Assembly (NCBI RefSeq): GCF_003352165.1
Contig: NZ_CP029176.1
Coordinates: 310,001 to 374,000 of the forward strand
Length of the DNA: 64,000 nt
Direction: 5' to 3'
Source: Acidibrevibacterium fodinaquatile
GTDB lineage: Bacteria > Pseudomonadota > Alphaproteobacteria > Acetobacterales > Acetobacteraceae
Part shown: piece by piece, positions 1 to 64,000 of the stretch
Numbering within the stretch: the stretch's first letter is position 1
How the letters are laid out: each line of letters opens with the position of its first letter
Translations under genes and position numbers: made by a program
Notes under the pieces: generated by a model
Seen by the model: the letters and a program-made list of their open reading frames with translations, nothing else
What the model was told of the DNA's origin: nothing
Databases searched by the model: none

Positions 1-744
1 CTTAAGGGAACGGAGCGGGCGCTAAATGCGGACGGGTCGCTCAGCGTTGAGATGCGTCGCACCAACCTGAACTATCTGCTGATGCAGGGGTACAGCTTCT
101 ACGCCTGCTATCATGTGCCGACAGGCTCGCTGCGCATCTGCCCCGTCGACAGCGTCCTTCGCCAGTACGAACACAGCGGGAAGACGTGGACCGAGCAGCA
201 ATCGCTGACGGTCTCCTTCGTCGAGGAGTTGACCATCGGGCGCCTCGTCCGGCTCGCGGCACTCGCGCAATCGGGGGCGAGGTCTTCGCGCGAGCGACGG
301 ATCGAACAATCCGGCGCGAGCCCGGCGGATCTGCCCCGGCAGGTTCTGAGGGCTGCTCCAGATGTCCATGTCCCGGAGGATCCGGAGCGGGCTGGCCAGA
401 TCTTGAGGCGGCTCTACGAACAAGATGCTGACGACGTGATCAGCGCCGGGTTCGACAAATTTGGGGCAGCGCTCGGCGCCAGTAGCGACTCGATGGGTCC
501 CTGCTACATGGCCGAGATCAACCTCGGGATGCCGAGTATGAGCCAACACCCGCAACGGATTGAGGAGGCGATCGGCTACTTTCGATCCAAGCTCGACGGC
601 GGCCGCCACCATGCCGGCAGCTTGCACTACACGATCGGAAACGCCTTCTCCGCGCTCGGCGACGAGCAATCGGCCAAACTCGCCTACGAAGCTGCGCTCG
701 CAGACCCAGCGTTCAGGGACGAACCCGACTTGGCGGCCAAGTAG
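1..744 (+). CDS. 3' part of a DUF4365-like protein with a TPR-like C-terminus
   Basis: The reading frame is already open at base 1, so the N-terminus lies to the left of the window and the visible part is about 247 residues. The first 80 residues (a LNYLLMQG stretch, an FYACYH strand, and a [12 protein letters not shown] strand followed by an ELT helix) resemble the C-terminal half of DUF4365 domains, which are predicted to have a restriction-endonuclease-like fold. Residues from about 180 to the end (IEEAIGYF, then [20 protein letters not shown]) look like one or two TPR helix pairs. The catalytic part, if any, would be upstream and cannot be seen. Family assignment is from memory of the domain's pattern and is tentative. 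It precedes the arsH remnant on the same strand. Confidence 0.6.
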
Positions 745-772
745 CACCGCGTATCGTCAAAGAGGCGCGTTG

Positions 773-1147
773 ATGCAGGCGCCTGACTTGGTGGATGTGC
801 CGAACATCGAGCCTGATGCTTTCGAACGTCCGACGACGGCTGCGCTACTGCCGCACGCGCCGACGCACCCACCGCGCATCCTGTTGCTGTACGGCGTTCT
901 GCGCGAGCGGTCTTTCAGCCGGTTGCAGGCCCAGGAGGCCGCGCGCCTTCTTGAAGCCTTCGGCACCGAGACCCGCATCTTCAACCCCAGTGGCCTGCCG
1001 CTCCCTGACGACGTGCCGACCGATCATCCCAAGGTCCTGGAGCTGCGCGACCTATCGGCCTGGTCGGAGGGACAGGTGTGGTGCGCACCAGCCGCTATAG
1101 CGAGCGCAAAGAGGCGGCGGAAAAGCTGGCCGCGATCTGACTCATAA
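773..1147 (+). pseudogene. arsH: arsH remnant with internal deletion
   Basis: ArsH is an NADPH-dependent FMN reductase that oxidises organoarsenicals. From ATG 773 the frame encodes a good ArsH N-terminus: [16 protein letters not shown] (the FMN-binding loop), [21 protein letters not shown] and SEGQVWC. Directly after VWCAP the similarity stops. In the +1 shifted frame the bases 1081-1140 encode [19 protein letters not shown]-stop, which matches the usual ArsH C-terminus ([10 protein letters not shown]). About half of the gene between these two pieces is missing and the frame is broken, so no functional enzyme is expected. Seen directly: both end pieces and their different frames. Inferred: a single internal deletion near 1085-1095. 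Confidence 0.8.
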
Positions 1148-1177
1148 GCGCTATTTCAAGGATTGTCGAAATAGCGC
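1148..1177. repeat. 10-bp perfect inverted repeat after arsH remnant
   Basis: GCGCTATTTC at 1148-1157 is repeated in inverse at 1168-1177 (GAAATAGCGC) with a 10-base loop. No T tract follows on either strand, so it is not a classical rho-independent terminator. The rest of the 1148-1625 gap holds only the MerR-type promoter at 1396-1427 and the leader of the HMA gene. I see no gene in it. Confidence 0.45.
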
Positions 1178-1395
1178 AGACCATGACTATGGTGCGATTA
1201 CTGTCAGCGCTTCAGAATGCGGCGGGTAGTCGAATGGCCGCTCTTGATACTCAACCGATTATTGCCGATCGAGACCGTCTTCTGCCGAAAATACTCACCA
1301 AGCCTTCGTGAACGCGCAGGATCTCAGTTTCAGCTCTGCTCGCAGCGCGGCAACAACCGCCATCATCAGGCTCGCCGAGACGTGGCGGAATCCGC

Positions 1396-1427
1396 TTGAC
1401 TCTGGAGTTAACTCCAAGGCCTAGCGT
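1396..1427 (+). promoter_or_regulatory. MerR-type promoter/operator for the HMA-ATPase-MFS genes
   Basis: A -35 box TTGACT (1396-1401) is followed after an over-long 19-20 base spacer by a weak -10 (CTAGCG/TAGCGT at 1421-1427). The spacer holds the perfect 14-base palindrome TGGAGTTAACTCCA (1403-1416). The elongated spacer with a central dyad is the hallmark of promoters activated by MerR-family metal sensors, which untwist the DNA. It closely resembles the site at 5702-5733 in front of the merR-type gene of this cluster, so both are probably controlled by that regulator. Confidence 0.75.
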
Positions 1428-1625
1428 TGAACTGTCGCGGTATGGCCATGCTGTGAGGTCAAGTGTTCTCAGGTCCTAACGCCACCGGAGGCTCACTTGC
1501 CGCAGCGCCATGCGCCGCAAGTTACCGAGTGTGCCCCTCACGTGAAGATTGAGCAGATACACTCCGACGCAAACAGTGGAGAAAGCTATCGGGCTATGCC
1601 GATAGTACCTGTAATGGAGCAAAAT

Positions 1626-1841
1626 ATGAAAACGGCAACTTTCAAGATCGAAGGCATGAACTGTGATGGCTGCGCCAATACCATCAAGACCCTGGTCGAA
1701 AGTGAGCCAGGCGTGCAGATGGCAACGGTCTCGTTCGAAGAAGGTCAAGCCCGCATCCTCTATGACCCGCAAAGTACCGGCGAGGATCGCCTCGTGGCGG
1801 TGATCCAAAAGCCCGGCTTTCGCGTCGCGGGTCGGCACTGA
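1626..1841 (+). CDS. Heavy-metal-associated (HMA) domain protein
   Basis: A 71-residue single-domain HMA metallochaperone of CopZ/MerP fold. The metal-binding motif GMNCDGCA lies at residues 10-17, with both cysteines of GMxCxxC present. There is no signal peptide, so it should act in the cytoplasm and hand metal to the P-type ATPase encoded directly downstream. ATG 1626 was chosen because GGAG lies about 8 bases upstream and the HMA domain starts at once; an in-frame ATG at 1596 would add ten unconvincing residues. It is the first gene behind the MerR-type promoter at 1396-1427. Confidence 0.85.
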   Translation: MKTATFKIEGMNCDGCANTIKTLVESEPGVQMATVSFEEGQARILYDPQSTGEDRLVAVIQKPGFRVAGRH

Positions 1842-1919
1842 TCGAATTCAGCGCATGAGCGTGGGTTCAACCAGAAAGCGCGTCGCGGGGTCCAGACACT
1901 GGGTCGATAACTGCGATGA

Positions 1920-4385
1920 ATGGAGATGACGATGCGTGTCGCGACAACAGTTCCATCCTCGTTCCGGCCGTGGAGCGAAGAGCCCTCGACCAGGGCTGAC
2001 CGTCGGAAGATCCGGGCGCGGATCGGTGGGCTCCATTGCTCCCTCTGCACCGGCACCATCGAGAAGGCACTCGGGCGAATGCCCGGCGTCGACAAGGTGG
2101 CAGTGAGTCTGACGCACGAGCAGGCGCTCGTCGAATACGATCCGGCCATCGCCCGCCCCGAGGAGTTGCTGCAGACCCTCCGTGACATCGGCTACACCAT
2201 CTCCGACCCCCGCAAGCTCAGGGGGTTCGAAGAAGAAGAGCGCGATCTCGTGCGTGAGGCCCGGCGCTTCGTCCTCGCCGTCGTGCTCAGCGTTGCCTCC
2301 ATCCCGATCATCGCGGATCCCCAGGTGGGCTGGATCGGCTTTCTGCCGGCGCTGGTGTGCCTGAGCCTGGGCGGGTTCGTCTTCCTGGTCCTGCGCTCGA
2401 CCGGGTTGTGGGTGGCTATTGGGGCCTTCTCGGGCCTCGTCGTCATGGCGCTCTCCTTGCTCTATCTCAATCTGGAGGGATATTTGACCGGGGTCGCGCC
2501 ATGGCTCGCTGGTGCCCTGGCCGTTGTCCTCATATTCGGCATCGGGCGGCACATCCTCCACATGGCCTTCCAGGCACTTCGGCGCGGCATTATCAACCAG
2601 CATGTGCTGCTCGAGATCGGCGCGTTCGCGGGCATGGCCGGCGGCATCATCGGGCTCGTGCTCAACCGGCCTGGCTATCCGACCGCGCCGTTCTTCGCGG
2701 TCTCGGTGATGGTCGGCACGTACCACATCTTCTCGGAGTGGCTGTCGCTCATCGTCAAGACACGGAGTTCGCAGGCGGTGAAGCGTCTCCTCGATCTGCA
2801 GCCGGAGACCGCGTGCGTCGTGCGTGGGACCGCGGAGGTCGAAGTGCCGATCGAGGACGTCAAAGTTGGCGACCTCGTGCGCATTCGCCCAGGCGAGCGG
2901 GTGCCTGTCGATGGCACGGTCGTGAGCGGTCGCTCGGGGGTCGATCAATCGTTGGTGACCGGCGAGTCGATTCCGGTCGAAAAGACCGAGGGCGATGCGG
3001 TCATCGGCGGCTCGATCAACGGCACCGGCACGCTCCTGGTGACGATCACGGCGGTCGGCGAAGGCAGCTTCCTGCACCAGGTGATCCGCCATGTCGAGGA
3101 CGCGCGGGCACTGAAGCCAGGCCTCCTCCATCTCGTCGACCGCGTGCTGCGGGTCTATACCCCGACCGTCCTTGGGATCGCCGCCCTTGCGGTCATTGGC
3201 TGGCTCGTCGGCTCCTGGCTCGGCACCGGACAGATTGACGTTGAACGCGCGGTCTTCGCCGGCCTCAGCGTGCTCGTGATGGGCTATCCCTGTGCCGTCG
3301 GCATCTCGGCGCCGCTCTCCATCGTGCGCGGCGCCGGCCAGGCCGCCGAGCACGGCATCCTGATGCGGACGGGCGAAGCCTTCCAGGGCTTCCGCACGGT
3401 GAAACAAATCGTGTTCGACAAGACGGGCACGCTCACCGAGGGCCGCCCCGTCGTGCGTGAGATCGAAGCCGTCGAGGTAAGGGAGACGGAGCTTCTCGCA
3501 ATTGCTGCCGCCGCCGAAGCGTCTTCGGAGCACCCGCTCGCCCAGGCCGTGGTCAAGGCGGCGTTCGAGCGCGGTGCGACGCCGCCGGATGTCACATCAT
3601 TCGAGGCGTTCCCTGGAAAGGGTGTCGTCGCGCGCATCGACGCCGGCGAGGTTCTTGTCGGAAGCCCGCGGTTTCTTACCAGCCGAAACATCGACCTCAC
3701 ACATCTTCACAACACCATCGAAGCTCTCGAAGCCAAAGGACGCACCGTGATCGCCGTCGCGCGGGATGGGGTCGCGCTGGGTGTCGTCGCTTTGGGCGAT
3801 ACGCTCCGACCCGACGCCATCTCGACTGTCGCGGCACTGCGCAATGCCGGTCTCAAGACGATCCTGGTCACGGGCGACAACGACCGTGCGGCGCAACGGG
3901 TCGGGCGCGAGGTCGGTGTTGACCAGGTGCATTCGGGCGTGCTGCCGCAGGACAAGGCCGGGATCGTGCGGGAGCTGCAAGCCAAGGCCCGCGTGGCGAT
4001 GGTCGGCGACGGCATCAACGACGCGCCGGCGCTCATGCAAGCCGATATCGGCATCGCCATGGGCGGCGGCACCGATATCGCGATCGAGGCGGCGGACATC
4101 ATCATCCTGTCGAACCGCTTGGCTGCGCTCCCCATCGCCCGTGACATCAGCCGCCGGAGCTATGGGAAGATGGTTCAAAACGTCGTGCTGGCCTTCCTCT
4201 TCAACGGCGCCGGCATTCCGCTCGCCGCCACCGGCCTGATCCACCCGATATGGGCGATGGTTGCAATGGCGGTGAGCGTCACGGCGATCTTCTTCAACTC
4301 GCTGTGGGGCAGCCCGCGGCTCTTTTTCGACGCGATCCGCAGCGTGGGGCGCCCGATCGCGTCCGCGTCAGTGCAGGCGGTCTGA
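1920..4385 (+). CDS. P1B-type heavy-metal-translocating ATPase
   Basis: An 821-residue inner-membrane metal exporter. In order: an N-terminal HMA domain with GLHCSLC (about residue 38), paired membrane helices from about 115, an actuator-domain TGES loop (VTGESIPVEK), the intramembrane metal motif YPC at residues 456-458, the phosphorylation site DKTGTLTEG with Asp500, the SEHP motif, and the hinge GDGINDAP near 696. All ATPase signatures are intact. The residue before Pro-Cys is Tyr instead of the usual Cys, Ser or Thr, so metal specificity cannot be assigned by the standard classes. The neighbouring MerR protein has a CadR/PbrR cysteine pattern, which suggests Cd, Pb or Zn, but that is inference. 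It follows the HMA gene by about 80 bases on the same transcript. Confidence 0.93.
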   Translation: MEMTMRVATTVPSSFRPWSEEPSTRADRRKIRARIGGLHCSLCTGTIEKALGRMPGVDKVAVSLTHEQALVEYDPAIARPEELLQTLRDIGYTISDPRKLRGFEEEERDLVREARRFVLAVVLSVASIPIIADPQVGWIGFLPALVCLSLGGFVFLVLRSTGLWVAIGAFSGLVVMALSLLYLNLEGYLTGVAPWLAGALAVVLIFGIGRHILHMAFQALRRGIINQHVLLEIGAFAGMAGGIIGLVLNRPGYPTAPFFAVSVMVGTYHIFSEWLSLIVKTRSSQAVKRLLDLQPETACVVRGTAEVEVPIEDVKVGDLVRIRPGERVPVDGTVVSGRSGVDQSLVTGESIPVEKTEGDAVIGGSINGTGTLLVTITAVGEGSFLHQVIRHVEDARALKPGLLHLVDRVLRVYTPTVLGIAALAVIGWLVGSWLGTGQIDVERAVFAGLSVLVMGYPCAVGISAPLSIVRGAGQAAEHGILMRTGEAFQGFRTVKQIVFDKTGTLTEGRPVVREIEAVEVRETELLAIAAAAEASSEHPLAQAVVKAAFERGATPPDVTSFEAFPGKGVVARIDAGEVLVGSPRFLTSRNIDLTHLHNTIEALEAKGRTVIAVARDGVALGVVALGDTLRPDAISTVAALRNAGLKTILVTGDNDRAAQRVGREVGVDQVHSGVLPQDKAGIVRELQAKARVAMVGDGINDAPALMQADIGIAMGGGTDIAIEAADIIILSNRLAALPIARDISRRSYGKMVQNVVLAFLFNGAGIPLAATGLIHPIWAMVAMAVSVTAIFFNSLWGSPRLFFDAIRSVGRPIASASVQAV

Positions 4386-4398
4386 GTAAGGGAATGAA

Positions 4399-5667
4399 AT
4401 GACTGAAGTTCAGCAAACGATGCCGGCGGCGATCGGCGAGCGCCAGCGCGAGCGGCTCCTCAGGATGCTCGCGGCGGCAACCTTCATCATCTTTTTCCAA
4501 GCCTACATGGTGGCGCCGATCATACCGGCGCTGTCGAACACGTTCGGAACGTCGGTAGAGACGGTCGGGCTCATCGTGCCGGCATACTTGATCCCCTATG
4601 GAATCGCGACCCTCGCGTATGGCCTTCTGGCGGATCGGCTCGGCATCCACCGCGTGATGTTTACCTCCCTCGCGGCGTTCGCGGCGCTCACGATCCTGAC
4701 CGCAACAGCGCACTCCATTGAACAGCTGGCGCTGTGGCGGATGGCGACCGGGATCGGCGCAGGCGGCGTGGTTCCGCTCGCGTTGGCGCTGGTGGGCCGA
4801 CTCTATCCCTACGAACAGCGGGGCCGACCGCTTGGCTGGCTGTTCGGCGCGATGGCCGGCGGCATGGCGTTCGGTTCACCGCTGGGCGCGATGATCGTGC
4901 CGTTCGTCGGCTGGCAAGGTCTGTTCGTCGCTGTCGGCGCGGCCGGTGCGGTGCTCCTCCTGGTTCTCCTGCCTTATCGAGCCGTCATTGCCGCCGCGGT
5001 TCAGCCGGTGACAGGCACGCTGCGGGACCTCTTTCGTGGCTACAAGGATCTGCTTGGCACACCGCGCGGGCAGCGCACCTACGGCTATGTCCTGGTCAAC
5101 TCCATGTTCCATTCCGGCGTGTTCACCTGGCTCGGCGTGTATTTCGAGCGGCAATACGGCATTGGACCCGTCGGTATCGGCTTGGCCCTCCTCGGCTATG
5201 GCGTGCCGGGCTTCCTGTTCGGGCCGGTGATCGGCCGAGCGGCCGATCGCTGGGGCCGCGCCCGATTGATACCGATTGGCCTCGTTCTGAGCGCCGTCGC
5301 GGCGGCCGCTCTGCTGCTCGGCTTTCCGATGATCCTCGCCCCCGTCGTCGCGATGGTCCTGTCCCTGGGCTACGACATGACCCAGCCGCTCTTCGGGGGA
5401 ATCGTCACCTCCCTCGGCGGCAAACGCGCCGGGCAGGCAATGGGCTTGAACGTCTTCACGCTCTTTGTCGGCTTCGGTCTCGGAAGCCTCATCTTCGGCG
5501 CGCTGCTTCGGTTCGGTTTTGGGGTCGCGTTTGGACTGTTCGCAGTCATTGAGCTGATCCTCGCGGTGTTGTCCTTCGCCTTGTTCCGTTCCGAGGTTCC
5601 GTCCCAAGCGGTTCCATCCGCCGCCGGGGTGACTCAGGCTGGCGCGGACGTCCGATCGAAATCCTAG
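4399..5667 (+). CDS. MFS transporter
   Basis: A 422-residue major facilitator with about twelve predicted membrane helices. The loop between helices 2 and 3 reads GLLADRLGIHRV, the classical MFS motif A (GxLaDrxGrkrv), and the corresponding loop of the second half reads GRAADRWGRAR. It starts 13 bases after the P-type ATPase and is most likely co-transcribed from the MerR-type promoter at 1396. The substrate is unknown. Position suggests export of a metal-linked or organometal compound, but a drug exporter is equally possible. The C-terminal 20 residues are hydrophilic and without motif. Confidence 0.85.
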   Translation: MTEVQQTMPAAIGERQRERLLRMLAAATFIIFFQAYMVAPIIPALSNTFGTSVETVGLIVPAYLIPYGIATLAYGLLADRLGIHRVMFTSLAAFAALTILTATAHSIEQLALWRMATGIGAGGVVPLALALVGRLYPYEQRGRPLGWLFGAMAGGMAFGSPLGAMIVPFVGWQGLFVAVGAAGAVLLLVLLPYRAVIAAAVQPVTGTLRDLFRGYKDLLGTPRGQRTYGYVLVNSMFHSGVFTWLGVYFERQYGIGPVGIGLALLGYGVPGFLFGPVIGRAADRWGRARLIPIGLVLSAVAAAALLLGFPMILAPVVAMVLSLGYDMTQPLFGGIVTSLGGKRAGQAMGLNVFTLFVGFGLGSLIFGALLRFGFGVAFGLFAVIELILAVLSFALFRSEVPSQAVPSAAGVTQAGADVRSKS

Positions 5668-5701
5668 CGTGGCAGGCGGCCCGATATCCCGTACGACGCG
5701 C

Positions 5702-5733
5702 TTGACCCTGGAGTATACTTCAGGGTCTAGGGT
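5702..5733 (+). promoter_or_regulatory. MerR-type promoter/operator upstream of the merR-type gene
   Basis: TTGACC (5702-5707) and a -10 region CTAGGG/TAGGGT (5727-5733) are separated by 19-20 bases. A 22-base dyad spans 5705-5726, with arms ACCCTG and CAGGGT around AGTATACT and only one mismatched pair. This is the elongated-spacer architecture of MerR-activated promoters. It drives the regulator itself and the genes to 7461. A strong Shine-Dalgarno AGGAGG (5739-5744) precedes ATG 5750. Confidence 0.8.
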
Positions 5734-5749
5734 CGACTAGGAGGTAGGT

Positions 5750-6169
5750 ATGTTGACGATCGGCAAACTCGCGGCACTGGCGGAAGTCAGCGTCGACACA
5801 CTGCGCTACTACGAGCGGGAAAAATTGATCGATCCGGCCGATAGGAGTGAAAGCGGCTACCGGCTCTATGACAAGGATTCCGCGCGGCGTATCCACTTCA
5901 TCAAGCAGGCCCAGCATTGCGGTTTCACGCTTGCGGAAATCCGCGAGCTTCTCATCCTGCGGAGCCGCGATGCCGCCTGTTGCGGTGATGTTCGCAAGCA
6001 CGCGATCGAAAAGAAACTTCAACTCGAACACAAAATCCGCGCGATGAAGTCCATGTCCAAGGCGCTCGATTACCTCATTGCCGATTGCGCCAATGAAACG
6101 CATCCGGTCGAGGAATGCACGATTTTGGCGGCCTTGGACCAAGCCGACGTGACGAGGCAGGCTCACTGA
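5750..6169 (+). CDS. MerR-family metal-responsive regulator (CadR/PbrR type)
   Basis: A 139-residue MerR activator-repressor. The N-terminal winged helix-turn-helix is typical (IGKLAALAEVSVDTLRYYER), followed by the long dimerisation helix. Cys78 at the start of that helix (preceded by Cys77), Cys113 and Cys123 fit the three-cysteine site of the Cd/Pb/Zn sensors CadR and PbrR rather than the CueR copper site. It has its own MerR-type operator just upstream and a second, similar one stands before the HMA-ATPase-MFS genes, so it probably controls both units. The downstream gene starts 3 bases after its stop. The exact metal is inferred. Confidence 0.9.
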   Translation: MLTIGKLAALAEVSVDTLRYYEREKLIDPADRSESGYRLYDKDSARRIHFIKQAQHCGFTLAEIRELLILRSRDAACCGDVRKHAIEKKLQLEHKIRAMKSMSKALDYLIADCANETHPVEECTILAALDQADVTRQAH

Positions 6170-6172
6170 ATC

Positions 6173-6433
6173 ATGAAAATCGAATTGTTTTATTCTCCAG
6201 GTTGCACTCAATGCGCTGCCGCGCGAGAGGGTCTCAAGGCCGTCGCAGAACGAACGGTCACGGGCATCGAATGGCACGAACTGAATGTGCTCAAGGATCT
6301 GGATCACGCGGTCGAACTCGGCGTGCTGACCCTCCCAGCAGTGGTCGTTGATGGCGAGCTCCTGTTCTCCTCCCTACCCACGCCGCATCAGCTGCGCGAC
6401 GCGTTGATCCGTCGAAGCGCGCCGGGGAAATAA
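6173..6433 (+). CDS. Thioredoxin/glutaredoxin-like small protein
   Basis: An 86-residue thioredoxin-fold protein with the redox motif CTQC near residue 11 (YSPGCTQCAAA) and the cis-proline in TLPAVVVDG. There is no signal peptide, so it is cytoplasmic. It lies 3 bases after the MerR gene and 1 base before the CcdA-like gene, an arrangement that suggests a thiol-disulfide relay supporting metal stress resistance. It is shorter than thioredoxin (about 105 residues) and closer to the small redox proteins found in MerR-linked clusters. The substrate is unknown. Confidence 0.8.
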   Translation: MKIELFYSPGCTQCAAAREGLKAVAERTVTGIEWHELNVLKDLDHAVELGVLTLPAVVVDGELLFSSLPTPHQLRDALIRRSAPGK

Positions 6434-6434
6434 T

Positions 6435-7130
6435 ATGGAACCCGATGCACTCCGACAGGCGGTTGAGCAGGCCGGCATAGCGGCCGTCGGCATCGGCTTC
6501 TTGACCGGCCTGGTCTTCAGCTTCAATCCGGTGGCGCTAGCCTCAATTCCGGTATCGCTCGCCTACGTGACCAGAGCCCGCGAGAGGAAGCAGGCAATCC
6601 TCTTCGCAGCGCTGTTCATCCTTGGCATGCTTGTCACCCACGCGGGCTTGGGCTTCGTTGCCGGACTAGGCGGCCACTGGGTAGCGTCTCTCGTGGGTCG
6701 AGGTTGGGGGCTCGTCCTCGGCCCGCTCTTGATCATTCTCGGGCTCACCTGGGCGGGATGGGTTCGCCTGCCGCTACCAGCATTCGCGTTGAGAGCGAGA
6801 CGTCCCACTGCCTCATGGGGCGCGTTCGTCCTTGGCGCGGTGTTCTCGATCGCGGTCTGTCCGTTCTGCACGCCGGCGCTCGTCGTGCTGCTCGGGGCGG
6901 CGGCAGGACTCGGCTCACCCTGGACTGGGGCGGTTCTTCTGCTCGCGTTTGCCGTAGGCCGCGCCCTTCCAGTCGCTCTTGGCGCTATCAGCATCGGCTG
7001 GCTCGAGAATTTACACGGCTTGGCCGCGTATCGGCGTGCCTTCGAGACATTGGGCGGCGTGACGCTGATTGCGTCGGGGCTCTACATGCTGAACGCCTAT
7101 TTTTTCTGGGTTCCGGCGTTGGCCATGTGA
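6435..7130 (+). CDS. CcdA/DsbD-like membrane protein
   Basis: A 231-residue membrane protein with about six helices and the pseudo-twofold arrangement of CcdA, which carries electrons across the membrane for periplasmic thiol reduction. The second half has Cys residues in VCPFCTP, the normal redox site. The first half, where CcdA has PCxLP, reads FNPVALASIP and lacks the cysteine. A conventional two-cysteine CcdA shuttle is therefore unlikely and the protein may work through the CPFC pair alone. It is translationally close to the thioredoxin-like gene upstream and the zinc-ribbon gene downstream. Confidence 0.8.
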   Translation: MEPDALRQAVEQAGIAAVGIGFLTGLVFSFNPVALASIPVSLAYVTRARERKQAILFAALFILGMLVTHAGLGFVAGLGGHWVASLVGRGWGLVLGPLLIILGLTWAGWVRLPLPAFALRARRPTASWGAFVLGAVFSIAVCPFCTPALVVLLGAAAGLGSPWTGAVLLLAFAVGRALPVALGAISIGWLENLHGLAAYRRAFETLGGVTLIASGLYMLNAYFFWVPALAM

Positions 7131-7140
7131 GGGGCGGCTG

Positions 7141-7461
7141 ATGGCCGGAATATCGGTAATCTCGCAATCCGCAATCACTTGCCCGAACTGCGGAAGCATG
7201 AAGGCGGAAACAATGCCGACCGACGCTTGCCAGTTCGTCTATACCTGCACGTGCTGCGCCGAAACCTTGTGGCCGAAGCCGGGAGATTGCTGTGTCTTTT
7301 GCATCCCCCTCGGTGCTGCTCAAGGTCCCTTCACTCTGGCGGAGGGCTTCATCGCCGATCTCGACTGGGGGAGGCCTTGTCTGCGAATTCGCAGCCATCG
7401 TCTTGATGCTGGTGTCGCTCCGACAGCGACAATTCACCAAATTTCTCACGCTTCCGTGTAG
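7141..7461 (+). CDS. GDCC zinc-ribbon protein with atypical C-terminus
   Basis: A 106-residue protein. Residues 1-59 match the small GDCCVxC family found beside MerR-controlled genes: CPNCGS, ETMPTDACQ, CTCCAE and PKPGDCCVFC, enough cysteines for a zinc ribbon. Family members normally end within about ten residues of that motif with a Ser-Tyr-Gly...Cys-Pro-Pro tail. Here the sequence instead runs on for about 47 residues with no similarity I recognise, so the 3' end looks replaced or frame-shifted. It is the last gene of the MerR cluster, 10 bases after the ccdA-like gene. Function is unknown; metal binding is an inference from the cysteines. Confidence 0.7.
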   Translation: MAGISVISQSAITCPNCGSMKAETMPTDACQFVYTCTCCAETLWPKPGDCCVFCIPLGAAQGPFTLAEGFIADLDWGRPCLRIRSHRLDAGVAPTATIHQISHASV

Positions 7462-7471
7462 CTGATGAGAA

Positions 7472-8392
7472 ATGATGACGGCGGCGGCGATCGAGCTTCG
7501 GGACCTGAGATGGGTAATTGTTGCAGCTAAGCATAGAAGTCTAAGGCAAGCTGCAGAGGCGCTTCACATTCGGCAATCAACCCTCAGCCGGCGGCTGCGC
7601 GACCTTGAATATCGTTTGGGTGCCACGCTTTTCGAACGGAGTAACGGAGGCACACGGCCAACCGCTGCGGGTTATGAGTTCCTTGAGGCGGCGCGGCGAA
7701 TCGTTGAAGAAGTCGACACCGTATTCTCAAGACTGCGAACTCGTGGACGCGGCGAAAACGGGCAACTCACAATCGGCGTTTATGCCTCACTCTCGACTGG
7801 CAACCTGCGTGCCACATTAACTGACCATCATCGACGCTTTCCGGACGTGGACGTTTACACGATCGACGGTGGGCATGACAGGTTGATGTGTGACCTGATA
7901 ACCAGCGCGATCGACATCGCCATCATGACCACGTGTGGCCCAAGCTGGGACGATCGGCGCCTGCCGCTCTGGAGCGAGCGCGTTATCGTTGCTATGCCGG
8001 CGCAGCATCCATTCTGCGCTCGTAGCATGATCAACTGGTCTGATCTTGTAAATGAGCGAGTGCTATTCCCTCAACGCGGTCCGGGACCCGAACTCGAACG
8101 ACTGTTGACCGCAAAACTCCATGGCTCGGGCCCACAGCGGATACTACATCACGACGTTAGTCTCGATCGCCTGCTGAGTCTGGTTGGCGCCGAATATGGT
8201 ATGTTGCTGATGCTTGAAGGAGCGACAGGCGTCCATTACGAGGGTGTAGTCTATCGCGAGGTCCACGAAGAGGAAGGGCCGACACGTCTCGACTTTACCG
8301 CTTACTGGCGACAGGCGAATAACAATCCGACGCTCGAACCGTTTCTCGCTATGCTCCGCGAGCGCCATCCGGATCTCTCGGCCGGAACCTAA
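7472..8392 (+). CDS. LysR-family transcriptional regulator
   Basis: A 306-residue LysR regulator with an N-terminal helix-turn-helix (SLRQAAEALHIRQSTLSRRLRDLE) and a substrate-binding-like domain from about residue 95. It lies tail to tail with the DUF2274 gene that ends the trb operon; the two stop codons overlap (8389-8392). A LysR gene at this place is usual in trb-type conjugative elements, so it may regulate transfer genes. The inducer is unknown. A second in-frame ATG at 7475 is possible. Confidence 0.88.
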   Translation: MMTAAAIELRDLRWVIVAAKHRSLRQAAEALHIRQSTLSRRLRDLEYRLGATLFERSNGGTRPTAAGYEFLEAARRIVEEVDTVFSRLRTRGRGENGQLTIGVYASLSTGNLRATLTDHHRRFPDVDVYTIDGGHDRLMCDLITSAIDIAIMTTCGPSWDDRRLPLWSERVIVAMPAQHPFCARSMINWSDLVNERVLFPQRGPGPELERLLTAKLHGSGPQRILHHDVSLDRLLSLVGAEYGMLLMLEGATGVHYEGVVYREVHEEEGPTRLDFTAYWRQANNNPTLEPFLAMLRERHPDLSAGT

Positions 8393-8622
8393 TGGGATTG
8401 GATCGAGGCCCCTCGCCGCGCTTTCGTGAACGCTCGGTCCGTCGCCATGAACCGCTCGATCATCGGCACGATCAGCTTGGCCGGGTCGGAGATCACCTGC
8501 CCTGTCGTTCGTCCGAGCACCTCAGCGTAGGCAACAAGGTCGCGATGAACGGCGGCAGGTAACTCGACCGTGATCTTAACGGGTTTATCGTCGGCGAGCG
8601 CCCCGAGCTTGAGTTTCGTCAT
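8389..8622 (-). CDS. DUF2274 protein at the end of the trb operon
   Basis: A 77-residue protein starting LKLGALADDKPVKITVELP, the signature of DUF2274 proteins that follow trbI in conjugative elements. The strand-helix-helix pattern (VKITVELPAAVHRDLVAYA) suggests a ribbon-helix-helix fold, hence a possible DNA-binding regulator. Its ATG overlaps the trbI stop in ATGA, so it is translationally coupled. Its exact role in transfer is unknown. Confidence 0.85.
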   Translation of the reverse strand: MTKLKLGALADDKPVKITVELPAAVHRDLVAYAEVLGRTTGQVISDPAKLIVPMIERFMATDRAFTKARRGASIQSH

Positions 8623-9824
8623 GGCGTTGCTCCCCGTCCGTAGGGCGCCAGCACGAGATCGCGCGTGACGATAACACGGACCGGGAAGCCCGGCCGGATG
8701 GTCAAGGTCGGCTGGATGTTGAGCTGGCGCTGGACGATCTGCTGGCCTGTCTGGCTGATGCTGTTGGACGCGCCGCTGCGAATCGCCTGCACGAGGTTGT
8801 TCTCATTCTGGCTGGTGCCTGCCTCGGCGCCAACGCTGAGCAGCGTCGAGAGCACGGCGGCCTTAAACAGCATGCCCCAATGGTTGTCGACCTCGTCCTC
8901 TAGTCCGGCGTAGCCCTGCGTGTCGGCGCCGGGCTGACGCTCCAGCACGATCGAGCCGCCATCCGGCATGATGATCCGGGTCCAAACCAGCAGGACGCGC
9001 GACTGCCCGAAAGCGACGGAGCTGTCGTATTGGCCGATCAGCTTCGCGCCCTGCGGGATCAGAAGATATTTGCCGGTCGGGCTGTCATAGACCGCCTCCG
9101 TCACCTGGGCAGTGATTTGACCAGGCAGATCGGAACGAATGCCCGTGATGAGCGCGGCGGGAATCACAGTGCCGGCCTGCACGACATAAGGCGAGGCCTT
9201 CGCGTCGAGCCGGTCTGGACTGACCGTGCGCTTGTCCGTCGACGCATTGAGGAAGGTCGTCTTGCGGTCCTGCATGTTCTGCGCGGCGCCGGCGTCGACT
9301 GGCGGTGCGGGAGTCGGACCCGTCGTCGTCCCGATCCCAGCCGGCGCGGCGAGCCCGACGGGCTGGGGCTGCTGATTCGTCTGGGCAAAGAGGCGGCTGA
9401 GCCGCGCCGCCTCGATCTCTTGGGCCCGGCGCTGCGCCTCCGGATCAGGCGTGGTCGCGGGCGCTACCGTGTTCGGCGCTGCCCCTGCGTTCAGGATTGG
9501 CTTGCCGAGATCGCCGGGCAGCGGCGGGCCAAGCGGGGGCGCCTGGCGTGGCAGGCCGGTATAGTCTTTCGGCAGGCCAGCGAGGCCCTCGGCGGAGGGA
9601 CGGTTCTGCGTGGAAAGCAGCTCCTGGCCGCTCTGCGCCGCGTTGCGAGTCTGGAGCGCGTAGCCGAGCGCGCCCGCGACGGCGAGCGCCGAAACGGCGC
9701 CCAGGCCAATCAGCACCCTGCGCGACAAGCGTGTGACGCGCGGCCGTTCGCCCCGAAGCCGCAGATCGGGCGGTACGACGGGCGTCGGCGTCGGCGGTTG
9801 TTCTTCAGGACCTTCCGCCGTCAT
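8619..9824 (-). CDS. trbI: TrbI, VirB10-like T4SS protein
   Basis: A 401-residue VirB10/TrbI homologue that spans the envelope and links the inner-membrane energy module to the outer-membrane pore of the mating channel. One membrane helix lies near residues 35-55 after a cytoplasmic N-terminus with proline-rich PTPTPVVPP. A long proline- and alanine-rich periplasmic linker follows. The conserved C-terminal beta domain carries YVVQAGTVIPAALITGI and the QGAKLIGQYDS stretch. It is coupled by ATGA overlaps to trbG upstream and DUF2274 downstream. Confidence 0.95.
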   Translation of the reverse strand: MTAEGPEEQPPTPTPVVPPDLRLRGERPRVTRLSRRVLIGLGAVSALAVAGALGYALQTRNAAQSGQELLSTQNRPSAEGLAGLPKDYTGLPRQAPPLGPPLPGDLGKPILNAGAAPNTVAPATTPDPEAQRRAQEIEAARLSRLFAQTNQQPQPVGLAAPAGIGTTTGPTPAPPVDAGAAQNMQDRKTTFLNASTDKRTVSPDRLDAKASPYVVQAGTVIPAALITGIRSDLPGQITAQVTEAVYDSPTGKYLLIPQGAKLIGQYDSSVAFGQSRVLLVWTRIIMPDGGSIVLERQPGADTQGYAGLEDEVDNHWGMLFKAAVLSTLLSVGAEAGTSQNENNLVQAIRSGASNSISQTGQQIVQRQLNIQPTLTIRPGFPVRVIVTRDLVLAPYGRGATP

Positions 9825-10894
9825 GACCGCGGCCTTCCATCGGTGCGAACGATGCGCACGCGCCGCTCGCTATCCTTGTCGCCGAGACGCAATTCGGCGG
9901 CTGCGAACAGGCGGTCGACGATGTAATAGTTGCGGTTGACCCGGTAGTTCACCAGCTCGGAGCCGCCGGCCGGTCCGATGACGAACAGTGGCGGCATCTC
10001 GCCCTGGGCAATGCCGCTCGGGAGCTCGATGTAGACCTTGTGCCCGTCGTCGAAGGCGCGCAGCGGACGCCAGGCCGGGTTGTCGCCCTGGATTGCATAA
10101 CGGAAGTTGATCGAGGCGAGATCGACGCCGCTGGCAATCGGCGCGGCTGCGTCGGCCTCCTGGTTCTGCCGCCGAAGCGCGATGAGCTGATCTTCGGGAT
10201 ACTGCCAGGAGACCGAGGCCATGTAGGTCTTCTCGGTCGAGCGCAGCTCGAGGAGGTAGGTCCGCCGATCCGTGTTGATGACCAGATTGGTGAGCAGCTC
10301 GGGTCTCGTCGGCTTGACCAGGATGTGAACTTTCTTGGTGGCGCCCGTGCCGCTCTCGGTATCGCCGATAATCCAGCGCACGGTGTCGCCGGCGGCGACG
10401 GGGCCGGAGCCGACGAGCTGCTCGCCGTCCTGCAGCGCGATGTCGGTAATCTCGCCGGGCGCCGTATAGACTTGGTAGAGCGCCCCGCCGGAGAACGGAT
10501 AGACCTGGACCGCGTTGATGAAGCCGTTGCGCACCGGCTGAATCCGCGCGGCAGCGTTGGCCTGGTTGACGCGCACGGTCGGGTCGGCAGCTTCGGGTGT
10601 CGGCTTGCCACCGTCGATCGGCTTCAGTTGCCCGGGCAGCGGCAGCAGCTTGGGCAACTCCACGATCTTGATAGGCGCTGGCGGATCGACGGTGAGCTTT
10701 GCCGGCGCCGCGCTGTCGTAATTGATGTCGGGCGGAATGAAATTGTGCGCGCAGCCGCCCAGCGTAGTGGCGGACATCAGCAAAGCCGCCAGGGCGGCTT
10801 TACGGAAAGGCGCAATCCCTCCTTTCCGGCTCTGCTGAATGGTGAAGAGACGCGAAGCCGGACCGCCGGCTTCCATGGAAATCGGCGAGGTCAT
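9821..10894 (-). CDS. trbG: TrbG, VirB9-like T4SS protein
   Basis: A 357-residue VirB9/TrbG homologue, part of the outer-membrane core of the mating pore. The N-terminal region has a hydrophobic segment ending in a lipobox-like LGGC (near residue 44), so lipid anchoring is possible. The C-terminal domain has VYIELPSGI and NYRVNRNYYIVDRLF typical of VirB9. ATG 10894 is chosen because it overlaps the trbF stop as ATGA; a longer upstream reading frame runs into trbF and lacks similarity. The stop overlaps trbI. Confidence 0.93.
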   Translation of the reverse strand: MTSPISMEAGGPASRLFTIQQSRKGGIAPFRKAALAALLMSATTLGGCAHNFIPPDINYDSAAPAKLTVDPPAPIKIVELPKLLPLPGQLKPIDGGKPTPEAADPTVRVNQANAAARIQPVRNGFINAVQVYPFSGGALYQVYTAPGEITDIALQDGEQLVGSGPVAAGDTVRWIIGDTESGTGATKKVHILVKPTRPELLTNLVINTDRRTYLLELRSTEKTYMASVSWQYPEDQLIALRRQNQEADAAAPIASGVDLASINFRYAIQGDNPAWRPLRAFDDGHKVYIELPSGIAQGEMPPLFVIGPAGGSELVNYRVNRNYYIVDRLFAAAELRLGDKDSERRVRIVRTDGRPRS

Positions 10895-11580
10895 TGTCCT
10901 AGCTCCTTCGACCAGTTGATGGCGGTGACGTAGACTCCGAGCGGGTTCTTGCGGAGCACGTCGGCGGAAGTCGGCGTCTGGATCGCGATGGTGAGGATCG
11001 CGGTCCAACGGGTGTTGTCGGCGAGCGCGCCGTCTTGATAGCGATGCTCGACCCATTCGACGCGGAAGCTCGAGGGCGACGCGCGGATCACGCTAGATAC
11101 GTCGATGGCGATCTGCTGCTTGCCGAGCTTGGCGAAGGGGTCGTTGGCGCGCGCATAGTCGTTGAGCGCTTGGGAGCCCGAGGTGGTGGTGAAGTCGTAG
11201 GCCTGCAGCCAGTTCTGCCGCACGATGATCGGATCGGCCGGCAGCGACCGGACGATCTGGATGAAGTGCGCAAGATACCAGGCAACTTGCGGATCGCTGG
11301 GCGTGTAGTCGGCGGCGGCGGGCGCGACGGCCTGCGCCTGGCCGAGCTTGTCGACCTGCACGACCCAGGGGACGATGGTGCCGTGGGTCGATTGCCAGAC
11401 GAGACCGCCGGCGAGACCCATGGACAGCGCGAGCGAGCCGAAGGCCATCAGCCGCCAGTTCTTGGCCTGCACCCGAGCCGAGCCGATGCGGTCGTCCCAC
11501 ACCTGGGCGGCGCGCTGATAGGGGGTTTCAGGCTCGGGCGTTCGACCGTAGCGAACGGTGGGGCGGCGAAACAGCGCCAT
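10891..11580 (-). CDS. trbF: TrbF, VirB8-like T4SS protein
   Basis: A 229-residue bitopic inner-membrane protein of the VirB8 family, an assembly factor of the secretion channel. It has a short cytoplasmic N-terminus, one helix at about residues 44-66 (LMAFGSLALSMGLAGGLVW) and a periplasmic NTF2-like domain containing VPWVVQVDKLGQ, the hallmark after the helix. It starts 3 bases downstream of trbL and overlaps trbG by ATGA. Confidence 0.95.
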   Translation of the reverse strand: MALFRRPTVRYGRTPEPETPYQRAAQVWDDRIGSARVQAKNWRLMAFGSLALSMGLAGGLVWQSTHGTIVPWVVQVDKLGQAQAVAPAAADYTPSDPQVAWYLAHFIQIVRSLPADPIIVRQNWLQAYDFTTTSGSQALNDYARANDPFAKLGKQQIAIDVSSVIRASPSSFRVEWVEHRYQDGALADNTRWTAILTIAIQTPTSADVLRKNPLGVYVTAINWSKELGQ

Positions 11581-11583
11581 CTC

Positions 11584-12945
11584 TTATTCTCCTCCAGAGA
11601 GATCGACGGAATGGCCGCCGCCATGGCTGTCGCCGGACCTGAGGACCTGCGCAGCGGTCTGCGTCCCGTGGACGATCGACTGGTTGCGCTTCATGCGCTG
11701 GGCCCAGGCCGGTGGGCCGGAACCCTCCGATCCGCCGGTGGGCGCCGCGGGCGTGCTTGGTGAATTGCCGCCGACCGTCCCTCCGGTCGATGATCCGCCG
11801 GTTGCAGCGAAACTGGACCGGCCGCCGGCGGCGAAGCTTTCCCGCATCGAACTGCCGGCTTGAGCGGCGGCGCGCCGCACAGGAGCCGCGGCGGCTGAAG
11901 CGGCCGCTCGCCCGACCCCGCCGAGTCCGGCCGCGACGCCCGACGCGCCGGACCGGCCGGCTGAAGCAAGGCTGTAGGCGGAGGACGCGCCGCCGGCCAT
12001 TGCCGCCCCACCGCGCGCGGCGGCGGCAGTGCCGGAAGCCGCAGCCATCGCCCCCCTGCCGGCCAGGCCGAGCGCGCCGGCGCCGGCCATCGCCGTACCC
12101 GCGACGGCCAGGCCAGTCCCGACGGCGGCGCCCGCGCCGAGCTGGGGCGCGCCGGAGACCAGGCCGGTGGCGATGCCGGGGCCGAAGATGCCGAGGCCCA
12201 GCATGGCGAGGGCGGCCAGCACGACGGACAGCGCTTGCTCGACCGTCGGCTGGCCGCCGGCGTAGGTCTGCGTGAACTGCGAGAAGAGCCCGGTGCCGAT
12301 GCCGACGATGACGGCGAGCACCATCACCTTGATGCCGGACGCGACGATGTTGCCGAGCACCTTCTCAGCGAGGAAGGCGGTCTTGTTGAAGAGCGCGAAG
12401 GGAATGAGGATGAAGCCGGCCAGTGTGGTCAGCTTGAATTCGATCAGCGTGACGAAGAGCTGAACCGCCAGAATGAAGAAGGCGATCAGCACCAGGACCC
12501 ACGAGACCATCAGCACCGCGATCTGCACGAAGTTCGCGAAGAAGCTGGTGAAGCCCATCATCTGGTTGGCCGCATCGAGCAGCGGCTGTCCGGCGTCGAG
12601 CCCGACCTGGGCGAGCTTGCCCGGCCGCAGGAAGTCGGCGGTGCTGATAGACGAGCCGCCCGCCTTCAGGCCGAGGCCGGCGAAGCTGTTGAAGATGACG
12701 GCGGAGAGGTTGTTGAAGTTGGTGATGATGAAGGCGAATAAGCCGATGTAGAGGGTCTTCTTCACCAGGCGCTGCAGGATGTCCTCGTCGGCGCCCCAGG
12801 CCCAGAACAGGCCTGCGAGGGTGATGTCGATGACGATCAGCGTGGACGAGAGATAGCCGACTTCGCCCTTGATCAGGCCGAAGCCGGAATCGATGTAGGT
12901 GGTGAAGGTGTTGAGGAAGGTGTCGATGACGCCGACGTTGTTCAT
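11584..12945 (-). CDS. trbL: TrbL, VirB6-like polytopic T4SS protein
   Basis: A 453-residue polytopic inner-membrane protein of the VirB6/TrbL family. Six or so membrane helices occupy residues 20-270, including IDITLAGLFWAWG near residue 40 and a long helix pair around 130-175. The last 170 residues are rich in Gly, Ala and Ser and are low in complexity, which is usual for TrbL tails. It overlaps the trbK-like gene by ATGA and stands 3 bases before trbF. Confidence 0.93.
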   Translation of the reverse strand: MNNVGVIDTFLNTFTTYIDSGFGLIKGEVGYLSSTLIVIDITLAGLFWAWGADEDILQRLVKKTLYIGLFAFIITNFNNLSAVIFNSFAGLGLKAGGSSISTADFLRPGKLAQVGLDAGQPLLDAANQMMGFTSFFANFVQIAVLMVSWVLVLIAFFILAVQLFVTLIEFKLTTLAGFILIPFALFNKTAFLAEKVLGNIVASGIKVMVLAVIVGIGTGLFSQFTQTYAGGQPTVEQALSVVLAALAMLGLGIFGPGIATGLVSGAPQLGAGAAVGTGLAVAGTAMAGAGALGLAGRGAMAAASGTAAAARGGAAMAGGASSAYSLASAGRSGASGVAAGLGGVGRAAASAAAAPVRRAAAQAGSSMRESFAAGGRSSFAATGGSSTGGTVGGNSPSTPAAPTGGSEGSGPPAWAQRMKRNQSIVHGTQTAAQVLRSGDSHGGGHSVDLSGGE

Positions 12946-13271
12946 CGCGCATCTCCCTTAGAAGGAGTGGCCGGCGCGGCAGCGCCTGGGGGCGTTTGCG
13001 GAGACAGCGGCCGCGCCGGCCTGCCGAAGAATCGCTGGCGGTTCTCCTCCCAGACCGCGACGCAATGCGGATCTTCGGCATCCTGGGGACCGAGCGCGCT
13101 GCAACGGCGCAGCTCGGCCGAGAGGTCATCGGATGCTGGTGTGACGATGGTCGGAGGGGTCTCGGCAATGGGGGCCGAGTGGCGCCGGTTGGTCACCACG
13201 AGAGCCGTGATGGCGACCGCGATCAGGGCGACGATCGCGGCGGCGCGGAAGATTTCCGACCGTCCCAGCAT
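12942..13271 (-). CDS. TrbK-like entry exclusion candidate
   Basis: A 109-residue protein with one N-terminal membrane segment (IVALIAVAITALVV) and a periplasmic part with two spaced cysteines in RRCSALG...DPHCVAVWEENRQRFFG. This C...C...W..NR..FF pattern is that of the TrbK-like proteins between trbJ and trbL in these elements, proposed to block redundant transfer between donors. It starts at ATG 13271 (a GTG one codon upstream is possible), 9 bases after trbJ, and its stop overlaps trbL. Exclusion activity is inferred from family and position. Confidence 0.8.
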   Translation of the reverse strand: MLGRSEIFRAAAIVALIAVAITALVVTNRRHSAPIAETPPTIVTPASDDLSAELRRCSALGPQDAEDPHCVAVWEENRQRFFGRPARPLSPQTPPGAAAPATPSKGDAR

Positions 13272-13280
13272 CACCGCGCC

Positions 13281-14018
13281 TCAGTTGCCGCTGAACATGG
13301 TGACGTTGCCGGGCTGATAGCCGGTGCGCGTCGAGAAGGTCTTGTAGTTCTGCTGACCTTGCGCCTCGGCCGAGGCGGTGCGTGCCTGCTCCAAGGCATC
13401 GGCCCGGCTCTTGGCCGACAGCACCGCCACCACGTCGGAGAGTTGCTGCGATTGCAGCGCCAGAAGCTGGTTGCCCGCCTGTGCCGCCTGAAGCGCGCCG
13501 GTGGCGCTCTGGCTGGCCGTGACCAGCGAGGTCATCGCACCGGAGTTCGTCGGGATGTTGCCGACCACGCCGGCTTGGATCTTCAGGCTGTCCTCGAAGG
13601 CGGCGACGGAGTTCTGCCAGCGGGTCTGCGCGTTGGCGACCATGGTGTTGGTTGAACCAGTTCCAGCCGCCGTGCCGTAGCTGGTCGAGAAGGCCTGCTC
13701 GACGCGCTGGACGTTGAAGGCGATGTTCTGCGCCTGGCCAAGCAGCGACTGGGTCTGGGCGATCGACGACTGAAGCTGGGTCAACGTCGACATCGGCAGG
13801 TTTGCGAGGTTGCGCGCTTGGTTGACCAGGGACGTCGCCTGGTTGGTCAGCATCGTGATCTGATTATTGATCTGCTGCAGCTCGCGCGCGGCGGTAAGCA
13901 CGTTCTGGCCGAAGTTGGTCGGGTCGTAGACGATCCACTGTGCCGACGCCGGCGGTACGGTGACGGCCAGGGTGAGCACGACGGCGCTTGCCGCCGCCAG
14001 ATGGCGCATCTTGATCAT
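13281..14018 (-). CDS. trbJ: TrbJ, VirB5-like T4SS protein
   Basis: A 245-residue secreted protein of the TrbJ/VirB5 family, a minor pilus or adhesion component. A clear signal peptide (residues 1-26, ending ASAQ) is followed by QWIVYDPTNFGQN and a long helical, Gln- and Asn-rich region (QQINNQITMLTNQATSLVNQ) that should form coiled coils. It overlaps trbE upstream by ATGA. Confidence 0.93.
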   Translation of the reverse strand: MIKMRHLAAASAVVLTLAVTVPPASAQWIVYDPTNFGQNVLTAARELQQINNQITMLTNQATSLVNQARNLANLPMSTLTQLQSSIAQTQSLLGQAQNIAFNVQRVEQAFSTSYGTAAGTGSTNTMVANAQTRWQNSVAAFEDSLKIQAGVVGNIPTNSGAMTSLVTASQSATGALQAAQAGNQLLALQSQQLSDVVAVLSAKSRADALEQARTASAEAQGQQNYKTFSTRTGYQPGNVTMFSGN

Positions 14019-16453
14019 GATGATATCTCCAGGTTGATCAGGTCAGGGATGAGATCGGCGGCCCACAGAAGCTCGCGGTCGGCGAGCCATGCGGTGGTGA
14101 AAGCATCGCGGCCGTGCTCGGCGACGACGCGCTCGATCGCGGCGTGGTCGGCCTTGGAGGAAGCGGCGCAGAAGGCGAGCGCCACCGGGCCGAGGCCCAG
14201 CTCGAACAGGCGATTGCCGCGGCGCGACTGGCAGTAGTAGTCGCGCTTCGGCGTGGCGCGGGCGAGGATCTCGATCTGGCGATCGTTGAGACCGAAGCGG
14301 CGATAGATCGCCGTGATCTGCGGCTCGATCGCGCGCTCGTTCGGCAGGAAGATGCGCGTCGGGCAGCTCTCGACGATGGCCGGCGCGATGTTGCTGCCAT
14401 CGATGTCAGAGAGCGACTGCGTTGCGAAGATGACCGAGGCGTTCTTCTTGCGCAGCGTCTTTAGCCATTCGCGAAGCTGCTGCGCGAAGGCCGGGTCGTC
14501 GAGGACCAGCCATCCCTCGTCGATGATAAGCAAGGTCGGGCGGCCGTCGAGACGGCCCTCGATGCGATGGAAGAGATAGGTCAGCACAGCGGGCGCCGCG
14601 CCGGCGCCGATCAGCCCCTCGGTCTCGAAGGCCTGCACCGGAGCGGAGCCGAGGTGCTCGGCTTCGGCATCGAGCAGGCGGCCCGAGGCTCCACCGACAC
14701 AATAGGGCTGCAATGCCTGCTTCAGCGCCGCCGACTGCAACAGGACCGCTAGGCCGGTGATGGTGCGCTCGCCCACGGGCGACGACGCCAGCGAACTCAG
14801 CGCCGACCAGACATGCTCCTTGGCGGTCGGGTCGATGGTGACGCCTTCCTTGGCGAGGATGGCCGCCACCCACTCCGCCGCCCAGGCGCGTTCGGCCTGG
14901 TCGTCGATCCGCGCCAGCGGCTGAAGCGACACCGAATGTTCCGATCCAGCCGACAGGCTGCCGCCGAGATCGTGCCAGTCGCCGCCCATGGCGATCGCCG
15001 CGGTGCGGATCGACCCGCCGAAATCGAAAGCGAAGATCTGGTTGTTGCGGTAACGGCGGAACTGCATCGCCATCAGCGCGAGCAGCACCGACTTGCCCGC
15101 GCCGGTCGGGCCGACGATCAACGTGTGGCCGACGTCGCCGACATGCAGGCTGAGTCGGAAGGGCGTCGAACCTTCCGTCTTGCCGTAAAGCAGCGGCGGC
15201 GCCTGGAAATGCTCATCCCTTGCTGGCCCGGCCCAAACTGCCGAGAGCGGGATCATGTGCGCCAGGTTCAGCGTCGAGACCGGCGGCTGACGGACGTTGG
15301 CGTAGGCATGGCCGGGGATGGAGCCGAGCCAGGCCTCGAGCGCATTCACTCCTTCCGGCATGCAGGTGAAGTCGCGGCCCTGAATCACCTTCTCCACGAG
15401 CCGGAGCTTTTCAGCGGCGAGACCCGGGTCCTCGTCCCAGACAGTGACTGTCGCAGTGACATAGGCTTGACCAACATCGTCGGAGCCCAATTCCTGCAGG
15501 GCGAGATCGGCGTCGGCGGCCTTGTTGGCCGCGTCGGAGTCGACGAGGGTCGACGCCTCGTTGGTCATCACCTCCTTGACGATGGCGGCGATGGACTTGC
15601 GCTTGGCGAACCACTGCCGGCGGATCTTGGTGAGCAGCTTCACCGCTTCGGTCTTGTCGAGGAGGATCGCCCGGGTGGACCAGCGGTACGGGAAGGCGAG
15701 CCGGTTCAGCTCGTCGAGGATGCCGGGATGCGTCGTTGTCGGGAATCCGACCACAGTGAGCGTGCGTAAATGATGCGCGCCGAGGCGGGGTTCGAGGCCG
15801 CCGGCGAGCGGCTCATCGGCGAGCAACGCATCGAGGTGCATCGGTGTCTCGGGCACGCGGATGCGCTGCGCACGGGTCGAGATGGTCGAGTGCAAGTAGG
15901 TCAGCGTGTCGCCGTCGTCGAGCCAGGCCACCTCGGGCATGAACCCCTCGACCAGTTGCAAGACGCGATTGGTCCGATCGACAAAGCCGCGCAGCAGCTC
16001 CCACGGATCGACGCCCGTCTGCGCGCGGCCCTCGTAGAGCCAGCCCTCGACGCGGGAGGCGTCCTCGGCGGGCGGGAGCCAGACGAAGGTCAGGAAGTAA
16101 CGGCTCTCGAAATGCGCGCCAGCCTCTTCGAAGGCGTCCTGGCGCTCGAGATCAACCAGCGCTGACGCCGGATCGGAAAAGCTGCTGTGCGGATAGGTCT
16201 GCGCGGCGATCCGTTGCGCCTCGACAAAGATCGCCCAGCCGGAGCCGAGACGGCGCAGCGCGTTGTTGAGTCGGGCGGTCACGCCCACCAGCTCGGCCGG
16301 CGTGGCGCTATCGAGGTCCGGTCCGCGAAAGCGCGCCGTGCGCTGGAAAGAGCCATCCTTGTTGAGGACAACGCCCTCTTCGACCAAGGCCGCCCAGGGC
16401 AGGAAGTCGGCGAGACCGGCGGGACGACTGCGATATTCTGCAAGGTTCAGCAT
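14015..16453 (-). CDS. trbE: TrbE, VirB4-like T4SS ATPase
   Basis: An 812-residue VirB4 family ATPase that powers pilus and channel assembly at the inner membrane. It has a CagE/TrbE N-terminal domain, a Walker A GPTGAGKSVLL near residue 445, a Walker B LLIIDEGWLVLDD near 640 and the later motif FATQSLSDI. Length is normal for TrbE. It begins 7 bases after trbD and overlaps trbJ by ATGA. Confidence 0.96.
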   Translation of the reverse strand: MLNLAEYRSRPAGLADFLPWAALVEEGVVLNKDGSFQRTARFRGPDLDSATPAELVGVTARLNNALRRLGSGWAIFVEAQRIAAQTYPHSSFSDPASALVDLERQDAFEEAGAHFESRYFLTFVWLPPAEDASRVEGWLYEGRAQTGVDPWELLRGFVDRTNRVLQLVEGFMPEVAWLDDGDTLTYLHSTISTRAQRIRVPETPMHLDALLADEPLAGGLEPRLGAHHLRTLTVVGFPTTTHPGILDELNRLAFPYRWSTRAILLDKTEAVKLLTKIRRQWFAKRKSIAAIVKEVMTNEASTLVDSDAANKAADADLALQELGSDDVGQAYVTATVTVWDEDPGLAAEKLRLVEKVIQGRDFTCMPEGVNALEAWLGSIPGHAYANVRQPPVSTLNLAHMIPLSAVWAGPARDEHFQAPPLLYGKTEGSTPFRLSLHVGDVGHTLIVGPTGAGKSVLLALMAMQFRRYRNNQIFAFDFGGSIRTAAIAMGGDWHDLGGSLSAGSEHSVSLQPLARIDDQAERAWAAEWVAAILAKEGVTIDPTAKEHVWSALSSLASSPVGERTITGLAVLLQSAALKQALQPYCVGGASGRLLDAEAEHLGSAPVQAFETEGLIGAGAAPAVLTYLFHRIEGRLDGRPTLLIIDEGWLVLDDPAFAQQLREWLKTLRKKNASVIFATQSLSDIDGSNIAPAIVESCPTRIFLPNERAIEPQITAIYRRFGLNDRQIEILARATPKRDYYCQSRRGNRLFELGLGPVALAFCAASSKADHAAIERVVAEHGRDAFTTAWLADRELLWAADLIPDLINLEISS

Positions 16454-16460
16454 CGGAGCC

Positions 16461-16736
16461 TCAGACGCCGAGATAGGCTGGGTAACGAAGGTGCCGGCGC
16501 ACCACGTCGACGAACTGCGGATCGCGCTTCGCCGCCCAGACGGCCGCGGTGTGACCTACCGCCCAGATCAGCGCGCCGGGGATCCAGAGCCGCAGGCCGA
16601 GGGCGATCGCCGCGGCGAGCGTGCCGTTGGCGATCGCGACGGTCCGCGGCGCGCCGCCCATCAGAATTGGGTCGGTAAGCGCGCGATGGAGCGGCGCGAA
16701 GAAGCCGGGCACGTCGGGATCGACGATCGCGGCCAT
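16461..16736 (-). CDS. trbD: TrbD, VirB3-like T4SS protein
   Basis: A 91-residue VirB3/TrbD homologue with a hydrophobic pair of segments (TVAIANGTLAAAIALG and IPGALIWAVGHTAAVW) flanked by PLHRALTDPILMGG, the conserved VirB3 entry motif. It works with the VirB4 ATPase encoded next. ATG 16736 shares its A with the trbC stop (TGATG), which fixes the start; the longer open frame upstream is a shadow of trbC. Confidence 0.92.
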   Translation of the reverse strand: MAAIVDPDVPGFFAPLHRALTDPILMGGAPRTVAIANGTLAAAIALGLRLWIPGALIWAVGHTAAVWAAKRDPQFVDVVRRHLRYPAYLGV

Positions 16737-17077
16737 CAGACCAGCGCTCCGCCGGAGAACGAGAAGAAGGAGAGGAAGAAGCTCGACGCGGCGAAGGCGA
16801 TCGACAGGCCGAACACAATCTGGATCAGCCGGCGGAAGCCGCCGCTCGTGTCGCCGAAGGCGAGCGTCAGGCCGGTCACGGTGATGATGATGACCGAGAT
16901 GATCTTCGCGACGGGCCCTTGCACCGACTCCAGTATGGAGTTGAGCGGGGTCTCCCACGGCATGGAGGAGCCGGAGGCGTAAGCCGCCGGGGCGAAGGCG
17001 AGCGTCAGGGTCGCGAGCGTAACGAGCTCGGCCACGCGGCGACGCGAAGAATGAGCGACAGCGAGAACACGGATCAT
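16736..17077 (-). CDS. trbC: TrbC, VirB2-like pilin
   Basis: A 113-residue prepilin of the VirB2/TrbC family. A long signal region to about residue 36 (ending AAYASG) precedes the mature part with two hydrophobic helices (IISVIIITVTGLTLAFG and RLIQIVFGLSIAFAAS), the typical conjugative pilin layout. The TraF-type peptidase encoded at 23928-24473 is a candidate for maturation. The start overlaps the trbB stop (ATGA). Confidence 0.93.
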   Translation of the reverse strand: MIRVLAVAHSSRRRVAELVTLATLTLAFAPAAYASGSSMPWETPLNSILESVQGPVAKIISVIIITVTGLTLAFGDTSGGFRRLIQIVFGLSIAFAASSFFLSFFSFSGGALV

Positions 17078-18087
17078 GATGGGTCTCCGGGGGGCAAGAG
17101 GTCGCCGCCCGCCCCGGCGGACTGGACGCGGTAATCGCCGGTGGCGGGATCGAGACCGGCGATGAGTGCGAGTTCGGAAAGGCGGCGTTCGCTGCCGCGC
17201 CCGCGCAGCACCGCGACGAGATCGATAGTCTCGGCGATTAGCGCCCTGGGGACGGTGACGACGGCTTCCTGGATGAGCTGCTCGAGGCGGCGCATCGCGC
17301 CGAGCGCGGTGCCGGCGTGGATCGTGCCGATGCCGCCGGGGTGGCCGGTGCCCCAGGCCTTCAAGAGGTCCAGCGCCTCCGCGCCGCGCACCTCGCCGAT
17401 CGGGATGCGATCGGGGCGCAGGCGCAGCGAGGAGCGGACCAGATCGGAGAGCGAGGCGACGCCGTCCTTGGTGCGGAGCGCCACAAGGTTGGGCGCGCGG
17501 CATTGCAGCTCGCGGGTGTCCTCGATCAACACCACGCGGTCGGTGGTGCCGGCGATCTCAGCCAGGAGGGCGTTGGTGAGTGTGGTCTTGCCGGTCGAGG
17601 TGCCGCCGGCGACGAGGATGTTCTTGCGATCAGCCACGGCGGCGCGGAGCACCGCGGCCTGGCCGGCCAGCATGATGCCGGCGGCGACATAGTCGTCGAG
17701 GGTGAAGACGGCGACGGCGGGCTTGCGGATCGCAAAAGCCGGCGCGGCCACCACCGGCGGCAACAGGCCCTCGAACCGCTCTCCCGTCTCGGGCAGCTCG
17801 GCCGAGACGCGCGGCCGCTCCGCATGGACCTCGGCGCCGACGTGGTGCGCCACCAGGCGCACGATCCGCTCGCCGTCAGCGGCGGAGAGGGTGCGACCAG
17901 TATCTTCGAGGCCGCCCGACAGCCGGTCGATCCAGAGCCGGCCGTCGGGGTTGAGCATCACCTCGACGATCGAGGGGTCTTCGAGGAAGGCGGCGATGGC
18001 GGGACCGAGCGCGGTGCGCAGCATGCGCGCACCGCGGGAGAAGGCCTCGGAATGAAGTGGTGTGACCGCCACGATCGTCCCCGTCAT
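17074..18087 (-). CDS. trbB: TrbB, VirB11-like T4SS ATPase
   Basis: A 337-residue VirB11-family hexameric traffic ATPase. It has Walker [16 protein letters not shown] near residue 158, the Asp box EDTRELQC, Walker B-like [16 protein letters not shown], and the His box [15 protein letters not shown] 18087 is preferred; a TTG at 18114 would add nine residues. An inverted repeat flanks this start (18074-18124). It is the first gene of the trb run and overlaps trbC by ATGA. Confidence 0.95.
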
Positions 18088-18124
18088 TGGCCAATCGCGA
18101 GACGCGACTAGCAACGGGGACGAT
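18074..18124. promoter_or_regulatory. 11-bp inverted repeat across the trbB start
   Basis: ATCGTCCCCGT at 18074-18084 is perfectly inverted at 18114-18124 with a 29-base spacer that contains the trbB start codon. It could be an operator or an mRNA stem that covers the translation start. Nothing else stands out in the 18088-18263 gap between trbB and the CopG-like gene. Confidence 0.4.
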
Positions 18125-18263
18125 TAGAAGAGGTAAGAAATGGGGCGCTTCAACAAGTATTCAGATGGCGTAGTGGCCCGGCGTAGAGGAGAGAAAAAAG
18201 ACTTGCTGGGTGCGGAGTCTGATTGGACGGCGTAGGTGTTGCTCCGGTTATTCGGGATTGGGT

Positions 18264-18710
18264 CTAGTCGGCGTCAGTTGATCGAGTCGGATCTTCCCGC
18301 ACATCGTCGGGGATCTCCTGGCGGAGCTTAGGCCCCTGGCTGAGGCGCCGGCCAAGCGCGCCGACGAAGTTGTCGTAGCGTGTTCCGGCCTGCGCCCGCG
18401 CCGCCTTGGCGGCTGGTTCAGGCAATGACGGCGTGGTCGTGAGCCAGAAGCGGATAAACAGCGCGAGTGTCTCGACAGCGATACCCACATCACGCTCGAT
18501 CCGCGCCAAACGCCGATCCTGTTGGTCGAGCCGCTTCGCGATCGCCGCCTCTCGCCGCTCATCGGCATCCGGCGACAGGAACGATGCGATAGCCGCCTCG
18601 GCGATCAGCGACATCGGTTGCCCCCGACGCGCGGCAAAGACCGAGAGGGACCGCATCACCTCCGGATCGAGGTAGACCGAGATCTGAGCCTTCTTTTTCG
18701 GTGACGGCAT
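18264..18710 (-). CDS. CopG-family ribbon-helix-helix protein
   Basis: A 148-residue protein with an N-terminal ribbon-helix-helix (KKKAQISVYLDPEVMRSLSVFAARRGQPMSLIAEAAI) followed by a charged helical stretch (DERREAAIAKRLDQQDRRLARIERD) that may mediate oligomers and a hydrophobic helix. CopG-like genes between traG and trbB are standard in these elements, where they probably regulate transfer or bind near oriT. It follows traG by 7 bases. Confidence 0.88.
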   Translation of the reverse strand: MPSPKKKAQISVYLDPEVMRSLSVFAARRGQPMSLIAEAAIASFLSPDADERREAAIAKRLDQQDRRLARIERDVGIAVETLALFIRFWLTTTPSLPEPAAKAARAQAGTRYDNFVGALGRRLSQGPKLRQEIPDDVREDPTRSTDAD

Positions 18711-18717
18711 GCTTGCC

Positions 18718-20700
18718 TCACAGTCCCAGGTCGTCGCCCGGATCGAGCGAAGCCTGACGCGCCACGCCCTGCATGAGGTCGTTCATTCGGCCGATCCGGG
18801 GCGCGTCCTCCTCCAGCTCATCGGTCGGGTCGAGCGCGAATTCGTTGTCGATCGGCTCCTTCTTTTCGACCGTTTCCGGGTTCAGCTCGGGTTGGAGACG
18901 GCGGTCCGCGTTCTTCGGATCTTCGTCGTCGGCCTCCTCGCCATCACGCACCGCGCGGGCCGGTGGAGGCGGCGGCAATGGCCGTGAACTCCAGTCGTCA
19001 GATCGGCCTTCCTTCGGCCGGGCCGGCTTCGGCGGCGGTAGGATGCGCTCCTGCAAGCGCGCGTCCTCGTAGTAGCGCGCTTTCTTGGTGCGGATCGGAT
19101 GGACACCCGACATCATGACAATCTCGTCAGCGGGCGGAAGCTGCATGATCTCGCCCGGCGTCAACAGCGGGCGCGCCGTCTCCGATCGAGAGACCATGAG
19201 ATGGCCGAGCCAGGGCGACAGCCGGCTCCCGGCATAGTTCTTCATGGCCTTCATCTCGGTCGCGGTGCCGAGCGCGTCGCTGACCCGCTTGGCGGTGCGC
19301 TCGTCGTTGGTGGCAAAGCTGACCCGCACATGGCAGTTGTCGAGGATCGAGTTGTTCGGCCCGTAGGCCTTCTCGATCTGGTTCAGCGACTGGGCGATCA
19401 GGAAGCTCTTGATGCCGTAGCCGGCCATGAACGCCAGCGCGCTCTCGAAGAAATCGAGCCGGCCGAGCGCGGGGAACTCGTCGAGCATCAGGAGCAGCCG
19501 CCGCCGTCCGGCCTCAGCCTGCAGGTCCTCTGTGAGCCGCCTTCCGATCTGGTTGAGGATCAGGCGGATGAGCGGCTTGGTGCGGTTGATGTCCGAGGGT
19601 GGGACCACCAGGTAGAGCGTCGTCGGCCGCTCGCCCGCGACGATGTCGCCGATCCGCCAGTCGCAACGCCGCGTCACCTCGGCGACCACCGGATCGCGAT
19701 AAAGGCCGAGGAACGACATGGCCGTGCTCAACACGCCGGACCGCTCGTTCCCCGACTTGTTCAACAACTCGCGCGCGGCGGAGGCGACGACGGGATGGAC
19801 GCCGGCCTCGCCGAGATGGGGCGTGCGCATCATCGCCGCGAGCGTGGATTCGATCGGCCGCTTGGGATCGGAGAGAAATGACGCGACGCCGGCGAGGGTC
19901 TTGTCAGCCTCCGCATAGAGGACGTGCAGGATGGCGCCGACCAGAAGCGCGTGACTGGTCTTCTCCCAATGGTTCCGCTTCTCCAGACTACCTTCCGGGT
20001 CGACCAGGATGTCGGCGATGTTCTGGACGTCGCGCACCTCCCATTCGCCGCGGCGGACCTCGAGCAACGGATTGTAGGCTGACGACTTGGCGTTGGTCGG
20101 ATCGAACAGGAGCACGCGGCCGTGCTGGGCGCGGAAGCCGGCGGTGAGCTGCCAGTTCTCGCCCTTGATGTCATGGACGATCGCCGAGCCCGGCCAAGTC
20201 AAGAGCGACGGGATCACCAGACCCACGCCCTTGCCCGATCGCGTCGGCGCAAAGCACAACACATGCTCCGGCCCGTCGTGACGCAAATAGCTGCGCTGGT
20301 AGCGCCCCAGCACCACGCCATCGGGCCCCAGCAGTCCGGCGCGTTCGATCTCCTTCGGCTGCGCCCAGCGCGCCGAGCCGTAGGTCTCGGCGTTCTTCGC
20401 CTCACGGGCGCGCCAGACCGACATGCCGATGGCGACGGCCGCGGCGATGAGGCCGCCCGAGGCGGCGATATAGGCGCCCTGAATGAAGATGTCGGGCGCG
20501 TAGGCGTCGTAGGCGAACCACCACCAGAAGAAGGCCGGCGGAAGGTAGAACGGGAAATGCAGAAACTCGAACCACGGGTGGCCGAGCTGGGGCTGGAAGC
20601 CGAGGCGCCAGGCCGTCCACTCCGTCGCGCTCCAGATCGCGAGCAGGACGATTGTGAAGACGGTGATGACCTGGCCCCAGAGAATCTTGGTCGCGGACAT
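18718..20700 (-). CDS. traG: TraG, VirD4-like coupling protein
   Basis: A 660-residue type IV coupling protein that brings the relaxase-DNA complex to the channel. Two N-terminal membrane helices lie at about 7-27 and 60-80. The ATPase has Walker A PTRSGKGVGLVIPSLL near residue 150 and Walker B LLMLDEFPALGRLD near 403. ATG 20700 (MSATKILWGQ) is preferred over an upstream frame start because AGGAAAGGA lies just before it. The C-terminal 100 residues are Pro- and acid-rich without motif. It begins 41 bases after the relaxase gene. Confidence 0.96.
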   Translation of the reverse strand: MSATKILWGQVITVFTIVLLAIWSATEWTAWRLGFQPQLGHPWFEFLHFPFYLPPAFFWWWFAYDAYAPDIFIQGAYIAASGGLIAAAVAIGMSVWRAREAKNAETYGSARWAQPKEIERAGLLGPDGVVLGRYQRSYLRHDGPEHVLCFAPTRSGKGVGLVIPSLLTWPGSAIVHDIKGENWQLTAGFRAQHGRVLLFDPTNAKSSAYNPLLEVRRGEWEVRDVQNIADILVDPEGSLEKRNHWEKTSHALLVGAILHVLYAEADKTLAGVASFLSDPKRPIESTLAAMMRTPHLGEAGVHPVVASAARELLNKSGNERSGVLSTAMSFLGLYRDPVVAEVTRRCDWRIGDIVAGERPTTLYLVVPPSDINRTKPLIRLILNQIGRRLTEDLQAEAGRRRLLLMLDEFPALGRLDFFESALAFMAGYGIKSFLIAQSLNQIEKAYGPNNSILDNCHVRVSFATNDERTAKRVSDALGTATEMKAMKNYAGSRLSPWLGHLMVSRSETARPLLTPGEIMQLPPADEIVMMSGVHPIRTKKARYYEDARLQERILPPPKPARPKEGRSDDWSSRPLPPPPPARAVRDGEEADDEDPKNADRRLQPELNPETVEKKEPIDNEFALDPTDELEEDAPRIGRMNDLMQGVARQASLDPGDDLGL

Positions 20701-20741
20701 AGAAGACGTCCTTTCCTGAGGTCGATGATTGGAAGGTTCGT

Positions 20742-22481
20742 TCACAGCCCGAGCCCCTGGTTGCGGCCGAAGCCCCAGTCGATCCCGCCATCCGCGCGGG
20801 TGACGCCGGAGACGTGGCGGCCGAGCTGCTTTTCGAGGGAGGGCGTCCAGGGCACGAGCTGAAAGCCAAGACCGTCATCGATCATGGCGAAGCGGCCGGA
20901 GGCGAGCGCGAAGCGCTGTCGGTAGGTGCCGGCGACATACTCGCCGGTCGCCGCGCCATTGAACGGCTGGCCCGTTTCGGCGGCGAGCCGCTCGCCCAAC
21001 GCCTCCACCTCCCGCCGTCGAAGCGTTCCGATCAGGCCGGAGGCGAACACGATCCCCCGCGCCTGTCGGTCGGCAAGGCCCTGCTCAATGAGCTGGTCCG
21101 CCCGGCGATCCATCGCCTCGCGGACCTCGGCACCGAAGCCGGCTTGGCCGAGCGCCACCGGATCGCGCGCGACGGCTTGGCGATCGAGCCAGGTTGCGCC
21201 ACTCGCCGCCACCTGGTCTTCGATGGCGAGGTCGGAACGCACAGCAATGGCGACGCGACGCCGGCCCTGCGCGTCGTCGAACTTGCGCAGCTCGACGATC
21301 GAGCCCGGCGCGCTGTCGCCGGAGGCGTCGAGATCGGGAAGCTTGATGTGGTGGGTCCGCCCGTCGACGCCATCGACGACAGCGTAGGCCGTACCCTTCA
21401 GCTCATCGTCGAGACCGCGATCGACCAGGCGGCCGATGATCGGGACATCCAGGCTCTCGCCAGCGAGCACATAGGTCGCCGCGGCCCGCTCGATGCCGCG
21501 CTCGGTCAGGCTGCGGTGGATGCGCTTGATAATGTCGCCGCGCTCGCCGAGCTCGCGCAAGGTCGTCTCGGCGGCGGCGTCCATCGTCCATTGGCCCGGC
21601 CCGAGCTGGTGCGCGAGACCAAGACCCTCCAGGCGCCGCAATCGTCCGACCTTGAGCGCTTCGAACGGATCAGGCTGGCGTCCCGCATCCGGCGCGAGGT
21701 CGATGACGCCGTGCCGATCGGCGTCGCGGACGAGCTGCCGGTCGAGCTGGGTCCAGCGCTCGGCGTCGATCTGGCGCTCGAGCGCGCGGCGGATATCGAA
21801 ATCGCTGCGCAGCCCCAGCTCCTGCGTCACCAGGTCCTGGGCGCGGGCGCGCATGCCTTCCTTGACGTAGTCGCGCGAGATGACGAGGTCCTGGCCGTCG
21901 TCGGCGACGCCGCGCACGATGACGTGGACGTGCGGATGCTGCGTGTTCCAGTGATCGACAGCGACCCAATCCAGCTTGGTCCCCAGATCCTTCTCCATCT
22001 GGCCGACCAACTCGCGGGCGAAGCCCTTGAGGTCGGACAGCTCGGCGGCATCTTCGGGTGAGACGATGAATCGGAAATGGTGGCGATCATCCTGAGAGCG
22101 CTCCGCGAAGGCCTTGGGATCGGCATCCGCCGTCTCCGGTCCGAACAGCCTCGCCTTTTCCCCGTCCCGGGTGACGCCCTCGCGCCGGAGATAGCCGAGG
22201 TGGGCCGAGAGCGGCGCTGATCTCGCCGCATGACGGACGACGCGGGTCTTGATCGTCACCAGACGCGAGCGGCCGGTGAGCAGACGGTTCGCCTGCACGC
22301 CGGCGACCCGGCCGCGGCCGAACGTCGAGCGCTTCCCACTTCTGAGCATGCCCTGTCGCGACACGCCGCCGCCGGCGCGTTGGGCGGCGGCGAGCGCCTG
22401 GGCGATGAAGGGCTTGGCCCGTTGGCTCCGCGAAGAGCGGATGCGGCCTGGCCGGGGCTGGAAGTCATTCTCTTCAGCCAT
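20742..22481 (-). CDS. Relaxase (VirD2-like, DUF3363 C-terminal type)
   Basis: A 579-residue relaxase that should nick oriT and pilot the strand. The catalytic Tyr candidate is in HLGYLRREG (about residue 92). The metal-binding histidines lie in HWNTQHPHVHVIVRG (about 178-185), the HxH part of the three-histidine motif. The C-terminal half corresponds to DUF3363, including GEYVAGTYRQRFALASGRFAMID. ATG 22481 has GAGG upstream; earlier in-frame starts run through the repeat-rich region and are rejected. traG follows directly. Confidence 0.93.
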   Translation of the reverse strand: MAEENDFQPRPGRIRSSRSQRAKPFIAQALAAAQRAGGGVSRQGMLRSGKRSTFGRGRVAGVQANRLLTGRSRLVTIKTRVVRHAARSAPLSAHLGYLRREGVTRDGEKARLFGPETADADPKAFAERSQDDRHHFRFIVSPEDAAELSDLKGFARELVGQMEKDLGTKLDWVAVDHWNTQHPHVHVIVRGVADDGQDLVISRDYVKEGMRARAQDLVTQELGLRSDFDIRRALERQIDAERWTQLDRQLVRDADRHGVIDLAPDAGRQPDPFEALKVGRLRRLEGLGLAHQLGPGQWTMDAAAETTLRELGERGDIIKRIHRSLTERGIERAAATYVLAGESLDVPIIGRLVDRGLDDELKGTAYAVVDGVDGRTHHIKLPDLDASGDSAPGSIVELRKFDDAQGRRRVAIAVRSDLAIEDQVAASGATWLDRQAVARDPVALGQAGFGAEVREAMDRRADQLIEQGLADRQARGIVFASGLIGTLRRREVEALGERLAAETGQPFNGAATGEYVAGTYRQRFALASGRFAMIDDGLGFQLVPWTPSLEKQLGRHVSGVTRADGGIDWGFGRNQGLGL

Positions 22482-22492
22482 CGCCAGCCTCG

Positions 22493-22652
22493 GCAATGTG
22501 TGGAAAAGCGAGGTCCGGCAAAGCGTTGAGGCGCCCGCGCACATTGCGCCCTGGGTCCGCACATTGCCGGATCGCCGAAAAATCCCAACAAAAACAACCG
22601 ACCGACCGAGCCGCACATTGCGGCCTTTTATCTCGCCCTCGGTCGGTTGGTT
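22493..22652. repeat. Candidate oriT: GCACATTGC repeats and nested inverted repeat
   Basis: This lies in the 354-base gap upstream of the relaxase (22482-22835), which holds no gene. The nonamer GCACATTGC occurs at 22539, 22559 and 22613 in direct orientation, and the related inverse GCAATGTGTGG at 22493-22503. The last copy forms a palindrome GCCGCA-cat-TGCGGC. It is framed by a 15-base inverted repeat with one mismatch (22596-22610 and 22638-22652, arms ending GACCGAG and starting CTCGGTC). Repeats plus nested inverted repeats next to a relaxase gene are the usual look of an origin of transfer. The nick site is not determined. Confidence 0.6.
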
Positions 22653-22835
22653 TCTGCGCTCCTCCCTTGCCTGCCCTTCCTTCTTCCCGGAAGTACGCTA
22701 TGCCGCGCCTTCCTACGAAATCGCACCCGAGAGCAGTGATGCAGCCCCCAGGGACGTCGGAAGCCGCCAAGCCGATGGGGAAAGGGCGAGCTGACCGAGG
22801 CGACGTAGCGGCATGACGGTGGGGGAGCAGTGCAA

Positions 22836-23552
22836 TCACGGTTTCGGCCCCGCTTGCGAAACGTGGACGAACAGGCCGTCGGATTGCGGCGCGATTGCTG
22901 ACACATCGCGCACCGCCAACGCAGCCGGACTGTTGCTTGGCGGCGCTTTGGACGTTGCTGGATCGATCGGTTCAGCGCTTGCCGATCGCACGATGAAGAG
23001 CGGCGCCTGTGTCCAAGACGGCGGACCGGAGGCCGCCACGAGGACAGGCCCATCGATCGCGCCGTCCCCGACAAAAGGGACGAGCGCCGCGACATAAGCG
23101 ACCGTTTCCGGCGGGAGCGGACGGTGCCGATCGCGGTAATCCTCGTATCGCCCAGGCCCGGCATTGTACGCCGCGAGGAAGCCCGGCGAACCGTAGCGGT
23201 CGTGCATCTCGCGCAGGAAGGCCGCGCCCGCCAGGATGTTGTCGTGCGGGTCGAACGGATCCCGGCCAAGGCCATAGCGTGCGCGAAGCGTGGCCCAGGT
23301 CTCGGGCATGAGCTGCATCAAGCCCATCGCGCCCTTGGCTGAGACGACGCGCCGATCGCCGCGGCTCTCGATGCGCATGATCGCCCGTATCCACGCCGCC
23401 GGAATGGCGAAGCGTTGAGCGGCTTCGGCGATCAAGTCGGCGTAGGAATCACTCGCCGACCGCACCGCCATCGGCGCCGCCTGCGCACGGACGGCGACGG
23501 CGGACATGCCGAGCGCCGTCATGCTGGCGAGCAGAAGAAGCGCGCGCCGCAT
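22836..23552 (-). CDS. Lytic transglycosylase (VirB1-like)
   Basis: A 238-residue SLT-type peptidoglycan hydrolase that would open the wall for the mating channel. A signal peptide covers residues 1-26 (ending AQAAP). The catalytic Glu is in IMRIESRGDRRVVSAKGAMGLMQLMPET, with the ES, GLMQ and AYNAGPGRYEDY signatures of the family all present. The C-terminal 70 residues are less conserved. It starts 4 bases after the DUF736 gene. Confidence 0.94.
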   Translation of the reverse strand: MRRALLLLASMTALGMSAVAVRAQAAPMAVRSASDSYADLIAEAAQRFAIPAAWIRAIMRIESRGDRRVVSAKGAMGLMQLMPETWATLRARYGLGRDPFDPHDNILAGAAFLREMHDRYGSPGFLAAYNAGPGRYEDYRDRHRPLPPETVAYVAALVPFVGDGAIDGPVLVAASGPPSWTQAPLFIVRSASAEPIDPATSKAPPSNSPAALAVRDVSAIAPQSDGLFVHVSQAGPKP

Positions 23553-23556
23553 GCGA

Positions 23557-23892
23557 TCAGCCCCGCTCGCCGCGCTTCGGCGGGCGGTTCCAGTTCAGCA
23601 CCCAGGCGGACTTGTCGTCGCCCGATTGGAAGAGGTTGGCGCGGATCGGCTGTACGAGTGCGGGGTCATCGATGACGAGCGAGACATACTCGCCGGCCTT
23701 CTCGCCGGTGCGCTTCCAGCCCGCGCCGATCTCCGGGCCATCGCCGTCGCCCATGTGGACCCGATAGTCGGGCGCATTCTCGGCATCGGAGGATTCGGCC
23801 GGAACGAGGGAGAGGTCACGGTAGAAGAACAGCGTCTGGATGCGCCCGGTGAAGCCGGACTTGTCGCGGGTGAACTGACCAATCTGCACCAT
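23557..23892 (-). CDS. DUF736 family protein
   Basis: A 111-residue protein with the DUF736 pattern IGQFTRDKSGFTGRIQTL at the start, GAGWKRTGEKAGEYVSLVIDDP in the middle and WVLNWNRP near the end. DUF736 proteins are common in conjugative elements and rhizobial plasmids and their function is unknown. A second, divergent copy lies at 29484-29810. ATG 23892 gives the normal family length; the upstream extension is a shadow. Confidence 0.9.
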   Translation of the reverse strand: MVQIGQFTRDKSGFTGRIQTLFFYRDLSLVPAESSDAENAPDYRVHMGDGDGPEIGAGWKRTGEKAGEYVSLVIDDPALVQPIRANLFQSGDDKSAWVLNWNRPPKRGERG

Positions 23893-23927
23893 GGGAAACC
23901 TCCGTTGTTGGCGGGTTGAGAAGCGGG

Positions 23928-24473
23928 TCAATCGATGGCGGCGCGCCACACGAAGCGGCCGTCACCGGCCTCGTCGGTCCACAAGGGGACCGCGCGGGCG
24001 ACAATCGCGGTGGTGGGGAGCGGGCCGAAATAGCGTCCGTCCAGGCTGTCCGGGACGGTCGGGTTCATGAGGAAGACTTCGCCGGGGCCGAGCGTGTGGC
24101 AGCCGCTCCAGCGCGGCAGCGGGCGGCCGAGGTGATCGCGCTCGAGCGCCGCGCCGGCGGCGACGCGATCGACGGTGATGGCGTCGCCCGCGCGGCACAC
24201 CGTCTGCCCAGGCAACGCCATCACATGCTTGAGCAGCGGCACGCCTTTGGGCAGGAAGCCGCCATCGGCCAGGTAGCTGGCGATCGGCTCGGGCGCGCGC
24301 ACGGCGACCAGCTCGAGCGCGTGAAGCGGTCCGGCCGGCCGGAGCGCGTAAAGCCCGGTCGGCGTGCTCGCCGTGGCGTTCCAGATCAGGCGTGGCGCCG
24401 GATGGACGAAAGCCAAGCCGATGAAGACGAGCATGGCGAAATACGTCGTCATGACGTAGCCGAAGCGAGTCAT
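23928..24473 (-). CDS. traF: TraF, S26-type conjugative signal peptidase
   Basis: A 181-residue membrane-anchored S26 peptidase. One N-terminal helix (TYFAMLVFIGLAFV) precedes the catalytic Ser in NATASTPTGLYAL and the Lys in PLLKHVMALPGQTV; GEVFLMN and DSLDGRYFGPL complete the fold. TraF proteins mature the TrbC pilin and can cyclise it. ATG 24473 overlaps the DUF2840 stop as ATGA, which sets the start. Confidence 0.93.
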   Translation of the reverse strand: MTRFGYVMTTYFAMLVFIGLAFVHPAPRLIWNATASTPTGLYALRPAGPLHALELVAVRAPEPIASYLADGGFLPKGVPLLKHVMALPGQTVCRAGDAITVDRVAAGAALERDHLGRPLPRWSGCHTLGPGEVFLMNPTVPDSLDGRYFGPLPTTAIVARAVPLWTDEAGDGRFVWRAAID

Positions 24474-24988
24474 AGCGTGACGCTCCGACGCTTGAGCCAA
24501 GCCTGATGCTGGTCGCGCGTGTAGGCACGCTGCTCATGGCCGGCGGCGAGACGGTTGTGGAGATGCCGCCAATATTCTGGCGCGGCGTCTGCCGGATCGA
24601 CGTCGAGCGCCTCAACGGCGTCGATCGCCTGCAGCACGCGCTCGACCTTCGGCCAGTTATCGACCCGGAGCAGGATTTCGCCACCGGGGCGCACGAAAGG
24701 CAGCGTCTGGAAGCGTGCGCCGGGCTCGACGGCGCGCACGATGTCCATGCGCGAGACGACGGTGCCGTAGTCGTTCGACGCCCAGCGTACGAACGCGAAG
24801 ATGCTGCCGGGCTTGAAGCTGGAGATGCTGCGGCGGCGATCGAGGATCTTTTCCTCTGCGCGGCGGCCGAAGCGCAGCCAGTGCTCGATCTTCTTCTCGA
24901 TCCAGGTCAGCTCGACATGGGTGAGTGCGACGGTGCGCCGATGCGATGGCGGCACGACGCGCGGCGGCGACGGCTCGTTGTCGTTCAT
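24470..24988 (-). CDS. DUF2840 protein
   Basis: A 172-residue protein recognised as DUF2840 by VELTWIEKKIEHWLRFG, the ILDRRRS stretch, FAFVRWASNDYGTVVSRMDIVRA and YWRHLHNRLAAG. Such proteins are found only in conjugative elements between parA and traF and have no known function. It is coupled by ATGA overlaps to the ribbon-helix-helix gene upstream and traF downstream. Confidence 0.88.
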   Translation of the reverse strand: MNDNEPSPPRVVPPSHRRTVALTHVELTWIEKKIEHWLRFGRRAEEKILDRRRSISSFKPGSIFAFVRWASNDYGTVVSRMDIVRAVEPGARFQTLPFVRPGGEILLRVDNWPKVERVLQAIDAVEALDVDPADAAPEYWRHLHNRLAAGHEQRAYTRDQHQAWLKRRSVTL

Positions 24989-25239
24989 GAGCTCTCTCCG
25001 GGATCGGCAGGGAATTCGCGCGCGAAGAGGTCGCGCAGCATGTCGGCGACGGTGATCCCGCGCCGGAAAGCGGCGACCTTGATGCGGCCGCGCAGCGCTG
25101 GCGTGACGTCGATCGTCAACCGGGCGATGAAGGCGGAGGGCTCGTCGCCGCGCCGGCTTGGCGCTTCCGGTGTCTTGATCCAGCTCTCGGCGTCGCCGGG
25201 CCGGGCGGCGAAGCCGCGTCGGGTGGCGCGCTCGCTCAT
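24985..25239 (-). CDS. ParG-like ribbon-helix-helix protein
   Basis: An 84-residue protein with a disordered basic N-terminus and a C-terminal ribbon-helix-helix (ARLTIDVTPALRGRIKVAAFRRGITVADMLRDLF). Directly downstream of parA, with an ATGA overlap, this is the expected position and form of the centromere-binding partner of a type Ib partition system (ParG-like). It may also repress the operon. The partner role is inferred. Confidence 0.8.
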   Translation of the reverse strand: MSERATRRGFAARPGDAESWIKTPEAPSRRGDEPSAFIARLTIDVTPALRGRIKVAAFRRGITVADMLRDLFAREFPADPGESS

Positions 25240-25874
25240 GGCGCGATCCTCGCGACTTCAGCGGCGAGTGCTGCGATCTCGCGGGCCGCAGCGCTCTGCT
25301 CGGCCAGCTCGAACACGAGGCGGCCGGACTGTGCGGCGTCGGCGAAGATAACGCGCTGGCCGATGGTGCTGGAGAGCACCGGCGGATCGTGATCGGCGAG
25401 CGTTTCGGCCGTTTCGCGGGCGATCACCGTGCGCGCGGCGCAGCGGTTCAACACGAAGCGCGCAGCGAGTTGCGGACGATAGATGCGCGCCTCGCGAAGC
25501 AGGCCCAGCATCTCGGCCGATGCCCAGCCGTCGAACGGCGACGGCTGCACGGGGATCAGCACGAGATCGGCAGCGAGCAGCGCCGAGCGCATCAGCCCCG
25601 CGACACGCGGTGGCCCATCGATGACGACATGATCGGCTGTGCGCGCGATCTCCGGCGCCTCGCGGTGGAGCGTGTCGCGCGCGAGTCCAACGACTCCGAA
25701 GAGCCGTGAGACGTTCTCCCGCGCCCGCTGCTGCGACCAATCGAGCGCCGAGCCCTGCGGGTCCGCATCGATCAGGGTGACGCGCTTGCCGTGCAGCGCC
25801 AGCTCGCCGGCGAGATGAAGCGCAAGCGTGGTCTTGCCGACGCCGCCCTTCTGGTTGAGCAGAGCGACGATCAT
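25236..25874 (-). CDS. parA: ParA partition ATPase
   Basis: A 212-residue small ParA/Soj ATPase starting MIVALLNQKGGVGKTTLALH, with the deviant Walker A KGGVGKTT at residues 9-16. VTLIDADPQGSALDWSQQR is the Walker A' region and VVIDGPP is Walker B. It lacks an N-terminal helix-turn-helix, as in type Ib partition systems. It overlaps repA by ATGA and the ribbon-helix-helix gene downstream, so partition and replication genes form one coupled unit. Confidence 0.94.
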   Translation of the reverse strand: MIVALLNQKGGVGKTTLALHLAGELALHGKRVTLIDADPQGSALDWSQQRARENVSRLFGVVGLARDTLHREAPEIARTADHVVIDGPPRVAGLMRSALLAADLVLIPVQPSPFDGWASAEMLGLLREARIYRPQLAARFVLNRCAARTVIARETAETLADHDPPVLSSTIGQRVIFADAAQSGRLVFELAEQSAAAREIAALAAEVARIAP

Positions 25875-26986
25875 CGCTTCCCTCCCGGCTTGCGGCTGAA
25901 GGGCAGCGACGGCTGTCGTGCTGGTGGTTCGGAGGTCCGCGCAGCGGTGGTGGCGCGCCTATCCGCAGATCGCGCGGGCCCACTACAAGAGTTAGATTCT
26001 GAGTTAGACTCTAAGTTAAGGCCCGGAATCGCGGTTTCCGGCCAAAGTGTTAGCTGCGGTTCGTGCGTGCGAAGTCCCGATAGGGCTGCGTGCGGAGTCC
26101 CGATACCGTTTGCGTGCGAAGTCCCGAGCGTTTCCACAGCGCCATCCACAGGGACTGTGGATAAGTGGGCCGGCAGGATGCGCAGCAGCTCGCGGTGGCC
26201 CTGCCACTCGATGCGCAGGCGATAGCCGGGCAGCGGCTGGCGCGCGGCGATGCGCCGGATCTGGAGCGCGAAATCGGAGACGCGCACCAGGCTGCCGGAC
26301 TTCTCGTGGAGATGGGGGATCTCGAATAGCCAACCCTTCGGCTGGCGGCCGGCGTGCTTGCGAGCGACGCGATACAGCCAGCGCTCGATGCCGCCGGTCA
26401 GCCGGAAGTAGGCGGGATCGATAGCGAGAACGAGCGAGCGGTCGATGACGCCGCGGTAGAACCAATCGGGGAGGACGAACTCCATGCCCTCGACGCGGCC
26501 CTCACGCGTCGTGCATTCCTCCCATTCGTTGATCCACGAGAACTGGTGACGCCGCCAATGCTCGCCGCTGCGGATAGTGGTGCGGATGACGGTCGACTGC
26601 AGGCGGGCGAGCGCGCCCTTCAGCAGTTTGTAGTCGCGAGCCCCCGTCTGGCGGCCAATGGAGGTCAGCAGCTGATAGGGTGTGAACCGGAGGAACCGCG
26701 AGGTCTTGAACCCGAGGTTCTCGGCCTCGACGATCTGGCTCGCCGCCCAGATCAGCACGTCGGCGTCCCAGATGGTCGCCATGCCGTGCTCGGGCACGGC
26801 GTAGACCTCGACGCGAACGTCGGCGGCTTCGTAGAGGATCGGCGTCGTGCGTCTGGTCTTGGCGAGGGAGAAGAACGGCCGTTCCATCAGGTCGCGCTGA
26901 TCGCGTGGGCTGGCGTCGCCGGTGGCGACGACGAACGGTTCGAGCTTGCTTCGCTCGCTGGCAGTGATGAGGCGGCGCGACGACAT
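25871..26986 (-). CDS. repA: RepA-type replication initiator
   Basis: A 371-residue replication initiator of the RepA type found with parA-traF in Tn4371-like elements. The core has RTTPILYEAADVRVEVYA, WDADVLIWAASQIVEAE, FTPYQLLTSIGRQTG and RHQFSWINEWEE, and continues with two winged-helix-like parts (YRVARKHAGRQPKGWLFEI). The start ATG 26986 follows 14 bases after the helix-turn-helix gene. The last 80 codons contain the iterons, DnaA box and AT-rich repeats described at 25988-26164, so the coding end doubles as a candidate origin. Confidence 0.9.
   Translation of the reverse strand: MSSRRLITASERSKLEPFVVATGDASPRDQRDLMERPFFSLAKTRRTTPILYEAADVRVEVYAVPEHGMATIWDADVLIWAASQIVEAENLGFKTSRFLRFTPYQLLTSIGRQTGARDYKLLKGALARLQSTVIRTTIRSGEHWRRHQFSWINEWEECTTREGRVEGMEFVLPDWFYRGVIDRSLVLAIDPAYFRLTGGIERWLYRVARKHAGRQPKGWLFEIPHLHEKSGSLVRVSDFALQIRRIAARQPLPGYRLRIEWQGHRELLRILPAHLSTVPVDGAVETLGTSHANGIGTPHAALSGLRTHEPQLTLWPETAIPGLNLESNSESNSCSGPARSADRRATTAARTSEPPARQPSLPFSRKPGGKR
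25988..26164. other. Candidate vegetative origin inside the 3' end of repA
   Basis: Three 18-base direct repeats TGCGTGCGRAGTCCCGA(T/G) start at 26064, 26087 and 26111, spaced 23-24 bases, about two helical turns. A perfect DnaA box (TGTGGATAA, the inverse of TTATCCACA) sits at 26156-26164 with related ATCCACA and TTCCACA sequences just before it. On the other side, 25988-26120 begins with an AT-rich direct repeat: GAGTTAGATTCT, GAGTTAGACTCT and AAGTTAAG. Iterons, DnaA box and an AT-rich repeat set are the parts of an iteron origin. Function is inferred from layout. Confidence 0.65.
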
Positions 26987-27000
26987 CGAGGAGCGCCGCG

Positions 27001-27252
27001 TCAGCGATGCGCGTGGCCCGCGGCGCGGGCCTCGACATAGCGAGGGTCCGACGTCGAATTGCACGCGGCTTTGTCGGCCCAGGCTTCGAGATCGTCGACC
27101 GCATAGACGACGCGTCCGCCGAGCTTGCGGAAGGTTGGGCCGCTGCCATGGCAGCGGTATTTTTCCAGCGTGCGCGGCGAGATGCCGAGCATGCGCGCGG
27201 CCTCGTGAGTGCGGACGTAGCGCGTAGCGAGCTGCGCGGACCTGTCGAGCAT
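27001..27252 (-). CDS. Helix-turn-helix (AlpA/excisionase-like) protein
   Basis: An 83-residue protein with the MerR/excisionase-type winged helix: VRTHEAARMLGISPRTLEKYRCHGSGPTFRKLGGRVVYAVDDLEAW. Proteins of this kind upstream of repA in conjugative elements are thought to control replication or excision genes. It stands 14 bases before repA and is probably co-transcribed. Whether it acts as a recombination directionality factor cannot be told from the sequence. Confidence 0.88.
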   Translation of the reverse strand: MLDRSAQLATRYVRTHEAARMLGISPRTLEKYRCHGSGPTFRKLGGRVVYAVDDLEAWADKAACNSTSDPRYVEARAAGHAHR

Positions 27253-27352
27253 GGGAAGCCTCCGTCTTGCCTCGAAGCGCCGCGGCCAAGTCGCGGCATG
27301 TCGGGGTCACGGTGGCGGAGAGTTCAGGCGTTGGGGGTGGACAAAGATTTTC

Positions 27353-27372
27353 GAGGGGGTGTGTCCCCCCTC
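27353..27372 (-). terminator. Hairpin downstream of the DUF2285 gene
   Basis: GAGGGGG (27353-27359) pairs with CCCCCTC (27366-27372). On the minus strand the hairpin is followed by GAAAATCTTT, a weak tail, so it could terminate transcripts from 28253-27467 before the helix-turn-helix/repA unit. The surrounding gap 27253-27466 is very GC-rich and contains further potential stems near 27375-27410 but no gene. Confidence 0.4.
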
Positions 27373-27466
27373 GGTCGCGCCGCTGCGCACGGGAGCGCAG
27401 CGCGCGGCGAGCGTAGCGCGGGTGGGCGTAGGACTAGGGTGCGTTCTGGAGGGATCGGTGAGCGCG

Positions 27467-28102
27467 TCAGCCGCCGCGCAGAAGTTTGAGGTAGCCGCGC
27501 TCGACCAGCGCAATCGAGTCGTGGATGAGACGGTTGGCGGTGCGTCGGGCGTGTGAATCCTTCCACTCGACCGATGGAAATCGTGCGTGTTCGGAGCGGA
27601 GGATTATTTCGGCGACCTCGCGTGGGCCGCCCCCAAGTTCGTGGACGTCGAATGCGTGCAGAAGCTGGACGAGCCGGCGCTTCTGCTGAGGCGTCAAGCG
27701 AAGGGCGGAGGGAAGAAGTTTGACGCGCTGGCCACGAAGACGGCGCACGAAGCGCAGTGCGACATCAAGCCGGAGTTCAAAAGAGATGTCGGGCGGCAGC
27801 AGAATGGCAGAACGTGTGCCGGTCTGATCGCTGGGCAGACGAACGTGGAGTTCACCGGAGCCGTCGACGACAACAAGCTCACGGCCCTCGTCGTCTGTGT
27901 CATCAGCAACGACTGATCCCAATCGCGCGGGATCGAGCGACGTGAGTTGGTCGAACCCGCCCGGCGCTGTTTCGAGGATCAGCGTACCGGGCGATAGTTC
28001 GGGCAGCCAGGTGACCGGGGCGGTCCCAACGGGAAGACTTGGGTCATGGGCGAAAACGCAACCCCCATCGCCGAGCGAGACCGACGCGGGCGGTTTCGGC
28101 AT
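27467..28102 (-). CDS. DUF2285 domain protein
   Basis: A 211-residue protein. The N-terminal part (VTWLPELSPGTLILETAP and SVVADDTDDEGRELVVVDGSGELHVRLPS) is beta-rich. The C-terminal part (LTPQQKRRLVQLLHAFDVHELGGGPREVAEIIL ... HARRTANRLIHDSIALVERGYLKLL) is the helical DUF2285 domain with a putative DNA-binding helix-turn-helix. Such proteins occur upstream of repA in rhizobial and sphingomonad conjugative elements and are assumed to regulate replication or transfer. It overlaps the DUF6499-like gene by 59 bases in another frame. Confidence 0.85.
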   Translation of the reverse strand: MPKPPASVSLGDGGCVFAHDPSLPVGTAPVTWLPELSPGTLILETAPGGFDQLTSLDPARLGSVVADDTDDEGRELVVVDGSGELHVRLPSDQTGTRSAILLPPDISFELRLDVALRFVRRLRGQRVKLLPSALRLTPQQKRRLVQLLHAFDVHELGGGPREVAEIILRSEHARFPSVEWKDSHARRTANRLIHDSIALVERGYLKLLRGG

Positions 28103-28253
28103 CGACGGAGGCGCGCGCGATCTGGCGCTGTGTGCGCGCGAAATCGCGGCGGTAATGGGCGTTGCGGCGTAGAAACTCGACGGCGAAGCCGGGGCGCTCG
28201 AGACGGTTCAGGCGGTCAATCGTCTCCGACGAGCGCCAATACTCTGTAGGCAT
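28044..28253 (-). CDS. DUF6499-like small protein
   Basis: A 69-residue protein with the pattern MPTEYWRSSETIDRLNRLE, FAVEFLRRNAHYRRDF and a final ARRWGLRF. This is the small N-terminal 'transcriptional regulator' domain usually found just before, or fused to, DUF2285. Here the two parts are separate, overlapping genes. In many elements they form one protein, so a split is possible, but both parts have intact start and end sequences. Function unknown. Confidence 0.8.
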   Translation of the reverse strand: MPTEYWRSSETIDRLNRLERPGFAVEFLRRNAHYRRDFARTQRQIARASVDAETARVGLARRWGLRFRP

Positions 28254-28374
28254 GGCGTTTCCTCTCGTTTTGTCCCTCCAGGGGGCTTCCACGATCCGGA
28301 AAACTCGTCGGCAAAAGTAGTCCTTAAGGTTGCATCGCGTGTGGCTGCGAGCCGTGGGAGTGTGGGGTGTCGGT

Positions 28375-28638
28375 TCACTGCATCCTGGGTTCAAGCAAGT
28401 GCCGATAGCCCGCCTCCGTCATCCAGCGGGCCCGCGCCAGATGGCTTTCATGAACCGTTTTGGCACGGGCGGGCTCCTGGGCCGGATTGAGGCCGAAGAT
28501 CACCTGGACGACTTCGCGCCAGTCAGCGCCCTCTTCCTCGGCCATCAGCAATCGAAGATAGATCGCGAGATGCTGCTCGTCATAGGCGTTCACGCGTTCG
28601 GTGTGCGGCGGCCGGTCCTGAAAAGGCACCTGAGTCAT
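28375..28638 (-). CDS. DUF2285-like small protein
   Basis: An 87-residue helical protein: VNAYDEQHLAIYLRLLMAEEEGADWREVVQVIFGLNP followed by ARAKTVHESHLARARWMTEAGYRHLL. This block is the small, single-domain DUF2285-related family seen at this spot in alphaproteobacterial conjugative elements. A Shine-Dalgarno-like AGGGGG precedes ATG 28638. It may be a DNA-binding accessory factor; no function is established. The gap to the XRE gene (28639-28865) holds the operators at 28816-28844. Confidence 0.8.
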   Translation of the reverse strand: MTQVPFQDRPPHTERVNAYDEQHLAIYLRLLMAEEEGADWREVVQVIFGLNPAQEPARAKTVHESHLARARWMTEAGYRHLLEPRMQ

Positions 28639-28815
28639 TGCGATCTACCCCCTAGAGATCAAAGCAATGTGTTAGCCATTCATTTACCGCGAATTTTTGC
28701 AAGATTTGCGCCGCGAATACTTACGCCGCGATGCTTGGGGCGCATCACGTTGCTCGCGGAAATGACAAACCGAGGCCTCCGCAGCGTCGATGAATAGCAA
28801 AGGCATGTACGAATC

Positions 28816-28844
28816 GGAACGATCGTTCCTGGAACGATAGTTCC
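28816..28844 (+). promoter_or_regulatory. Tandem 14-bp palindromic operators for an XRE regulator
   Basis: GGAACGATCGTTCC (28816-28829) is a perfect palindrome and is followed after one base by GGAACGATAGTTCC (28831-28844), which has one mismatched pair. Centres are 15 bases apart. They lie 22 bases upstream of the ATG of the XRE gene at 28866, a typical place for self-repression by a dimeric helix-turn-helix protein. They could also control the divergent gene at 28375-28638. Confidence 0.7.
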
Positions 28845-28865
28845 TATATCGGCTCCATCATCGCC

Positions 28866-29111
28866 ATGGATCTCAAGGAGGTCATGGCGGTCAATCTGCG
28901 TCGGTTGCGTCATGCGAAAAAGATGACGCAGGAGGAATTGGCCGAGAGGGCCGGGTTGAGCGCTCGGTACGTCGGAGGGATCGAACGCGCCGACGTCTCG
29001 GCCAGCGTCACGGTGCTCGGCCGGATCGCGGACGCGCTTGAGGTGGAAGCGCCCGAACTGGTGCGGGCAGCAGTCTCGAAGGCTCGGAAAAAGACGCCAG
29101 TAGAGCCCTAA
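28866..29111 (+). CDS. XRE-family helix-turn-helix regulator (plus strand)
   Basis: An 81-residue cI/Xre-like protein with a complete five-helix domain: NLRRLRHAKKMTQEELAERAGLSARYVGGIERADVSASVTVLGRIADALEV. The C-terminus is short and basic (ARKKTPVEP), without a sensor domain. It is related to the convergent XRE protein at 29131-29343; the two share NLRRLRHAK and the QEELA.RAG turn. Two palindromic operators stand just upstream. Role: probably control of transfer or replication genes of the element. Confidence 0.88.
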   Translation: MDLKEVMAVNLRRLRHAKKMTQEELAERAGLSARYVGGIERADVSASVTVLGRIADALEVEAPELVRAAVSKARKKTPVEP

Positions 29112-29130
29112 ACCTGCAAATAGCGGCCGT

Positions 29131-29343
29131 TCACGCCTCGCGGCGGAAGAATTCGACGGGGTCCGCCTCAAGGACCTCGGCGAGCTTTTCCAGCATGTCG
29201 ACGGTTGCGGAATGCTGTTCGCGCTCAAGCATCCCAACATAGTTGCGATTGATGCCCGCACGGTCGGCAAGCTCCTCCTGCGACATGCTTTTGGCATGTC
29301 TCAGTCTTCGCAGATTCGTGGCGACGATCTCCCGCAAGCTCAT
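29131..29343 (-). CDS. XRE-family helix-turn-helix regulator (minus strand)
   Basis: A 70-residue Xre protein: TNLRRLRHAKSMSQEELADRAGINRNYVGMLEREQHSATVDMLEKLAEVLEADPVEFF. ATG 29343 (MSLREIVAT) fits the paralogue's start better than the upstream in-frame start. It is convergent with the XRE gene ending at 29111, 19 bases away. A palindrome (29379-29392) lies upstream and is a plausible autoregulatory site. Confidence 0.87.
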   Translation of the reverse strand: MSLREIVATNLRRLRHAKSMSQEELADRAGINRNYVGMLEREQHSATVDMLEKLAEVLEADPVEFFRREA

Positions 29344-29378
29344 GCGGTGAGATCGCCGTGCCACCTAATATACTGCCA

Positions 29379-29392
29379 CCTAGTAAACTAGG
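29379..29392 (-). promoter_or_regulatory. Palindrome upstream of the minus-strand XRE gene
   Basis: CCTAGT-AA-ACTAGG is a perfect 6-base-arm palindrome 36 bases upstream of ATG 29343. A degenerate half-copy (CCACCTAATATACT) precedes it at about 29361-29374. The site is AT-rich against its surroundings and fits an operator or -10 region for the XRE gene. Confidence 0.55.
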
Positions 29393-29441
29393 TATTCAGC
29401 CTGTTCAAGGTTCGAGATCAGCGTTTGGGAGGTTGAAGGCG

Positions 29442-29472
29442 ATGCCCCGCCCGGACCAGCCGGACGGGGCAT
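29442..29472 (-). terminator. Hairpin downstream of DUF736 gene
   Basis: ATGCCCCG (29442-29449) pairs with CGGGGCAT (29465-29472) around a loop that itself has CCGG pairs. It lies 11 bases past the stop of the DUF736 gene at 29484. No T tract follows, so termination efficiency is uncertain. Confidence 0.4.
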
Positions 29473-29483
29473 TGGAGGCGGGG

Positions 29484-29810
29484 TCAGTCGCTCCGGCGAC
29501 CGTTGGGGCGGGACCAGATCAGGCTGTAGCCCTCGCCCTCTTCGTCGTCGAACAGGTTGGCGAAGATCGGGGCGGTGAAGCTCGGATCGTCGAGCTTGAG
29601 ACCCAGATAGTCGCGGCCCTCGTTGGAGCGCTTGGCCCAGGCGGCGCCGATTTCGACCCGGCCGACATAGACGCGGTGGCTGGGGCTGTTGTCGCCGGAG
29701 CGGTTGGTTTCGGGGACGATCCGGACGTTCTTGGCCTGGACCGAGAGGGTGACGATTTCGCCGGTGAATTCGTTCGAGCCGGTCTTCTTGAAGGTGCCGA
29801 TGGTCGCCAT
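29484..29810 (-). CDS. DUF736 family protein (second copy)
   Basis: A 108-residue DUF736 protein: [61 protein letters not shown] and a final [12 protein letters not shown]. It is a better match to the family pattern than the copy at 23557-23892. AAGGAG lies about 10 bases before ATG 29810. Function unknown; the family is a marker of conjugative elements. Confidence 0.9.
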
Positions 29811-30398
29811 TGTAGTTCTCCTTGATCTCTGTTTCCGAGCCCGCACCATTGCGGCCTCGATGGTGATCGAAGGGCCGGAGGCGATCGACGGCGCACCCCG
29901 AAGGGGCTCGACAGCAAAGGAGGGGCTTTCTTGTCTCGCGAGGAATGACGGCGCAGCCGGCAGGGGAAGAAAGTTTTGACGCCGCTGTTGCGCCATAGGC
30001 GGTCGAGGCTTCAGCCGGCCTTCGGCCAGATCAATCCATCGAAGAGGCCGTTCGGTGCGCTCGGTCTGACAGAGCTGACATCAAGGGGAACGTGGCGATT
30101 CTCGAGTCACCGCAAGTCCGGCCAGTGAATTCAACGGTGGTGTGTCCCCGTCCAGGCAACCGATGGATCTCCTGTTTCTGAAGCCAAGCTTCGGCGGCAC
30201 GCCCTGCCATGCACTTCGTTGGCGCTATTCGTGAGACCTCGCCACCTCCGCCATGTCGTCTCAACGACCGCCACGACTCCCGGCACCCCGCGATGACAGG
30301 GTGCGCTTCGAAGCCAAGCCGCGCTCACTCCGTGTTCGGCGACGAGGGTGGCGAGCATACGGAATGCCTGATCCAGCCCGCCCATCGACGTGACGGTG
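29811..30398. other. Gene-poor 588-base gap
   Basis: Between the DUF736 gene and the membrane-protein gene no reading frame shows a recognisable protein, a credible start with Shine-Dalgarno, or family motif. Short open frames exist on both strands but look like chance GC-rich frames. I see no strong repeat or hairpin here either. Confidence 0.5.
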
Positions 30399-30839
30399 TC
30401 AGCCCCGCGCCAAGCCCTGTCCGGCTGGTCCGGGCGCGGCCATTCCGGTGAAGCGGACGAACGCCGTGACGCTGACGGCGATCGCGCCGATGACGGCGAA
30501 GATCGTCTGCCAGGTGGGTGAAGGCATCGCCATCTGGGCGATTCCATGCGTGGCGCTGTAGCCAGCGACGGTGGCGGGCGCGACATAGAGAAGGATGATC
30601 AGGAGCCGAGCCCACGCCCATGGCACAACGGCGAGCGCAAGCTGGCCAAGGCCAAAGGTGACGCCGCCGGCTACAAGACCCACGGCAATGCCGCCGAGCA
30701 CGCCGGCCCCCGTGTGAAAGGCCAAGATGCCGATCGTCAGACCGGCGAAAAACGGCAGCGCAAAGACAGCGAGGGTGAACAGCAGCCAGCAGATAAAGCC
30801 GATGCCGACGATGACGAGGAGTGGTCCGAAGATGATCAT
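30399..30839 (-). CDS. Small polytopic membrane protein
   Basis: A 146-residue protein with about five hydrophobic helices: IIFGPLLVIVGIGFICWLLF, FALPFFAGLTIGIL, GGIAVGLVAGGVTFGLG, ARLLIILLYVAPATVAGY and TIFAVIGAIAVSVTAFV. There is no motif I recognise. ATG 30839 is chosen at the start of the first helix; the open frame continues far upstream without signs of coding. Position between DUF736 and DUF2493 genes suggests a backbone gene of the element. Function unknown. Confidence 0.65.
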   Translation of the reverse strand: MIIFGPLLVIVGIGFICWLLFTLAVFALPFFAGLTIGILAFHTGAGVLGGIAVGLVAGGVTFGLGQLALAVVPWAWARLLIILLYVAPATVAGYSATHGIAQMAMPSPTWQTIFAVIGAIAVSVTAFVRFTGMAAPGPAGQGLARG

Positions 30840-30987
30840 GGCGGTGTACTCCGTGAGATAAAGGTCTGACGGTCGCGCCTTCCACCACCACCACGGCGCG
30901 ACCGTGAGTATAGCCGCAAACAGGCGCCAGCGGGAGCGGAAATCCCGCTGGCCCTGTGCGGTCCAGCTTGCGTGGGGATGCGCCCCT

Positions 30988-31155
30988 TCATCGCTGGAAG
31001 GGGTCGAATTCGTGGATGACGGCGGCGGGATCGCCGTCATATTCGGCGGCCAGCATGACGCCGAAGTTGCCAGCGTCAGCATGAAAGACGACGACGCAGA
31101 CCATGAGAGTGATGGCGAGGTTCCAGCCGTTAGCGAATGCGAGGGCTTGAGACAT
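30988..31155 (-). CDS. Small 55-aa membrane-anchored protein
   Basis: A 55-residue frame with a hydrophobic N-terminal half (LAFANGWNLAITLMVCVVVFHADAG) and an acidic tail ending EYDGDPAAVIHEFDPFQR. The charge pattern looks like a real small membrane protein, and it is in the same direction as the membrane-protein gene 149 bases downstream. I do not recognise a family. The following gap 31156-31477 shows no convincing gene. Confidence 0.5.
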   Translation of the reverse strand: MSQALAFANGWNLAITLMVCVVVFHADAGNFGVMLAAEYDGDPAAVIHEFDPFQR

Positions 31156-31477
31156 TGATCCGGCTCCTGTGCTGAGGCGGGGACCATCCCCGCGCGACAG
31201 GCGCCCGATGTGTTCGGCCGAGGGCCGCAATCATCGCGAAGGCGGAGACAGAGCGGCGGCACGCTTCAGCGTAAGCCGACCCCTTGTGGGTTGATGGCGT
31301 CAGGCCTCTCGGGCGGACCAAGGATCAGCGCTGATAGACGCGGGGTGGCGCCCGCCGGCAGGAGCCGCCACTCAAAGGCCGTCGCGGACAATGCATGGAA
31401 CCTCGTTGTCCTCACGGTGCGCTGGCCGATCGGCTAAGGTGTGCTTACGAGTCGACATGATGGTTGAGGCATGCGGC

Positions 31478-31687
31478 ATGGCGGAATTCACGGGACGCGA
31501 CCTGCATCTGGTGAAGAAGGCACTCGCCATTGCGGTACTGGCGATCGAGCGGCAGCCGGGGCCGTTTCAATCGGCGTCCGATCAGAGCGATATGAAGGTG
31601 CTGCTCGACGGCCTGATCGAGAATGATACGGAGTTGGCGCACTATGCTCGCGCGGCCCGGATCGCGGTGACGGGTGAACCGGACTGA
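31478..31687 (+). CDS. Small hypothetical protein
   Basis: A 69-residue helical protein (FTGRDLHLVKKALAIAVLAIERQPGPFQS then DMKVLLDGLIENDTELAHYARAARIAVTG). It is one of the few plus-strand genes in the backbone. ATG 31478 begins the protein; the upstream in-frame extension is low-complexity and rejected. No motif is recognised. It converges with the DUF2493 gene. Confidence 0.6.
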   Translation: MAEFTGRDLHLVKKALAIAVLAIERQPGPFQSASDQSDMKVLLDGLIENDTELAHYARAARIAVTGEPD

Positions 31688-31760
31688 AAGGCGGTCTTGC
31701 GGAAAGCCGGTGATCCGCCTTTGCGGTTCGACGTCAATACGTATTGAGGAAAGGCGGCGC

Positions 31761-32690
31761 TCACGCGCCGCCGAACTTCCAGACCGGGATGCCGAGCTTC
31801 TTCGCCTTGTCGGCGAGGTTGTCCTGGATGCCGGTGCCCGGGAAGTGCAGGACGCCGATCGGCAGGGTCTCCACCATTGCATCGTTGCGCTTGAACGGCG
31901 CGGCCTTGGCGTGCTTCGTCCAGTCGGGTTTGAAGGCGATCTGCGTGACCTTACGATTGTCGGCCCATTTGGCGGCAATCAGCTCGGCGCCCTTGGGCGA
32001 TCCGCCGTGCAGCAGCACCATGTCCGGGTGCTTGGCGTGGACCTGATCGAGCTTCGCCCAGACCAGCCGGTGATCGTTGAAGTCGAGGCCGCCGGTGAGT
32101 GCGACCTTCGGACCCGGGGGGAGGAGCACCTGGTTCGCCGCGCGCTTCTTCGCCGCTAGGAAGTCGCGGCTGTCGATCATCGCGGAGGTCAGGTTGCGGT
32201 GATTGACCTTCGACCCGTTGCGCGGCCGCCAGGTTGAATGGGTGTGATGCTCGAATTGGTCGGCGGCCTGGTCGCGCATCAGCTCGAAGGCGTTGCGGCG
32301 TTCGATCAGCGTCTGACCTTCCGCCGTCAGGCGTTCCAGCTCGACGGACTTGACCTCGCTGCCATCCTGTTCCCGTTGCGCGCGTTGCTGCGCCAGCTCG
32401 TTGTCATCGAGTTCGCGTTCGATCCGGTCAATGGCGCGATGGAAGACGTTCACCGTCGACCAGAGCAGGTCCTCGAGGTCGGGTTCGAGGCGAGTGTCGG
32501 CCAGCGCCACCACGAGAGCGTCGAAGATGTCGGAGATGCTGCCTGCAAGGATGTTCGCTTCGGGAAGCGGCCTGGGGTCGGGTTCGTCGTCGAAGGGACG
32601 GTAGCCATAGAGCTGGAGTTCGTGGAGGACCTGGTCGGTCGGGGATGAGGTGTGGTGCGGCTCGAAATCGTCGTCGTGGTCGGTGGTCAT
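31761..32690 (-). CDS. DUF2493 (SLOG/YspA-like) protein
   Basis: A 309-residue protein. Residues 1-190 are helical and acidic, with a coiled-coil-like stretch near 90-150. Residues from about 200 carry the Rossmann-like DUF2493/SLOG fold: KVALTGGLDFNDHRLVWAKLDQVHAKHPDMVLLHGGSPKGAELIAAKWADNR and a final TGIQDNLADKAKKLGIPV. SLOG domains bind nucleotides or nucleotide-derived signals. The gene is a usual member of these elements; function unknown. The start MTTDHDDDF fits the family. Confidence 0.88.
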   Translation of the reverse strand: MTTDHDDDFEPHHTSSPTDQVLHELQLYGYRPFDDEPDPRPLPEANILAGSISDIFDALVVALADTRLEPDLEDLLWSTVNVFHRAIDRIERELDDNELAQQRAQREQDGSEVKSVELERLTAEGQTLIERRNAFELMRDQAADQFEHHTHSTWRPRNGSKVNHRNLTSAMIDSRDFLAAKKRAANQVLLPPGPKVALTGGLDFNDHRLVWAKLDQVHAKHPDMVLLHGGSPKGAELIAAKWADNRKVTQIAFKPDWTKHAKAAPFKRNDAMVETLPIGVLHFPGTGIQDNLADKAKKLGIPVWKFGGA

Positions 32691-32813
32691 CGCGGCTTTC
32701 CTTGTCGGATCGGCCGCGCCCATCGCGGCCTTCATGGCGACGAAGGCGGCGGGCGGAACGGACTTGCACCCGCAGCGCAGCGGAGGGCCGAAGCCTCGGC
32801 GGAGGACCGAAGG

Positions 32814-32876
32814 GGGCCGACTATTTTGTCTCGCGATGTAAAGGCGGCTCCGCCGCCGACGGAAAATAGTCGGCCC
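32814..32876. repeat. 14-bp perfect inverted repeat (long hairpin)
   Basis: GGGCCGACTATTTT (32814-32827) is perfectly inverted at 32863-32876, with an inner GGCGG/CCGCC stem in the 35-base loop. It sits in the 32691-33016 gap between two minus-strand genes (DUF2493 and toprim). On the minus strand the outer arm ends in AAAATAGT, not a T tract, so a terminator is not obvious. A recombination or single-strand-origin hairpin is an alternative. The rest of the gap holds no gene. Confidence 0.6.
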
Positions 32877-33016
32877 ACAAGGTTGCCGGTGCGGGCCGCT
32901 TGCTGCCCGATCGCCCTCTCAGAAGGCCGTGGGTGCGGTCCTCTCCGGCGCTGAGGAAAGCATGACCGCCGCCCTACGGTGACGACGCTGGCGAACTGCC
33001 TCTCGTCCCGTTCCGG

Positions 33017-34072
33017 CTATGCCGCCAACTCCATGAAGCGGGCGACGTCCTGCGCGGCGATCTGCACCCGACTGGCCGCTCGAAGCGCGTCGATCCCAAG
33101 CAGGCGGAGATCCTCGTTGAAGTCGCCGAGTCGTGGCGAGATCACGATCGCCTCGATCCCGGCCTCCTGCGTCCGGTCGATCAATGTCGCCATTGCGCCG
33201 TCGCCGGCCGAATCATCGTCGCGGGCGATGTAGAGTCGCCGCAGCGTGTCCGGGAACAGGATGGCGGAGAGATGCGCCGCCGAGAGGGCTGCGACCATCG
33301 GCATGGTCGGCAAGACGCATCTGAGCGACAGCATCGTCTCGATGCCCTCGCCAGCCGCCATGACCTCGCCCGCCACGCCAAATCGAACGGCATGGCCGAG
33401 AAGGTCGCCCATCGCCCGTCTCGGCGTATCGATCGGTGCCTTGCCGAGCATCGCCTCGGTGAAGCCGCCGGGGTCGAGCCAGGTGCGGTGCGCGCCGGTG
33501 AGATGTCCCGCGAGATCGGTGACGGAGGCGATCATCGCCGGCCAGGTCTCGGTCGGGCTATGGTCGTCGGGCCGGTAGTAACAGCGCGGGTGGAAGCGCA
33601 GGCTTCCGGTTCCGTGCAAAGCCGTAATGCCGCGATTGCGGAGATACGTTTCTACGAGAGTACGAGAAATCGGCTGTGACATGGCGAACAGTCGTCGTGC
33701 CGCCTCGGGCGATCCGGTCGGGGCGCTTGGCGCGCGTGATCGGGGATGATCCGGCTCCGGTTCGGGATGCGGCAGGCTGAGGAACGAACGCGCCTCATCG
33801 GCGACATCCTTGAAGTCGACCAGGCCGCAGCTTTCCTGAATGACGTCGAGCAGGTCGCCATGCTCGCCGGTGGCGGCATCGGTCCATTTGCCGGCCGGCC
33901 CTTTCACCGACTCCTTGAGCCGGACGAACATCGAGCGGCCCGGAGTATTGCGCACGTCGCCGACCAGCCAATAGCGGCCCTCCCGCCGTCCGGCCGAAAG
34001 GTAGTGGCGGCACACCGCCTCGGCATCGCGCGCGAGACGTTGGGACAATTCGGACGCGTCATGGCGGCCCAT
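33017..34072 (-). CDS. Toprim-domain primase-like protein (DUF7146)
   Basis: A 351-residue protein. The N-terminal part has a degenerate primase zinc-finger-like region (YWLVGDVRNTPGRSMFVRL ... GKWTDAATGEHGDLLDVI). The C-terminal toprim domain has the Glu motif VMAAGEGIETMLS and the acidic motif LYIARDDDSAGDGAM (DxD). This is the 'toprim domain/DUF7146' family that follows the Strawberry-notch gene in alphaproteobacterial elements, probably for priming or anti-restriction DNA processing. ATG 34072 shares a base with the upstream stop (TGATG). Confidence 0.9.
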   Translation of the reverse strand: MGRHDASELSQRLARDAEAVCRHYLSAGRREGRYWLVGDVRNTPGRSMFVRLKESVKGPAGKWTDAATGEHGDLLDVIQESCGLVDFKDVADEARSFLSLPHPEPEPDHPRSRAPSAPTGSPEAARRLFAMSQPISRTLVETYLRNRGITALHGTGSLRFHPRCYYRPDDHSPTETWPAMIASVTDLAGHLTGAHRTWLDPGGFTEAMLGKAPIDTPRRAMGDLLGHAVRFGVAGEVMAAGEGIETMLSLRCVLPTMPMVAALSAAHLSAILFPDTLRRLYIARDDDSAGDGAMATLIDRTQEAGIEAIVISPRLGDFNEDLRLLGIDALRAASRVQIAAQDVARFMELAA

Positions 34073-37000
34073 CACGCGGCTTCCCGCTCGCCGATGCGCT
34101 CGACCGGATAGTGGTCGAGGACTTTGGCCAGCACTCCGGCGCCGGTGGCGTCGGTCGGCACAAACATGCGCAGCTTCCAGGAGATGATCTCGCTGAAGAG
34201 GCCGTAGGCGCGCAGGCGGCCGCGCATGGTGTCGGTGAAGCCCGACAGCTCGATGCGGTGAGCGCCCATGACGCGCACCCGATGGAGTTGCAGACCCTCG
34301 GCGAGGTCGAGGACTGTCCTGCCTTCCATCAGCGCTGCAAAGGCCGCGTCCGGTGTCAGGGTGGTAGCGCCGCTCAACGATGCGTTCGCTGCCCAGGCCG
34401 GAGAGACCCTGCGGCCGATGACGCGCTCGCCCGCGTCGGTCTGAAGCCGATAGACCCGTGTCGACTCGTTCGGCAGGCGCTTCCAGATCGGCAGCAGCAA
34501 GCCGGCGACGATATGGATCGTGTTGTCGGCGAATTCAGGGACCTCCGCGACTTCGCGAGCCCATACGGCGGCAAAGGCTTTCCGCTCCGCCGCCTGCCAG
34601 TGGCTCTCGTCCATCATTTTCAGCGAAGCGTGATGGTGCTCCATTGGCCGGATCAGCCGTACACGGCGTTCGATCTCGCCGTCGTCGAGCATCAAGCTCG
34701 GCGCAGGAATCTGTACTGCGGCGCGGCCCGAGCGCTCGTTCACCAGCAGCATAGCGCGGGGATCGGCGAGATGATCCAACGCCTCATCGAGCGTCACCGG
34801 GCGATTGCGCCGGCGCTCGGTGATGGTGAGCAACCGGGTCTCCGCGCCCGTCGCGGGATGGGTGTAGATTGCCCGGCGATCGGTGACGATGAAGCTTTCG
34901 GCCCGCAGTGTCTCCAGGCCGACGTCATAGACGCCGCTGGCGATGGCGCCTTCGATCTTGGCGTTCAGCAACTGCTCGAACGCAGTGAACAGCACGCCCT
35001 GCAGCTCGATGGTGAGCGCCAGGAGGCGGTTGAGGAAGGTCGTGATCGGCGGCAACTCGTCCTTGATGCCACTCGCGTCCATGAGCTTCAGGCCTGTGGC
35101 GTCCTCGAACATCTGGAGCGAGCAGCCTTCGATCTTGCCACGCACGAGCAGCATGTAGAGCTGGCGCAGCGCGTCGCGGGCGTAGTGCGATTCCAGATTG
35201 TCCTCGGGCCTGAAGAGTCCCTGGCCGCCGGTCTGGCGCTGGCCGCGGGTGATGGCGCCAAGCGTGTCGAGGCGGCGGGCGATGGTCGAGAGGAAGCGCT
35301 TCTCGGCCTTCACATCGGTGGCGATCGGCCGGAACAGCGGCGGCTGCGCCTGGTTGGTGCGATTGGTCCGCCCGAGGCCCTGGATCGCGGCGTCGGCTTT
35401 CCAGCCGGGTTCGAGTAGATAGTGGACGCGCAGCCGGCGGTTCCGCGCCGAGAGTTCGGCGTGGTAACTGCGGCCCGTCCCGCCCGCCTCCGAAAAGACC
35501 AGGACGCGCTTCAGGTCGTCCATGAAGGCGGCGGTCTCGGCGAGGTTGGCGGAGGCCGCGCGGTTCTCCACGACGAGGCGGTCACCCTTGCGCACCACGC
35601 GGCGCGAGCGTCCGGTCACTTCGGCGACGAGGTCCGTGCCGAAGCGCTGGACGATCTGGTCGAGCGCGCCGGGAACGGGCGGCAGCGAAGCTAGCCGCTC
35701 GATCAGCTCATTGCGGCGGGCGACGGCTTCGCGGCTCTCGACGAGCTGGCCGTCCCGAAAGACGGGCCGGGACGAGAGATTGCCCTCGCTGTCGGTGAAC
35801 GGCTCGTAGAGTTGCACCGGGAAGGAATGAGCGAGGTAGTCGAGAACATACTCGCGCGGCGTGATGTCGACGCGGATGTCGTTCCATTCCTCGGTCGGAA
35901 TCTCGGCGAGCCGGCGCTCCATCAAGGCCTCGCCGGTCGAGACGATCTGGATGACGGCGGCATGGCCGTCGGCGAGGTCTTGATCGATCCTGCGGATCAG
36001 GGTCGGCGTCTTCATCGAGGTCAGCAGATGGCCGAAGAAGCGCTGCTTGGCGCTCTCGAAAGCCGAGCGTGCGGCCGACTTCGCCTGGGCGTTCAGCGTG
36101 CCGCTTTCGCCGGTGATGTTGGCTGCCTGCATCGCCGCATCGAGGTGATTGTGGATGATCGCGAAGGCGCCGGCATAGGCGTCGTAGATGCGCCGCTGCT
36201 CGTCGGTGAGCGGGTGCTCGATCAGCTCGTATTCGACGCCGTCATAGGAGAGCGATCGGGCGGTGTAGAGCCCGAGCGACCGGAGATCCCGGGCTAGCAC
36301 CTCCATGGCGGCGACACCGCCATCCTCGATCGCCTCGACGAACTCGGCGCGTGTGGCGAAGGGGAAATCCTCGCCGCCCCACAGGCCGAGCCGCTGGGCA
36401 TAGGCGAGGTTGTGGACCGTGGTGGCGCCGGTCGCCGAGACATAGACGACGCGCGCGTCCGGCAGGGCGTGCTGCAGGCGCAAGCCCGCACGGCCCTGCT
36501 GCGAGGCCGCAACATCGCCCCGCTCTCCTTTGCCGCCACCGGCGTTCTGCATGGCGTGGCTCTCGTCGAAAATGATCACTCCGTCGAAATCGGAGCCCAA
36601 CCATTCAACGATCTGGCGGACGCGCGAAAGCTTCTCGCCGCGGTCGTCGGACCGCAGCGTAGCGTAGGTTAAAAATAGGACGCCTTCGGACAGCCGGATC
36701 GGTTTGCCCTGGGGGAAGCGCGAGAGCGGCGTGATGAGCAGGCGCTCCATGCCAAGGGCCGACCAGTCGCGCTGGGCGTCCTCTAGCAGCTTGTCGGACT
36801 TCGAGATCCAGACCGCCTTGCGCCGGCCCTTCAGCCAGTTGTCCAGGATGATGCCGGCCGACTGGCGGCCCTTGCCGGCGCCGGTGCCGTCGCCAAGCAT
36901 GAAGCCCCGGCGAAAGCGGACGGCGTTCGGCGCGTCGTCCCGCGCGGCGGTGACGAGATCGAAGGTCTCGTCCACGGTCCAGGCGCCGGCGAGATAGTCG

Positions 37001-38406
37001 CCATGCGCCTCGCCGGCATAGACCACGGTCTCGAGCTGGGCGTCGGACAGGAGCGCGTTGCTGACGAGATTGATCGGCAGGCGCGGCCGATAGCTCGGCT
37101 TCGGCGGCGCGACCGAGGCCATGGCGGCGGACTGCACCAGCTTGGTCGGATGCGCCCGAGCGCCCAGAATCCGGATCGATTGGAGCCGGTATTCCTCATA
37201 GATCGCATCGCTGAGGCGTGCGCCCTCGGGCGGCGTCCAGTCGATCGTCTCATAGGAAAGATCGACCGCCTCCGGATCGGCGACGGACGGCTTCACCGGC
37301 CCCGCCGCAGCAGCGCGCGCGAGATAGCCGCGGACCGTCCGCGATGCGGCGGCCGCCGACACCGGGATGGCGAGGCTCGGCGCGAGCGCCAGACGCGCCG
37401 GAACGTGCTCGGCGATCCAGCTCAGCAGCGTGGCCACGTCCGGCGCGATGCCCGGCGATTCCGGCAGGATGGCCGGGTTCTCGGCGGGCGCCTTGTCGAT
37501 GACGATCAGCCGCGTGTCGATGGTCGTGCCATGCTTGGCATAGACCGCGCCGTCGATCGCGACGGTGAAGACGATGCGGCCGCGTTCCTGCAGATGGACG
37601 AAGGCGTCGCGCCAGGCCGGGGTGTCGGGTCCGAAGTTGGCGCCGGTGATCGCCACCAGCCGCCCACCATCGGCGAGGCGGGCCAGGGCCGAGGCGATGT
37701 GGCGATAGGCGGTGTCAGCCATGCGGCCCGCGACGTTGGCCATCGCCGAGAAGGGCGGGTTCATCAGGACGACGCTCGGCACCGCGGCCGGATCGAGGTG
37801 GTCGTCGATCTGGGCGGCGTCGAAGCGCGTGACGGAGACGGCCGGAAAGAGGGAGGTGAGCAGCGCCGACCGGGTCTCGGCCAGCTCGTTCAGCACGAGC
37901 GCGCCGCCAGCGATCTCGGCCAGGATAGCGAGCAGGCCGGTTCCAGCCGAAGGCTCCAGCACGCGGTCCGCAGGTCCGATGGCGGCTGCGGTCAGGGCCG
38001 CGAAGCCGAGAGGGGTCGGCGTGGAGAATTGCTGGAAGGCTTCGCTCTCGGCGGAGCGGCGGGTGTGGGTGGGAAGAAGGCCGGCGATCTTGTTCAAGGC
38101 GGAAAGCCGGGAAGCCGGAGAGTCGGCTTTGCGGAACAGCGCCTTTCCGTATTTGCGCAGGAAGAGGACGCTCGCCGCCTCGCAGGCGTCATAGGCCGTC
38201 TTCCAGTCCCAGGCGCCCGAGGCGTCGGAGGCGCCGAAAGCCGCCTCCATGGCGGCGCGCAGGATCGCTGCGTCGACCCGCTGGCCGCGCTCGAGATGTG
38301 GGAGGAACTGCTGGGCGGCGGCGATGATCGCGCCGGGGGCATCGGGACGATGGACAGGGGACTGCGGCGCGGCCTGGTCGGCCGCGATCGGAGAAAGGTC
38401 GTTCAT
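34072..38406 (-). CDS. Strawberry-notch-like helicase with N6-adenine methylase domain
   Basis: A 1444-residue fusion. The first 400 residues are a methyltransferase with SAM motif RVLEPSAGTGLLAILAE and catalytic-type VVLMNPPFSAM. From about 480 follows a superfamily 2 helicase of the Strawberry-notch family: Walker A-like GDGTGAGKGRQSAG, motif II IIFDESHAMQN, YVSATGATTVHNL and later GLGRTNRTNQAQPP. Such proteins are carried by plasmids and conjugative elements and may protect incoming DNA. ATG 38406 is chosen for the NDLSPIAADQ start with GAGG upstream. A leader hairpin precedes it and the toprim gene follows. Confidence 0.93.
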   Translation of the reverse strand: MNDLSPIAADQAAPQSPVHRPDAPGAIIAAAQQFLPHLERGQRVDAAILRAAMEAAFGASDASGAWDWKTAYDACEAASVLFLRKYGKALFRKADSPASRLSALNKIAGLLPTHTRRSAESEAFQQFSTPTPLGFAALTAAAIGPADRVLEPSAGTGLLAILAEIAGGALVLNELAETRSALLTSLFPAVSVTRFDAAQIDDHLDPAAVPSVVLMNPPFSAMANVAGRMADTAYRHIASALARLADGGRLVAITGANFGPDTPAWRDAFVHLQERGRIVFTVAIDGAVYAKHGTTIDTRLIVIDKAPAENPAILPESPGIAPDVATLLSWIAEHVPARLALAPSLAIPVSAAAASRTVRGYLARAAAAGPVKPSVADPEAVDLSYETIDWTPPEGARLSDAIYEEYRLQSIRILGARAHPTKLVQSAAMASVAPPKPSYRPRLPINLVSNALLSDAQLETVVYAGEAHGDYLAGAWTVDETFDLVTAARDDAPNAVRFRRGFMLGDGTGAGKGRQSAGIILDNWLKGRRKAVWISKSDKLLEDAQRDWSALGMERLLITPLSRFPQGKPIRLSEGVLFLTYATLRSDDRGEKLSRVRQIVEWLGSDFDGVIIFDESHAMQNAGGGKGERGDVAASQQGRAGLRLQHALPDARVVYVSATGATTVHNLAYAQRLGLWGGEDFPFATRAEFVEAIEDGGVAAMEVLARDLRSLGLYTARSLSYDGVEYELIEHPLTDEQRRIYDAYAGAFAIIHNHLDAAMQAANITGESGTLNAQAKSAARSAFESAKQRFFGHLLTSMKTPTLIRRIDQDLADGHAAVIQIVSTGEALMERRLAEIPTEEWNDIRVDITPREYVLDYLAHSFPVQLYEPFTDSEGNLSSRPVFRDGQLVESREAVARRNELIERLASLPPVPGALDQIVQRFGTDLVAEVTGRSRRVVRKGDRLVVENRAASANLAETAAFMDDLKRVLVFSEAGGTGRSYHAELSARNRRLRVHYLLEPGWKADAAIQGLGRTNRTNQAQPPLFRPIATDVKAEKRFLSTIARRLDTLGAITRGQRQTGGQGLFRPEDNLESHYARDALRQLYMLLVRGKIEGCSLQMFEDATGLKLMDASGIKDELPPITTFLNRLLALTIELQGVLFTAFEQLLNAKIEGAIASGVYDVGLETLRAESFIVTDRRAIYTHPATGAETRLLTITERRRNRPVTLDEALDHLADPRAMLLVNERSGRAAVQIPAPSLMLDDGEIERRVRLIRPMEHHHASLKMMDESHWQAAERKAFAAVWAREVAEVPEFADNTIHIVAGLLLPIWKRLPNESTRVYRLQTDAGERVIGRRVSPAWAANASLSGATTLTPDAAFAALMEGRTVLDLAEGLQLHRVRVMGAHRIELSGFTDTMRGRLRAYGLFSEIISWKLRMFVPTDATGAGVLAKVLDHYPVERIGEREAA

Positions 38407-38414
38407 GAAGGGAG

Positions 38415-38484
38415 CCTCGGGAGAGCGGGAACGGGCGAGCCGGCCGGCGCTCTCTCTCGGACCGCACCGGCTCAAACCCGTTCC
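38415..38484 (-). promoter_or_regulatory. Leader hairpin of the Strawberry-notch gene
   Basis: GGAACGGG (38428-38435) pairs with CCCGTTCC (38477-38484) and, one base inside, GAGCCGG (38437-38443) pairs with CCGGCTC (38467-38473) around CTCTCTCTCGG. The Shine-Dalgarno GAGG (38415-38418 inverted) lies just beyond the stem. Related hairpins stand before parB (41718-41768) and ardC (42861-42910); stem sequences differ but pairing is kept. Confidence 0.6.
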
Positions 38485-38525
38485 GGCAGCCCTCTCCCTC
38501 TCAGCGTCGCGGCCGTGGCCTGCAT

Positions 38526-38558
38526 AAGAAAAGGCGCCCCACCGGGTGGCGGGGTGCC
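38526..38558 (-). terminator. Rho-independent terminator after the 163-aa gene
   Basis: Read on the minus strand, GGCACCCC and GGGGCGCC form an 8-base stem (38533-38558, one G-T pair) followed at once by TTTTCTT (38526-38532). It lies 15 bases past the stop of the gene at 38574-39065, upstream of the Strawberry-notch leader, and so separates the two transcription units. Confidence 0.75.
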
Positions 38559-38573
38559 GAGCTATGGCGATCA

Positions 38574-39065
38574 TCAATAGCCGAAGGCCCAGGAGGGCCA
38601 GGCCTGGCCGTCGTCCGCAGCGGCGATCGCTTCCGCCAGGTAGCTGGCGTCGCCTTCCACGACAGCCGGATCGGCGACCGGCGTTTCGTCGATGACGGTG
38701 ACGCGGGAAACCAATCCGTCCTCGACCTCGACATGGACGGGCACGCGATAGGCGAAGACGACGCGGCGGGGCTGTGTCTCCTTATCGGCGCGAGATGGCG
38801 CGCCGTCCGGATGGATGCGATCGTCGTCGAACGCGATATCCTCGACCACAGGTTCGCGGCCGTCCGGGTTGACCCGGTCGATAAAGGCGATGACGCCCTC
38901 GCGTCGCTCGTCAAACTCGACACATTCGGGGTGTGCGGTCAACGTCATGGCCGTCGTCGCAGCGATCTTGGCTTTCTCGATCGCTTCGGCGTCGGCATCC
39001 GCCTCGACCGTGACGCTGTCGTAGGCGCGCAGCCAGAAGCCGATCTTCACGACATACTCGGTCAT
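38574..39065 (-). CDS. Hypothetical protein of the element backbone
   Basis: A 163-residue protein starting MTEYVVKIGFWLRAYDSVTVEADADAEAIEKA, a beta-alpha-beta start that resembles an excisionase-free small sensory fold but that I cannot assign. The middle repeats the strand pattern (RRVVFAYRVPVHVEVEDGLVSRVTVID) and the end is helical. It overlaps the preceding gene by ATGA and is closed by the terminator at 38526-38558. Function unknown. Confidence 0.75.
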   Translation of the reverse strand: MTEYVVKIGFWLRAYDSVTVEADADAEAIEKAKIAATTAMTLTAHPECVEFDERREGVIAFIDRVNPDGREPVVEDIAFDDDRIHPDGAPSRADKETQPRRVVFAYRVPVHVEVEDGLVSRVTVIDETPVADPAVVEGDASYLAEAIAAADDGQAWPSWAFGY

Positions 39066-39478
39066 GACGCGTCTCCCGCCGCTTGGGGATCAGGGTCGTC
39101 CGCAAGAATTGCCTCGCCTTTGGCGATCGCCGCGTCCAAGCGCTGACGCCAGAACGGACCGTCGGCCGGTTCCGCGTCCGGCGCGCGCGCGAAGACCTTG
39201 AGCAGGCCGAGCAGCACCTCGAAATGGTCGGCCCTGCGCTGGACCTGTTCGCCGAACTGCGACGGGATGCTGAGCGCCCTGCCGCGATAGGCGGCGTCGC
39301 GCCCATCCCAGATGCCGGTGACATAGGTGTCGCCGGAAGTCTCGACGTCGGATTTCTCGTCGTCCCAGCCCTCGTCCGCAATGGCGAGCGCACAGGCGGC
39401 GGCGAGGGTTTCCGCCTCGTAGCTCCGCTGCCGGTAGATCGGCAGGCGGTAGGTCGTTTCGATGGTGAATGTGGGCAT
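39062..39478 (-). CDS. Hypothetical protein of the element backbone
   Basis: A 138-residue protein. It starts MPTFTIETTYRLPIYRQRSYEAETLAAACALA, which repeats the beta-strand-helix layout of the gene that follows, so the two may be distant paralogues. A later part (FGEQVQRRADHFEVLLGLLKVFA) is helical. Start ATG 39478 has AGGAGG-like sequence within 10 bases. Unknown function; coupled to the next gene by ATGA. Confidence 0.72.
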   Translation of the reverse strand: MPTFTIETTYRLPIYRQRSYEAETLAAACALAIADEGWDDEKSDVETSGDTYVTGIWDGRDAAYRGRALSIPSQFGEQVQRRADHFEVLLGLLKVFARAPDAEPADGPFWRQRLDAAIAKGEAILADDPDPQAAGDAS

Positions 39479-39495
39479 CCGGCCCTCCTGAAATG

Positions 39496-39527
39496 CCAAG
39501 AGCCCGGCGTGCGGGCCGGGCTCTTGG
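39496..39527 (-). terminator. 13-bp hairpin between parB-like gene and the 138-aa gene
   Basis: CCAAGAGCCCGGC (39496-39508) is perfectly inverted at 39515-39527 with a six-base loop. It lies 52 bases after the parB-like stop (39580) and 17 bases before ATG 39478. On the minus strand only CATTT follows, so it is either a partial terminator (attenuation between the genes) or an mRNA stabilising stem. Confidence 0.55.
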
Positions 39528-39579
39528 GTGGATGGGATGGAGAAGGGCGCGGGACGGCCGAAGCCGCCCCGCACGCGGG

Positions 39580-41709
39580 CTATTCGGCCGCGATCACCTG
39601 CGGCGCGTCGGCGTCCGTTTCCTCGTCGTCGGCGAGGAATTCGGGCAGCGCCTCAACGTCGTCTTCGGCTTCGGCGGTTTCGACGGGCGCGTCGTCCGCG
39701 GTGGCGATCCGCAGCGGCTCCGGCAGCCAGCCGGTATCGGCCAGGAGCCGTTCGGCCTCCTTGGCCATGTCGCCCTTCTTCAGATGGTCGATGAGCTGCG
39801 CCGACCGTTCGCCGGCTCCTTCCTGCACCGCCTCGAGGATGCGGCGCTTGGGCACCCGGCCGAGATAATTCTCGACGGTCGGACGCCAGCCGGCCTGCAC
39901 CATGTCGAGATCGACGGCCTGGGCGAGGCGATCGGCCTCGGCGATGCGCTGCTCGACCGTGTGGGACGAGACGCCCGCGCCGTAGCGGTCGCCCTTCTCG
40001 TAGAGCGCATTGACGCCGAAGGAGGCGCAATGGGCGAAGAGCGCCGCCTGCTCCTCGCCAGTGAGGGTGGTGAGCCAGTCCCAGAGATCGGCCTTGTCCT
40101 TGGGCAGCCGCTCTTCCCAGCCCTTGTGACGCGCGTCGATGGCCTTCGCCGCGGGCGTGTCCTTCAGCCCCTGTGCCTGCACCGGGAAGCTGGCGCTGCG
40201 GACCGACACTTCCATCGCCGTCCCGTAGGAGAAATAGCGGGAGAAGACGTCGAGGCAGAACTTGTGCAGCACGGCCTGGAACGCGACGGCGGGCGTGCTC
40301 GCAAGCTTGTCGCGCAGCGCCAGCGTCCGCTCTGCGGTCAGCTCGGTCACGAGGCGGTCCGGGAGCGGCTTCAGGTCCTCGTCGTCCTCATCCTCCGGTC
40401 CGGCGACCTGGCCGCCGATGGTGATGACGGCGCGCTGAACGACAGGCGCATCGGGATCGGCGCCGGTCGCCCGAGCCGTTGCGGGATCGGTGTCGCCGTC
40501 CTGCTCCGGCTCGCCCATGGGTGCTTCATCGTCCGGACGGACGTAACCACGGTCGACCGACAGCGCGCCTTCGGCATCGATGCTGACGAAGACGCCGGCG
40601 CGGGCGATGTCGGCAGGATCATAGGTGACGGGCCGATCGTCGAAGGCGGCGAGCGCCGCCTCGATCTCGCCGAGGCGTTCGTCCACTTCGTCGGGCAGCT
40701 CGTCGGCGCCGTCATACTCCTCCTCCAGCTTGGCGTATTCCGCCTTCAGCGCGTCGATCGTCGCCTGCTCCTCGCTGGAAAGGTCGGCGGCGACGCCCTC
40801 CAGTTCGCGCAGGCCATGGGTGTGGCCGTAGGGGAAATCGATGGCGGCCTCGATCCACTTCCACCCCTCGGCAGCGACCGTCTCCGCCTCGGCCTTCAGT
40901 TTCTCGGCGACCAAGCCGTCGAGCAGCGCGACCTCTTCGAGCCAGCCCCCATCGTCGGACTGGAACAGGTCGCGCAGCACCACGCCGCCGGCGGCCTCAT
41001 AGGCGTCGAGGCCGACGAACGCCGCCCGCCGGTCGGAGGCGCGCACCGTCTTCTCCGTCAGCATGCGGCGGATCTGATAGGGCTCCTTCTGCCAGGAGCC
41101 GGAGATCGCCTGCCAGACCTGCTCCTGGCGGGCATGGTCGGCCGTGACGGTGAAGGCCATGAGCTGCTCGAGCGACATGCCGTCCTCGGCATAGACGTCG
41201 AGCAAGGCCGGCGCGACCGACGCCAGGCGCAGGCGCTGCTTCACGACGTTCACGCCGACAAAGAACGCCGCGGCGATGTCCTCCTCGGAGCGCCCCTTCT
41301 CGCGCAGGGCCTGGAAGGCTCGGAACTGGTCGAGCGGGTGCAGCGGCGCACGCTGGATGTTCTCGGCCAGCGAGTCGTCCTCGCCAAGGATGTCGGTCGT
41401 GGGATCGCGGACCACGCATGGGACCGGCGCGGTCTTGGCCAGACGCTTCTGCTTGACCAGCAGCTCGAGCGCCCGATAGCGCCGGCCGCCCGCCGGGATC
41501 TCGAACATGCCGGTCTCGGCGCCCTCAGCGTCGAGGATTGGCCGGACGTTCAGGCCCTGGAGCAGCGTACGCCGGGCGATGTCCTCGGCCAGCTCCTCGA
41601 TCGAGACGCCGGCCTTCACACGCCGGACATTGGACTGACTCAGCACCAGCTTGTTGAAGGGAATGTCGCGCGAGGACGACAGGGTGATCTTCTGAATGGC
41701 AGTAGCCAT
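39580..41709 (-). CDS. Large ParB/Spo0J-like protein
   Basis: A 709-residue protein, much longer than chromosomal ParB (about 300). The N-terminal ParB domain has NVRRVKAGVSIEELAEDI, LNVRPI and the nucleotide-binding box IPAGGRRYRALELL, followed by the helix-turn-helix KQRLRLASVAPALLDVYAEDGMSLEQLMAFTVT. The C-terminal 450 residues are acidic and helical and are the plasmid-type extension. Such proteins are standard in these elements and are better seen as DNA-binding or nuclease-like proteins than as the partner of the small ParA encoded at 25236. A leader hairpin lies just upstream. Confidence 0.9.
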   Translation of the reverse strand: MATAIQKITLSSSRDIPFNKLVLSQSNVRRVKAGVSIEELAEDIARRTLLQGLNVRPILDAEGAETGMFEIPAGGRRYRALELLVKQKRLAKTAPVPCVVRDPTTDILGEDDSLAENIQRAPLHPLDQFRAFQALREKGRSEEDIAAAFFVGVNVVKQRLRLASVAPALLDVYAEDGMSLEQLMAFTVTADHARQEQVWQAISGSWQKEPYQIRRMLTEKTVRASDRRAAFVGLDAYEAAGGVVLRDLFQSDDGGWLEEVALLDGLVAEKLKAEAETVAAEGWKWIEAAIDFPYGHTHGLRELEGVAADLSSEEQATIDALKAEYAKLEEEYDGADELPDEVDERLGEIEAALAAFDDRPVTYDPADIARAGVFVSIDAEGALSVDRGYVRPDDEAPMGEPEQDGDTDPATARATGADPDAPVVQRAVITIGGQVAGPEDEDDEDLKPLPDRLVTELTAERTLALRDKLASTPAVAFQAVLHKFCLDVFSRYFSYGTAMEVSVRSASFPVQAQGLKDTPAAKAIDARHKGWEERLPKDKADLWDWLTTLTGEEQAALFAHCASFGVNALYEKGDRYGAGVSSHTVEQRIAEADRLAQAVDLDMVQAGWRPTVENYLGRVPKRRILEAVQEGAGERSAQLIDHLKKGDMAKEAERLLADTGWLPEPLRIATADDAPVETAEAEDDVEALPEFLADDEETDADAPQVIAAE

Positions 41710-41717
41710 GGGGATAG

Positions 41718-41768
41718 TCTCCGCGGCGGGCGGCCAAGAGACTCTCTCTCGACCTCCAACCCGCCGCG
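41718..41768 (-). promoter_or_regulatory. Leader hairpin of the parB-like gene
   Basis: CGCGGCGGG (41722-41730) is perfectly inverted at 41760-41768 (CCCGCCGCG). The Shine-Dalgarno GGAGA (41718-41722, inverted) touches the foot of the stem, nine bases before ATG 41709. The loop contains CTCTCTCTCG as in the Strawberry-notch leader. Compare 38415-38484 and 42861-42910. Confidence 0.6.
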
Positions 41769-41891
41769 AAAACCGGCGCAGCCCTCTTCCTCTCGGAGGA
41801 CCGCGCCGCAAAGCCGACGAACTGGAAAGACGCAAAGCCGGAAGCCCGCCTTCCCGCTTTTCCGGAGTTCAGGGCGTTCGCACCCCGCAGA

Positions 41892-42854
41892 TCATGCGGC
41901 CTCCTGCGCTGTGCGGGTGGCAGCGTGAGCAGCGGCGCTCGCAGTTTCAGGCAGGAAGTCCAGTATCCAGTCTGCAGCTTTGCTAGCCTGTGAGGCGGCG
42001 CGCACCACGGCGCGGTTGTCCCCGCGCAGCACCTCGAGCCAGGAGCCGATATAATCCGCGTGGCGCACGGTCGGGGCGATGCCGAGCGAAGCGCAGCAGA
42101 AGGCGGCGTTCATCTCGGCCACCAGTTCCTCGAACGCATACTTTTTGCTGCCGAACGCGCCATCGAGATCGCGGCCGAGACGGGACGGATGGCCGCTGGC
42201 GTGCCCCAGCTCGTGCAGGGCCGTGCGGTGCCAGTTGATCGGCTCGAAATAGGCCTGCGGCGGCGGGACCATCACGAAGTCCGGGCCCGGCGCGTAGAAG
42301 GCACGGGCGCCGCCGATGCGGAAGTCGACGCCGGTCGCGCGGATCAGCGCCTCCACCCTGGGTTCGATCAGGCCCGGTGGCGGCGGTGGCGCAACGGCCG
42401 CAACCTCAGCCGGCAGGTTTTCGCATTGGGCGACGTTGAAGACGGTGAACCGCTTCAGGAACGGGATCGCGGCCGCTTCCTCGCCGGTCTCTCGCGCGCG
42501 GCGCTTCTCGTCATCCGGCACGAAGCGGTCGGCATAGACGACGGTCGTGCCGTGCTCGCCCTTGCGCACATTGCCGTCGAGTGAGAGCGCCTGGCGAAAG
42601 GTAAGCCAGCTCTGGGTGGGGAAACCGTGCTCGATCACGGCGCCCCAGAGGATCAGAACATTGATCCCGGAATACTGCCGGCCGGTGGCGGCGTTCTTCG
42701 GCATGGCGAGCGGCGCCTTCGCCGCGGCCGTTCCCCAGGGCTGGACCCAGGGCACGCGGCCGGCCTCCAGCTCGGCGATGATCTTGCCGGTGATTTCGTC
42801 ATAGAGGCTCGCCCGGTCCTGGCCGGCGCGAGCGGGTGCGGTTTTTCTGGACAT
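41892..42854 (-). CDS. ardC: ArdC-like anti-restriction protein
   Basis: A 320-residue ArdC homologue. The N-terminal ssDNA-binding domain has YDEITGKIIAELEAGRVPWVQPW and GINVLILWGAV. The C-terminal zincin metalloprotease-like domain has the metal site HELGHASGHPSRLGR with the second Glu in YAFEELVAEMNAAF. ArdC protects incoming single-stranded DNA of plasmids and conjugative elements from host restriction. It carries a leader hairpin and is the last backbone gene before the defence island. Confidence 0.93.
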   Translation of the reverse strand: MSRKTAPARAGQDRASLYDEITGKIIAELEAGRVPWVQPWGTAAAKAPLAMPKNAATGRQYSGINVLILWGAVIEHGFPTQSWLTFRQALSLDGNVRKGEHGTTVVYADRFVPDDEKRRARETGEEAAAIPFLKRFTVFNVAQCENLPAEVAAVAPPPPPGLIEPRVEALIRATGVDFRIGGARAFYAPGPDFVMVPPPQAYFEPINWHRTALHELGHASGHPSRLGRDLDGAFGSKKYAFEELVAEMNAAFCCASLGIAPTVRHADYIGSWLEVLRGDNRAVVRAASQASKAADWILDFLPETASAAAHAATRTAQEAA

Positions 42855-42860
42855 CGCGGA

Positions 42861-42910
42861 TCTCCGCGACGGGCGCCGGAGGCCTCTCCTCCAGTCCTCA
42901 ACCCGTCACG
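42861..42910 (-). promoter_or_regulatory. Leader hairpin of ardC
   Basis: CGCGACGGG (42865-42873) pairs with CCCGTCACG (42902-42910) with a single mismatch, and an inner GGAGG/CCTCC stem lies between. The Shine-Dalgarno GGAGA (42861-42865, inverted) abuts the stem, six bases before ATG 42854. The string CTCCGCGRCGGGCG is shared with the parB leader. Confidence 0.6.
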
Positions 42911-42956
42911 GCGAACCCGGTCCGCACTCTCACTCTAGGGGGGCGTTGCGGGGTGT

Positions 42957-43014
42957 CCCCGCAGAAGGGGGTGTGTCGGCGACGCCGGCGCCGACCAGGG
43001 GGAAGGCTTTCCCC
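42957..43014. repeat. Direct repeat copy A at the left edge of the six-gene module
   Basis: This 58-base sequence, beginning CCCCGCAGAAGGGG and ending GGGGGAAGGCTTTCCCC, is repeated in the same orientation at 52467-52522 with four mismatches and two one-base gaps. Each copy contains an inner GTCGG...CCGAC stem and a near-palindromic end. The copies lie just outside the last gene and just upstream of the first gene of the 43194-52289 operon. The remaining gap to 43193 shows no gene. Confidence 0.85.
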
Positions 43015-43193
43015 ACAAGCCGCTTCTCCGTATCGGCGCAGATTCGTCGTCTAACGCCACCGCAATGGGGGAGCCGCTACGCCCAGGTCTAGCAGGTGAG
43101 AGTGGCCTGACGCGCCCCATGGCGCAGACGTCGCGCACTCGCAGGGTGCTGGCCGGCAGGGGCCGCAGTAGGTATTCGTCGGCGATAGCCCGT

Positions 43194-45200
43194 TCAGTCG
43201 ATACCGAGCTTGTTGAAGAATATCTTGTTCCGCATTTCCGCGTCGCGGAGCAGCTTCGTCCAGCTAAGCACCTCCATGTAGAGGCTGATGTTGCCGGACC
43301 AGTTGAACCATCCCAGGCCATCGGGCATCGGGGTAAAGTTCTTCTCCTTTTGGAGCCAGTCCTTGACCTTTTTGGTGAGGTCGCAGACGACATAGCCGTA
43401 GAACGGCGTTGTGTCGTTGACGAGGATGTCGCGGCCGGTTGGGGTCTTGAACTTGCCCTCCCGGATTTGATTGACGTAGCGGATGATCTGCTGAACCGGG
43501 TCTTCCTTGGAGGATGGATCGGCAAAATCGTCTCGCTGGGGCTTCTTGAATTCGAAAATCGTAATGGGGTTACTGGACTCATTGTCGCCCCGATACGCCA
43601 CGCGGCGATTATAGATAGTGATGTCCGTGCGGTCCCCCTTCGCTGATTTAAGGGGTTTGTCAGACGAAACGTAGGACGTAAAATTCAGTCGCTCATCCAG
43701 AATCCAAAGATTGTGCGCATCATAGTTCAGTTCCTCAGAGTCCTTTTTGCGCGGCATGATGACGTCATGCACCTCGCCTTCGGATTTGTGTTTGCCGTCG
43801 GCTCCGATCTCTAGTGACTTGGAAAAGAGGTCCAGGACGCACTTGCGCATGGAGACGTAGTGAATCAGGTCGTTCTTGCTACTATCGGAAATACTCTCGA
43901 TCAACTGCGAGATTTTCTCACCGAGCTCATCCGGGTTCTCCGAGTTCAGTAGCGCCGTGACCTGCGTTCTTGTCACTACCTCCTTCTCATATTTCTTCTT
44001 TTGGAGATGAAGCTCGATGTCTTGATTTGATGGCCTCATGGGTAGGGCGCTGAAATCCACCTCTTTTGCAAGAATGCGATGCCAGGGCGCGTCATTAGTT
44101 ACGTACTCGGAGATGCGTACTTCCTTGCGCCTCTTCCTTGCGGCGATCTCCGCGCCCACTACCGACTGCACGATCTCGGAGGCTTTTTGTTCGATGTCGT
44201 TCTGGGATATGCCGTTCAACAGATCGGTGTCGGTTTGAAAGCGAAACTCGCCTCGTTCGAGGGACACGTTGTCATTCAGATAGTCGCCGAACACATAGGC
44301 TTTGATGACGAAGTTGCGCCCCTTAGCCAAATCCTGATCCGGCCCCGGCTCGAAAAACTCCTCCGCAAATTCGGGAATGTATGATTCGAGTGGATTATCC
44401 GTCACTTCCCGCCGGTGCGCGACAAGGCTCACCTTGCTCTTCGCCGTTCGCGGCGCGAAGAATTTGAATACGCGGACCTGAAAGGTCTTTTCATCTTCAT
44501 TCGCCGATAACGAGAACGTGCCGTCGTCCACCTTCATTTCGACGATCTGGCTGTTCTCCTTACCCAGGTAATCATTGAGGGAGACGGTATCGGACGGCTT
44601 ATTGGCGTCCCGAATCACCACGCGCGGGCAGGCGCGTTCCTTATCCACGAAATAGGGCAGCAGCCGTTCCACCACGACCCGGCTGATCGTTTCCAGCTTC
44701 TTGTCGGGAACCCTTACCGATTTGATGCCGGAAATCTCGACGGTCGCGCCTGTCGCCTGCGCTTGAGACAGGCCTTCCTTCTCGTCAACGATGATGTCCT
44801 TGTCCAAACCCATCCTGAAAGAACGCTCACGGAAGGTGTCACCTTCGGCGAAAGTGCTAGATACCTTCACCCGGTCGAAGTATTTCAGGCAAGTGAAGCG
44901 GCCAAAACCTTTGCCGCCGTCCGCAATCTTTTGTTCGGTGTAGAGGGTGTCGAAGGCGTCACGGTTGCTCTTGGTGAAGCCTATGCCGTTGTCCTTGACC
45001 ACGAAGCCGTCGACGTCCTCAAGGCGGTCGAGTACGTCGGCCTGCCCGTTTCGGAGAACTTCGATTTGAACCAAACCGTTCGGTATGCCCTTCGCGTCGA
45101 TGGCCTGAATCCCATTTACGACCAGCTCGACCAGCGGCGTGTAGATATTGGTGCCGGAACGGATGTTCTCGACCAACCGCCTGACGTTGACATTGCTCAT
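43194..45200 (-). CDS. GHKL ATPase with nuclease-like C-terminus
   Basis: A 668-residue protein. The N-terminal GHKL (Hsp90/MutL-type) ATPase has the N box ELVVNGIQAID (about 24-34), the G1 box VVKDNGIGF (about 70) and the G2 box DGGKGFGRF (about 93). A long middle region is helical. Near residues 535-575 lies TDITIYNRRVAYRG ... ITIFEFKKP ... VQQIIRYVNQI, with the D...ExK spacing of a PD-(D/E)xK nuclease. It is the last gene of the six-gene operon and its start overlaps the GIY-YIG stop by ATGA. The ATPase call is firm; the nuclease call is an inference. Confidence 0.82.
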   Translation of the reverse strand: MSNVNVRRLVENIRSGTNIYTPLVELVVNGIQAIDAKGIPNGLVQIEVLRNGQADVLDRLEDVDGFVVKDNGIGFTKSNRDAFDTLYTEQKIADGGKGFGRFTCLKYFDRVKVSSTFAEGDTFRERSFRMGLDKDIIVDEKEGLSQAQATGATVEISGIKSVRVPDKKLETISRVVVERLLPYFVDKERACPRVVIRDANKPSDTVSLNDYLGKENSQIVEMKVDDGTFSLSANEDEKTFQVRVFKFFAPRTAKSKVSLVAHRREVTDNPLESYIPEFAEEFFEPGPDQDLAKGRNFVIKAYVFGDYLNDNVSLERGEFRFQTDTDLLNGISQNDIEQKASEIVQSVVGAEIAARKRRKEVRISEYVTNDAPWHRILAKEVDFSALPMRPSNQDIELHLQKKKYEKEVVTRTQVTALLNSENPDELGEKISQLIESISDSSKNDLIHYVSMRKCVLDLFSKSLEIGADGKHKSEGEVHDVIMPRKKDSEELNYDAHNLWILDERLNFTSYVSSDKPLKSAKGDRTDITIYNRRVAYRGDNESSNPITIFEFKKPQRDDFADPSSKEDPVQQIIRYVNQIREGKFKTPTGRDILVNDTTPFYGYVVCDLTKKVKDWLQKEKNFTPMPDGLGWFNWSGNISLYMEVLSWTKLLRDAEMRNKIFFNKLGID

Positions 45201-46423
45201 GTCAATTTTCCCAGAGGTGGTAGCGCGCCGCGTTCTACGAGCCGGGCGGTATTCGGGCTATAGACGTAATCGGTGATCGTGCCGTCCTTGATCCGGTTTA
45301 CCGCCTCATCGATGGCGAACAAGGGCACCAGAAACCATTCTTTCGGCACGATTGGCCGACCAAGGCGATCCATGACCTCGACGTCGAGGCGCGCCCCGCC
45401 AAAGACCCTGTGGATCAAGAATTCGAGCTTGGCCCGGTTGATATTGTAGAGTTCGTAAGTCGCAACGATCTCGACATCTGCCATGAGGTAGGTTGGATCG
45501 AGCCGAGCGTTAGCGATGCGCCGCTCGACGCTACCACCCGTCACGCCGATCTTATGCAGGATTTCGCGGTTCGCCGCGACCAGGGGGTGGTCGGACTTGC
45601 TCCGCAACACGTAGATCGTGCCGCTGGCCTGATCACCATCGCCAGTCTGCTCGTCGAATAACGGGCCGGCGCTGGGCTCGGTAATACGTCGACCAGCGTC
45701 ATCCTTGTAGAGGGCGCGCTGCAGCGATCGCAGCAGCAGGTCGCTCTCGGTGCCATTGGAATAGATCACCCGGAGCCGCGCGTCGGTTTCGCCATTCGGC
45801 GCCTTTATCGGCTCTCCAACCTCCGCCACATAAGCAGTCTGGCCGCCAAGGATGAAGAATTGCCCGGCCTGAATGTCGGCTTTCAGGAAACCCGCATCCT
45901 TGACGAAGGGTCTTGTGGTCCGGCGCCCGCTCTCAAGATCGGCCTGCACGTGCAGGAATAGGGGTTTGAATCTCTCGAAATCCGCGCACTTCTCGCGGCT
46001 CGCGATTTCTTCGGCATCGCGCTTCTCCGCACTGGTGCGCACATGGCGCAGCTTGGTGATCTCGGATGAACCGGCCGCGCCCTCCAGTTCGGCGAGCAGC
46101 TCGTCCTCATCCATCGAGTCAGCGGGCGGGCCAGACGACGCCATGGGCGCACATGTAATCAGTCCCTGGTGATCAAACTGTGTGAGAAGGGACCGGCATT
46201 CTTCGAGCGCGCGCAGTCGGTCGAGCCGCACGGCGTAGAGCCGTTCGAATATATCGCCATCCTCGCCGTGGTGCGGAGCGTGGCCGTTTTTCTCGACAAA
46301 GCGCTGAATCTCCTCAAAACCCGCGATGATGCGCTCCTCCCGGGGCGAACGGCCGCCCTTCTTTTCAGGTTGCGCGAAATCGTCGAGCTCCGCACGCAGT
46401 TCATCTAGGTCGAGATCACTCAT
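45197..46423 (-). CDS. GIY-YIG nuclease-domain protein (T5orf172-like)
   Basis: A 408-residue protein. The C-terminal half (from about residue 265) has GTIYVLRSKSDHPL, then IGVTGGSVERRIANARLDP and a Glu in AKLEFLIHRVFGGARLDV, which fits the GIY-YIG fold of the T5orf172/MUG113 group with the GIY-like YVL and the conserved Arg and Glu. The N-terminal half is helical and acidic (DEDELLAELEG) and may bind partners. It overlaps the helicase gene by 8 bases and the ATPase gene by 4. Probable role: DNA cleavage in the defence operon. Confidence 0.85.
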   Translation of the reverse strand: MSDLDLDELRAELDDFAQPEKKGGRSPREERIIAGFEEIQRFVEKNGHAPHHGEDGDIFERLYAVRLDRLRALEECRSLLTQFDHQGLITCAPMASSGPPADSMDEDELLAELEGAAGSSEITKLRHVRTSAEKRDAEEIASREKCADFERFKPLFLHVQADLESGRRTTRPFVKDAGFLKADIQAGQFFILGGQTAYVAEVGEPIKAPNGETDARLRVIYSNGTESDLLLRSLQRALYKDDAGRRITEPSAGPLFDEQTGDGDQASGTIYVLRSKSDHPLVAANREILHKIGVTGGSVERRIANARLDPTYLMADVEIVATYELYNINRAKLEFLIHRVFGGARLDVEVMDRLGRPIVPKEWFLVPLFAIDEAVNRIKDGTITDYVYSPNTARLVERGALPPLGKLT

Positions 46424-48476
46424 AGCGGCCCTCATCCTTGAAGCGGACGAACGCTGCGGCGCCTTCAGCCAGGTGCTTTTCCCAAGCGTCGGCCGAGCTG
46501 ATCGACGGCAGACGCCCGCGCTCCCGCTTGAACTCGACGGCGCGCTTGGCGATCACCTTCGCCTCCTCGGGCGTCAGGCTGGTGCGCTTGGCGGCGATCG
46601 CCGCGGCGACCTGCTTCAAGCTTTCCTCGCTCATCGTCTTGGCGAGGATCGCATAGGCCTCCCCGAACGGATTGATCCGGTCGATCAGGTCGATGTCCAA
46701 CTCGCGCACGTCCATCGCGAACTTGCGCACGCCATCGACAAAGGCGGTATTCGCGCTCTCCTCGCCGAGCGAGCTGCCCGCCGCGACTTCCTTCGCCTTC
46801 TGGGTCAGATTCAACGCCGCCACAGCATGCTGCCGCACGGCCTCCTGATCCTCGGCGTCGAGATGCGGGAACTTGTCCTTGATGATCTTACCCATGCGCA
46901 CCTGGGTCAGTTCCTCAGGGACAAGTTCCTCGTCGAAGAGGCCGCGCTCGATCGTCGTCTTATCCTGCACGAAGGCCGCGATCACCTCGTTCAGGTCTTC
47001 TTGGCAGATCCGCGTCGCTTCCTCGCTCTTGGGCGTAGCCAGGCCCTTGATCTCGATCTGGAACTTGCCGGATTCCTCGTTGAAGCCGACGTTGCACTTA
47101 TTCGGATCGTAGCCGCCCTCGCCATAGTCAAAGCCCGGCGTCGGCTCGTTTTGCGGATTCTTCGGCTTGAACTCGAAGCGAGGGGCCAACACCTGCTCCA
47201 TTAGCAGGCTCGCCGCGATCGCTTTCAGTGTGTCGTTCACCGCTTCGGTCACGATGTCGTCGGCGGCGGCAGGCTCGGCAATCAGGTTTGAGAAGCGGGC
47301 GCGGGTCTTGCCCGGGGCATCACGGGTGGCACGACCGATGATCTGCACGATCTCGGTCAGGCTGGAGCGGTAGCCAACCGTCAGCGCATGTTCGCACCAG
47401 ATCCAGTCGAAGCCTTCCTTCGCCATGCCCAGCGCGATGATGATGTCGACGTGATCGCGGTTGTTCTTCTGCGTAGGGTCTTTCAGCGCGGCGGACACGC
47501 GATCCCGCTTGGCTGGATCGTCATCGACCAGATCGGCAATACGTAGGATCTGGCCTTCCGGCGTCTTGACCAGTTGGAATCCGGTGGCCGGATCGGTCCC
47601 TTGCCAGGCGCCCAGCTCCTCGATGATGTGCTCCACCTCCTTGATCTTGTCCTTCGTGCTCTCGCGCGAATTGACGTTCGGGATGTGGATGATCGTCTTC
47701 TCGGCGGGGTTCAGAACCTTCAGAATATCGTCGGCGTAGGAATCCGAATAGAAGAAATAGCCGATGTCGAGCTGCTTCAGATATTGATAGCCGTTGAGCT
47801 GCTCATAATAGGTGTAGGTGACGCTCTCGAACTTGCCTTCGTCCTGCGGCGCCAGCACCGCCTCGGCGTCGCCCCGGAAGTAGGATCCGGTCATTGCGAC
47901 GATATGCACGCGGTCACGGGTGATAAAATCGCCCAGATGGATGCCGAGCTTGTTGTCGGGATTAGCCGAGACGTGGTGGAACTCGTCTACCGCGATCAGC
48001 CGATCATCGAAAGCTCCGACCCCGAACCTGTCGACGGCAAAGCGGAATGTCGCATGGGTGCAGACCAGTACCTTGTCGTCGGTTTCAAGGAACGCGCCGA
48101 GCGAATTGACTTTGCCGCCATTGTCATTTCCGGGCGCGTCGCAGAGATTCCATTTCGGCTCGACGTGCCAGTCCGCCCAGAAGCCGTGCTTGCTCAGCGG
48201 CTCATCATGAAAGCTTGAGCCGATGGACTTTTCCGGCACGACGATGATGGCCTGTTTGACGTCCTGGTTAGTGAGCTTGTCGAGCGCGATGAACATCAGT
48301 GCGCGGCTCTTACCCGAGGCCGGCGGCGACTTGATCAGCAGATATTGCTCCCCCCGCTTTTCAAAGGCGCGCTCTTGCATCGGCCGCATGCCGAACTCAT
48401 TGGCCTTGGTCGAGCTGCCGTTGCTGGCATAGGAAACCGAAACGGACGGGACTGATTTTGGCTTGTTGTCGATCAT
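46416..48476 (-). CDS. Superfamily 2 DEAD/DEAH-type helicase
   Basis: A 686-residue SF2 helicase or translocase. It has Walker A LIKSPPASGKSRAL (about residue 50), motif II LIAVDEFHHVS (about 164), motif III AMTGSYFRGD and motif VI EIVQIIGRATRDAPGK (about 375). The C-terminal 270 residues are helical and unlike common restriction subunits. Layout resembles ResIII-type helicases of restriction and defence systems. It is coupled to the 258-aa gene by an ATGA overlap and to the GIY-YIG gene by 8 bases. Confidence 0.9.
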   Translation of the reverse strand: MIDNKPKSVPSVSVSYASNGSSTKANEFGMRPMQERAFEKRGEQYLLIKSPPASGKSRALMFIALDKLTNQDVKQAIIVVPEKSIGSSFHDEPLSKHGFWADWHVEPKWNLCDAPGNDNGGKVNSLGAFLETDDKVLVCTHATFRFAVDRFGVGAFDDRLIAVDEFHHVSANPDNKLGIHLGDFITRDRVHIVAMTGSYFRGDAEAVLAPQDEGKFESVTYTYYEQLNGYQYLKQLDIGYFFYSDSYADDILKVLNPAEKTIIHIPNVNSRESTKDKIKEVEHIIEELGAWQGTDPATGFQLVKTPEGQILRIADLVDDDPAKRDRVSAALKDPTQKNNRDHVDIIIALGMAKEGFDWIWCEHALTVGYRSSLTEIVQIIGRATRDAPGKTRARFSNLIAEPAAADDIVTEAVNDTLKAIAASLLMEQVLAPRFEFKPKNPQNEPTPGFDYGEGGYDPNKCNVGFNEESGKFQIEIKGLATPKSEEATRICQEDLNEVIAAFVQDKTTIERGLFDEELVPEELTQVRMGKIIKDKFPHLDAEDQEAVRQHAVAALNLTQKAKEVAAGSSLGEESANTAFVDGVRKFAMDVRELDIDLIDRINPFGEAYAILAKTMSEESLKQVAAAIAAKRTSLTPEEAKVIAKRAVEFKRERGRLPSISSADAWEKHLAEGAAAFVRFKDEGRYE

Positions 48477-49249
48477 TGCTTGCTCGCCTGTTTGTGGCCG
48501 GTGCGGTCTTTCAGGATGGCCTTGCCAAACCAGTCGGGCACGTCATTGACCTTTGACTCAAATATGTTTTCCGGCACCGCTTGCCAGAACGCGACGATCC
48601 CATCTGAAAATGCCTGAAACTGCTTGTCACTCACCTTTAGATGCGTGTGATCGCGATACTCCACGCTTGAGAATGCAGCGCCGTGAAACGGGTCATCGAG
48701 ATATTCAGGATACTTTTGCTTAAGATCCTCAAGTGACTTTCCCTTGCCGTGCTTATAGACGTTAACTACAAGACGGCAGGCATCGAGCATTTTGAAGTAG
48801 TTTGCGCCACCGATCGGCCATCCAATGCTTTCCAACAATTCGGCGATCTGCACGAAATCAGCCGACCACACTTTCTGCGCAGCGGCGTCACCTCGGTGCC
48901 AATGCTGAATTTCTCGAACTAGCCAATCGCGCAATTGCTTGTCCCATTCATGGAACATGCCCGCGACGACGCTCAAGCGCGTTTGGTCTCGCATGTCGCT
49001 GAGGAGGGCATAGAACTCGATGCCGGCATCGTTGGCAGCTTCGTAGAAGTCGCCGGGGTCATGCCGATCAGGATCAAAACGTCCGCTGCTCCGCTGAAGC
49101 CATTCTTCGGCAGCCTTGTCGGCTTCGGCCTCGATGTCTTCAAACTGCGAGAGCAAGCGCTTTCTCGCCTGTTCGACATAGAAGAGATGGCCGGCAATCA
49201 GAGACTGTCGAAATGGACCCCACATCTGGAACAACACATAGTCGCTCAT
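48473..49249 (-). CDS. 258-aa helical protein of the six-gene operon (HEPN-like?)
   Basis: An all-helical 258-residue protein that I do not recognise with certainty. A motif ACRLVVNVYKHGKG lies at about residues 155-168; the R...N..KH-G pattern is seen in HEPN and AbiV-like proteins, but the R to H spacing (seven residues) is longer than the canonical Rx4-6H. A second feature is the aromatic DHTHLKVSDKQFQAFSDGIVAFW. It is coupled by ATGA on both sides and its gene is placed between methylase and helicase, so it is likely part of the machine or a toxin controlled by it. Confidence 0.7.
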   Translation of the reverse strand: MSDYVLFQMWGPFRQSLIAGHLFYVEQARKRLLSQFEDIEAEADKAAEEWLQRSSGRFDPDRHDPGDFYEAANDAGIEFYALLSDMRDQTRLSVVAGMFHEWDKQLRDWLVREIQHWHRGDAAAQKVWSADFVQIAELLESIGWPIGGANYFKMLDACRLVVNVYKHGKGKSLEDLKQKYPEYLDDPFHGAAFSSVEYRDHTHLKVSDKQFQAFSDGIVAFWQAVPENIFESKVNDVPDWFGKAILKDRTGHKQASKQ

Positions 49250-51999
49250 GATGTTGCCGCCATACGCGTTCTGGTTGCTTTGCTCGATCCTGTCGTCATT
49301 TTGATGTAAAGGTCGAACAACTTTTCGAGTCGTTCAGTGTCGTTCTTGAACCGACGGCCGATATAGATGCGCTCGAGTACCTCGTCGTTACGGTCGTGAG
49401 CTGCACGGAGGTCGTCGGGCATGGTCGCTGGATCATAAAGCTCGGCGATCGTCGCTGGGAAATGTGCCTCTCGGGCCAGGAGGATATTTTCGGCGCAGCG
49501 AGTGAGATCAACTTTGTTCTTATCAGTCAATATCGGTAGCGGAAACGTATTCCAGCCGAGATTGCTAGCGTAGCGCAGTCGCGTTTCCAGCTTTCCACAT
49601 ATCGTCGAGACCCACGTCAAATGGAGCTTTGAACTCAGCACCGACAGATCGACTAGCGTGGGATCGTAAATTGCGTGACCGAGATGTGTTATTATAGCGT
49701 CACTTCCCAGATACCCAACTGGCAAGTACTCTCTGCGCTCCGATGATACCTGCGGTACAAGTATTTGGCAGTTCTTTGCTTCGTGCCGATACCTGAATTG
49801 GTGAGGTCGAGAAATTAATGTCTTGGCGACATCGCCACCAGTCTCGCGATAGGAGCGCACGGATGCAATGCGAGGAGCCACGGCAGGATGCGAGGCCGCG
49901 AAGTCGAGTTCGTCGTCGTTAAACCAAAGGCAAAACCGCAAAATGCCATCAATGAACTCCGACGTGCCCAAGACAGACCGAATATTGCCGCTGATTTCTT
50001 GGAAGCTGCCTCTAAGTGCTTGGGCCTCGCGGCTATCAAGAAAAAGGTGGCCGCCGTCGTATGCAGCGTTGCCAGTGATCATCTTGGAGAGTCCAGAAAT
50101 CGGCTTCGTTTCCGACTGCACGATCCGATCCGGTCCCTCGACGAGATAGGGACTGATATTGGACACTTCGCGCCGCGTAGTTCCGTTGTAGATGTATTTG
50201 GGACCCGGCTTACGTACTCTCAGACCCAAAATTGTGCAGGAAACGCCGGCGTTGTTCGCCGCGTTGTTCGCCCATTTGAATGGTGCGTATGCAAATTCCA
50301 GCTCGCAATTGGCCCGGAAAACCTCTGGCCAGAGCACGGGGACATGGGTGCCTTGATTGATCGAATTAGTAGTAACCAATGCAGCCTTGTCAAAAGAATC
50401 TATGAATCTGCAGGCTTTAACAAAGAACCCGCATACGTAGTCTAAGTTTTTATGCTGCCCTTCGGAAAAAATGGCCGCGAGGTCGCTTTTCTGTTCAGCA
50501 CTTTGTTTCTTTCCGCCGATGTACGGCGGATTTCCGCAAATGTAAGTCTCGCCGCCCTCATTCTCGAAATCGATCTGCGCCTGATTGAGCGGCGTATGAA
50601 ATAGGTCGTCGGCGTGGTGCCTCACGCCCGTTCCTGTCGGCGGGCAGATGCTCAGCCAATCGAGCCGCAGGGCGTTGCCGCAGGTGATCCAGTTCTGCGC
50701 ATCAAGCGGCAGGAAATCTCGCAGGGCCTCTTTCTGGCCGCGATAGAGCACATCGCACTGGTATTCGGCGATAATGAGCGCCAAGCGCGCGATCTCGGCC
50801 GGAAAATCGCGCAGTTCGATCCCGCGAAAATTTGTCAGCGGAATTTCTGTGCGCCGATCGGCCTCATCGCGGCGGCGACTAATCTCCGCCTCGATAGCCC
50901 GCATCTCCTTGTAGGCGATGACAAGGAAATTGCCCGAACCGCAGGCCGGATCGAACACGCGGATCTTAGACATGCGCTTGCGCAGGTTGAGCAACATGCG
51001 CCCATTCTCGCCAGCTTCATCCAGCTTCTCACGGAGATCATCCAGAAAGAGCGGGTTCAGCACCTTCAGAATGTTCGGAACGCTGGTGTAGTGCATGCCG
51101 AGCGTGCCGCGCTCGTCATCATCGGCCACCGCCTGGATCATCGACCCGAAGATGTCCGGGTTGATCTTCTTCCAATCAAGGCTGCCGATGTGCAGCAGGT
51201 AAGATCGCGCGATGCGGCTGAAGCGCGGCACATCGGTGCTGCCGGAAAACAGTCCGCCGTTCACATAGGGAAAGCCCTCGGCCCAGCGCGGAACGCCGGC
51301 GGCGGCGCGCTCCTCCGTCTTGGTGTTCATCGCTCGAAATAGCGTGCTGATCACCTCATGCGTGTTGGCCGAATCCTTCGCGCTCATCGTCTCAACGGCC
51401 GACGTGAAGGCGCGAGTGCCGTTGAATATCTCGGTGTCCTCCGCGAAGAAGCAGAAGATCAGCCGCGCCATGAAGTGGTTCATGTCGTGTCGGCGCTGCG
51501 CGGTGCCCCACTCTGGATTGTCCTTCAGCAACTCGACGTAGAGCCGGTTAAGACGGCTCGTTGCGCGAATGTCGAAAGAGCTTTCGCGGACCTGCTTGAC
51601 CGTGGTGATCCCCGCCAGCGGAAGGAAGAAGCCGAAGTGGTTCGGGAAATCGGCATAGGTGCAGGAGATCGGCGCGTCGTCGGTCGTGAGATCTTCGGCC
51701 TCGAACAGATCGCCATCCGTGGCGAGCACAAAGCGCGCCTTTGCCCGCACCGTCGCCGGGCTGGCCTTCAACGCCGCGAGCGTCCGCGTGACCTCGCCGG
51801 GTTTGCAAACGGCGATGTGGATGTTGTTCGTCTGAAGCACGCCGCCCAGATCGGACTTGTTGGACTCGCCCTTGCGCAGGCGCTTGAGCGTGGTTTCCTT
51901 ATTCCCGAAGGCTTCAAGGAACGCATACGGAAACTCGTCAGCGTCGAAAGGCCGCTCCGCCAGTGCCGAAATGGCCTCTTCGATTTCGACCGCGTTCAT
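49246..51999 (-). CDS. MmeI-like class I DNA methyltransferase
   Basis: A 917-residue adenine-specific methyltransferase of the MmeI/type IIL-like kind. The SAM motif FDPACGSGNFLVIAYKEM is at about 350 and the catalytic NPPY in TYICGNPPYIGG at about 486. The N-terminal helicase-spacer-like part (to about 330) contains HFMARLIFCFFAEDTEIF and GMHYTSVPNILKVLNPLF. A target-recognition domain and C-terminal part with GTHVPVLWPEVFRANCEL follow. I see no PD-(D/E)xK nuclease at the N-terminus, unlike MmeI itself, so cleavage would come from the operon's other proteins. It overlaps the XRE gene by ATGA. Confidence 0.9.
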   Translation of the reverse strand: MNAVEIEEAISALAERPFDADEFPYAFLEAFGNKETTLKRLRKGESNKSDLGGVLQTNNIHIAVCKPGEVTRTLAALKASPATVRAKARFVLATDGDLFEAEDLTTDDAPISCTYADFPNHFGFFLPLAGITTVKQVRESSFDIRATSRLNRLYVELLKDNPEWGTAQRRHDMNHFMARLIFCFFAEDTEIFNGTRAFTSAVETMSAKDSANTHEVISTLFRAMNTKTEERAAAGVPRWAEGFPYVNGGLFSGSTDVPRFSRIARSYLLHIGSLDWKKINPDIFGSMIQAVADDDERGTLGMHYTSVPNILKVLNPLFLDDLREKLDEAGENGRMLLNLRKRMSKIRVFDPACGSGNFLVIAYKEMRAIEAEISRRRDEADRRTEIPLTNFRGIELRDFPAEIARLALIIAEYQCDVLYRGQKEALRDFLPLDAQNWITCGNALRLDWLSICPPTGTGVRHHADDLFHTPLNQAQIDFENEGGETYICGNPPYIGGKKQSAEQKSDLAAIFSEGQHKNLDYVCGFFVKACRFIDSFDKAALVTTNSINQGTHVPVLWPEVFRANCELEFAYAPFKWANNAANNAGVSCTILGLRVRKPGPKYIYNGTTRREVSNISPYLVEGPDRIVQSETKPISGLSKMITGNAAYDGGHLFLDSREAQALRGSFQEISGNIRSVLGTSEFIDGILRFCLWFNDDELDFAASHPAVAPRIASVRSYRETGGDVAKTLISRPHQFRYRHEAKNCQILVPQVSSERREYLPVGYLGSDAIITHLGHAIYDPTLVDLSVLSSKLHLTWVSTICGKLETRLRYASNLGWNTFPLPILTDKNKVDLTRCAENILLAREAHFPATIAELYDPATMPDDLRAAHDRNDEVLERIYIGRRFKNDTERLEKLFDLYIKMTTGSSKATRTRMAATS

Positions 52000-52289
52000 T
52001 CGTTCTCCCCGCTTTCCGTGGTCGGCACACGGAAAGGCTCGACCTTGATCTTGTTCGCTCGCCGCATGACCTCGGCCAGCTCAAAATCGAGCTGCCGAAG
52101 CAGCCATTCGCGCGCTGAAGTGCCGAACGCCTTCTCCAGCCGAACAGCCATCTCCGGCGAGATTCCCGACCGGGCGTTCAGCAAATTGCTGAGCGTCTGT
52201 CGATCAACACCAAGGATTCGCGCGGCGTCGGTCACGCTCAACCCGTTCTTTTCAATACAATCCTGCCGGACTGTCGTTCCTGGGTGCAT
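51996..52289 (-). CDS. HigA-like XRE regulator
   Basis: A 97-residue protein: HPGTTVRQDCIEKNGLSVTDAARILGVDRQTLSNLLNARSGISPEMAVRLEKAFG, the HigA/VapI antitoxin-type helix-turn-helix. No HigB toxin gene is adjacent. It is the first gene of the six-gene operon and overlaps the methyltransferase by ATGA, so it probably sets expression of the system. A TTAG-cc-CTAA palindrome (52306-52315) lies 17 bases upstream of ATG 52289 and could be its operator. An upstream in-frame start is less likely. Confidence 0.85.
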   Translation of the reverse strand: MHPGTTVRQDCIEKNGLSVTDAARILGVDRQTLSNLLNARSGISPEMAVRLEKAFGTSAREWLLRQLDFELAEVMRRANKIKVEPFRVPTTESGENE

Positions 52290-52466
52290 CGCCTGTCGAT
52301 TCGCATTAGCCCTAACGGCACGAACGTATAGTGATAATCGACACTCGACAAGCGGCGCGGAGTATTTCCGACAAAATCGCCACATCCTTCTGCCCTATCT
52401 TACGTAGCCGGTGATCGTGCCATCCGACGGCCTACTGCGAAGGATGCGCATCAGCAGTGCCAGCCT

Positions 52467-52522
52467 CCCCGCAGAAGGGGTGCGTCGGTGACTGCGGCGC
52501 CGACCGGGGGAAGGCTTTCCCC
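52467..52522. repeat. Direct repeat copy B at the right edge of the six-gene module
   Basis: The second copy of the sequence at 42957-43014, same orientation, 56 bases. It begins CCCCGCAGAAGGGG and ends GGGGGAAGGCTTTCCCC. It lies in the 52290-52624 gap between the XRE gene and the DUF4143 gene. A further repeat array (52551-52610) follows 29 bases later. No gene is seen in this gap. Confidence 0.85.
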
Positions 52523-52550
52523 TCCAGGCCTTCCAGATCGCGGCCCCGTA

Positions 52551-52610
52551 ACTTCCAATTAGCGGACCATTGACTCCCAATCAGCCGGGCCCGATAGTTC
52601 CAATCTTCCG
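52551..52610. repeat. Three 22-23-bp imperfect tandem repeats (IS21-end-like)
   Basis: Three units carry TTCCAAT or TCCCAAT at 52553, 52575 and 52598, with the surrounding pattern A(C/G)T(T/C)CCAATnA(G/T)C(C/G)GG. Period is 22-23 bases. The multiple subterminal repeats of IS21-family elements look like this, but no istA or istB gene is present, so it may be a remnant end. Alternatively it is an operator array for the DUF4143 gene whose ATG lies 15 bases further. Confidence 0.5.
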
Positions 52611-52624
52611 GATTCGGAGATGGC

Positions 52625-53881
52625 ATGTTCGAGCGGTTTGTGGAGCGACGGGCGGAGGAAGCCCTGTCTGATACGCCGGTGGTCCTGATCGTAGGGCCGC
52701 GCCGTGCCGGCAAGACCACGCTTGTCCGAAAAATGGGAGAAGCCGGGCGGACCTATATCACGCTCGACGATCAAACGGTCCTTGAGGCCGCCCAGTCCGA
52801 TCCCGCTGGCTTCATCCGCGGCCTCGATCGGGCCATTATCGACGAAGTCCAGCGCGCGCCTGACCTGCTGCTGGCCATCAAGAAGACAGTCGATGAGGAC
52901 TATCGGCCGGGTCGCTTCCTGCTCACCGGCTCGGCGAACGTCCTGACCTTGCCGCGCGTCGCCGACAGCCTAGCCGGTCGGATGGAGACCATCCAGATGC
53001 TGCCGCTCGCAAGGGCTGAGGTCGAAGGCCGGACGCCGACTTTCCTGGAGCATCTCTTCGCAGGAAAGCTCCGGAGCCAGCGGGACGCAATCCTGGGCGA
53101 CGATCTTGTCCAGATTGTCCTGCTCGGCGGTTTCCCCGAAGCGATCAGCCGCGGCAGCGAGCGCCGGCGGCAGGACTGGTCGAGGTCCTATCTCACGTCG
53201 GTGCTGACGCGCGATCTGCGGGACATCGCTGACGTCGAGAAGCTGACGGAACTTCCGAAATTCGTAAGGCTGTTGGCCGAGCACTCCGGCCAGTTGGTCA
53301 ACTATTCGCAGTTCGGCGCCGGCATCAACGTCAGCCACAAGACGGGGCAGCGTTATGTCGGGCTGCTTGAGCAGGTGTTCCTGATCGCAACGGTGCAACC
53401 ATGGTTCACGAATGCCCTGAAACGCATCGTCAAGACGCCGAAGCTACACTTCCTCGATTCCGGCCTACTGGCGACCGTGCGTGGGCTCTCCTTCGACAGG
53501 GTAAAGGCGGATCGCAGCACGTTCGGCGCGCTGCTCGAAAGCTTCGTGTTCGCGGAGATTCTGAAGCTGATGACGGCTTCGGACCTGCGGCTGACGCCTC
53601 ACCATTTTCGGGATCGGGACGGGCGCGAGGTGGACATCGTGCTGGAACGCGATGACGGGATGATCGCAGGCATCGAGGTCAAGGCGAGCGCGACGGTCAA
53701 GGCCGGTGATTTCGGCGGCCTACGAGCCTTGGCCGAGGCGTGCGGAGACCGCTTTGCCTTCGGAGTCGTCCTCTACGACAGCCCGGATGTCGTGCCGTTC
53801 GGCGACAGGCTGGCGGCAGCGCCATTGTCGAGCCTTTGGAACGGAGAGATGCGGACGAACAAGGCAAGCCAACTGAAGTAG
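52625..53881 (+). CDS. AAA ATPase with DUF4143 domain
   Basis: A 418-residue protein of the AAA_14/DUF4143 family. Walker A VGPRRAGKTTLV is at residues 24-35, Walker B RAIIDEVQRAPDLL at about 77, and RFLLTGSANVL follows. The C-terminal DUF4143 domain has a restriction-endonuclease-like core HHFRDRDGREVDIVLERDDGMIAGIEVKASATV, in which D...ExK is complete. The family is widespread and poorly understood; roles in defence or toxin-antitoxin modules are suspected. GGAG precedes ATG 52625. It stands alone between the two defence modules. Confidence 0.9.
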   Translation: MFERFVERRAEEALSDTPVVLIVGPRRAGKTTLVRKMGEAGRTYITLDDQTVLEAAQSDPAGFIRGLDRAIIDEVQRAPDLLLAIKKTVDEDYRPGRFLLTGSANVLTLPRVADSLAGRMETIQMLPLARAEVEGRTPTFLEHLFAGKLRSQRDAILGDDLVQIVLLGGFPEAISRGSERRRQDWSRSYLTSVLTRDLRDIADVEKLTELPKFVRLLAEHSGQLVNYSQFGAGINVSHKTGQRYVGLLEQVFLIATVQPWFTNALKRIVKTPKLHFLDSGLLATVRGLSFDRVKADRSTFGALLESFVFAEILKLMTASDLRLTPHHFRDRDGREVDIVLERDDGMIAGIEVKASATVKAGDFGGLRALAEACGDRFAFGVVLYDSPDVVPFGDRLAAAPLSSLWNGEMRTNKASQLK

Positions 53882-53940
53882 GCGCCAAAAAGGGAGACCG
53901 ATGCTGACCCAGGGTCAGAATGGCGGAGATGGGAGCGGGC

Positions 53941-54789
53941 ATGCAGTACGCGTTGGTGGATGGTGAACGAAAGGAGGCCTTTCCAGGCGGAACGGGGAGC
54001 TGTCCGACCTGCGCCGCCGCTATGGTCGCCAAGTGCGGCCCGCGCATCATCCATCATTGGGCACACCGCGGCCGCCGCAACTGCGATCCTTGGTGGGAGA
54101 ATGAGACGGAGTGGCATCGGGAATGGAAGAACCGTTTCCCCGAGGACTGTCGGGAAATCTCGCACACCGCGCCTGACGGCGAAATCCACCGCGCAGACAT
54201 CAAAACGCCGACCGGCATTTATATCGAGGTCCAGCATTCGAGCATGACGGATGCCGAACGGGAGTCGCGGGAGGCATTTTATCAGAACCTCGTCTGGGTG
54301 ATCGACGGCACGCCATTCCGGAAGAATTTCGACATCTACCACATGTTGCCGGACCCGGCCTCTGAGCTTGCTCGGGATCTTGTTTGGGCGAAGGCGGCTC
54401 GCCACATGGCTGGCGCGAATTGCGGGATCTTCTTCCGGGTGTCGGCCAATCAGGAGCACTATCCCGGCGTGACGAAGGCCACGCTGCGCAGCGGCTTGAT
54501 CGAAAGCCTTGAACGGATCCGGCCCGAGGTCGAGGCGAGCTATCGGGGACATCATCAATATGACTGGGTGCGCCCGCGCCAGACCTGGCTGGATGCGAAA
54601 TGCCCGGTCTACATCGACTTTGGCGATGAGTGGCTGGCCCGGCTTGAGGTATATGATGAGACCGAACTCAGATGCATCCGTCTGGTCGCCAAGCAGAAGT
54701 TTGTCCACGACGTAATGACAGAGACGCGGGGACTGGACATCGACACTCGGTTTTATCCAATCTCTCAGACTAGCATCGAGATACCGTGA
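53941..54789 (+). CDS. CoiA-like competence/nuclease-domain protein
   Basis: A 282-residue protein with the CoiA layout: MQYALVDGERKEAFPGG at the start, a zinc-ribbon-like CPTC...AKCG, an HHWAHRG motif, and the nuclease core HRADIKTPTGIYIEVQHSSMTDAE with D...ExQ spacing. CoiA-like proteins are predicted restriction-endonuclease-like nucleases and occur in defence loci as well as in competence. ATG 53941 fits the family start; an upstream ATG at 53920 is less likely. It overlaps the next gene by GTGA. Confidence 0.8.
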   Translation: MQYALVDGERKEAFPGGTGSCPTCAAAMVAKCGPRIIHHWAHRGRRNCDPWWENETEWHREWKNRFPEDCREISHTAPDGEIHRADIKTPTGIYIEVQHSSMTDAERESREAFYQNLVWVIDGTPFRKNFDIYHMLPDPASELARDLVWAKAARHMAGANCGIFFRVSANQEHYPGVTKATLRSGLIESLERIRPEVEASYRGHHQYDWVRPRQTWLDAKCPVYIDFGDEWLARLEVYDETELRCIRLVAKQKFVHDVMTETRGLDIDTRFYPISQTSIEIP

Positions 54790-55241
54790 CACAGGACATC
54801 ACGCCACAAGAGGCGATGCAACGCCTTGAACAGCATTTCGGCGGTCGCGAGGGAATGCTCACCCATACGCTTACTATGCTATCGACATCCGGGCAGCCGA
54901 CGGATGTCACATTCTATCGGCGGAAACCGATATTGGATGTCGGGGTCAGCACAAAGCTCGGCGCTGCACGGCTCTACGGGCTCGAAAGCCAGTTGCCACG
55001 CTTGCTCAAGCGTATTGAGTTTTCAAACGGCGTTGTCGCAAGCCTAGGAGAGATCTGGACCGTCAATCCGATGCCGATGGACGGCTTTTCCCCGGAGGAG
55101 TTGGCTGCGGTAGACCTTGCCCAAGGCGAGGAGCGACAGGGGCCGCAAGGGGAAACGCTTCGGAAGATGATCCGAAAGACCTATCATTGCAAAAGCCGGA
55201 AAGAGACCGACTACTTTTTGCGGCGATGGATCGCATCCTAG
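54786..55241 (+). CDS. Hypothetical protein coupled to the CoiA-like gene
   Basis: A 151-residue protein of unknown family, with start GTG overlapping the stop of the CoiA-like gene (GTGA). It has a beta-rich middle (PTDVTFYRRKPILDVGVSTKLG) and a helical, basic end (RKMIRKTYHCKSRKETDYFLRRW). No catalytic motif is visible. Tight coupling suggests a partner or regulator of the nuclease. It converges with the 908-aa NTPase gene, 8 bases away. Confidence 0.7.
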   Translation: MTQDITPQEAMQRLEQHFGGREGMLTHTLTMLSTSGQPTDVTFYRRKPILDVGVSTKLGAARLYGLESQLPRLLKRIEFSNGVVASLGEIWTVNPMPMDGFSPEELAAVDLAQGEERQGPQGETLRKMIRKTYHCKSRKETDYFLRRWIAS

Positions 55242-55249
55242 AACCTGAG

Positions 55250-57976
55250 CTATGTGGCTGGCCCGCCGAGTTTGGGCGGCATCTGCCACTGCGGCGGCGG
55301 GGGATTATCCTTTAGATGGGCGATTAGCGCTCGTTGATTTCGTAATTCCCATTGGCCGCGAGCGTCCAACCCGCTCTCATAGGGTGCTAGCCGGGTCATC
55401 TCAGCATCGGCCGCATCGAACGCTCCGCAATAAGCGAGGACTACGGCGTACTGGCTGCGCACAGGGATAACCCGGCCGGCGAGCTTCAAATCCATGATGG
55501 TCGGCATGAGGTTTCGCTCGATCACGTCGCGGGCGCCGACGTAGTCGTTTCGACCGATGAAGTCGTCAACGAGTTCTTGGCCGACTCTCACGAAGGAATC
55601 CAGCGATTGAGCCATCGAGTAGAACTTCATCGCGTGGATTGGGGCTAGGCCGGGGTTGTTTCCGGTCGCCTTCACCGCCTTGGATTGGAGATCGAGCGAG
55701 TCAGCGAGATGTTTCAAGTCGTCGGTGTGGTTCTCGCCTTTGAGCAGGGGGAAAATCTTGTCGGGGTTGTTCCCCATCACGTCGGCTAACCTGAGTCCGA
55801 GCAGGTCATAATATTCGGCGATCAGATCGAGGGTGCCAGAGACGCACTCGTCCATCATGCCGAGTTCGAAAAGGGCGTGTGCATAATTGTATTTTGCGAC
55901 CCTGAGGTGCTGTGGCGTTTGCGGCAGCACGCGGCTCAGCTCGCTCATAATTCTCTTCACGGTCGCGACGTCCTTGTCGCGTGCTGCAAAGACCATTCGT
56001 TTCATGCCGACGGCGAGGCGTTCGGACTGACCGAGATTGTTGGCTTTGATCAGTTCATCCATACGATCGAGCTTGCTACGGATGTCCGTATCGTCGCCGT
56101 CCTTGAAATGCGCGAAGACGAGCCCATCGAGGGCCCAAAACCGATCTTCGGCCGCAATGTCGGGAGACGCAGCCGCCTCGGTCAGAAAGGCGGAAATCTC
56201 ATCCATGTAGCCGAGCTCATGGAACAGCTCGTCCGTTGCCATTTCGACCAACGGCTTCACATTGCCCAAGGCCACAAACATGCGCAGCAATAGGAATACT
56301 CGCTGACGATCATGCTCTTTGGGCAGCGCGACCATCACGAGGTCACGGATGGCCTCCTGCGCTGTCTTGACCGCTGGAGACCCGCAAACGTTGAGGAACG
56401 CGCGTCCGAGCGGCCGGATAGCGTCGTGGATCTTGAAGCGGTCGACACCGAAGATCTGGATCGAGCCGCTTGAGCGAAGCCGGCGAAACGCGGCCGCCGC
56501 GTCGGCGGACGCTATGCCGAACGTCCGCTGCAGTACGGTGGTGGCTTCGGCCTGGGCGAGCGGGACATCGCTGAGGCTGAGCGCCGCAACAGCACGCCGC
56601 TCATTGTCATTGAAAGTGTCGAACACGTCCGCGAGGATGAGTTCCTGCGCCGTCTCGACAATGTGCGTCCGCTCTTCAAGCGCCGTGCACAAACGGTCGA
56701 CACTTCCATCATAGGAATCAGCGGCAATCTTCAGCGCATTCTGAACGTAGAGCGGCAGACCCGCGGTGAGCTTCAGCAATCGCTCATAGTCTGCGAAGTC
56801 GCCGCGACATCCGAGCGATGCGCCTTCTACCGCCGCAGTTTCGTTGGACCAACCGAGCAGTCGCTCTGCTGATATGCCGAGCGTGGCTTCAAGTCGTGCG
56901 ATCGACGGGCTCGGTTGAGCGAGCAGGACGAAGCGCAGTTGCTGGGACGCTCCAATGAGGGATGCGATGTCGCCAGGGGCAACACGGTGGGCGTTGTCGA
57001 GGACGACGGTCGCGGTGAGACCGTCGTCCGCGAGGTGGCGACCGATTGCGAAGAGGACCTCCGTCCCGCTAGCTCCAGGCAAGAGAATTTCCCCGAGGGT
57101 GCCGCCGCGCGAGCCGAACATTCGGGCGGCCAACTCGCGCGCGACGGCGCTCGCCAGCGCGGGGCCTGAGATGTCCGCAACATCGTAATAGGCCAGCCTG
57201 TCGGTTGCATGCAGAGCCGTTTGCGACACCCAGGACGTTTTGCCAGCGCCAGAGAAGCCGACAACGAGCCGCACCTGGTGCGCGCTGGCGAGCGCCGGCT
57301 CCTGCTCCTGGGGCCGGTATCGCAGAGGCGGCGCCGGGAAGTCGTGAAGTTGCACGACAAGCTGTTCGAAGAGGTCAGGAAGGGCGTCGACCACGAATGT
57401 GTGGTTGGGGTTTGGCTCGATTCCTGCTGAAGCCGCTAAGATCCGGCCCGCGAGTTTCCAAACGAGCGTCTCCGGCGCCAAGACCGAGAACGGGAGTGTC
57501 TCTGCCGCTGCTCGGCATGCTTCGAAGGCCTCGCCAATAGTTTCCCACGGTTCGGGAAGCGCAGCGTCTGGGGAGGCACACCCCGGATGCACGAGAGCAA
57601 CGTCGGCGGGCCACGCGGAATTTTTGGCGCGCTCGGCCAGGTCGGGGCCCAGTGCCGTATTTGAGACGATAACGAACTGGCAAGCGCCGCTTCGCCGGCC
57701 CGCGAGGTGTTCTGCCCGAATTTCATCGAACCGCGTGAGCGCGCCCTCGATATCACTGAATATGAGGCGTGATCCGCGGGTTTTTATCTGCGCGTAGATG
57801 CGCCTGTCGGGAAGCACCACTTCAACGTCTTCGTCGTTCTCGACGACGATATGCGTGACGCCCGAACGTGCGGCGCGGAACAAGCAGGCAGCCGCGTAGA
57901 GGTGCTGGTAGAGGAAGCCACGATGAACAGCTTCGATCCGAGCGAGCTGGCGAGCGTCTAGGTTGAAGGTCTCCAT
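55250..57976 (-). CDS. Nuclease-NTPase fusion with helical repeats (Avs/STAND-like)
   Basis: A 908-residue protein. Residues 1-130 resemble the Cap4/DUF4297-type nuclease domain: GFLYQHLYAAACLF, VENDEDVEVVLPDRRIYAQIKTRGSRLIFSDIE, with an E/D...QIK active-site pattern. An NTPase follows, Walker A VVGFSGAGKTSWV at about 238 and Walker B TVVLDNAHRV at about 324. The last 400 residues are helical and TPR-like (AKYNYAHALFELGMMDECVSG). This nuclease-NTPase-repeat order is that of Avs-type antiviral sensors, though those are usually longer. It lies 9 bases after the 206-aa gene, third in a three-gene operon. Confidence 0.85.
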   Translation of the reverse strand: METFNLDARQLARIEAVHRGFLYQHLYAAACLFRAARSGVTHIVVENDEDVEVVLPDRRIYAQIKTRGSRLIFSDIEGALTRFDEIRAEHLAGRRSGACQFVIVSNTALGPDLAERAKNSAWPADVALVHPGCASPDAALPEPWETIGEAFEACRAAAETLPFSVLAPETLVWKLAGRILAASAGIEPNPNHTFVVDALPDLFEQLVVQLHDFPAPPLRYRPQEQEPALASAHQVRLVVGFSGAGKTSWVSQTALHATDRLAYYDVADISGPALASAVARELAARMFGSRGGTLGEILLPGASGTEVLFAIGRHLADDGLTATVVLDNAHRVAPGDIASLIGASQQLRFVLLAQPSPSIARLEATLGISAERLLGWSNETAAVEGASLGCRGDFADYERLLKLTAGLPLYVQNALKIAADSYDGSVDRLCTALEERTHIVETAQELILADVFDTFNDNERRAVAALSLSDVPLAQAEATTVLQRTFGIASADAAAAFRRLRSSGSIQIFGVDRFKIHDAIRPLGRAFLNVCGSPAVKTAQEAIRDLVMVALPKEHDRQRVFLLLRMFVALGNVKPLVEMATDELFHELGYMDEISAFLTEAAASPDIAAEDRFWALDGLVFAHFKDGDDTDIRSKLDRMDELIKANNLGQSERLAVGMKRMVFAARDKDVATVKRIMSELSRVLPQTPQHLRVAKYNYAHALFELGMMDECVSGTLDLIAEYYDLLGLRLADVMGNNPDKIFPLLKGENHTDDLKHLADSLDLQSKAVKATGNNPGLAPIHAMKFYSMAQSLDSFVRVGQELVDDFIGRNDYVGARDVIERNLMPTIMDLKLAGRVIPVRSQYAVVLAYCGAFDAADAEMTRLAPYESGLDARGQWELRNQRALIAHLKDNPPPPQWQMPPKLGGPAT

Positions 57977-57985
57977 GCCGCCCCT

Positions 57986-58606
57986 CTATTGCACTTGGAG
58001 AGGCTGGAAGCGGAATTCCGCGACCGAGGCGAGGCCTTCGAACTCGGCGATGTAATGCCGGTAGGCGAAGTTGATAAGGTCTCTCACCAACTCAAGAAGG
58101 CCACCCGTCGGCAGTCCATCAAACGGGTCGCCATGGGCCAGCGAGTTTCGACGCTCGGCGAGAGTGGGATGTGTCTCGCCCGTCAATTGACCGATCGCAG
58201 TTCCTCCACAGCGCACGACCATCGGAATTTGCGCGTCGGTCAGGCCGTCGGAATCGACCATGAATTTGAGGAGCGCCGCAAAGCTTCGCTTGTTCTTCGA
58301 GATGCGTCCTCCGTACCGATCCATCAGCGCCAACTCTAGGGCGATCAGGGCTGCAAGCTCGCCTGCCTTCAAGACACTGAAGTCGACCCAGCCCAGCAGG
58401 TAGAGGGTCTGCGCCCGGGCAAACTTTGCTCGCACGATCTCGGGAATGCGCGTGTCGATGCCCAGACTCGCGACGAAGGCACGCCAATCGGCAGCCTTCT
58501 CAAATTGGATGAATCCGCCCGCACTGCCCTCTGTCGGCCATGCGAGCAACAACGCCTCGTCCCGGTCGCTGAGCGTGATGTGAAGGTGATCCGCCATCGC
58601 GTTCAC
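57986..58606 (-). CDS. 206-aa protein with an HEPN-type RNSLAH motif
   Basis: A 206-residue, mostly helical protein. The motif RRNSLAHGDPFDGLP near residue 150 contains R-x4-H, the HEPN RNase signature, preceded by VVRCGGTAIGQLTGETHPTLAE. The N-terminus (HLHITLSDRDEALLLAW) is beta-like. A GTG start at 58606 overlaps the previous gene as GTGA; ATG 58597 is the alternative. Its gene sits directly before the NTPase gene, so it may be an effector or control subunit. RNase activity is inferred from the motif only. Confidence 0.75.
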   Translation of the reverse strand: MNAMADHLHITLSDRDEALLLAWPTEGSAGGFIQFEKAADWRAFVASLGIDTRIPEIVRAKFARAQTLYLLGWVDFSVLKAGELAALIALELALMDRYGGRISKNKRSFAALLKFMVDSDGLTDAQIPMVVRCGGTAIGQLTGETHPTLAERRNSLAHGDPFDGLPTGGLLELVRDLINFAYRHYIAEFEGLASVAEFRFQPLQVQ

Positions 58607-59157
58607 GCACGCCGCAACATCCGCTCGATGCGCATGCGCTGATAGCCGTGCGCATGCACATGCTGGCGGAGCTGGCGGATATCACGGACACCGAAGGCAA
58701 CTGACGCCTTCAAAGGGCTCGAGAAGGTAGCATAGAAGGACCACCGGGCATCAGCTGGCAGCGGGGCGTTCTGCCGTCGATCAGTGATGACTACGTCGCG
58801 CGGGTCACTGGCGTTGCGGAAAGCATGGAAGGTGATCCAATCGGGGCGCCGGTAGCGCGCCGCTTTACTGAAGGGCACCGACTGGACCTTCACATCGGCC
58901 TGATCGAGGACCCAGTCACGCTGCTCCAAAATCTGACGCACCATGTGGCCGACCATCTGCTTAACGCGATCGGCCAACACCTCCTCACGAAACTGGTCGA
59001 GCAGGTGCTCCTCGATACCTTCGACGGCCGGTTTGCCGAGCTGAGAGGCGGTCTCCAAGCGCGCAACATTCTCGGCCTCGGTCAGGAACGCCCAGATGCG
59101 CTGGCCCAACTCGGTCTCATAGAGTGACGCGAATTTCTCGGGATTATAGGCAAACAT
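58603..59157 (-). CDS. Hypothetical 184-aa protein, first gene of the NTPase operon
   Basis: A 184-residue protein starting MFAYNPEKFASLYETELGQRIWAFL, helical in the first half and with strands later (DWITFHAFRNASDPRDVVITDR, FSSPLKASVAFGVRDI). I do not recognise a family with certainty. Strong Shine-Dalgarno TAAAGGAGG precedes ATG 59157, so the longer upstream frame is not used. A good promoter (59180-59208) stands before it. It overlaps the 206-aa gene by 4 bases. Confidence 0.78.
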   Translation of the reverse strand: MFAYNPEKFASLYETELGQRIWAFLTEAENVARLETASQLGKPAVEGIEEHLLDQFREEVLADRVKQMVGHMVRQILEQRDWVLDQADVKVQSVPFSKAARYRRPDWITFHAFRNASDPRDVVITDRRQNAPLPADARWSFYATFSSPLKASVAFGVRDIRQLRQHVHAHGYQRMRIERMLRRA

Positions 59158-59179
59158 GACGGGGCCTCCTTTACCGGGC

Positions 59180-59208
59180 AAATATGGCCGGTTATAAGTG
59201 CCTGTCAA
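59180..59208 (-). promoter_or_regulatory. Promoter of the 184-aa/206-aa/NTPase operon
   Basis: On the minus strand TTGACA (59203-59208) and ATATTT (59180-59185) are separated by 17 bases. The -35 box is a perfect consensus, the -10 is partial. The start codon follows after 22 bases with an optimal Shine-Dalgarno. The Gabija-like genes start in the opposite direction about 100 bases away, so the region is a divergent intergene. Confidence 0.6.
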
Positions 59209-59300
59209 TGGTTGCGCGCAGGGTCTAAGCACAGGGAGCCAATGCGGTAGGGCATGGCCGCGCTGCGGTGAGCCTGCGTCGAAGCGACCGAGCAAAGACG

Positions 59301-61133
59301 GTGTCGGGGGGCGGAACTTTGCAGATCGCAAAGCTAGAGATCGAGAATTTTCGCGGTATCCGTGAGGGCACGGTCCTGTTCTCGCCCCATACCGTCTTCG
59401 TTGGAGCGAACAACTGCGGGAAGACAACGGTCGTCGAGGCGTTAGCGCTTCTGTTTGGCCGAGACCGGATGATCCGCCAACTGACGGAGCACGACTTCTA
59501 CGGTAGCAATCCGCAGCCGCCAGACCGCATCCGCCTGATCGCAACGGTCATCGACTTCGAAGGCGACGATCCTGCCCAGCACATGGACTGGTTTCGCGAC
59601 GACAGAGGCGTGGTGAAATGGTGGAATCCGGCGAACGGCGCCGTGATGCCGGCGCGCACCGATCCCGCTTGGCGTCTCGCTTGCCAGGTCGCCTTCTCCG
59701 CCCGGTTCCACCGGCCGTCGCTGGAAGTGGAAACGCTGCGGTATTTCCACGATGACGATGCGGTCGACGATGTGTTCTCCGAAGAGAGCACCACCGGCTT
59801 TCCGGCACGCTTGATCAGAGACATCGGCTTCTTCTTCGTGCCCGCGGCACGAACATGGGACCGAACGGTCTCGTTCGGATCGGAACTGTTCAGGCGGGTT
59901 GTCGCGGCCGGCGAGGGCCAACCATCGGAGTCCGTCCTTAGTGAGCGCGATAGGTTGCGAGTGCCCGATACGCGCCTGGAGGAGGACGAACGCCTCGCAC
60001 CGATTGTCGCGCAACTGAACCTCGAATTGCGCGGGTTCTTCCGGACAGCGCCGACACTCCATTTGAGAGTGACCGCGACCGACAGCGACGGTTTGCTGGA
60101 GTCGGTAGTGTCGCACTACGCGCACGAGGGAGCTGATTTGCCTCTGCCGGCGAGGCGGCACGGCAGCGGGCTGCTGTCGCTACAGCACTTGCTGTTGCTG
60201 CTTCAGTTCGGACGACTTCGCGCGGACGCCCAAGAGGGCTTCTGGATGGCGTTGGAGGAGCCTGAGCTTCACGTCCCTCCCGCACTTCAGCGGCGATTGG
60301 TCCATCGCATCCAGGCGCTTTCTCAGCAGACGTTCGTTTCAACACACTCGCCGATGGTGGCGGCGCTCGCCGATCCGAAGGGCGTTGCTGTGCTTCGCAA
60401 CGACAACGGTCAACTCACGTCCATCCCTTTGCTGACGTCCATGCTGCCGGCTGACACACCGAATAGCGTCCGCAAGCTCTTCCAGGTCAATCGCGTCGAG
60501 ACGATTGCCGCCTTGATGCACGAGTTCGTCTTGGTCCCCGAAGGACGCACCGACTACGAATGGATGGGGCTTCTGGTGCGCGCGGTCGACCTGCACCAAA
60601 GCTGGGCAGCAGCAGACGAATGCAGGTTCGACGCTTTTGTCGGCGTGATCCCCACGCATGATGGAGCGGTTGTCCGAACCGTCGACGCCATGGCGCCCCT
60701 CCACCCGCGAGTGGTGGCGATCGTCGACGGTGACGCCGAAGGTTTGGGCTACGCCGCCGCCCTCACCGCTGCCGGTGCTCCGAATTCAGGCGTGATCATC
60801 CGCTGGGCGGATGGTCAGATGCTTGAGGATACGCTCGGTTGGATCATCGACGCGGACGCGGCCGCCTGCCTTGCGGCAATCCATATCGACAACCCGCCGG
60901 CGACGTCGGCGGATTTGGTTGCGCGCCTGAAAAGTGAGAACCGCAATGCCGGTGGGCTCAAGAAAGACACGTCCAGCTACGAGTCCATCGCCGCCGCAAT
61001 CGGAGCAAACGAAGCTTGCTGTGCACGGGCCCGCTCCCTGCTGAACGGAATCGCGGATCTCGCGAAGGGAGTGGCGAACCCCATGTTTGTCGCCGATGCG
61101 AACAACGCTGCGATCAGGGTCTTTCAGCCGTGA
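59301..61133 (+). CDS. OLD-family ATPase-TOPRIM nuclease (GajA-like)
   Basis: A 610-residue protein of the OLD class 2 type. It begins IAKLEIENFRGIREG with Walker A FVGANNCGKTTVVEALALLF (about 34), the signature RRHGSGLLSLQHLLLLLQF, Walker B FWMALEEPELHVPP and the H-loop STHSPMVAALADP. The TOPRIM domain has VPEGRTDYEWM (about 412) and AIVDGDAEGLGYA (DxD, about 476). GajA of Gabija is built this way. The start is uncertain: GTG 59301, with GTG 59268 and TTG 59319 as alternatives. The stop overlaps the helicase gene (GTGA). Confidence 0.9.
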   Translation: MSGGGTLQIAKLEIENFRGIREGTVLFSPHTVFVGANNCGKTTVVEALALLFGRDRMIRQLTEHDFYGSNPQPPDRIRLIATVIDFEGDDPAQHMDWFRDDRGVVKWWNPANGAVMPARTDPAWRLACQVAFSARFHRPSLEVETLRYFHDDDAVDDVFSEESTTGFPARLIRDIGFFFVPAARTWDRTVSFGSELFRRVVAAGEGQPSESVLSERDRLRVPDTRLEEDERLAPIVAQLNLELRGFFRTAPTLHLRVTATDSDGLLESVVSHYAHEGADLPLPARRHGSGLLSLQHLLLLLQFGRLRADAQEGFWMALEEPELHVPPALQRRLVHRIQALSQQTFVSTHSPMVAALADPKGVAVLRNDNGQLTSIPLLTSMLPADTPNSVRKLFQVNRVETIAALMHEFVLVPEGRTDYEWMGLLVRAVDLHQSWAAADECRFDAFVGVIPTHDGAVVRTVDAMAPLHPRVVAIVDGDAEGLGYAAALTAAGAPNSGVIIRWADGQMLEDTLGWIIDADAAACLAAIHIDNPPATSADLVARLKSENRNAGGLKKDTSSYESIAAAIGANEACCARARSLLNGIADLAKGVANPMFVADANNAAIRVFQP

Positions 61134-62398
61134 GCATTCGCGCGGTCGAGGGGGCCGCGGGTTGCGGGAAAACGCACCGCCTCATGGCGATGCTCGCGGA
61201 AACGCTCGCCGCCCATCCGTTGACCGAGGGTCAGCGTGTGCTCGCCTTGACCTTCATGCACGGAGCTCGGCGACGGCTATCGGATCGCCTCAAAGGCGTG
61301 GCCGGTCTTGCTGGGCGGGTCCAATGCTGCACTGTGGATGCCTTCGCATGGCGCATTTACCGACGTTGGCGTGGGCTCGCGACCGCACTTGGCGTTCCTG
61401 CTACCATCGAGGGCGAGTTCGATGCGGTGTGCGATGCGGCTGGATTGCTGCTTGAACAACCGGACGTTCGCTCGTGGACGGCTATGAGCTTCCCGATCGT
61501 CCTCGTGGATGAAGGCCAGGATCTGCGACCGCAGCGCTTGCGCATGTTGGTGGCGCTGTCGGGAGCGACGCACGCGCTGATAGCGGCAGATGAGTTTCAA
61601 TGCCTAGATCAAGCGCTTCGCCCGAACCCTCTCGTGGCATGGCTGCAGAATGCAGCAGTGCCTGAAACGCTAGTCCAGGTTCGGAGAACAAACGTTGGGG
61701 GCCTTCTCGCGGCGGCAACGGCGATCCGGAGCAGCCAGGCGCCGGTGAACGGCCAGGGTTTTCGTATACTGCAGCCAGGCGTGAGCGTGCCGCTTGCGGC
61801 CACATTGCTCGCCAACGCAATCGCCTGGCGTCAGGGCGGCGATGTCGCGGTTATCACTCCAGCGCTACAGGGCGGGTATGCGCAGTCGGTAATAGCCAGG
61901 GTGGGGCAAGGACCCTGTGGTCAGCAGCAAAATGGGCCGTACTCCATCCACTGGGAAGGAACCGACCGCGATGAGACACAGCGCATCGTCGGAGCCCTCC
62001 AGCTTCCTGCGGCCCCCACGGCCACAGAGGCGTTCGCAGCTCTGCGCGCCCTTCCTGCGTCCGGGCCAGCACGAGCGACGATTGATTGGATCAACAATCA
62101 GATTCACGCAGTTGGGCGCTTGGCCTTTACCCGCGAGGAAATCGAAGCGGTGATCGCGCGAAACGTAGCGTTGCGCAGGCAGCATGGTGGCGGCGGGTCG
62201 CATCTCTTCAACGCAATGACGGTTCAACAGGCCAAAAATCGCGAGTTCGAGGGCGTCGTCGTCATCTGGCCGTATCAGGTGGGGGGCGATGTCGAGCACA
62301 AGCGCCGGCTGCTTTACAACGCGGTCACGCGAGCGAAGCGGTGGTGCAACATCATCGTTCAAAGCCAGAATATTCTCGGGTCGGCGCCGTTTGCTTAA
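61130..62398 (+). CDS. UvrD/PcrA-like helicase (GajB-like)
   Basis: A 422-residue SF1 helicase starting IRAVEGAAGCGKTHRLMAML (Walker A at 8-15). Further motifs are VLALTFMHGAR, FPIVLVDEGQDLRPQRLRM (motif II, about 125), LIAADEFQCLD, VQVRRTN, MTVQQAKNREFEGVVVIW (motif V) and LLYNAVTRAKRW (motif VI). It is somewhat shorter than typical GajB (near 500 residues). GTG 61130 overlaps the OLD stop, which defines a coupled pair as in Gabija. The HNH gene follows after 10 bases. Confidence 0.9.
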   Translation: MSIRAVEGAAGCGKTHRLMAMLAETLAAHPLTEGQRVLALTFMHGARRRLSDRLKGVAGLAGRVQCCTVDAFAWRIYRRWRGLATALGVPATIEGEFDAVCDAAGLLLEQPDVRSWTAMSFPIVLVDEGQDLRPQRLRMLVALSGATHALIAADEFQCLDQALRPNPLVAWLQNAAVPETLVQVRRTNVGGLLAAATAIRSSQAPVNGQGFRILQPGVSVPLAATLLANAIAWRQGGDVAVITPALQGGYAQSVIARVGQGPCGQQQNGPYSIHWEGTDRDETQRIVGALQLPAAPTATEAFAALRALPASGPARATIDWINNQIHAVGRLAFTREEIEAVIARNVALRRQHGGGGSHLFNAMTVQQAKNREFEGVVVIWPYQVGGDVEHKRRLLYNAVTRAKRWCNIIVQSQNILGSAPFA

Positions 62399-62408
62399 GG
62401 AGGAACGA

Positions 62409-63605
62409 GTGCCGATCTGCGCCATTTGCGGCCAGGACATAGCGCCCGCCGATGACTCCGAGGAGCACATTCTGCCCGGCGCGATCGGCGGGCGCCGAAC
62501 CGTGGGCGGATTCCTGCACGACGGCTGCAATCACCGCTCGGGCCATACCTGGGACGCGGCGCTTGAAAAGCAGCTGCGACCGCTGGCTCTGCATTTCGGC
62601 GTGAAGCGCCAACGTGGGCGGACCTTACGCATGGCGGTCACCACGACCGCTGGTGAGAACCTCCTGCTAAACGCCGGCGGCCAGCTGGAAATGGCCCGGC
62701 CGGAGATCAAGCGCACGCCGATCCCGGATGGCGAGACCATCGCGGTCAAGGCCGGGTCGATTGCCCAGGCGCGCGACGTGCTGGAAGGGGTGAAGCGCAA
62801 ATATCCGAAGGTGGACGTGGAGGCGGCCTTGGCCGGCGCCGAAATCCAACGGTCCTACGCGAAGGGCGTCGTGCGCATTGACTTGAACTTCGGGGGCCCA
62901 TTGTCGGGCCGGTCCCTCGTCAAGAGCGCCTTGGCGCTGGCACACGTGACTGGCCTCCCGATAGTCCAATGCCGCGACGCGTTGGCCTACCTGCGCGATG
63001 CCGACGCAGAGCCCTGCTTCGGCTACTACTACGTCGATGACCCCGTCGACGGCCGGCCGCCGGCGATGCCGCTGCACTGTGTCGCCATCGATGCCAATCC
63101 TGAGACAGGATTGATCTTGGGCTACGTGGAATACTTCGGCATCCACCGGGCCGTGGTCTGCCTCGGCCGTGACTATGTCGGCGACCGCCTGAAGGCGGTC
63201 TATGCCCTCGATCCGCGCACCGGCGAGACCGTGGAAGTCGCGGTGCGCCTCGATTTCGACGTCGCCGATGTGCGGGCGATCTACGATTATGAGCGCGACG
63301 ATGCCGAAAAGCGGCAACAGGCCTTCGGCGCCGTGTTCGGACCAGTCTTGGGCTCGCATCAGGCCGCTGAACGTGACCGGGTGGTCCGCGACAGCCTGAA
63401 CTTCGCCTGGGCCAACTGCGGCGGCGTGCCGGATCAGCCACTGACCGCTGAGCATCTAGCAAAGCTGATGGAGCTGTTCGCCGACCGTGCCACGCCGTGG
63501 TGGAAGCACGTCACGGGCCTGAGCGATGCGGCGGCGCGCCAACTCGCCTTGGCCTATATCAGCCAGGTGCTGGCCGTAACGCAATCGACGCCGGTTAAGC
63601 CTTGA
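62409..63605 (+). CDS. HNH endonuclease-like protein downstream of the Gabija-like pair
   Basis: A 398-residue protein with an N-terminal HNH-type zinc nuclease: CAICGQDIAPADDSEEHILPGAIGG and then FLHDGCNHRSGHTWDAALE, giving CxxC, EH and CN with the catalytic-type His. The C-terminal 330 residues are strand-rich and without a motif I know. GTG 62409 has a perfect AGGAGG seven bases upstream, so the longer upstream frame is not used. It is 10 bases downstream of the helicase gene on the same strand, so co-transcription is likely. Whether it is part of the defence system is unknown. Confidence 0.82.
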   Translation: MPICAICGQDIAPADDSEEHILPGAIGGRRTVGGFLHDGCNHRSGHTWDAALEKQLRPLALHFGVKRQRGRTLRMAVTTTAGENLLLNAGGQLEMARPEIKRTPIPDGETIAVKAGSIAQARDVLEGVKRKYPKVDVEAALAGAEIQRSYAKGVVRIDLNFGGPLSGRSLVKSALALAHVTGLPIVQCRDALAYLRDADAEPCFGYYYVDDPVDGRPPAMPLHCVAIDANPETGLILGYVEYFGIHRAVVCLGRDYVGDRLKAVYALDPRTGETVEVAVRLDFDVADVRAIYDYERDDAEKRQQAFGAVFGPVLGSHQAAERDRVVRDSLNFAWANCGGVPDQPLTAEHLAKLMELFADRATPWWKHVTGLSDAAARQLALAYISQVLAVTQSTPVKP

Positions 63606-63661
63606 GGGCGAAGGCTCCGGGCTTGACCGGTCTGGTAGACCTGATGCCCGGGCTTCCGCGC

Positions 63662-64000
63662 TTACCTGCGACGGCGGCGGCGCCAGGGACGATCAGAATC
63701 CTCTGTCAGATTCTCCTGCCAATCGTGAATTGACTGGTCCATCTGGCCCATCAAATCTGGCCTGGCGTCCATATCGGCCACAAGGGCAACGCTAACGAAC
63801 CCCGGCTCGTTCTCGACAGCCGGTAGCCGCCAGACCTCGTATCGCGTCACTCCGTTCTTGGTTCCGGCTGGTGGCGTTGGATTGGGTCCCCATGACATGG
63901 CGAGCTTCGGGTCGCGGGTGCGCAATTCATCGAAATCGATCGTCCAACGATGATCCGAGACGGCCCCAAACGCCGGCACGATGCCAGGGATCAGGTAATC
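63662..64000 (-). CDS. Hypothetical protein, N-terminus beyond the window
   Basis: A partial gene of at least 113 residues that continues past base 64000: the frame stays open to the edge (DYLIPGIVPAFG...). The visible part has TIDFDELRTRDPKLAMSW, RYEVWRLPAVENEPGFVSVALVADM and an Arg-rich end RPWRRRRRR. I do not recognise it. It converges with the HNH gene; a weak stem lies between them (about 63610-63655). Confidence 0.6.
   Translation of the reverse strand, partial: DYLIPGIVPAFGAVSDHRWTIDFDELRTRDPKLAMSWGPNPTPPAGTKNGVTRYEVWRLPAVENEPGFVSVALVADMDARPDLMGQMDQSIHDWQENLTEDSDRPWRRRRRR

Follow-up and report, generated by a model that had tools for sequence, protein, structure and literature searches.

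The DUF2493 locus

The window, the whole 64-kb stretch of the Acidibrevibacterium fodinaquatile genome analysed here, carries genes of a predicted integrated conjugative element (Table 1). A relaxase gene lies beside a predicted origin of transfer (oriT), and two hairpins on the plus strand each stand before a gene encoded on the minus strand, DUF736 for one and DUF2493 for the other. Beyond the DUF7146 and Toprim_3 gene ('toprim' hereafter) lies a strawberry-notch-type helicase gene. Genes for a replication initiator (RPA) and ParA, found at 25236-27310 within the integrated element, suggest plasmid-like maintenance. Next to the predicted oriT, CGCACATTGC occurs three times (22537-22620); a relaxosome or replication protein may bind at these repeats.

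Table 1. Features of the window discussed in the text
Feature	Position	Strand	Remarks
Relaxase gene, DUF3363 (PF11843) and Relaxase (PF03432)	20742-22616	-	Domain matches
Predicted oriT nic region, CTTTTATCTCG/CCCTC	22625-22640	+	Inside inverted repeat 22591-22653; same-strand motif in relatives
DUF736 gene	29484-29810	-	Downstream of second hairpin copy
Second hairpin copy, diverged, type B, CTTTCTT-GTCTCGCGA...AAGAAAG	29904-29993	+	Covariance models R1 and R2
DUF2493 / YAcAr gene (PF10686)	31761-32690	-	Start codon 32688-32690; downstream of hairpin
Whole long imperfect hairpin	32712-32942	+ (folded)	Base ~22 nt upstream of DUF2493 start codon
Apical hairpin, P1 arms	32814-32827 / 32863-32876	+	Sequence and covarying P1 pairs
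Internal-loop side, conserved, GNNTCGCGATGNAAA	32828-32842	+	T32839 pairs with A32859
Terminal stem P2, variable, GGCGGC TCC GCCGCC	32843-32857	+	Both-side changes at 5 of 6 pairs
DUF7146 and Toprim_3 gene	33017-34075	-	Upstream neighbour; not required for hairpin

The apical hairpin is a covarying structure

As the original prediction had it, a perfect 14-nt inverted repeat (P1) stands in a gene-free gap, which measures 326 nt from the toprim stop to DUF2493 if the latter starts at 32690, and no T tract follows the hairpin. The P1 arms are 35 nt apart, and theirs is the sole perfect pair of at least 14 nt among the longest 25 of the 39 inverted pairs (arms at most 120 nt apart) in the window. 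They enclose an inner GGCGGC/GCCGCC stem of 6 bp with a 3-nt loop; across copies this terminal stem ranges from a few to ~30 bp. A 91-nt stretch around the repeat folds better than its shuffles on either strand (plus strand, z -3.5, with 1 of 200 shuffles equal or better; minus strand, z -3.6, with 0 of 200).

The core pattern used for collecting further sequences fixed the innermost pairs. Pairing at the 24 apical pairs reaches 96.9% in the collected sequences, compared with 80.1% when shuffled and 39-54% when slid, and the covariation score is 0.411 against 0.140 in controls; 13 of the 24 pairs have changed on both sides among 53 sequences. At the N:N' pair of the internal loop, the 113 sequences parsed out of 117 have C:G (60), G:C (40) or T:A (13), and two of the four unparsed ones, L042 and L147, show G opposite A. 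The hairpin is found in many genera; it is neither absent from relatives nor conserved in one arm only, the two outcomes that the original prediction had named against itself. The GC-rich sequence and the 39 inverted pairs of the window would suit a chance inverted repeat or a terminator, but compensatory changes across genera already refute the chance reading, a terminator would lack its T tract, and we give this explanation practically no credence.

A ~230-nt fold on the plus strand

The original prediction covered the tip alone; conservation and pairing span ~230 nt, from the DUF2493 start side to about 32942, and fold prediction returns a single long branched hairpin common to 76 sequences. 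Over its 84 pairs, cells with double changes number 512 versus 173 in shuffles (shuffle maximum 198). Folded as DNA, the whole element reaches -73.1 kcal/mol on the plus strand (z -3.75) and -64.2 kcal/mol on the minus strand (z -2.73). The outer long fold persists without the apical hairpin in four DUF2493 loci (L227, L229, L230 and L233), where the tip has been lost. Function may reside in the outer fold, with the tip as a modulator or as a site for another protein.

Non-canonical pairs bear on which strand folds. At P1 pairs 1-9, G.T outnumbers A.C by 26 to 2 in 56 distinct arm pairs, a count that leaves aside L087, L089, L092, L095, L108 and L139, in which the P1 arms were not located. The whole element has 419 G.T versus 112 A.C cells (491 versus 217 in shuffled columns), and the type B copies have 12 versus 3, counted without four matches that miss the core motif. 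Relative to shuffles, A.C is avoided about twofold and G.T hardly at all, and the raw G.T excess is partly base composition. Avoidance of A.C and retention of G.T on the plus strand indicate that this is the folding strand, opposite to the flanking mRNAs; since it is the template for the neighbouring genes, the fold is not part of their mRNA. A DUF2493 leader RNA was accordingly rejected as lying on the wrong strand. The wider proposal of a DUF2493, DUF736 or ArdC mRNA leader, or of a cruciform operator in double-stranded DNA, regulating the gene, draws on the near-fixed start-codon spacing described below, but the 419 G.T cells would become A.C mismatches on the mRNA strand, and a cruciform would be expected to have no single-strand preference; we hold either form to be very improbable.

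Covariation and G.U retention would also suit a small structured plus-strand RNA, antisense to the gene leaders and controlling translation. This we consider improbable. Rfam has no match above cut-off in 32737-32942; a SorX match at 32667-32736, overlapping the left edge of the element, is sub-threshold (19.4 bits, cut-off 46.6). No sigma-70 promoter with canonical -10/-35 boxes was matched in the linear sequence of 32640-33040 on either strand, and an upstream plus-strand promoter would sit at or inside the DUF2493 start. Such an RNA would, moreover, leave unexplained why the folded strand agrees with the putative transferred strand in two relaxase families (see below). A TTGC...GATC arrangement with a spacing of 26-27 nt occurs in 34 of the 76 sequences and is too weak to count.

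The hairpin does not track the toprim gene

The core-pattern search of the genome collection gave at least 120 stretches, which with three viral ones make at least 123 loci. Dropped from the counts were pattern matches without a stem (L037, L112, L127, L150 and L151), a contig end (L060), short matches judged to be chance (L018, L019, L020, L023 and L024) and L184. Among the matches listed, DUF2493 is encoded opposite to the folded strand in 110 of the 110 loci that show it, and the hairpin lies just before it in 109, with the gene start 73-196 nt from the core; in the lone exception, L067, an IS110-type transposase gene separates the two. L211 likewise has an IS110-type transposase gene inserted between hairpin and DUF2493.

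The toprim gene is less faithful. Among the matches listed, 102 loci show both toprim and DUF2493. In 98 of them toprim sits at a distance of 150-350 nt, and in the other four (L040, L077, L123 and L143) it is displaced by 610-2112 nt; in two further loci, L047 and L093, it is missing, and the helicase gene is directly next. With toprim displaced or missing while the hairpin stays, the hairpin does not track it, and the same hairpin type is found before DUF736 or ArdC. The original prediction had proposed a single-strand initiation site for the toprim/primase-like protein, to be recognised by the hairpin tracking the toprim gene. Its idea of a single-strand element is supported, as the fold lies on the predicted transferred strand; the link to toprim fails in six hairpin loci, and a toprim/primase site was rejected. 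Its alternative was a recombination site, and nothing in the present comparisons pointed to recombination at the hairpin. RSF1010 ssiA and ssiB are primase sites, with a hairpin beside a primase-like gene, and differ in this respect from the present hairpin, which does not follow toprim.

One of the three viral-contig matches is real. Since it has the DUF2493-hairpin-toprim block, L149, listed as a viral contig in IMG/VR, is probably a plasmid or integrative conjugative element (ICE). A search of phage records gave no match to the DUF2493-type element.

A hairpin family with near-fixed spacing to start codons

Two covariance models connect the hairpins of the window. R1, built on the DUF2493 type and not trained on the DUF736 copy, finds that copy at 36.8 bits (E 5.2e-8); R2, the second-type model, was trained with the DUF736 copy (which it scores at E 7.8e-13) and without the original DUF2493 copy, which it recovers at E 1.7e-6. 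By these cross-matches, the DUF2493-type and DUF736-type hairpins are one family. Copy number, which the original prediction proposed to check, came to four strong copies in the host genome, each before DUF2493; the fourth (C1:3058850-3058977), near which no DUF3363 relaxase is listed, possibly belongs to a remnant element.

Across 385 genomes of the class, host included, R1 matches 25 and R2 26, with a union of 28. DUF2493 is present in 31 of the 385, of which 20 have the hairpin and 11 have no hairpin match at E 0.001; eight genomes have the hairpin without DUF2493. In twenty stretches around hits, R2 gives 40 matches, and 14 stretches hold two to four; at these multi-copy loci all R2 copies share one strand (14 of 14). 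R1 gives weak reverse-strand scores at some copies, two such matches lying atop true copies in the twenty stretches. The gene behind the hairpin, for 41 matches, is DUF736 (20), DUF2493 (8), ArdC (5), a small or unnamed ORF (7) or an IS (1), and Pfam confirms five ArdC genes and one DUF736 gene. L051, a candidate DUF736 case, was dropped from the counts, the fit being limited to the first residues of the protein.

Spacing was measured in 43 copies, namely these 41 matches and the two of the window, several of them near-identical. Distances were taken to the ATG preceded by the best ribosome-binding site. Thirty-three copies lie 100-114 nt away (median 107), nine are nearer or farther, and for one no ribosome-binding site is present; the near-fixed spacing holds across DUF2493, DUF736, ArdC and small ORFs. 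Plasmid records were matched by the DUF2493 type (62), the DUF736 type (310, of which 218 are typed conjugative) and the ArdC type (32). In one genome (G463), two regions ~35 kb apart, L256 and L257, have four hairpins each, on the same strand within a region. These stand before DUF736 and small ORFs, in L256 also before ArdC, and neither region has a DUF3363 relaxase close by.

The transferred strand in MOBP-type elements

RlxS presumably carries DUF3363, as does the relaxase of the window. RlxS has been classed as MOBP1 (PMC8627217), and the MOBP nick site has been given as (C/T)ATCCTG(C/T), with the 5' end of the 3' fragment keeping the relaxase (PMC3772185). Of 48 loci from genomes screened for this relaxase family, 36 could be shown to carry the relaxase on the hairpin's own contig (the others being L038, L048, L049, L055, L063, L074, L076, L086, L091, L093, L096 and L106). 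It is encoded opposite to the hairpin in all 36 and lies 5' of it in 35, the exception being L073, where it is 36 kb away on the 3' side, on the opposite strand still. Taken by coordinate alone, the nearest relaxase fits in 35 of 43 loci, and the first 20 examined in detail were all fitting ones. A second set has 19 contigs on which a relaxase is encoded within 60 kb, and on all 19 it lies 5' of the hairpin and on the opposite strand. For the pair of copies at 1575620 and 1577113 in G444, the only listed relaxase on that strand is 65 kb off and on the same strand as the copies. Gene order is largely conserved, so these counts of orientation and spacing are not independent events.

Upstream of the relaxase, TTTATC(T/C)(T/C)GCC.TC occurs in the window and in 18 of 20 relatives, with variants in L168 and L172; this relaxed nic motif derives solely from comparison of the upstream regions. 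In the second set, a widened form of the pattern detects the nic core on the hairpin strand for 15 of 18 cases and on the opposite one for none of the 18 (shuffled, 0.6%; the stricter form matched 10 of 18); in the remaining three, L276, L277 and L292, a variant occupies the corresponding position. The IncP nic sequence YATCCTGY was tried and rejected: its 11 matches in the window compare with 5.9 expected, 6 of 100 shuffles have as many, and none is at the relaxase start. With the nic-like motif on the plus strand, transfer of this strand would proceed rightward from about 22636 and would bring in the hairpin ~10 kb later.

The transferred strand in MOBQ plasmids

MOBQ plasmids (of the Ti, Ri and symbiosis types) provide a better test of the transferred strand than the MOBP set. 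Seven were examined, and the Ti-type oriT core TATAATTGCGCCC, part of an oriT with a presumed nick position, is on the hairpin strand in all six that have the core in view (pAtS4c, pShin-12, pRiO132, pRlX2, pTiAF3.44 and pRvVAR0630b), 4.9-12.3 kb 5' of the DUF736-type hairpin. In the seventh (L298), no core was found within the stretch examined, and an IS3 adjoins the hairpin. The hairpin of the six starts 102-107 nt before the annotated DUF736 start, and in five of them an ArdC or zincin-metallopeptidase gene is preceded, at 103-105 nt, by a short form that lacks the apical stem and scores weakly (E 0.05-0.33). Taken together, the nic-like motifs and the oriT core on the hairpin strand suggest that it is the transferred strand on which the hairpin folds and that the fold belongs to the leading region, where this strand would be the template for the gene.

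A candidate single-strand promoter

In the published accounts of Frpo, single-stranded DNA folds and mimics a duplex, and polymerase transcribes early genes from it (PMC9849209, PMC11541004); the fold rebuilds canonical boxes (PMC9849209). Like Frpo and ssi of F and ColIb-P9, described in the same two papers, the present element is a non-coding stem-loop, stable as a single strand by fold prediction and covariation. By nic, relaxase orientation and Ti-type oriT core, it is predicted to be part of the leading region and of the strand that is transferred; it precedes leading genes templated by that strand and occurs more than once per element. Unlike Frpo, it shows no canonical -35/-10 boxes in its linear sequence. 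It is a long, imperfect, GC-rich hairpin whose internal loop has a conserved TCGCGA and whose distance to the ATG is near-fixed, and in the genomes covered here it is found mainly in Alphaproteobacteria. Its variable tip, naturally missing at some loci, also speaks against a plain counterpart of Frpo.

Given what sequence comparison establishes, namely the structure, the folded strand, the family, the start-codon spacing and the position relative to the predicted oriT, we think it probable that the ~230-nt element is a promoter-like element of single-stranded DNA in the leading region, Frpo-like in its working and without recognisable -35/-10 boxes. During conjugation, the plus strand would enter the recipient 5' end first from the oriT at ~22.6 kb and, while single-stranded, would fold into the long imperfect hairpin mimicking double-stranded DNA. 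RNA polymerase would start at the fold and read leftward, toward oriT, into DUF2493; the second copy would serve DUF736 likewise, and copies elsewhere ArdC and other early genes, which would thus be read before the second strand is made. Two links of this scheme we infer: the identity of the folded strand with the transferred one, which we take from the nic-like motifs, and recruitment of RNA polymerase (or primase) by the hairpin for early expression, and perhaps for primer synthesis, on single-stranded DNA.

The same strand and position evidence would fit a priming site of the sso/ssi kind, in which the hairpin of the transferred strand recruits RNA polymerase or primase for second-strand synthesis and the downstream genes are incidental. 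The sso elements of ICEBs1 and rolling-circle plasmids are described as orientation-specific stem-loops active only when single-stranded, ICEBs1 sso1 among them (PMC4595007), and the orientation of the present hairpin fits; transcription and primer synthesis both appear in the title of the Frpo paper. In contrast to sso, the hairpins here come in several copies, each near a start codon, in Gram-negative hosts. A priming site needs neither the ~107-nt spacing to start codons nor two to four copies per region before different genes, and the hairpin does not follow the toprim gene. We judge such a site with incidental genes unlikely, while second-strand priming in a general sense, alone or with transcription, is possible.

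The promoter-like reading may extend beyond this host. More tentatively, and at somewhat less than even chances, alphaproteobacterial conjugative elements (Ti/Ri and symbiosis-type plasmids, ICEs) may share single-strand promoters, with the conserved TCGCGA internal loop as recognition element, that switch on a regulon of first-entering genes (ArdC, DUF736, DUF2493 and others) before the DNA is double-stranded. These promoters would be unrelated to Frpo.

Implications for gene transfer in Alphaproteobacteria

A literature search returned no title describing the hairpin among the matches listed, with thin coverage of subscription papers. The single-strand promoters treated in the cited papers are those of F- and ColIb-like plasmids. 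More of them have been sought by BLAST against five known Frpo/ssi sequences together with consensus boxes (PMC11541004), and a hairpin family with no recognisable boxes could escape BLAST and box searches alike. Many mobile elements of rhizobia and related bacteria have the predicted fold before genes expected to enter early. ArdC of R388 is reported to be required in recipients and not in donors (PMC7213743). If the promoter-like reading is true, the hairpin would mark the first-acting genes of rhizobial and agrobacterial plasmids in a new cell and would suggest roles for DUF736 and DUF2493 in establishment or anti-defence, beside the anti-restriction gene ArdC, and early expression during conjugation would become testable in a major bacterial class.

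Follow-up and report, generated by a model that had tools for sequence, protein, structure and literature searches.

The window analysed here, which is the whole stretch of 64,000 nucleotides from Acidibrevibacterium fodinaquatile (GCF_003352165.1, NZ_CP029176.1:310001-374000), carries between positions 43194 and 52289 six open reading frames on the minus strand, all of them confirmed and listed below from the 5' end of the operon:

51996-52289, minus strand: HigA-like XRE regulator (NCBIfam antidote_HigA, 2.6e-22), an optional first gene
49246-51999, minus strand: YeeA/DnmA-type MmeI-family adenine methylase, 917 aa (Pfam MmeI domains; PADLOC REase_MTase_IIG PDLC03598, 1.5e-271)
48473-49249, minus strand: 258-aa all-helical protein (AlphaFold2 model helical), located in the yeeA-yeeB cargo slot
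46416-48476, minus strand: YeeB SF2 helicase/translocase (DEAD/ResIII; conserved helicase motifs)
45197-46435, minus strand: YeeC GIY-YIG (T5orf172/MUG113) nuclease, with its start at 46435 or 46423 (MUG113 4e-13, T5orf172 7.5e-11)
43194-45200, minus strand: GHKL ATPase with a C-terminal PD-ExK motif, of the paraMORC3 type by its sequence motifs, an optional 3'-end gene

All six genes are intact, and all five junctions overlap in the sequence, as the first-pass annotation of this DNA had described. The ATGA overlaps were read at the XRE/methylase, methylase/258-aa, 258-aa/helicase and GIY-YIG/GHKL junctions, and the helicase/GIY-YIG overlap amounts to 8 bases with the GIY-YIG start at 46423 or, possibly, to 20 bases with the upstream ATG at 46435. 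The XRE frame has likewise an alternative upstream start at 52385; the start at 52289 is favoured because the match to the HigA family starts at residue 30. The G+C content of the operon is 54-61%, against 66-69% in the preceding part of the element.

The defence-type character of the operon and the identities of the methylase, helicase, GIY-YIG and GHKL proteins, proposed in the same annotation, were confirmed by domain searches (for the GHKL protein, by HATPase_c together with the motifs). Its statement that no DISARM or BREX set is present also stands, since none of the six proteins matches the PglZ, BrxC, DrmA or DrmB models, and the weak PglX and DrmMI matches in PADLOC fall within the methylase only. 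The resemblance to the PADLOC system Hma, in contrast, was not confirmed: the Hma profiles gave no match to the six proteins, so that membership was rejected, and the helicase, methylase and ATPase are shared with Hma in broad terms only.

By their sequences, the methylase, the SF2 helicase and the GIY-YIG nuclease are members of the YeeA(DnmA)-YeeB-YeeC family. The core is not new, having been described already (PMC7261158, PMC9973331), which was missed when the operon was put forward as a candidate new system; what the six genes represent is a variant within this family rather than a new type of system. The sampled loci comprised the 80 best genome-contig loci, evenly drawn class and phylum genomes, and plasmids. 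The three core genes accompany one another at almost all of the helicase-positive loci checked that lie on long enough contigs, with the helicase directly downstream of the methylase or one cargo gene further and with the T5orf172/GIY-YIG protein adjoining the 3' side of the helicase, and their order and orientation are kept across Alpha-, Beta- and Gammaproteobacteria, Bacillota and Cyanobacteriota. YeeB is the annotated name of one plasmid homologue of the window helicase, and the synteny of dnmA-yeeB-yeeC has been reported as conserved (PMC9973331). In Bacillus subtilis, yeeB and yeeC lie 3' of the gene for DnmA, a methylase that forms m6A at GACGAG and is devoid of the MmeI nuclease motif (PMC7261158); a Type I-like restriction system was suggested for these genes by Morgan 2009, as cited in PMC7261158. 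The YeeABC loci of B. subtilis and Vibrio crassostreae have the same three proteins in the same order and orientation as the window, namely a methylase without the nuclease motif, an SF2 helicase and a T5orf172 GIY-YIG nuclease, whereas the window operon adds the HigA-like regulator, the 258-aa slot protein and the GHKL-PD-ExK protein.

The 917-aa methylase is matched by all five MmeI domains, MmeI_N, hel, Mtase, TRD and C (up to 1e-108), MmeI (5hr4) is its sole PDB match, and its variable target recognition domain lies at about residues 622-823. All five domains are thus common to this protein and Type IIL MmeI; however, the window methylase has no PD-ExK (D-x9-ExK) motif, and cutting is assigned to separate proteins. 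In the aligned region of the N-terminal domain the ExK nuclease motif was absent from 63 of 63 methylase homologues, with the NPPY-type methylase motif retained. A methylase acting as its own nuclease in the manner of MmeI is ruled out by this loss, and the cutting activity has to be supplied by YeeC or another protein. It appears, from the conservation of motifs, that recognition and marking have been retained in the methylase and that cutting has moved to separate, active-looking proteins: the YeeB Walker A (SGKS), DEFH and QIIGRxTR (QIIGRATRD in the window) motifs are essentially invariant among 14 homologues, and the YeeC residues G272, Y275, K295, G297, R306 and E338 are invariant among 116.

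Co-occurrence, which holds for these three genes, fails for the six taken as one set. None of the other sampled loci carries all six, and the relative G140 has five, without the 258-aa gene. The original proposal of a single new antiviral complex, with all six proteins as obligate parts, draws some support from the tight overlaps at all five junctions and from the five-gene relative, with its 95% identical GHKL protein; nevertheless it is hardly tenable, and a fixed six-part system was rejected by the census of loci. The three-gene version is common, while the 258-aa family is present between yeeA and yeeB at 7 of 103 loci (the window and six others). Within the clade whose helicases share 66% identity or more with that of the window, the GHKL protein stands 3' of yeeC at 4 of 92 (in the window itself and as homologues of 95%, 89% and 26% identity), and the HigA-like regulator lies 5' of the methylase at 12 of 87. 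Moreover, 258-aa and GHKL homologues are also found without the core. The first slot gene shares the same 4-base ATGA overlap with the methylase stop in 40 occupied slots, whatever the cargo, so that the overlap is no proof of obligate partnership. The regulator, which matches the HigA/HTH_3 families and has no HigB toxin gene beside it, was found also at an Agrobacterium rubi locus.

In the clade to which the window belongs, the yeeA-yeeB junction contains gene-size extra DNA, usually one gene, in 60 of 103 loci and is empty in 43; an evenly drawn subset had the slot occupied in 12 of 21, so the selection of best-matching loci does not account for this occupancy. At the yeeB-yeeC junction no inserted gene was found in 104 loci, where two apparent gaps of more than 150 bases were seen, one of 584 bases (L079) being a reading-frame break and the other measuring 207 bases (L148). 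Within the distant clade, with helicases up to about 61% identical, the slot was empty at 13 of 14 loci and bore cargo at one. The occupants received about 25 labels, for which at least 20 unrelated families is the safer figure, some singletons being short or opposite-strand frames and the BrnT group having been merged by hand; they include RhuM, DUF1016/YhcG nuclease, BrnT, SLFN_AlbA_2, Zeta toxin, PIN, GmrSD_N, DUF559, PDDEXK_4, DUF4351 and several families of no assigned name. A RelE/ParE-type occupant was seen in Synechococcus. The DUF1016 and RhuM occupants correspond to the PADLOC phage-defence candidates PDC-S02 and PDC-S05. Slots with two or more genes (RhuM and another cargo) were observed at L047, L063, L166 and L167, reaching 7 kb in the last. 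A second, looser cargo position, in which the window GHKL gene is located, lies 3' of yeeC, and one family of phospholipase-D-like appearance (without a Pfam match) occurs in both positions. Other defence-like genes seen 3' of yeeC and named by their sequence appearance were PHP/TrlF-like (overlapping yeeC), SIR2-like and DUF262/GmrSD-like at L161, L070 and L091, and in Acidiphilium iwatense (L048) a 694-aa frame, the start of which reads like a reverse transcriptase, begins 3 bases after the yeeC stop. No prior description of the cargo slot was found in the literature searched, the coverage of which was incomplete.

The cargo of the slot and of the 3' position could be mere co-transcribed passengers, neutral or acting as addiction modules that stabilise the operon, as the toxin-antitoxin-type occupants (BrnT, PIN, Zeta and RelE/ParE) would suggest. 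This explanation concerns the accessory part only and is compatible with a restriction role of the core, but we regard it as doubtful, since nucleases and PADLOC defence candidates are numerous among the occupants and since insertion within the core is confined to one junction, though passengers could sit elsewhere.

Both the cargo and the recognition domain are exchanged between closely related operons. Helicases 97-98% identical are accompanied by different slot contents in the pairs L098/L099, L102/L104, L081/L085, L048/L146 and L067/L161, and comparison of the DNA shows that homology between operons which are otherwise similar is interrupted twice: over the recognition domain, from about 1290 to 330 bases before the methylase stop, and over the slot, the breakpoints of which fall at that stop and some 15-20 bases inside yeeB. 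Of the 35 (mutually non-independent) pairs whose helicases share 93% identity or more, 34 have recognition domains with no more than 55% identity, among them pairs that agree in slot state, which indicates that recognition is swapped faster than the cargo and separately from it. Movement of cargo with the recognition domain as the sole route was rejected, given that 10 near-identical pairs share the slot state and differ in the recognition domain. When mapped on the phylogeny, slot content showed weak inheritance (54 changes versus 57-60 in shuffles), and slot occupancy gave 30 changes versus 27-41. In the pair L098/L099, from metagenome-assembled genomes named Sneathiella and Henriciella, the long flanks are 85-97% identical on both sides and the recognition domain and slot are swapped in place; this case may be useful for dating the exchange or may be a binning artefact.

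The YeeABC family is widespread on plasmids and chromosomes, is little studied and has been judged defunct in B. subtilis. There, deletion of yeeB or yeeC left infection by three phages unchanged, phages show no avoidance of DnmA sites (PMC9973331), and loss of dnmA left transformation unchanged, while dnmA affects gene expression (PMC7261158). In agreement with such data, it has been proposed for dnmA-yeeB-yeeC that the methylase is an orphan-like regulator of expression and the remainder a decaying restriction relic, to which the accessory genes of the window would be added as passengers. Such an origin is unlikely for the window operon: the catalytic residues of the helicase and the GIY-YIG protein are invariant over wide distances, the six genes have no lesion, and the very fast swapping of the recognition domain is expected for restriction under selection, not for a regulator. 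In addition, deletion of the dnmA or yeeB homologue in Vibrio crassostreae is stated in PMC9973331, citing another study, to increase sensitivity to some phages. The intact catalytic residues and the rapid exchange of recognition domain and cargo would argue that many YeeABC members are active; nevertheless, the null deletion results in B. subtilis mean that inactivity, or another mode of action, is possible in some of them.

The operon is probably a Type I-like ATP-dependent restriction-modification system that belongs to the YeeA-YeeB-YeeC family and carries accessory defence genes as cargo. In it, the MmeI-like methylase, which has lost the cutting motif, would recognise an asymmetric site and mark one strand, by comparison with DnmA; the SF2 protein would translocate or unwind DNA from unmethylated sites; and the GIY-YIG protein, with its catalytic residues in place, would cut. 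The HigA-like protein may repress the operon, so that methylation precedes restriction. The 258-aa and GHKL-PD-ExK proteins, coupled by ATGA overlaps, would be exchangeable accessories, as their positions and exchange suggest, and most likely serve as back-up effectors when restriction is evaded, by analogy with PrrC in EcoprrI. The nesting of PrrC inside EcoprrI is a precedent for such a back-up (PMC3874165), with a further one in the restriction-linked rlo genes of the Campylobacter hsd loci (PMC2610378); in PrrC-type nesting the embedded toxin is silenced by the restriction enzyme and freed by a phage anti-restriction factor (PMC3874165, PMC2610378). These loci have in common with the window operon an accessory toxin or nuclease gene inside a restriction operon, but the YeeABC loci differ from them by their restriction core and by the many exchangeable families at one junction.

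A wider proposal, offered tentatively as possible rather than probable, is that one YeeABC clade is a modular defence platform, in which near-identical operons exchange the recognition domain and the yeeA-yeeB cargo, along with the content of the looser 3' site, and any toxin or nuclease in the slot is under the control or guard of the core. The slot makes the question of whether a restriction enzyme guards a nested gene testable beyond EcoprrI/PrrC, and represents a catalogue of candidate defence genes, among them the 258-aa helical and the 277-aa, 137-aa and 287-aa families.

The 258-aa protein gave no match in Pfam, PADLOC or NCBIfam. Its AlphaFold2 model is all-helical (mean pLDDT 86.8) and matched no PDB fold at E <= 0.001, and its family has a conserved N-V-x-K-H-G-x-G motif. 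A HEPN identity, to which the N-V-x-K-H-G part might point, is not claimed, as no HEPN family or fold was matched. Outside YeeABC, homologues are carried by Citrobacter plasmids and also occur next to an Abi gene in a prophage-like region. From its position and the company it keeps, the protein is most likely an accessory defence effector and, if YeeABC is indeed a modular platform, would be a new effector type.

The GHKL protein has the motifs D70-N-G-x-G and G95-x-x-G-x-G-R; HATPase_c falls below the Pfam cut-off on the window protein alone and was matched in nine of nine family members. The PD-ExK motif noted at first pass is present as E474-D526-E550-x-K552 and is invariant in nine homologues; a structure model built from three sequences was of low confidence (pLDDT 31.7), so that the nuclease fold and the S5 domain expected between the GHKL and nuclease parts of a paraMORC3 protein are putative here. 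The combination of GHKL motifs with an E-D-ExK set defines paraMORC3 (PMC2292703), and VcSduA (GHKL-Shedu), with the same layout of a GHKL ATPase and a C-terminal E-D-ExK motif in one protein, protects alone and needs both its ATPase and its nuclease (PMC12137116), whereas the window gene is encoded in a YeeABC operon. Membership in Shedu (type I-D, VcSduA) by profile was rejected, as DUF4263 was not matched in the Pfam scan of the nine family members and SduA was not matched in PADLOC; by these profiles and its motifs the protein is accordingly classed as paraMORC3-like and not as Shedu. The 95% and 89% identical genes directly follow yeeC in two other genomes, but homologues 80% (Rhizobium), 60% and 50% identical stand alone on plasmids, which leaves the initial assignment of GHKL sensing within the system tentative; like VcSduA, the protein probably also works alone. 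On a Vibrio fluvialis plasmid (L024, 6556-9950), a Type I restriction operon ends with a Shedu gene and an overlapping 32%-identical GHKL gene of the paraMORC3 type.

Directly downstream of the operon (34072-42854) the window encodes a Strawberry-notch-type helicase (1501 aa), a ParB-like protein and an ArdC anti-restriction protein. The region further left has the look of conjugation genes, which makes an integrative conjugative element the probable carrier of the operon. On the other side, at 55250-61133 and 62289-63605, further candidate defence genes lie beside the operon: they encode a 908-aa NTPase, the N-terminal part of which weakly matches the Cap4 nuclease, an OLD/DUF2813-like ATPase and an HNH protein.

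Follow-up and report, generated by a model that had tools for sequence, protein, structure and literature searches.

Positions 59,301 to 63,605 of the window, by which the whole analysed stretch of 64,000 nucleotides of the Acidibrevibacterium fodinaquatile genome is meant, most probably (probability about 0.87) hold a complete, compact two-gene Gabija system and an independent HNH cargo gene that was newly placed behind gajB and is not a Gabija subunit. They would be two cargo units with separate functions, located in an integrative conjugative element close to its integrase end. The first unit would be a complete Gabija of a compact-helicase subtype, in which GajA, with its ATPase and its TOPRIM nuclease, would form the core and GajB would bind to it as the NTP-hydrolysing partner. 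As judged from its family, GajA would nick or cut DNA by means of the TOPRIM domain upon phage infection. The second unit would be a single HNH_5 gene, elsewhere apparently a stand-alone cassette complete with a 5' leader, which here would have been joined without this leader directly behind gajB, its translation depending on a Shine-Dalgarno sequence that overlaps the gajB stop. Gabija is known to form a 4:4 complex of GajA and GajB and to provide abortive defence. The features of the locus are listed in Table 1.

Table 1. Features of the Gabija-like locus and the adjoining HNH gene (positions in the window)
Feature	Position	Strand	Remarks
gajA-like gene, class 2 OLD family (ABC ATPase and TOPRIM)	59319..61133	+	604 aa, TTG start
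GTGA translational overlap of gajA and gajB	61130..61133	+	
gajB-like gene, compact UvrD-like SF1 helicase/ATPase	61130..62398	+	422 aa, GTG start overlapping the gajA stop
Junction, DNA homology switching from gajAB relatives to HNH relatives	62391..62412	+	Contains TAAGGAGG; blastn boundaries
HNH_5 gene, most probably independent cargo	62409..63605	+	398 aa; N-terminal HNH with C4xxC7, E19H20 and H37xxC40N41; conserved C-terminal region of ~330 aa

A sequence-only reading had described the first two genes as a Gabija-like pair of an OLD-TOPRIM gene and a UvrD-like gene overlapping by GTGA, and the model searches confirmed this. The best-scoring PADLOC models for the pair were GajA PDLC00086 (E=4.2e-51) and GajB PDLC04173 (1.5e-18). 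The gajA-like protein matched AAA_15 of Pfam (E=3.5e-22), and a PDB profile search with it returned the OLD structure 6p74, several GajA entries, and retron and Septu ATPases. The TTG at 59319 rather than position 59301 was chosen as its start because the N-terminus is collinear with the one annotated in a protein of 86% identity. In an alignment of 12 gajA-like sequences, the Walker A motif GANNCGKT and the EEPELH motif of the N-terminal ABC ATPase are kept, and the TOPRIM residues E408-G409 and D470-G-D472 are invariant, as are the putative metal-B residue E503 and the lysine K548. The roles of these residues in class 2 OLD nucleases were taken from earlier work (PMC6755086; PMC10781630). 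The protein differs from BpOLD in that D412, also invariant in the 12 sequences, occupies the place of the metal-B residue E404, and in that the position of T506 is M501 (T, M, or K in relatives), these equivalences (E404, T506, E508, K562) having been assigned by eye and not by structure superposition.

Gene order and overlapping frames are the same as in the Gabija system of B. cereus VD045, which consists of GajA and the UvrD/PcrA/Rep-like helicase GajB. The combination of an ABC ATPase and a TOPRIM domain with E and DxD, and of a UvrD-like partner with all SF1 motifs, is also the same, although the sequence identity between the two pairs is low. The 4-base overlap of gajA and gajB is present in L018-L020, L023, and L043 as well, while longer overlaps occur in rhizobial copies. 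In Pfam, the gajB-like protein scored above the cut-offs of both UvrD_C_2 (1.9e-15) and UvrD-helicase, and a PDB search with it matched GajB. Motifs I (GAAGCGKT), Ia, II (VDEGQ), III (ADEFQCL), IV (RRT), V (QAKNREF), and VI (LLYNAVTRA) are kept across 12 aligned gajB-like sequences, none of them being lost despite the short length of the protein.

The helicase had been thought shorter than usual, and it is: 422 aa against the 494 aa of B. cereus GajB, for which subdomain limits are available (PMC10681800). A weak profile alignment of the two places the shortening mainly in the accessory-domain regions, with ~26 residues missing between motifs I and II and ~28 before motif V, each in one of two such regions, and the remainder at the two ends; no GajB domain was dropped outright in this alignment. 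Full-length helicases throughout the gajB-like subfamily typically have ~420-441 aa. The short helicase marks a stable two-gene Gabija subtype that keeps all SF1 motifs.

The third gene had been said to follow after 10 bases, with a perfect Shine-Dalgarno and a complete CxxC...EH...CN HNH start, and each of these points held. Its product scored above the cut-off of HNH_5 (PF14279; E=2.9e-9), a family that was matched by 21/21 aligned relatives. In these 21 sequences C4, C7, E19, H20, C40, and N41, the residues of the metal finger, are invariant. The N-terminal motifs are those of HNH_5 proteins, whereas the ~330-aa C-terminal region lies outside Pfam, and no fold in PDB or BFVD matched it at E<=0.001. 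The structure of the whole protein was predicted confidently by AlphaFold (mean pLDDT 88.1, pTM 0.81). Most likely, the protein works on its own, as a predicted metal-dependent nuclease, and its gene is most likely a stand-alone nuclease gene of mobile-element cargo, encoding a candidate single-gene defence or restriction protein and not a Gabija subunit.

At the junction, the GTG start of the HNH gene follows the gajB stop after 10 bases, and TAAGGAGG, the perfect Shine-Dalgarno of the HNH gene, overlaps the TAA of gajB. No terminator-like or promoter-like site was found between the two genes in a simple scan. From the ribosome site we infer that the HNH gene is probably co-transcribed with gajAB in the A. 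fodinaquatile genome and that, in this one genome, the gajAB transcript probably serves for its translation. In blastn, the similarity to the nearest gajAB genes (L018, 78% at the DNA level) spans 59307-62391 and then ends, and that to the nearest HNH genes (L002 and L005, 85%) spans 62412-63601. The homology is thus switched within 21 bases, and the boundaries coincide with the edges of the genes. A stretch of 60-82 bases upstream of the ATG is common to four stand-alone HNH relatives and absent from the window, which indicates that the normal form of the HNH gene is a cassette including a leader, and that only the coding part of this cassette is located here behind gajB.

The same junction could have resulted from a recent, lineage-specific recruitment, in which a formerly separate cargo gene became a co-expressed accessory effector or backup nuclease in a layered defence without physical partnership. 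The leader of the relatives has been replaced by an in-operon ribosome site, and the reading frame and the HNH residues are intact, which would agree with recruitment. There is, however, a single example without any trace of shared evolution, and chance placement of cargo explains the arrangement equally well, so that recruitment is regarded as rather improbable. Functional dependence of gajAB and the HNH gene is not supported.

Independent placement of the HNH gene can also be seen from the mobile element itself. The window holds a conjugative element with CagX-type, TraG/VirD4-type coupling-protein, and relaxase genes, and a tyrosine integrase gene is located ~1.4 kb downstream of the HNH gene (L040, 13037-14410); no tRNA attachment site was found near the integrase. 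Two loci of Acidiphilium iwatense (L003 and L005) share the backbone located at 12.7-26.2 kb of the window, the longest blocks being 81.9-87.0% identical in nucleotides. In both, the HNH gene adjoins AbiU2/Abi_C-type genes at, or close to, the site that corresponds to window positions 18217-18303, and this slot is without an HNH gene in the window. The presence of the gene in a different slot of the same backbone shows that it has been placed independently of gajAB within one element family. The slot, flanked by the coupling-protein gene and the transfer gene that comes next, is a possible cargo hotspot.

Elsewhere, the HNH gene was found next to AbiU2 and Abi_C (L003, L005), AbiGi (L007), GmrSD and a type ISP enzyme (L008), an OLD-like ATPase (L013), an SMC-like AAA protein (L036), an MmeI-type IIG enzyme (L037), type I restriction genes and MazF (L016), a type ISP enzyme (L021), or CcdB/BrnT-like toxins (L006). 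Other copies adjoin transposases, plasmid partition genes, or housekeeping genes. Several of the ~25 HNH loci are next to Gabija, AbiU2/Abi_C, AbiGi, GmrSD, type I, ISP, or IIG restriction systems, OLD-like ATPases, or toxin-antitoxin pairs. Clustering of the neighbours gave small groups only and no conserved partner gene, the groups apparently consisting of transposases and further common genes, or of genes that the members of a single family of conjugative elements share. The varied defence and restriction-modification neighbours suggest that the HNH gene is a passenger of defence islands, a possible enrichment near defence genes being a lead. A more far-reaching and tentative proposal, which we consider doubtful, is that the family, with its HNH_5 domain and confidently modelled C-terminal region, is an undescribed single-gene defence nuclease that moves between defence islands and conjugative elements and has here been wired into a Gabija operon. 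The OLD-like ATPase of L013 (9375-11042, minus strand) carries a TOPRIM domain and is encoded on the strand opposite to the nearby HNH family member; it is a second, independent OLD-type neighbour.

The HNH gene was absent from 50,697 phage records searched by tblastn and was not found in a pattern-based scan of 2.9 million viral contigs, in which no match was confirmed; a phage origin of the gene was rejected on these grounds. The same results argue against insertion of the gene behind gajB as a free-standing homing endonuclease, with which the HNH domain, the sharp edges of homology, and the scattered sites would agree. No common insertion site was seen among the loci, moreover, and both the conserved C-terminal region and the frequent defence-gene neighbours are atypical of such enzymes, which makes this origin very unlikely.

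Linkage between gajAB and the HNH gene was surveyed from both sides. The HNH-family profile was positive in none of 14 other short-helicase gajAB loci (L018-L020, L023, L043-L049, L052, L053, and L069), of which two are degenerate (L044, L049) and one, L069, shows only ~1 kb downstream. Among seven more distant Gabija loci, two of which end with the contig (L064, L071), the HNH gene was seen in 0/5 with informative downstream sequence. Conversely, gajA or gajB was near none of the 26 HNH relatives (25-87% identity) for which upstream DNA is sequenced. Plasmid records with the HNH gene (13) and with a gajB-like gene (20) had no accession in common, and of the other genomes in a set of 299, eight had the HNH gene, in one case as a fragment at the end of a contig, and none had a close gajB. 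The family counts amount to tens of loci, not thousands, and other Gabija types were sampled lightly through the five informative loci. In the published titles and abstracts searched, which cover the literature in part, no three-gene Gabija with an HNH gene was encountered. The decayed gajAB copies, with split frames and a truncated gajA, are located at 3414-6264 of L049 and 4774-6178 of L044, on Devosia and Burkholderia plasmids; they show turnover of gajAB cargo.

These counts bear on the suggestion made in the sequence-only reading that the locus represents a divergent Gabija subtype using an extra nuclease. The compact-helicase subtype is supported, the HNH protein as its component is not (0/14 gajAB loci, 0/26 HNH loci). 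The association expected between the HNH gene and short helicases was not seen either, since other full-length short helicases (~420-441 aa), 34-84% identical to the gajB-like protein, occur without it; instead, the HNH family adjoins many unrelated genes and in 26 other loci never follows gajB. That the HNH protein is a true third subunit, a second nuclease compensating for the short helicase, would agree with the operon-like layout, in which the 10-base gap, the common strand, and the perfect Shine-Dalgarno overlapping the gajB stop speak against independence. With the linkage tested from both genes, such a subunit was rejected and is considered highly improbable. A Septu-like arrangement of a PtuA ATPase and a PtuB HNH protein, to which an AAA_15 ATPase and an HNH protein sharing one operon and weak matches of PtuA models to the ATPase domain might point, was likewise rejected and has a negligible likelihood: Septu ATPases are not known to carry a TOPRIM domain, whereas the gajA-like protein has TOPRIM motifs and GajA as best models, a UvrD-like gene intervenes, and the HNH protein, which matched no PADLOC model at E<=0.1 and no PtuB chain in the PDB at E<=1, is not PtuB as modelled in PADLOC.

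The reading as a two-gene Gabija with separate HNH cargo accounts for all the observations. It guards against recording a false three-component subtype from one operon-like layout, and a compact two-gene Gabija lineage is documented by it on proteobacterial plasmids and conjugative elements. A shortened helicase with every SF1 motif helps to ask what the minimal needs of GajB are, and the little-studied HNH family is pointed to as a separate candidate for defence.

In A. iwatense, a defence-like block made up of the HNH gene, a 577-aa open reading frame, and AbiU2-type HEPN or Abi_C genes occupies 7992-11635 of L003 and 7995-12772 of L005; the corresponding slot of the window (18217-18303) is free of such a block. 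In the window, a gene on the minus strand (55250-57976) encodes a 908-aa protein with a weak N-terminal match to a Cap4-type nuclease, a P-loop ATPase, and a long C-terminal region, and is adjoined by two genes at 57986-58606 and 58603-59157; it looks like an uncatalogued defence candidate. On the plus strand, a gene for a CoiA_N-like protein (53920-54789) overlaps by 4 bases with a 151-aa gene (54786-55241, also on the plus strand).
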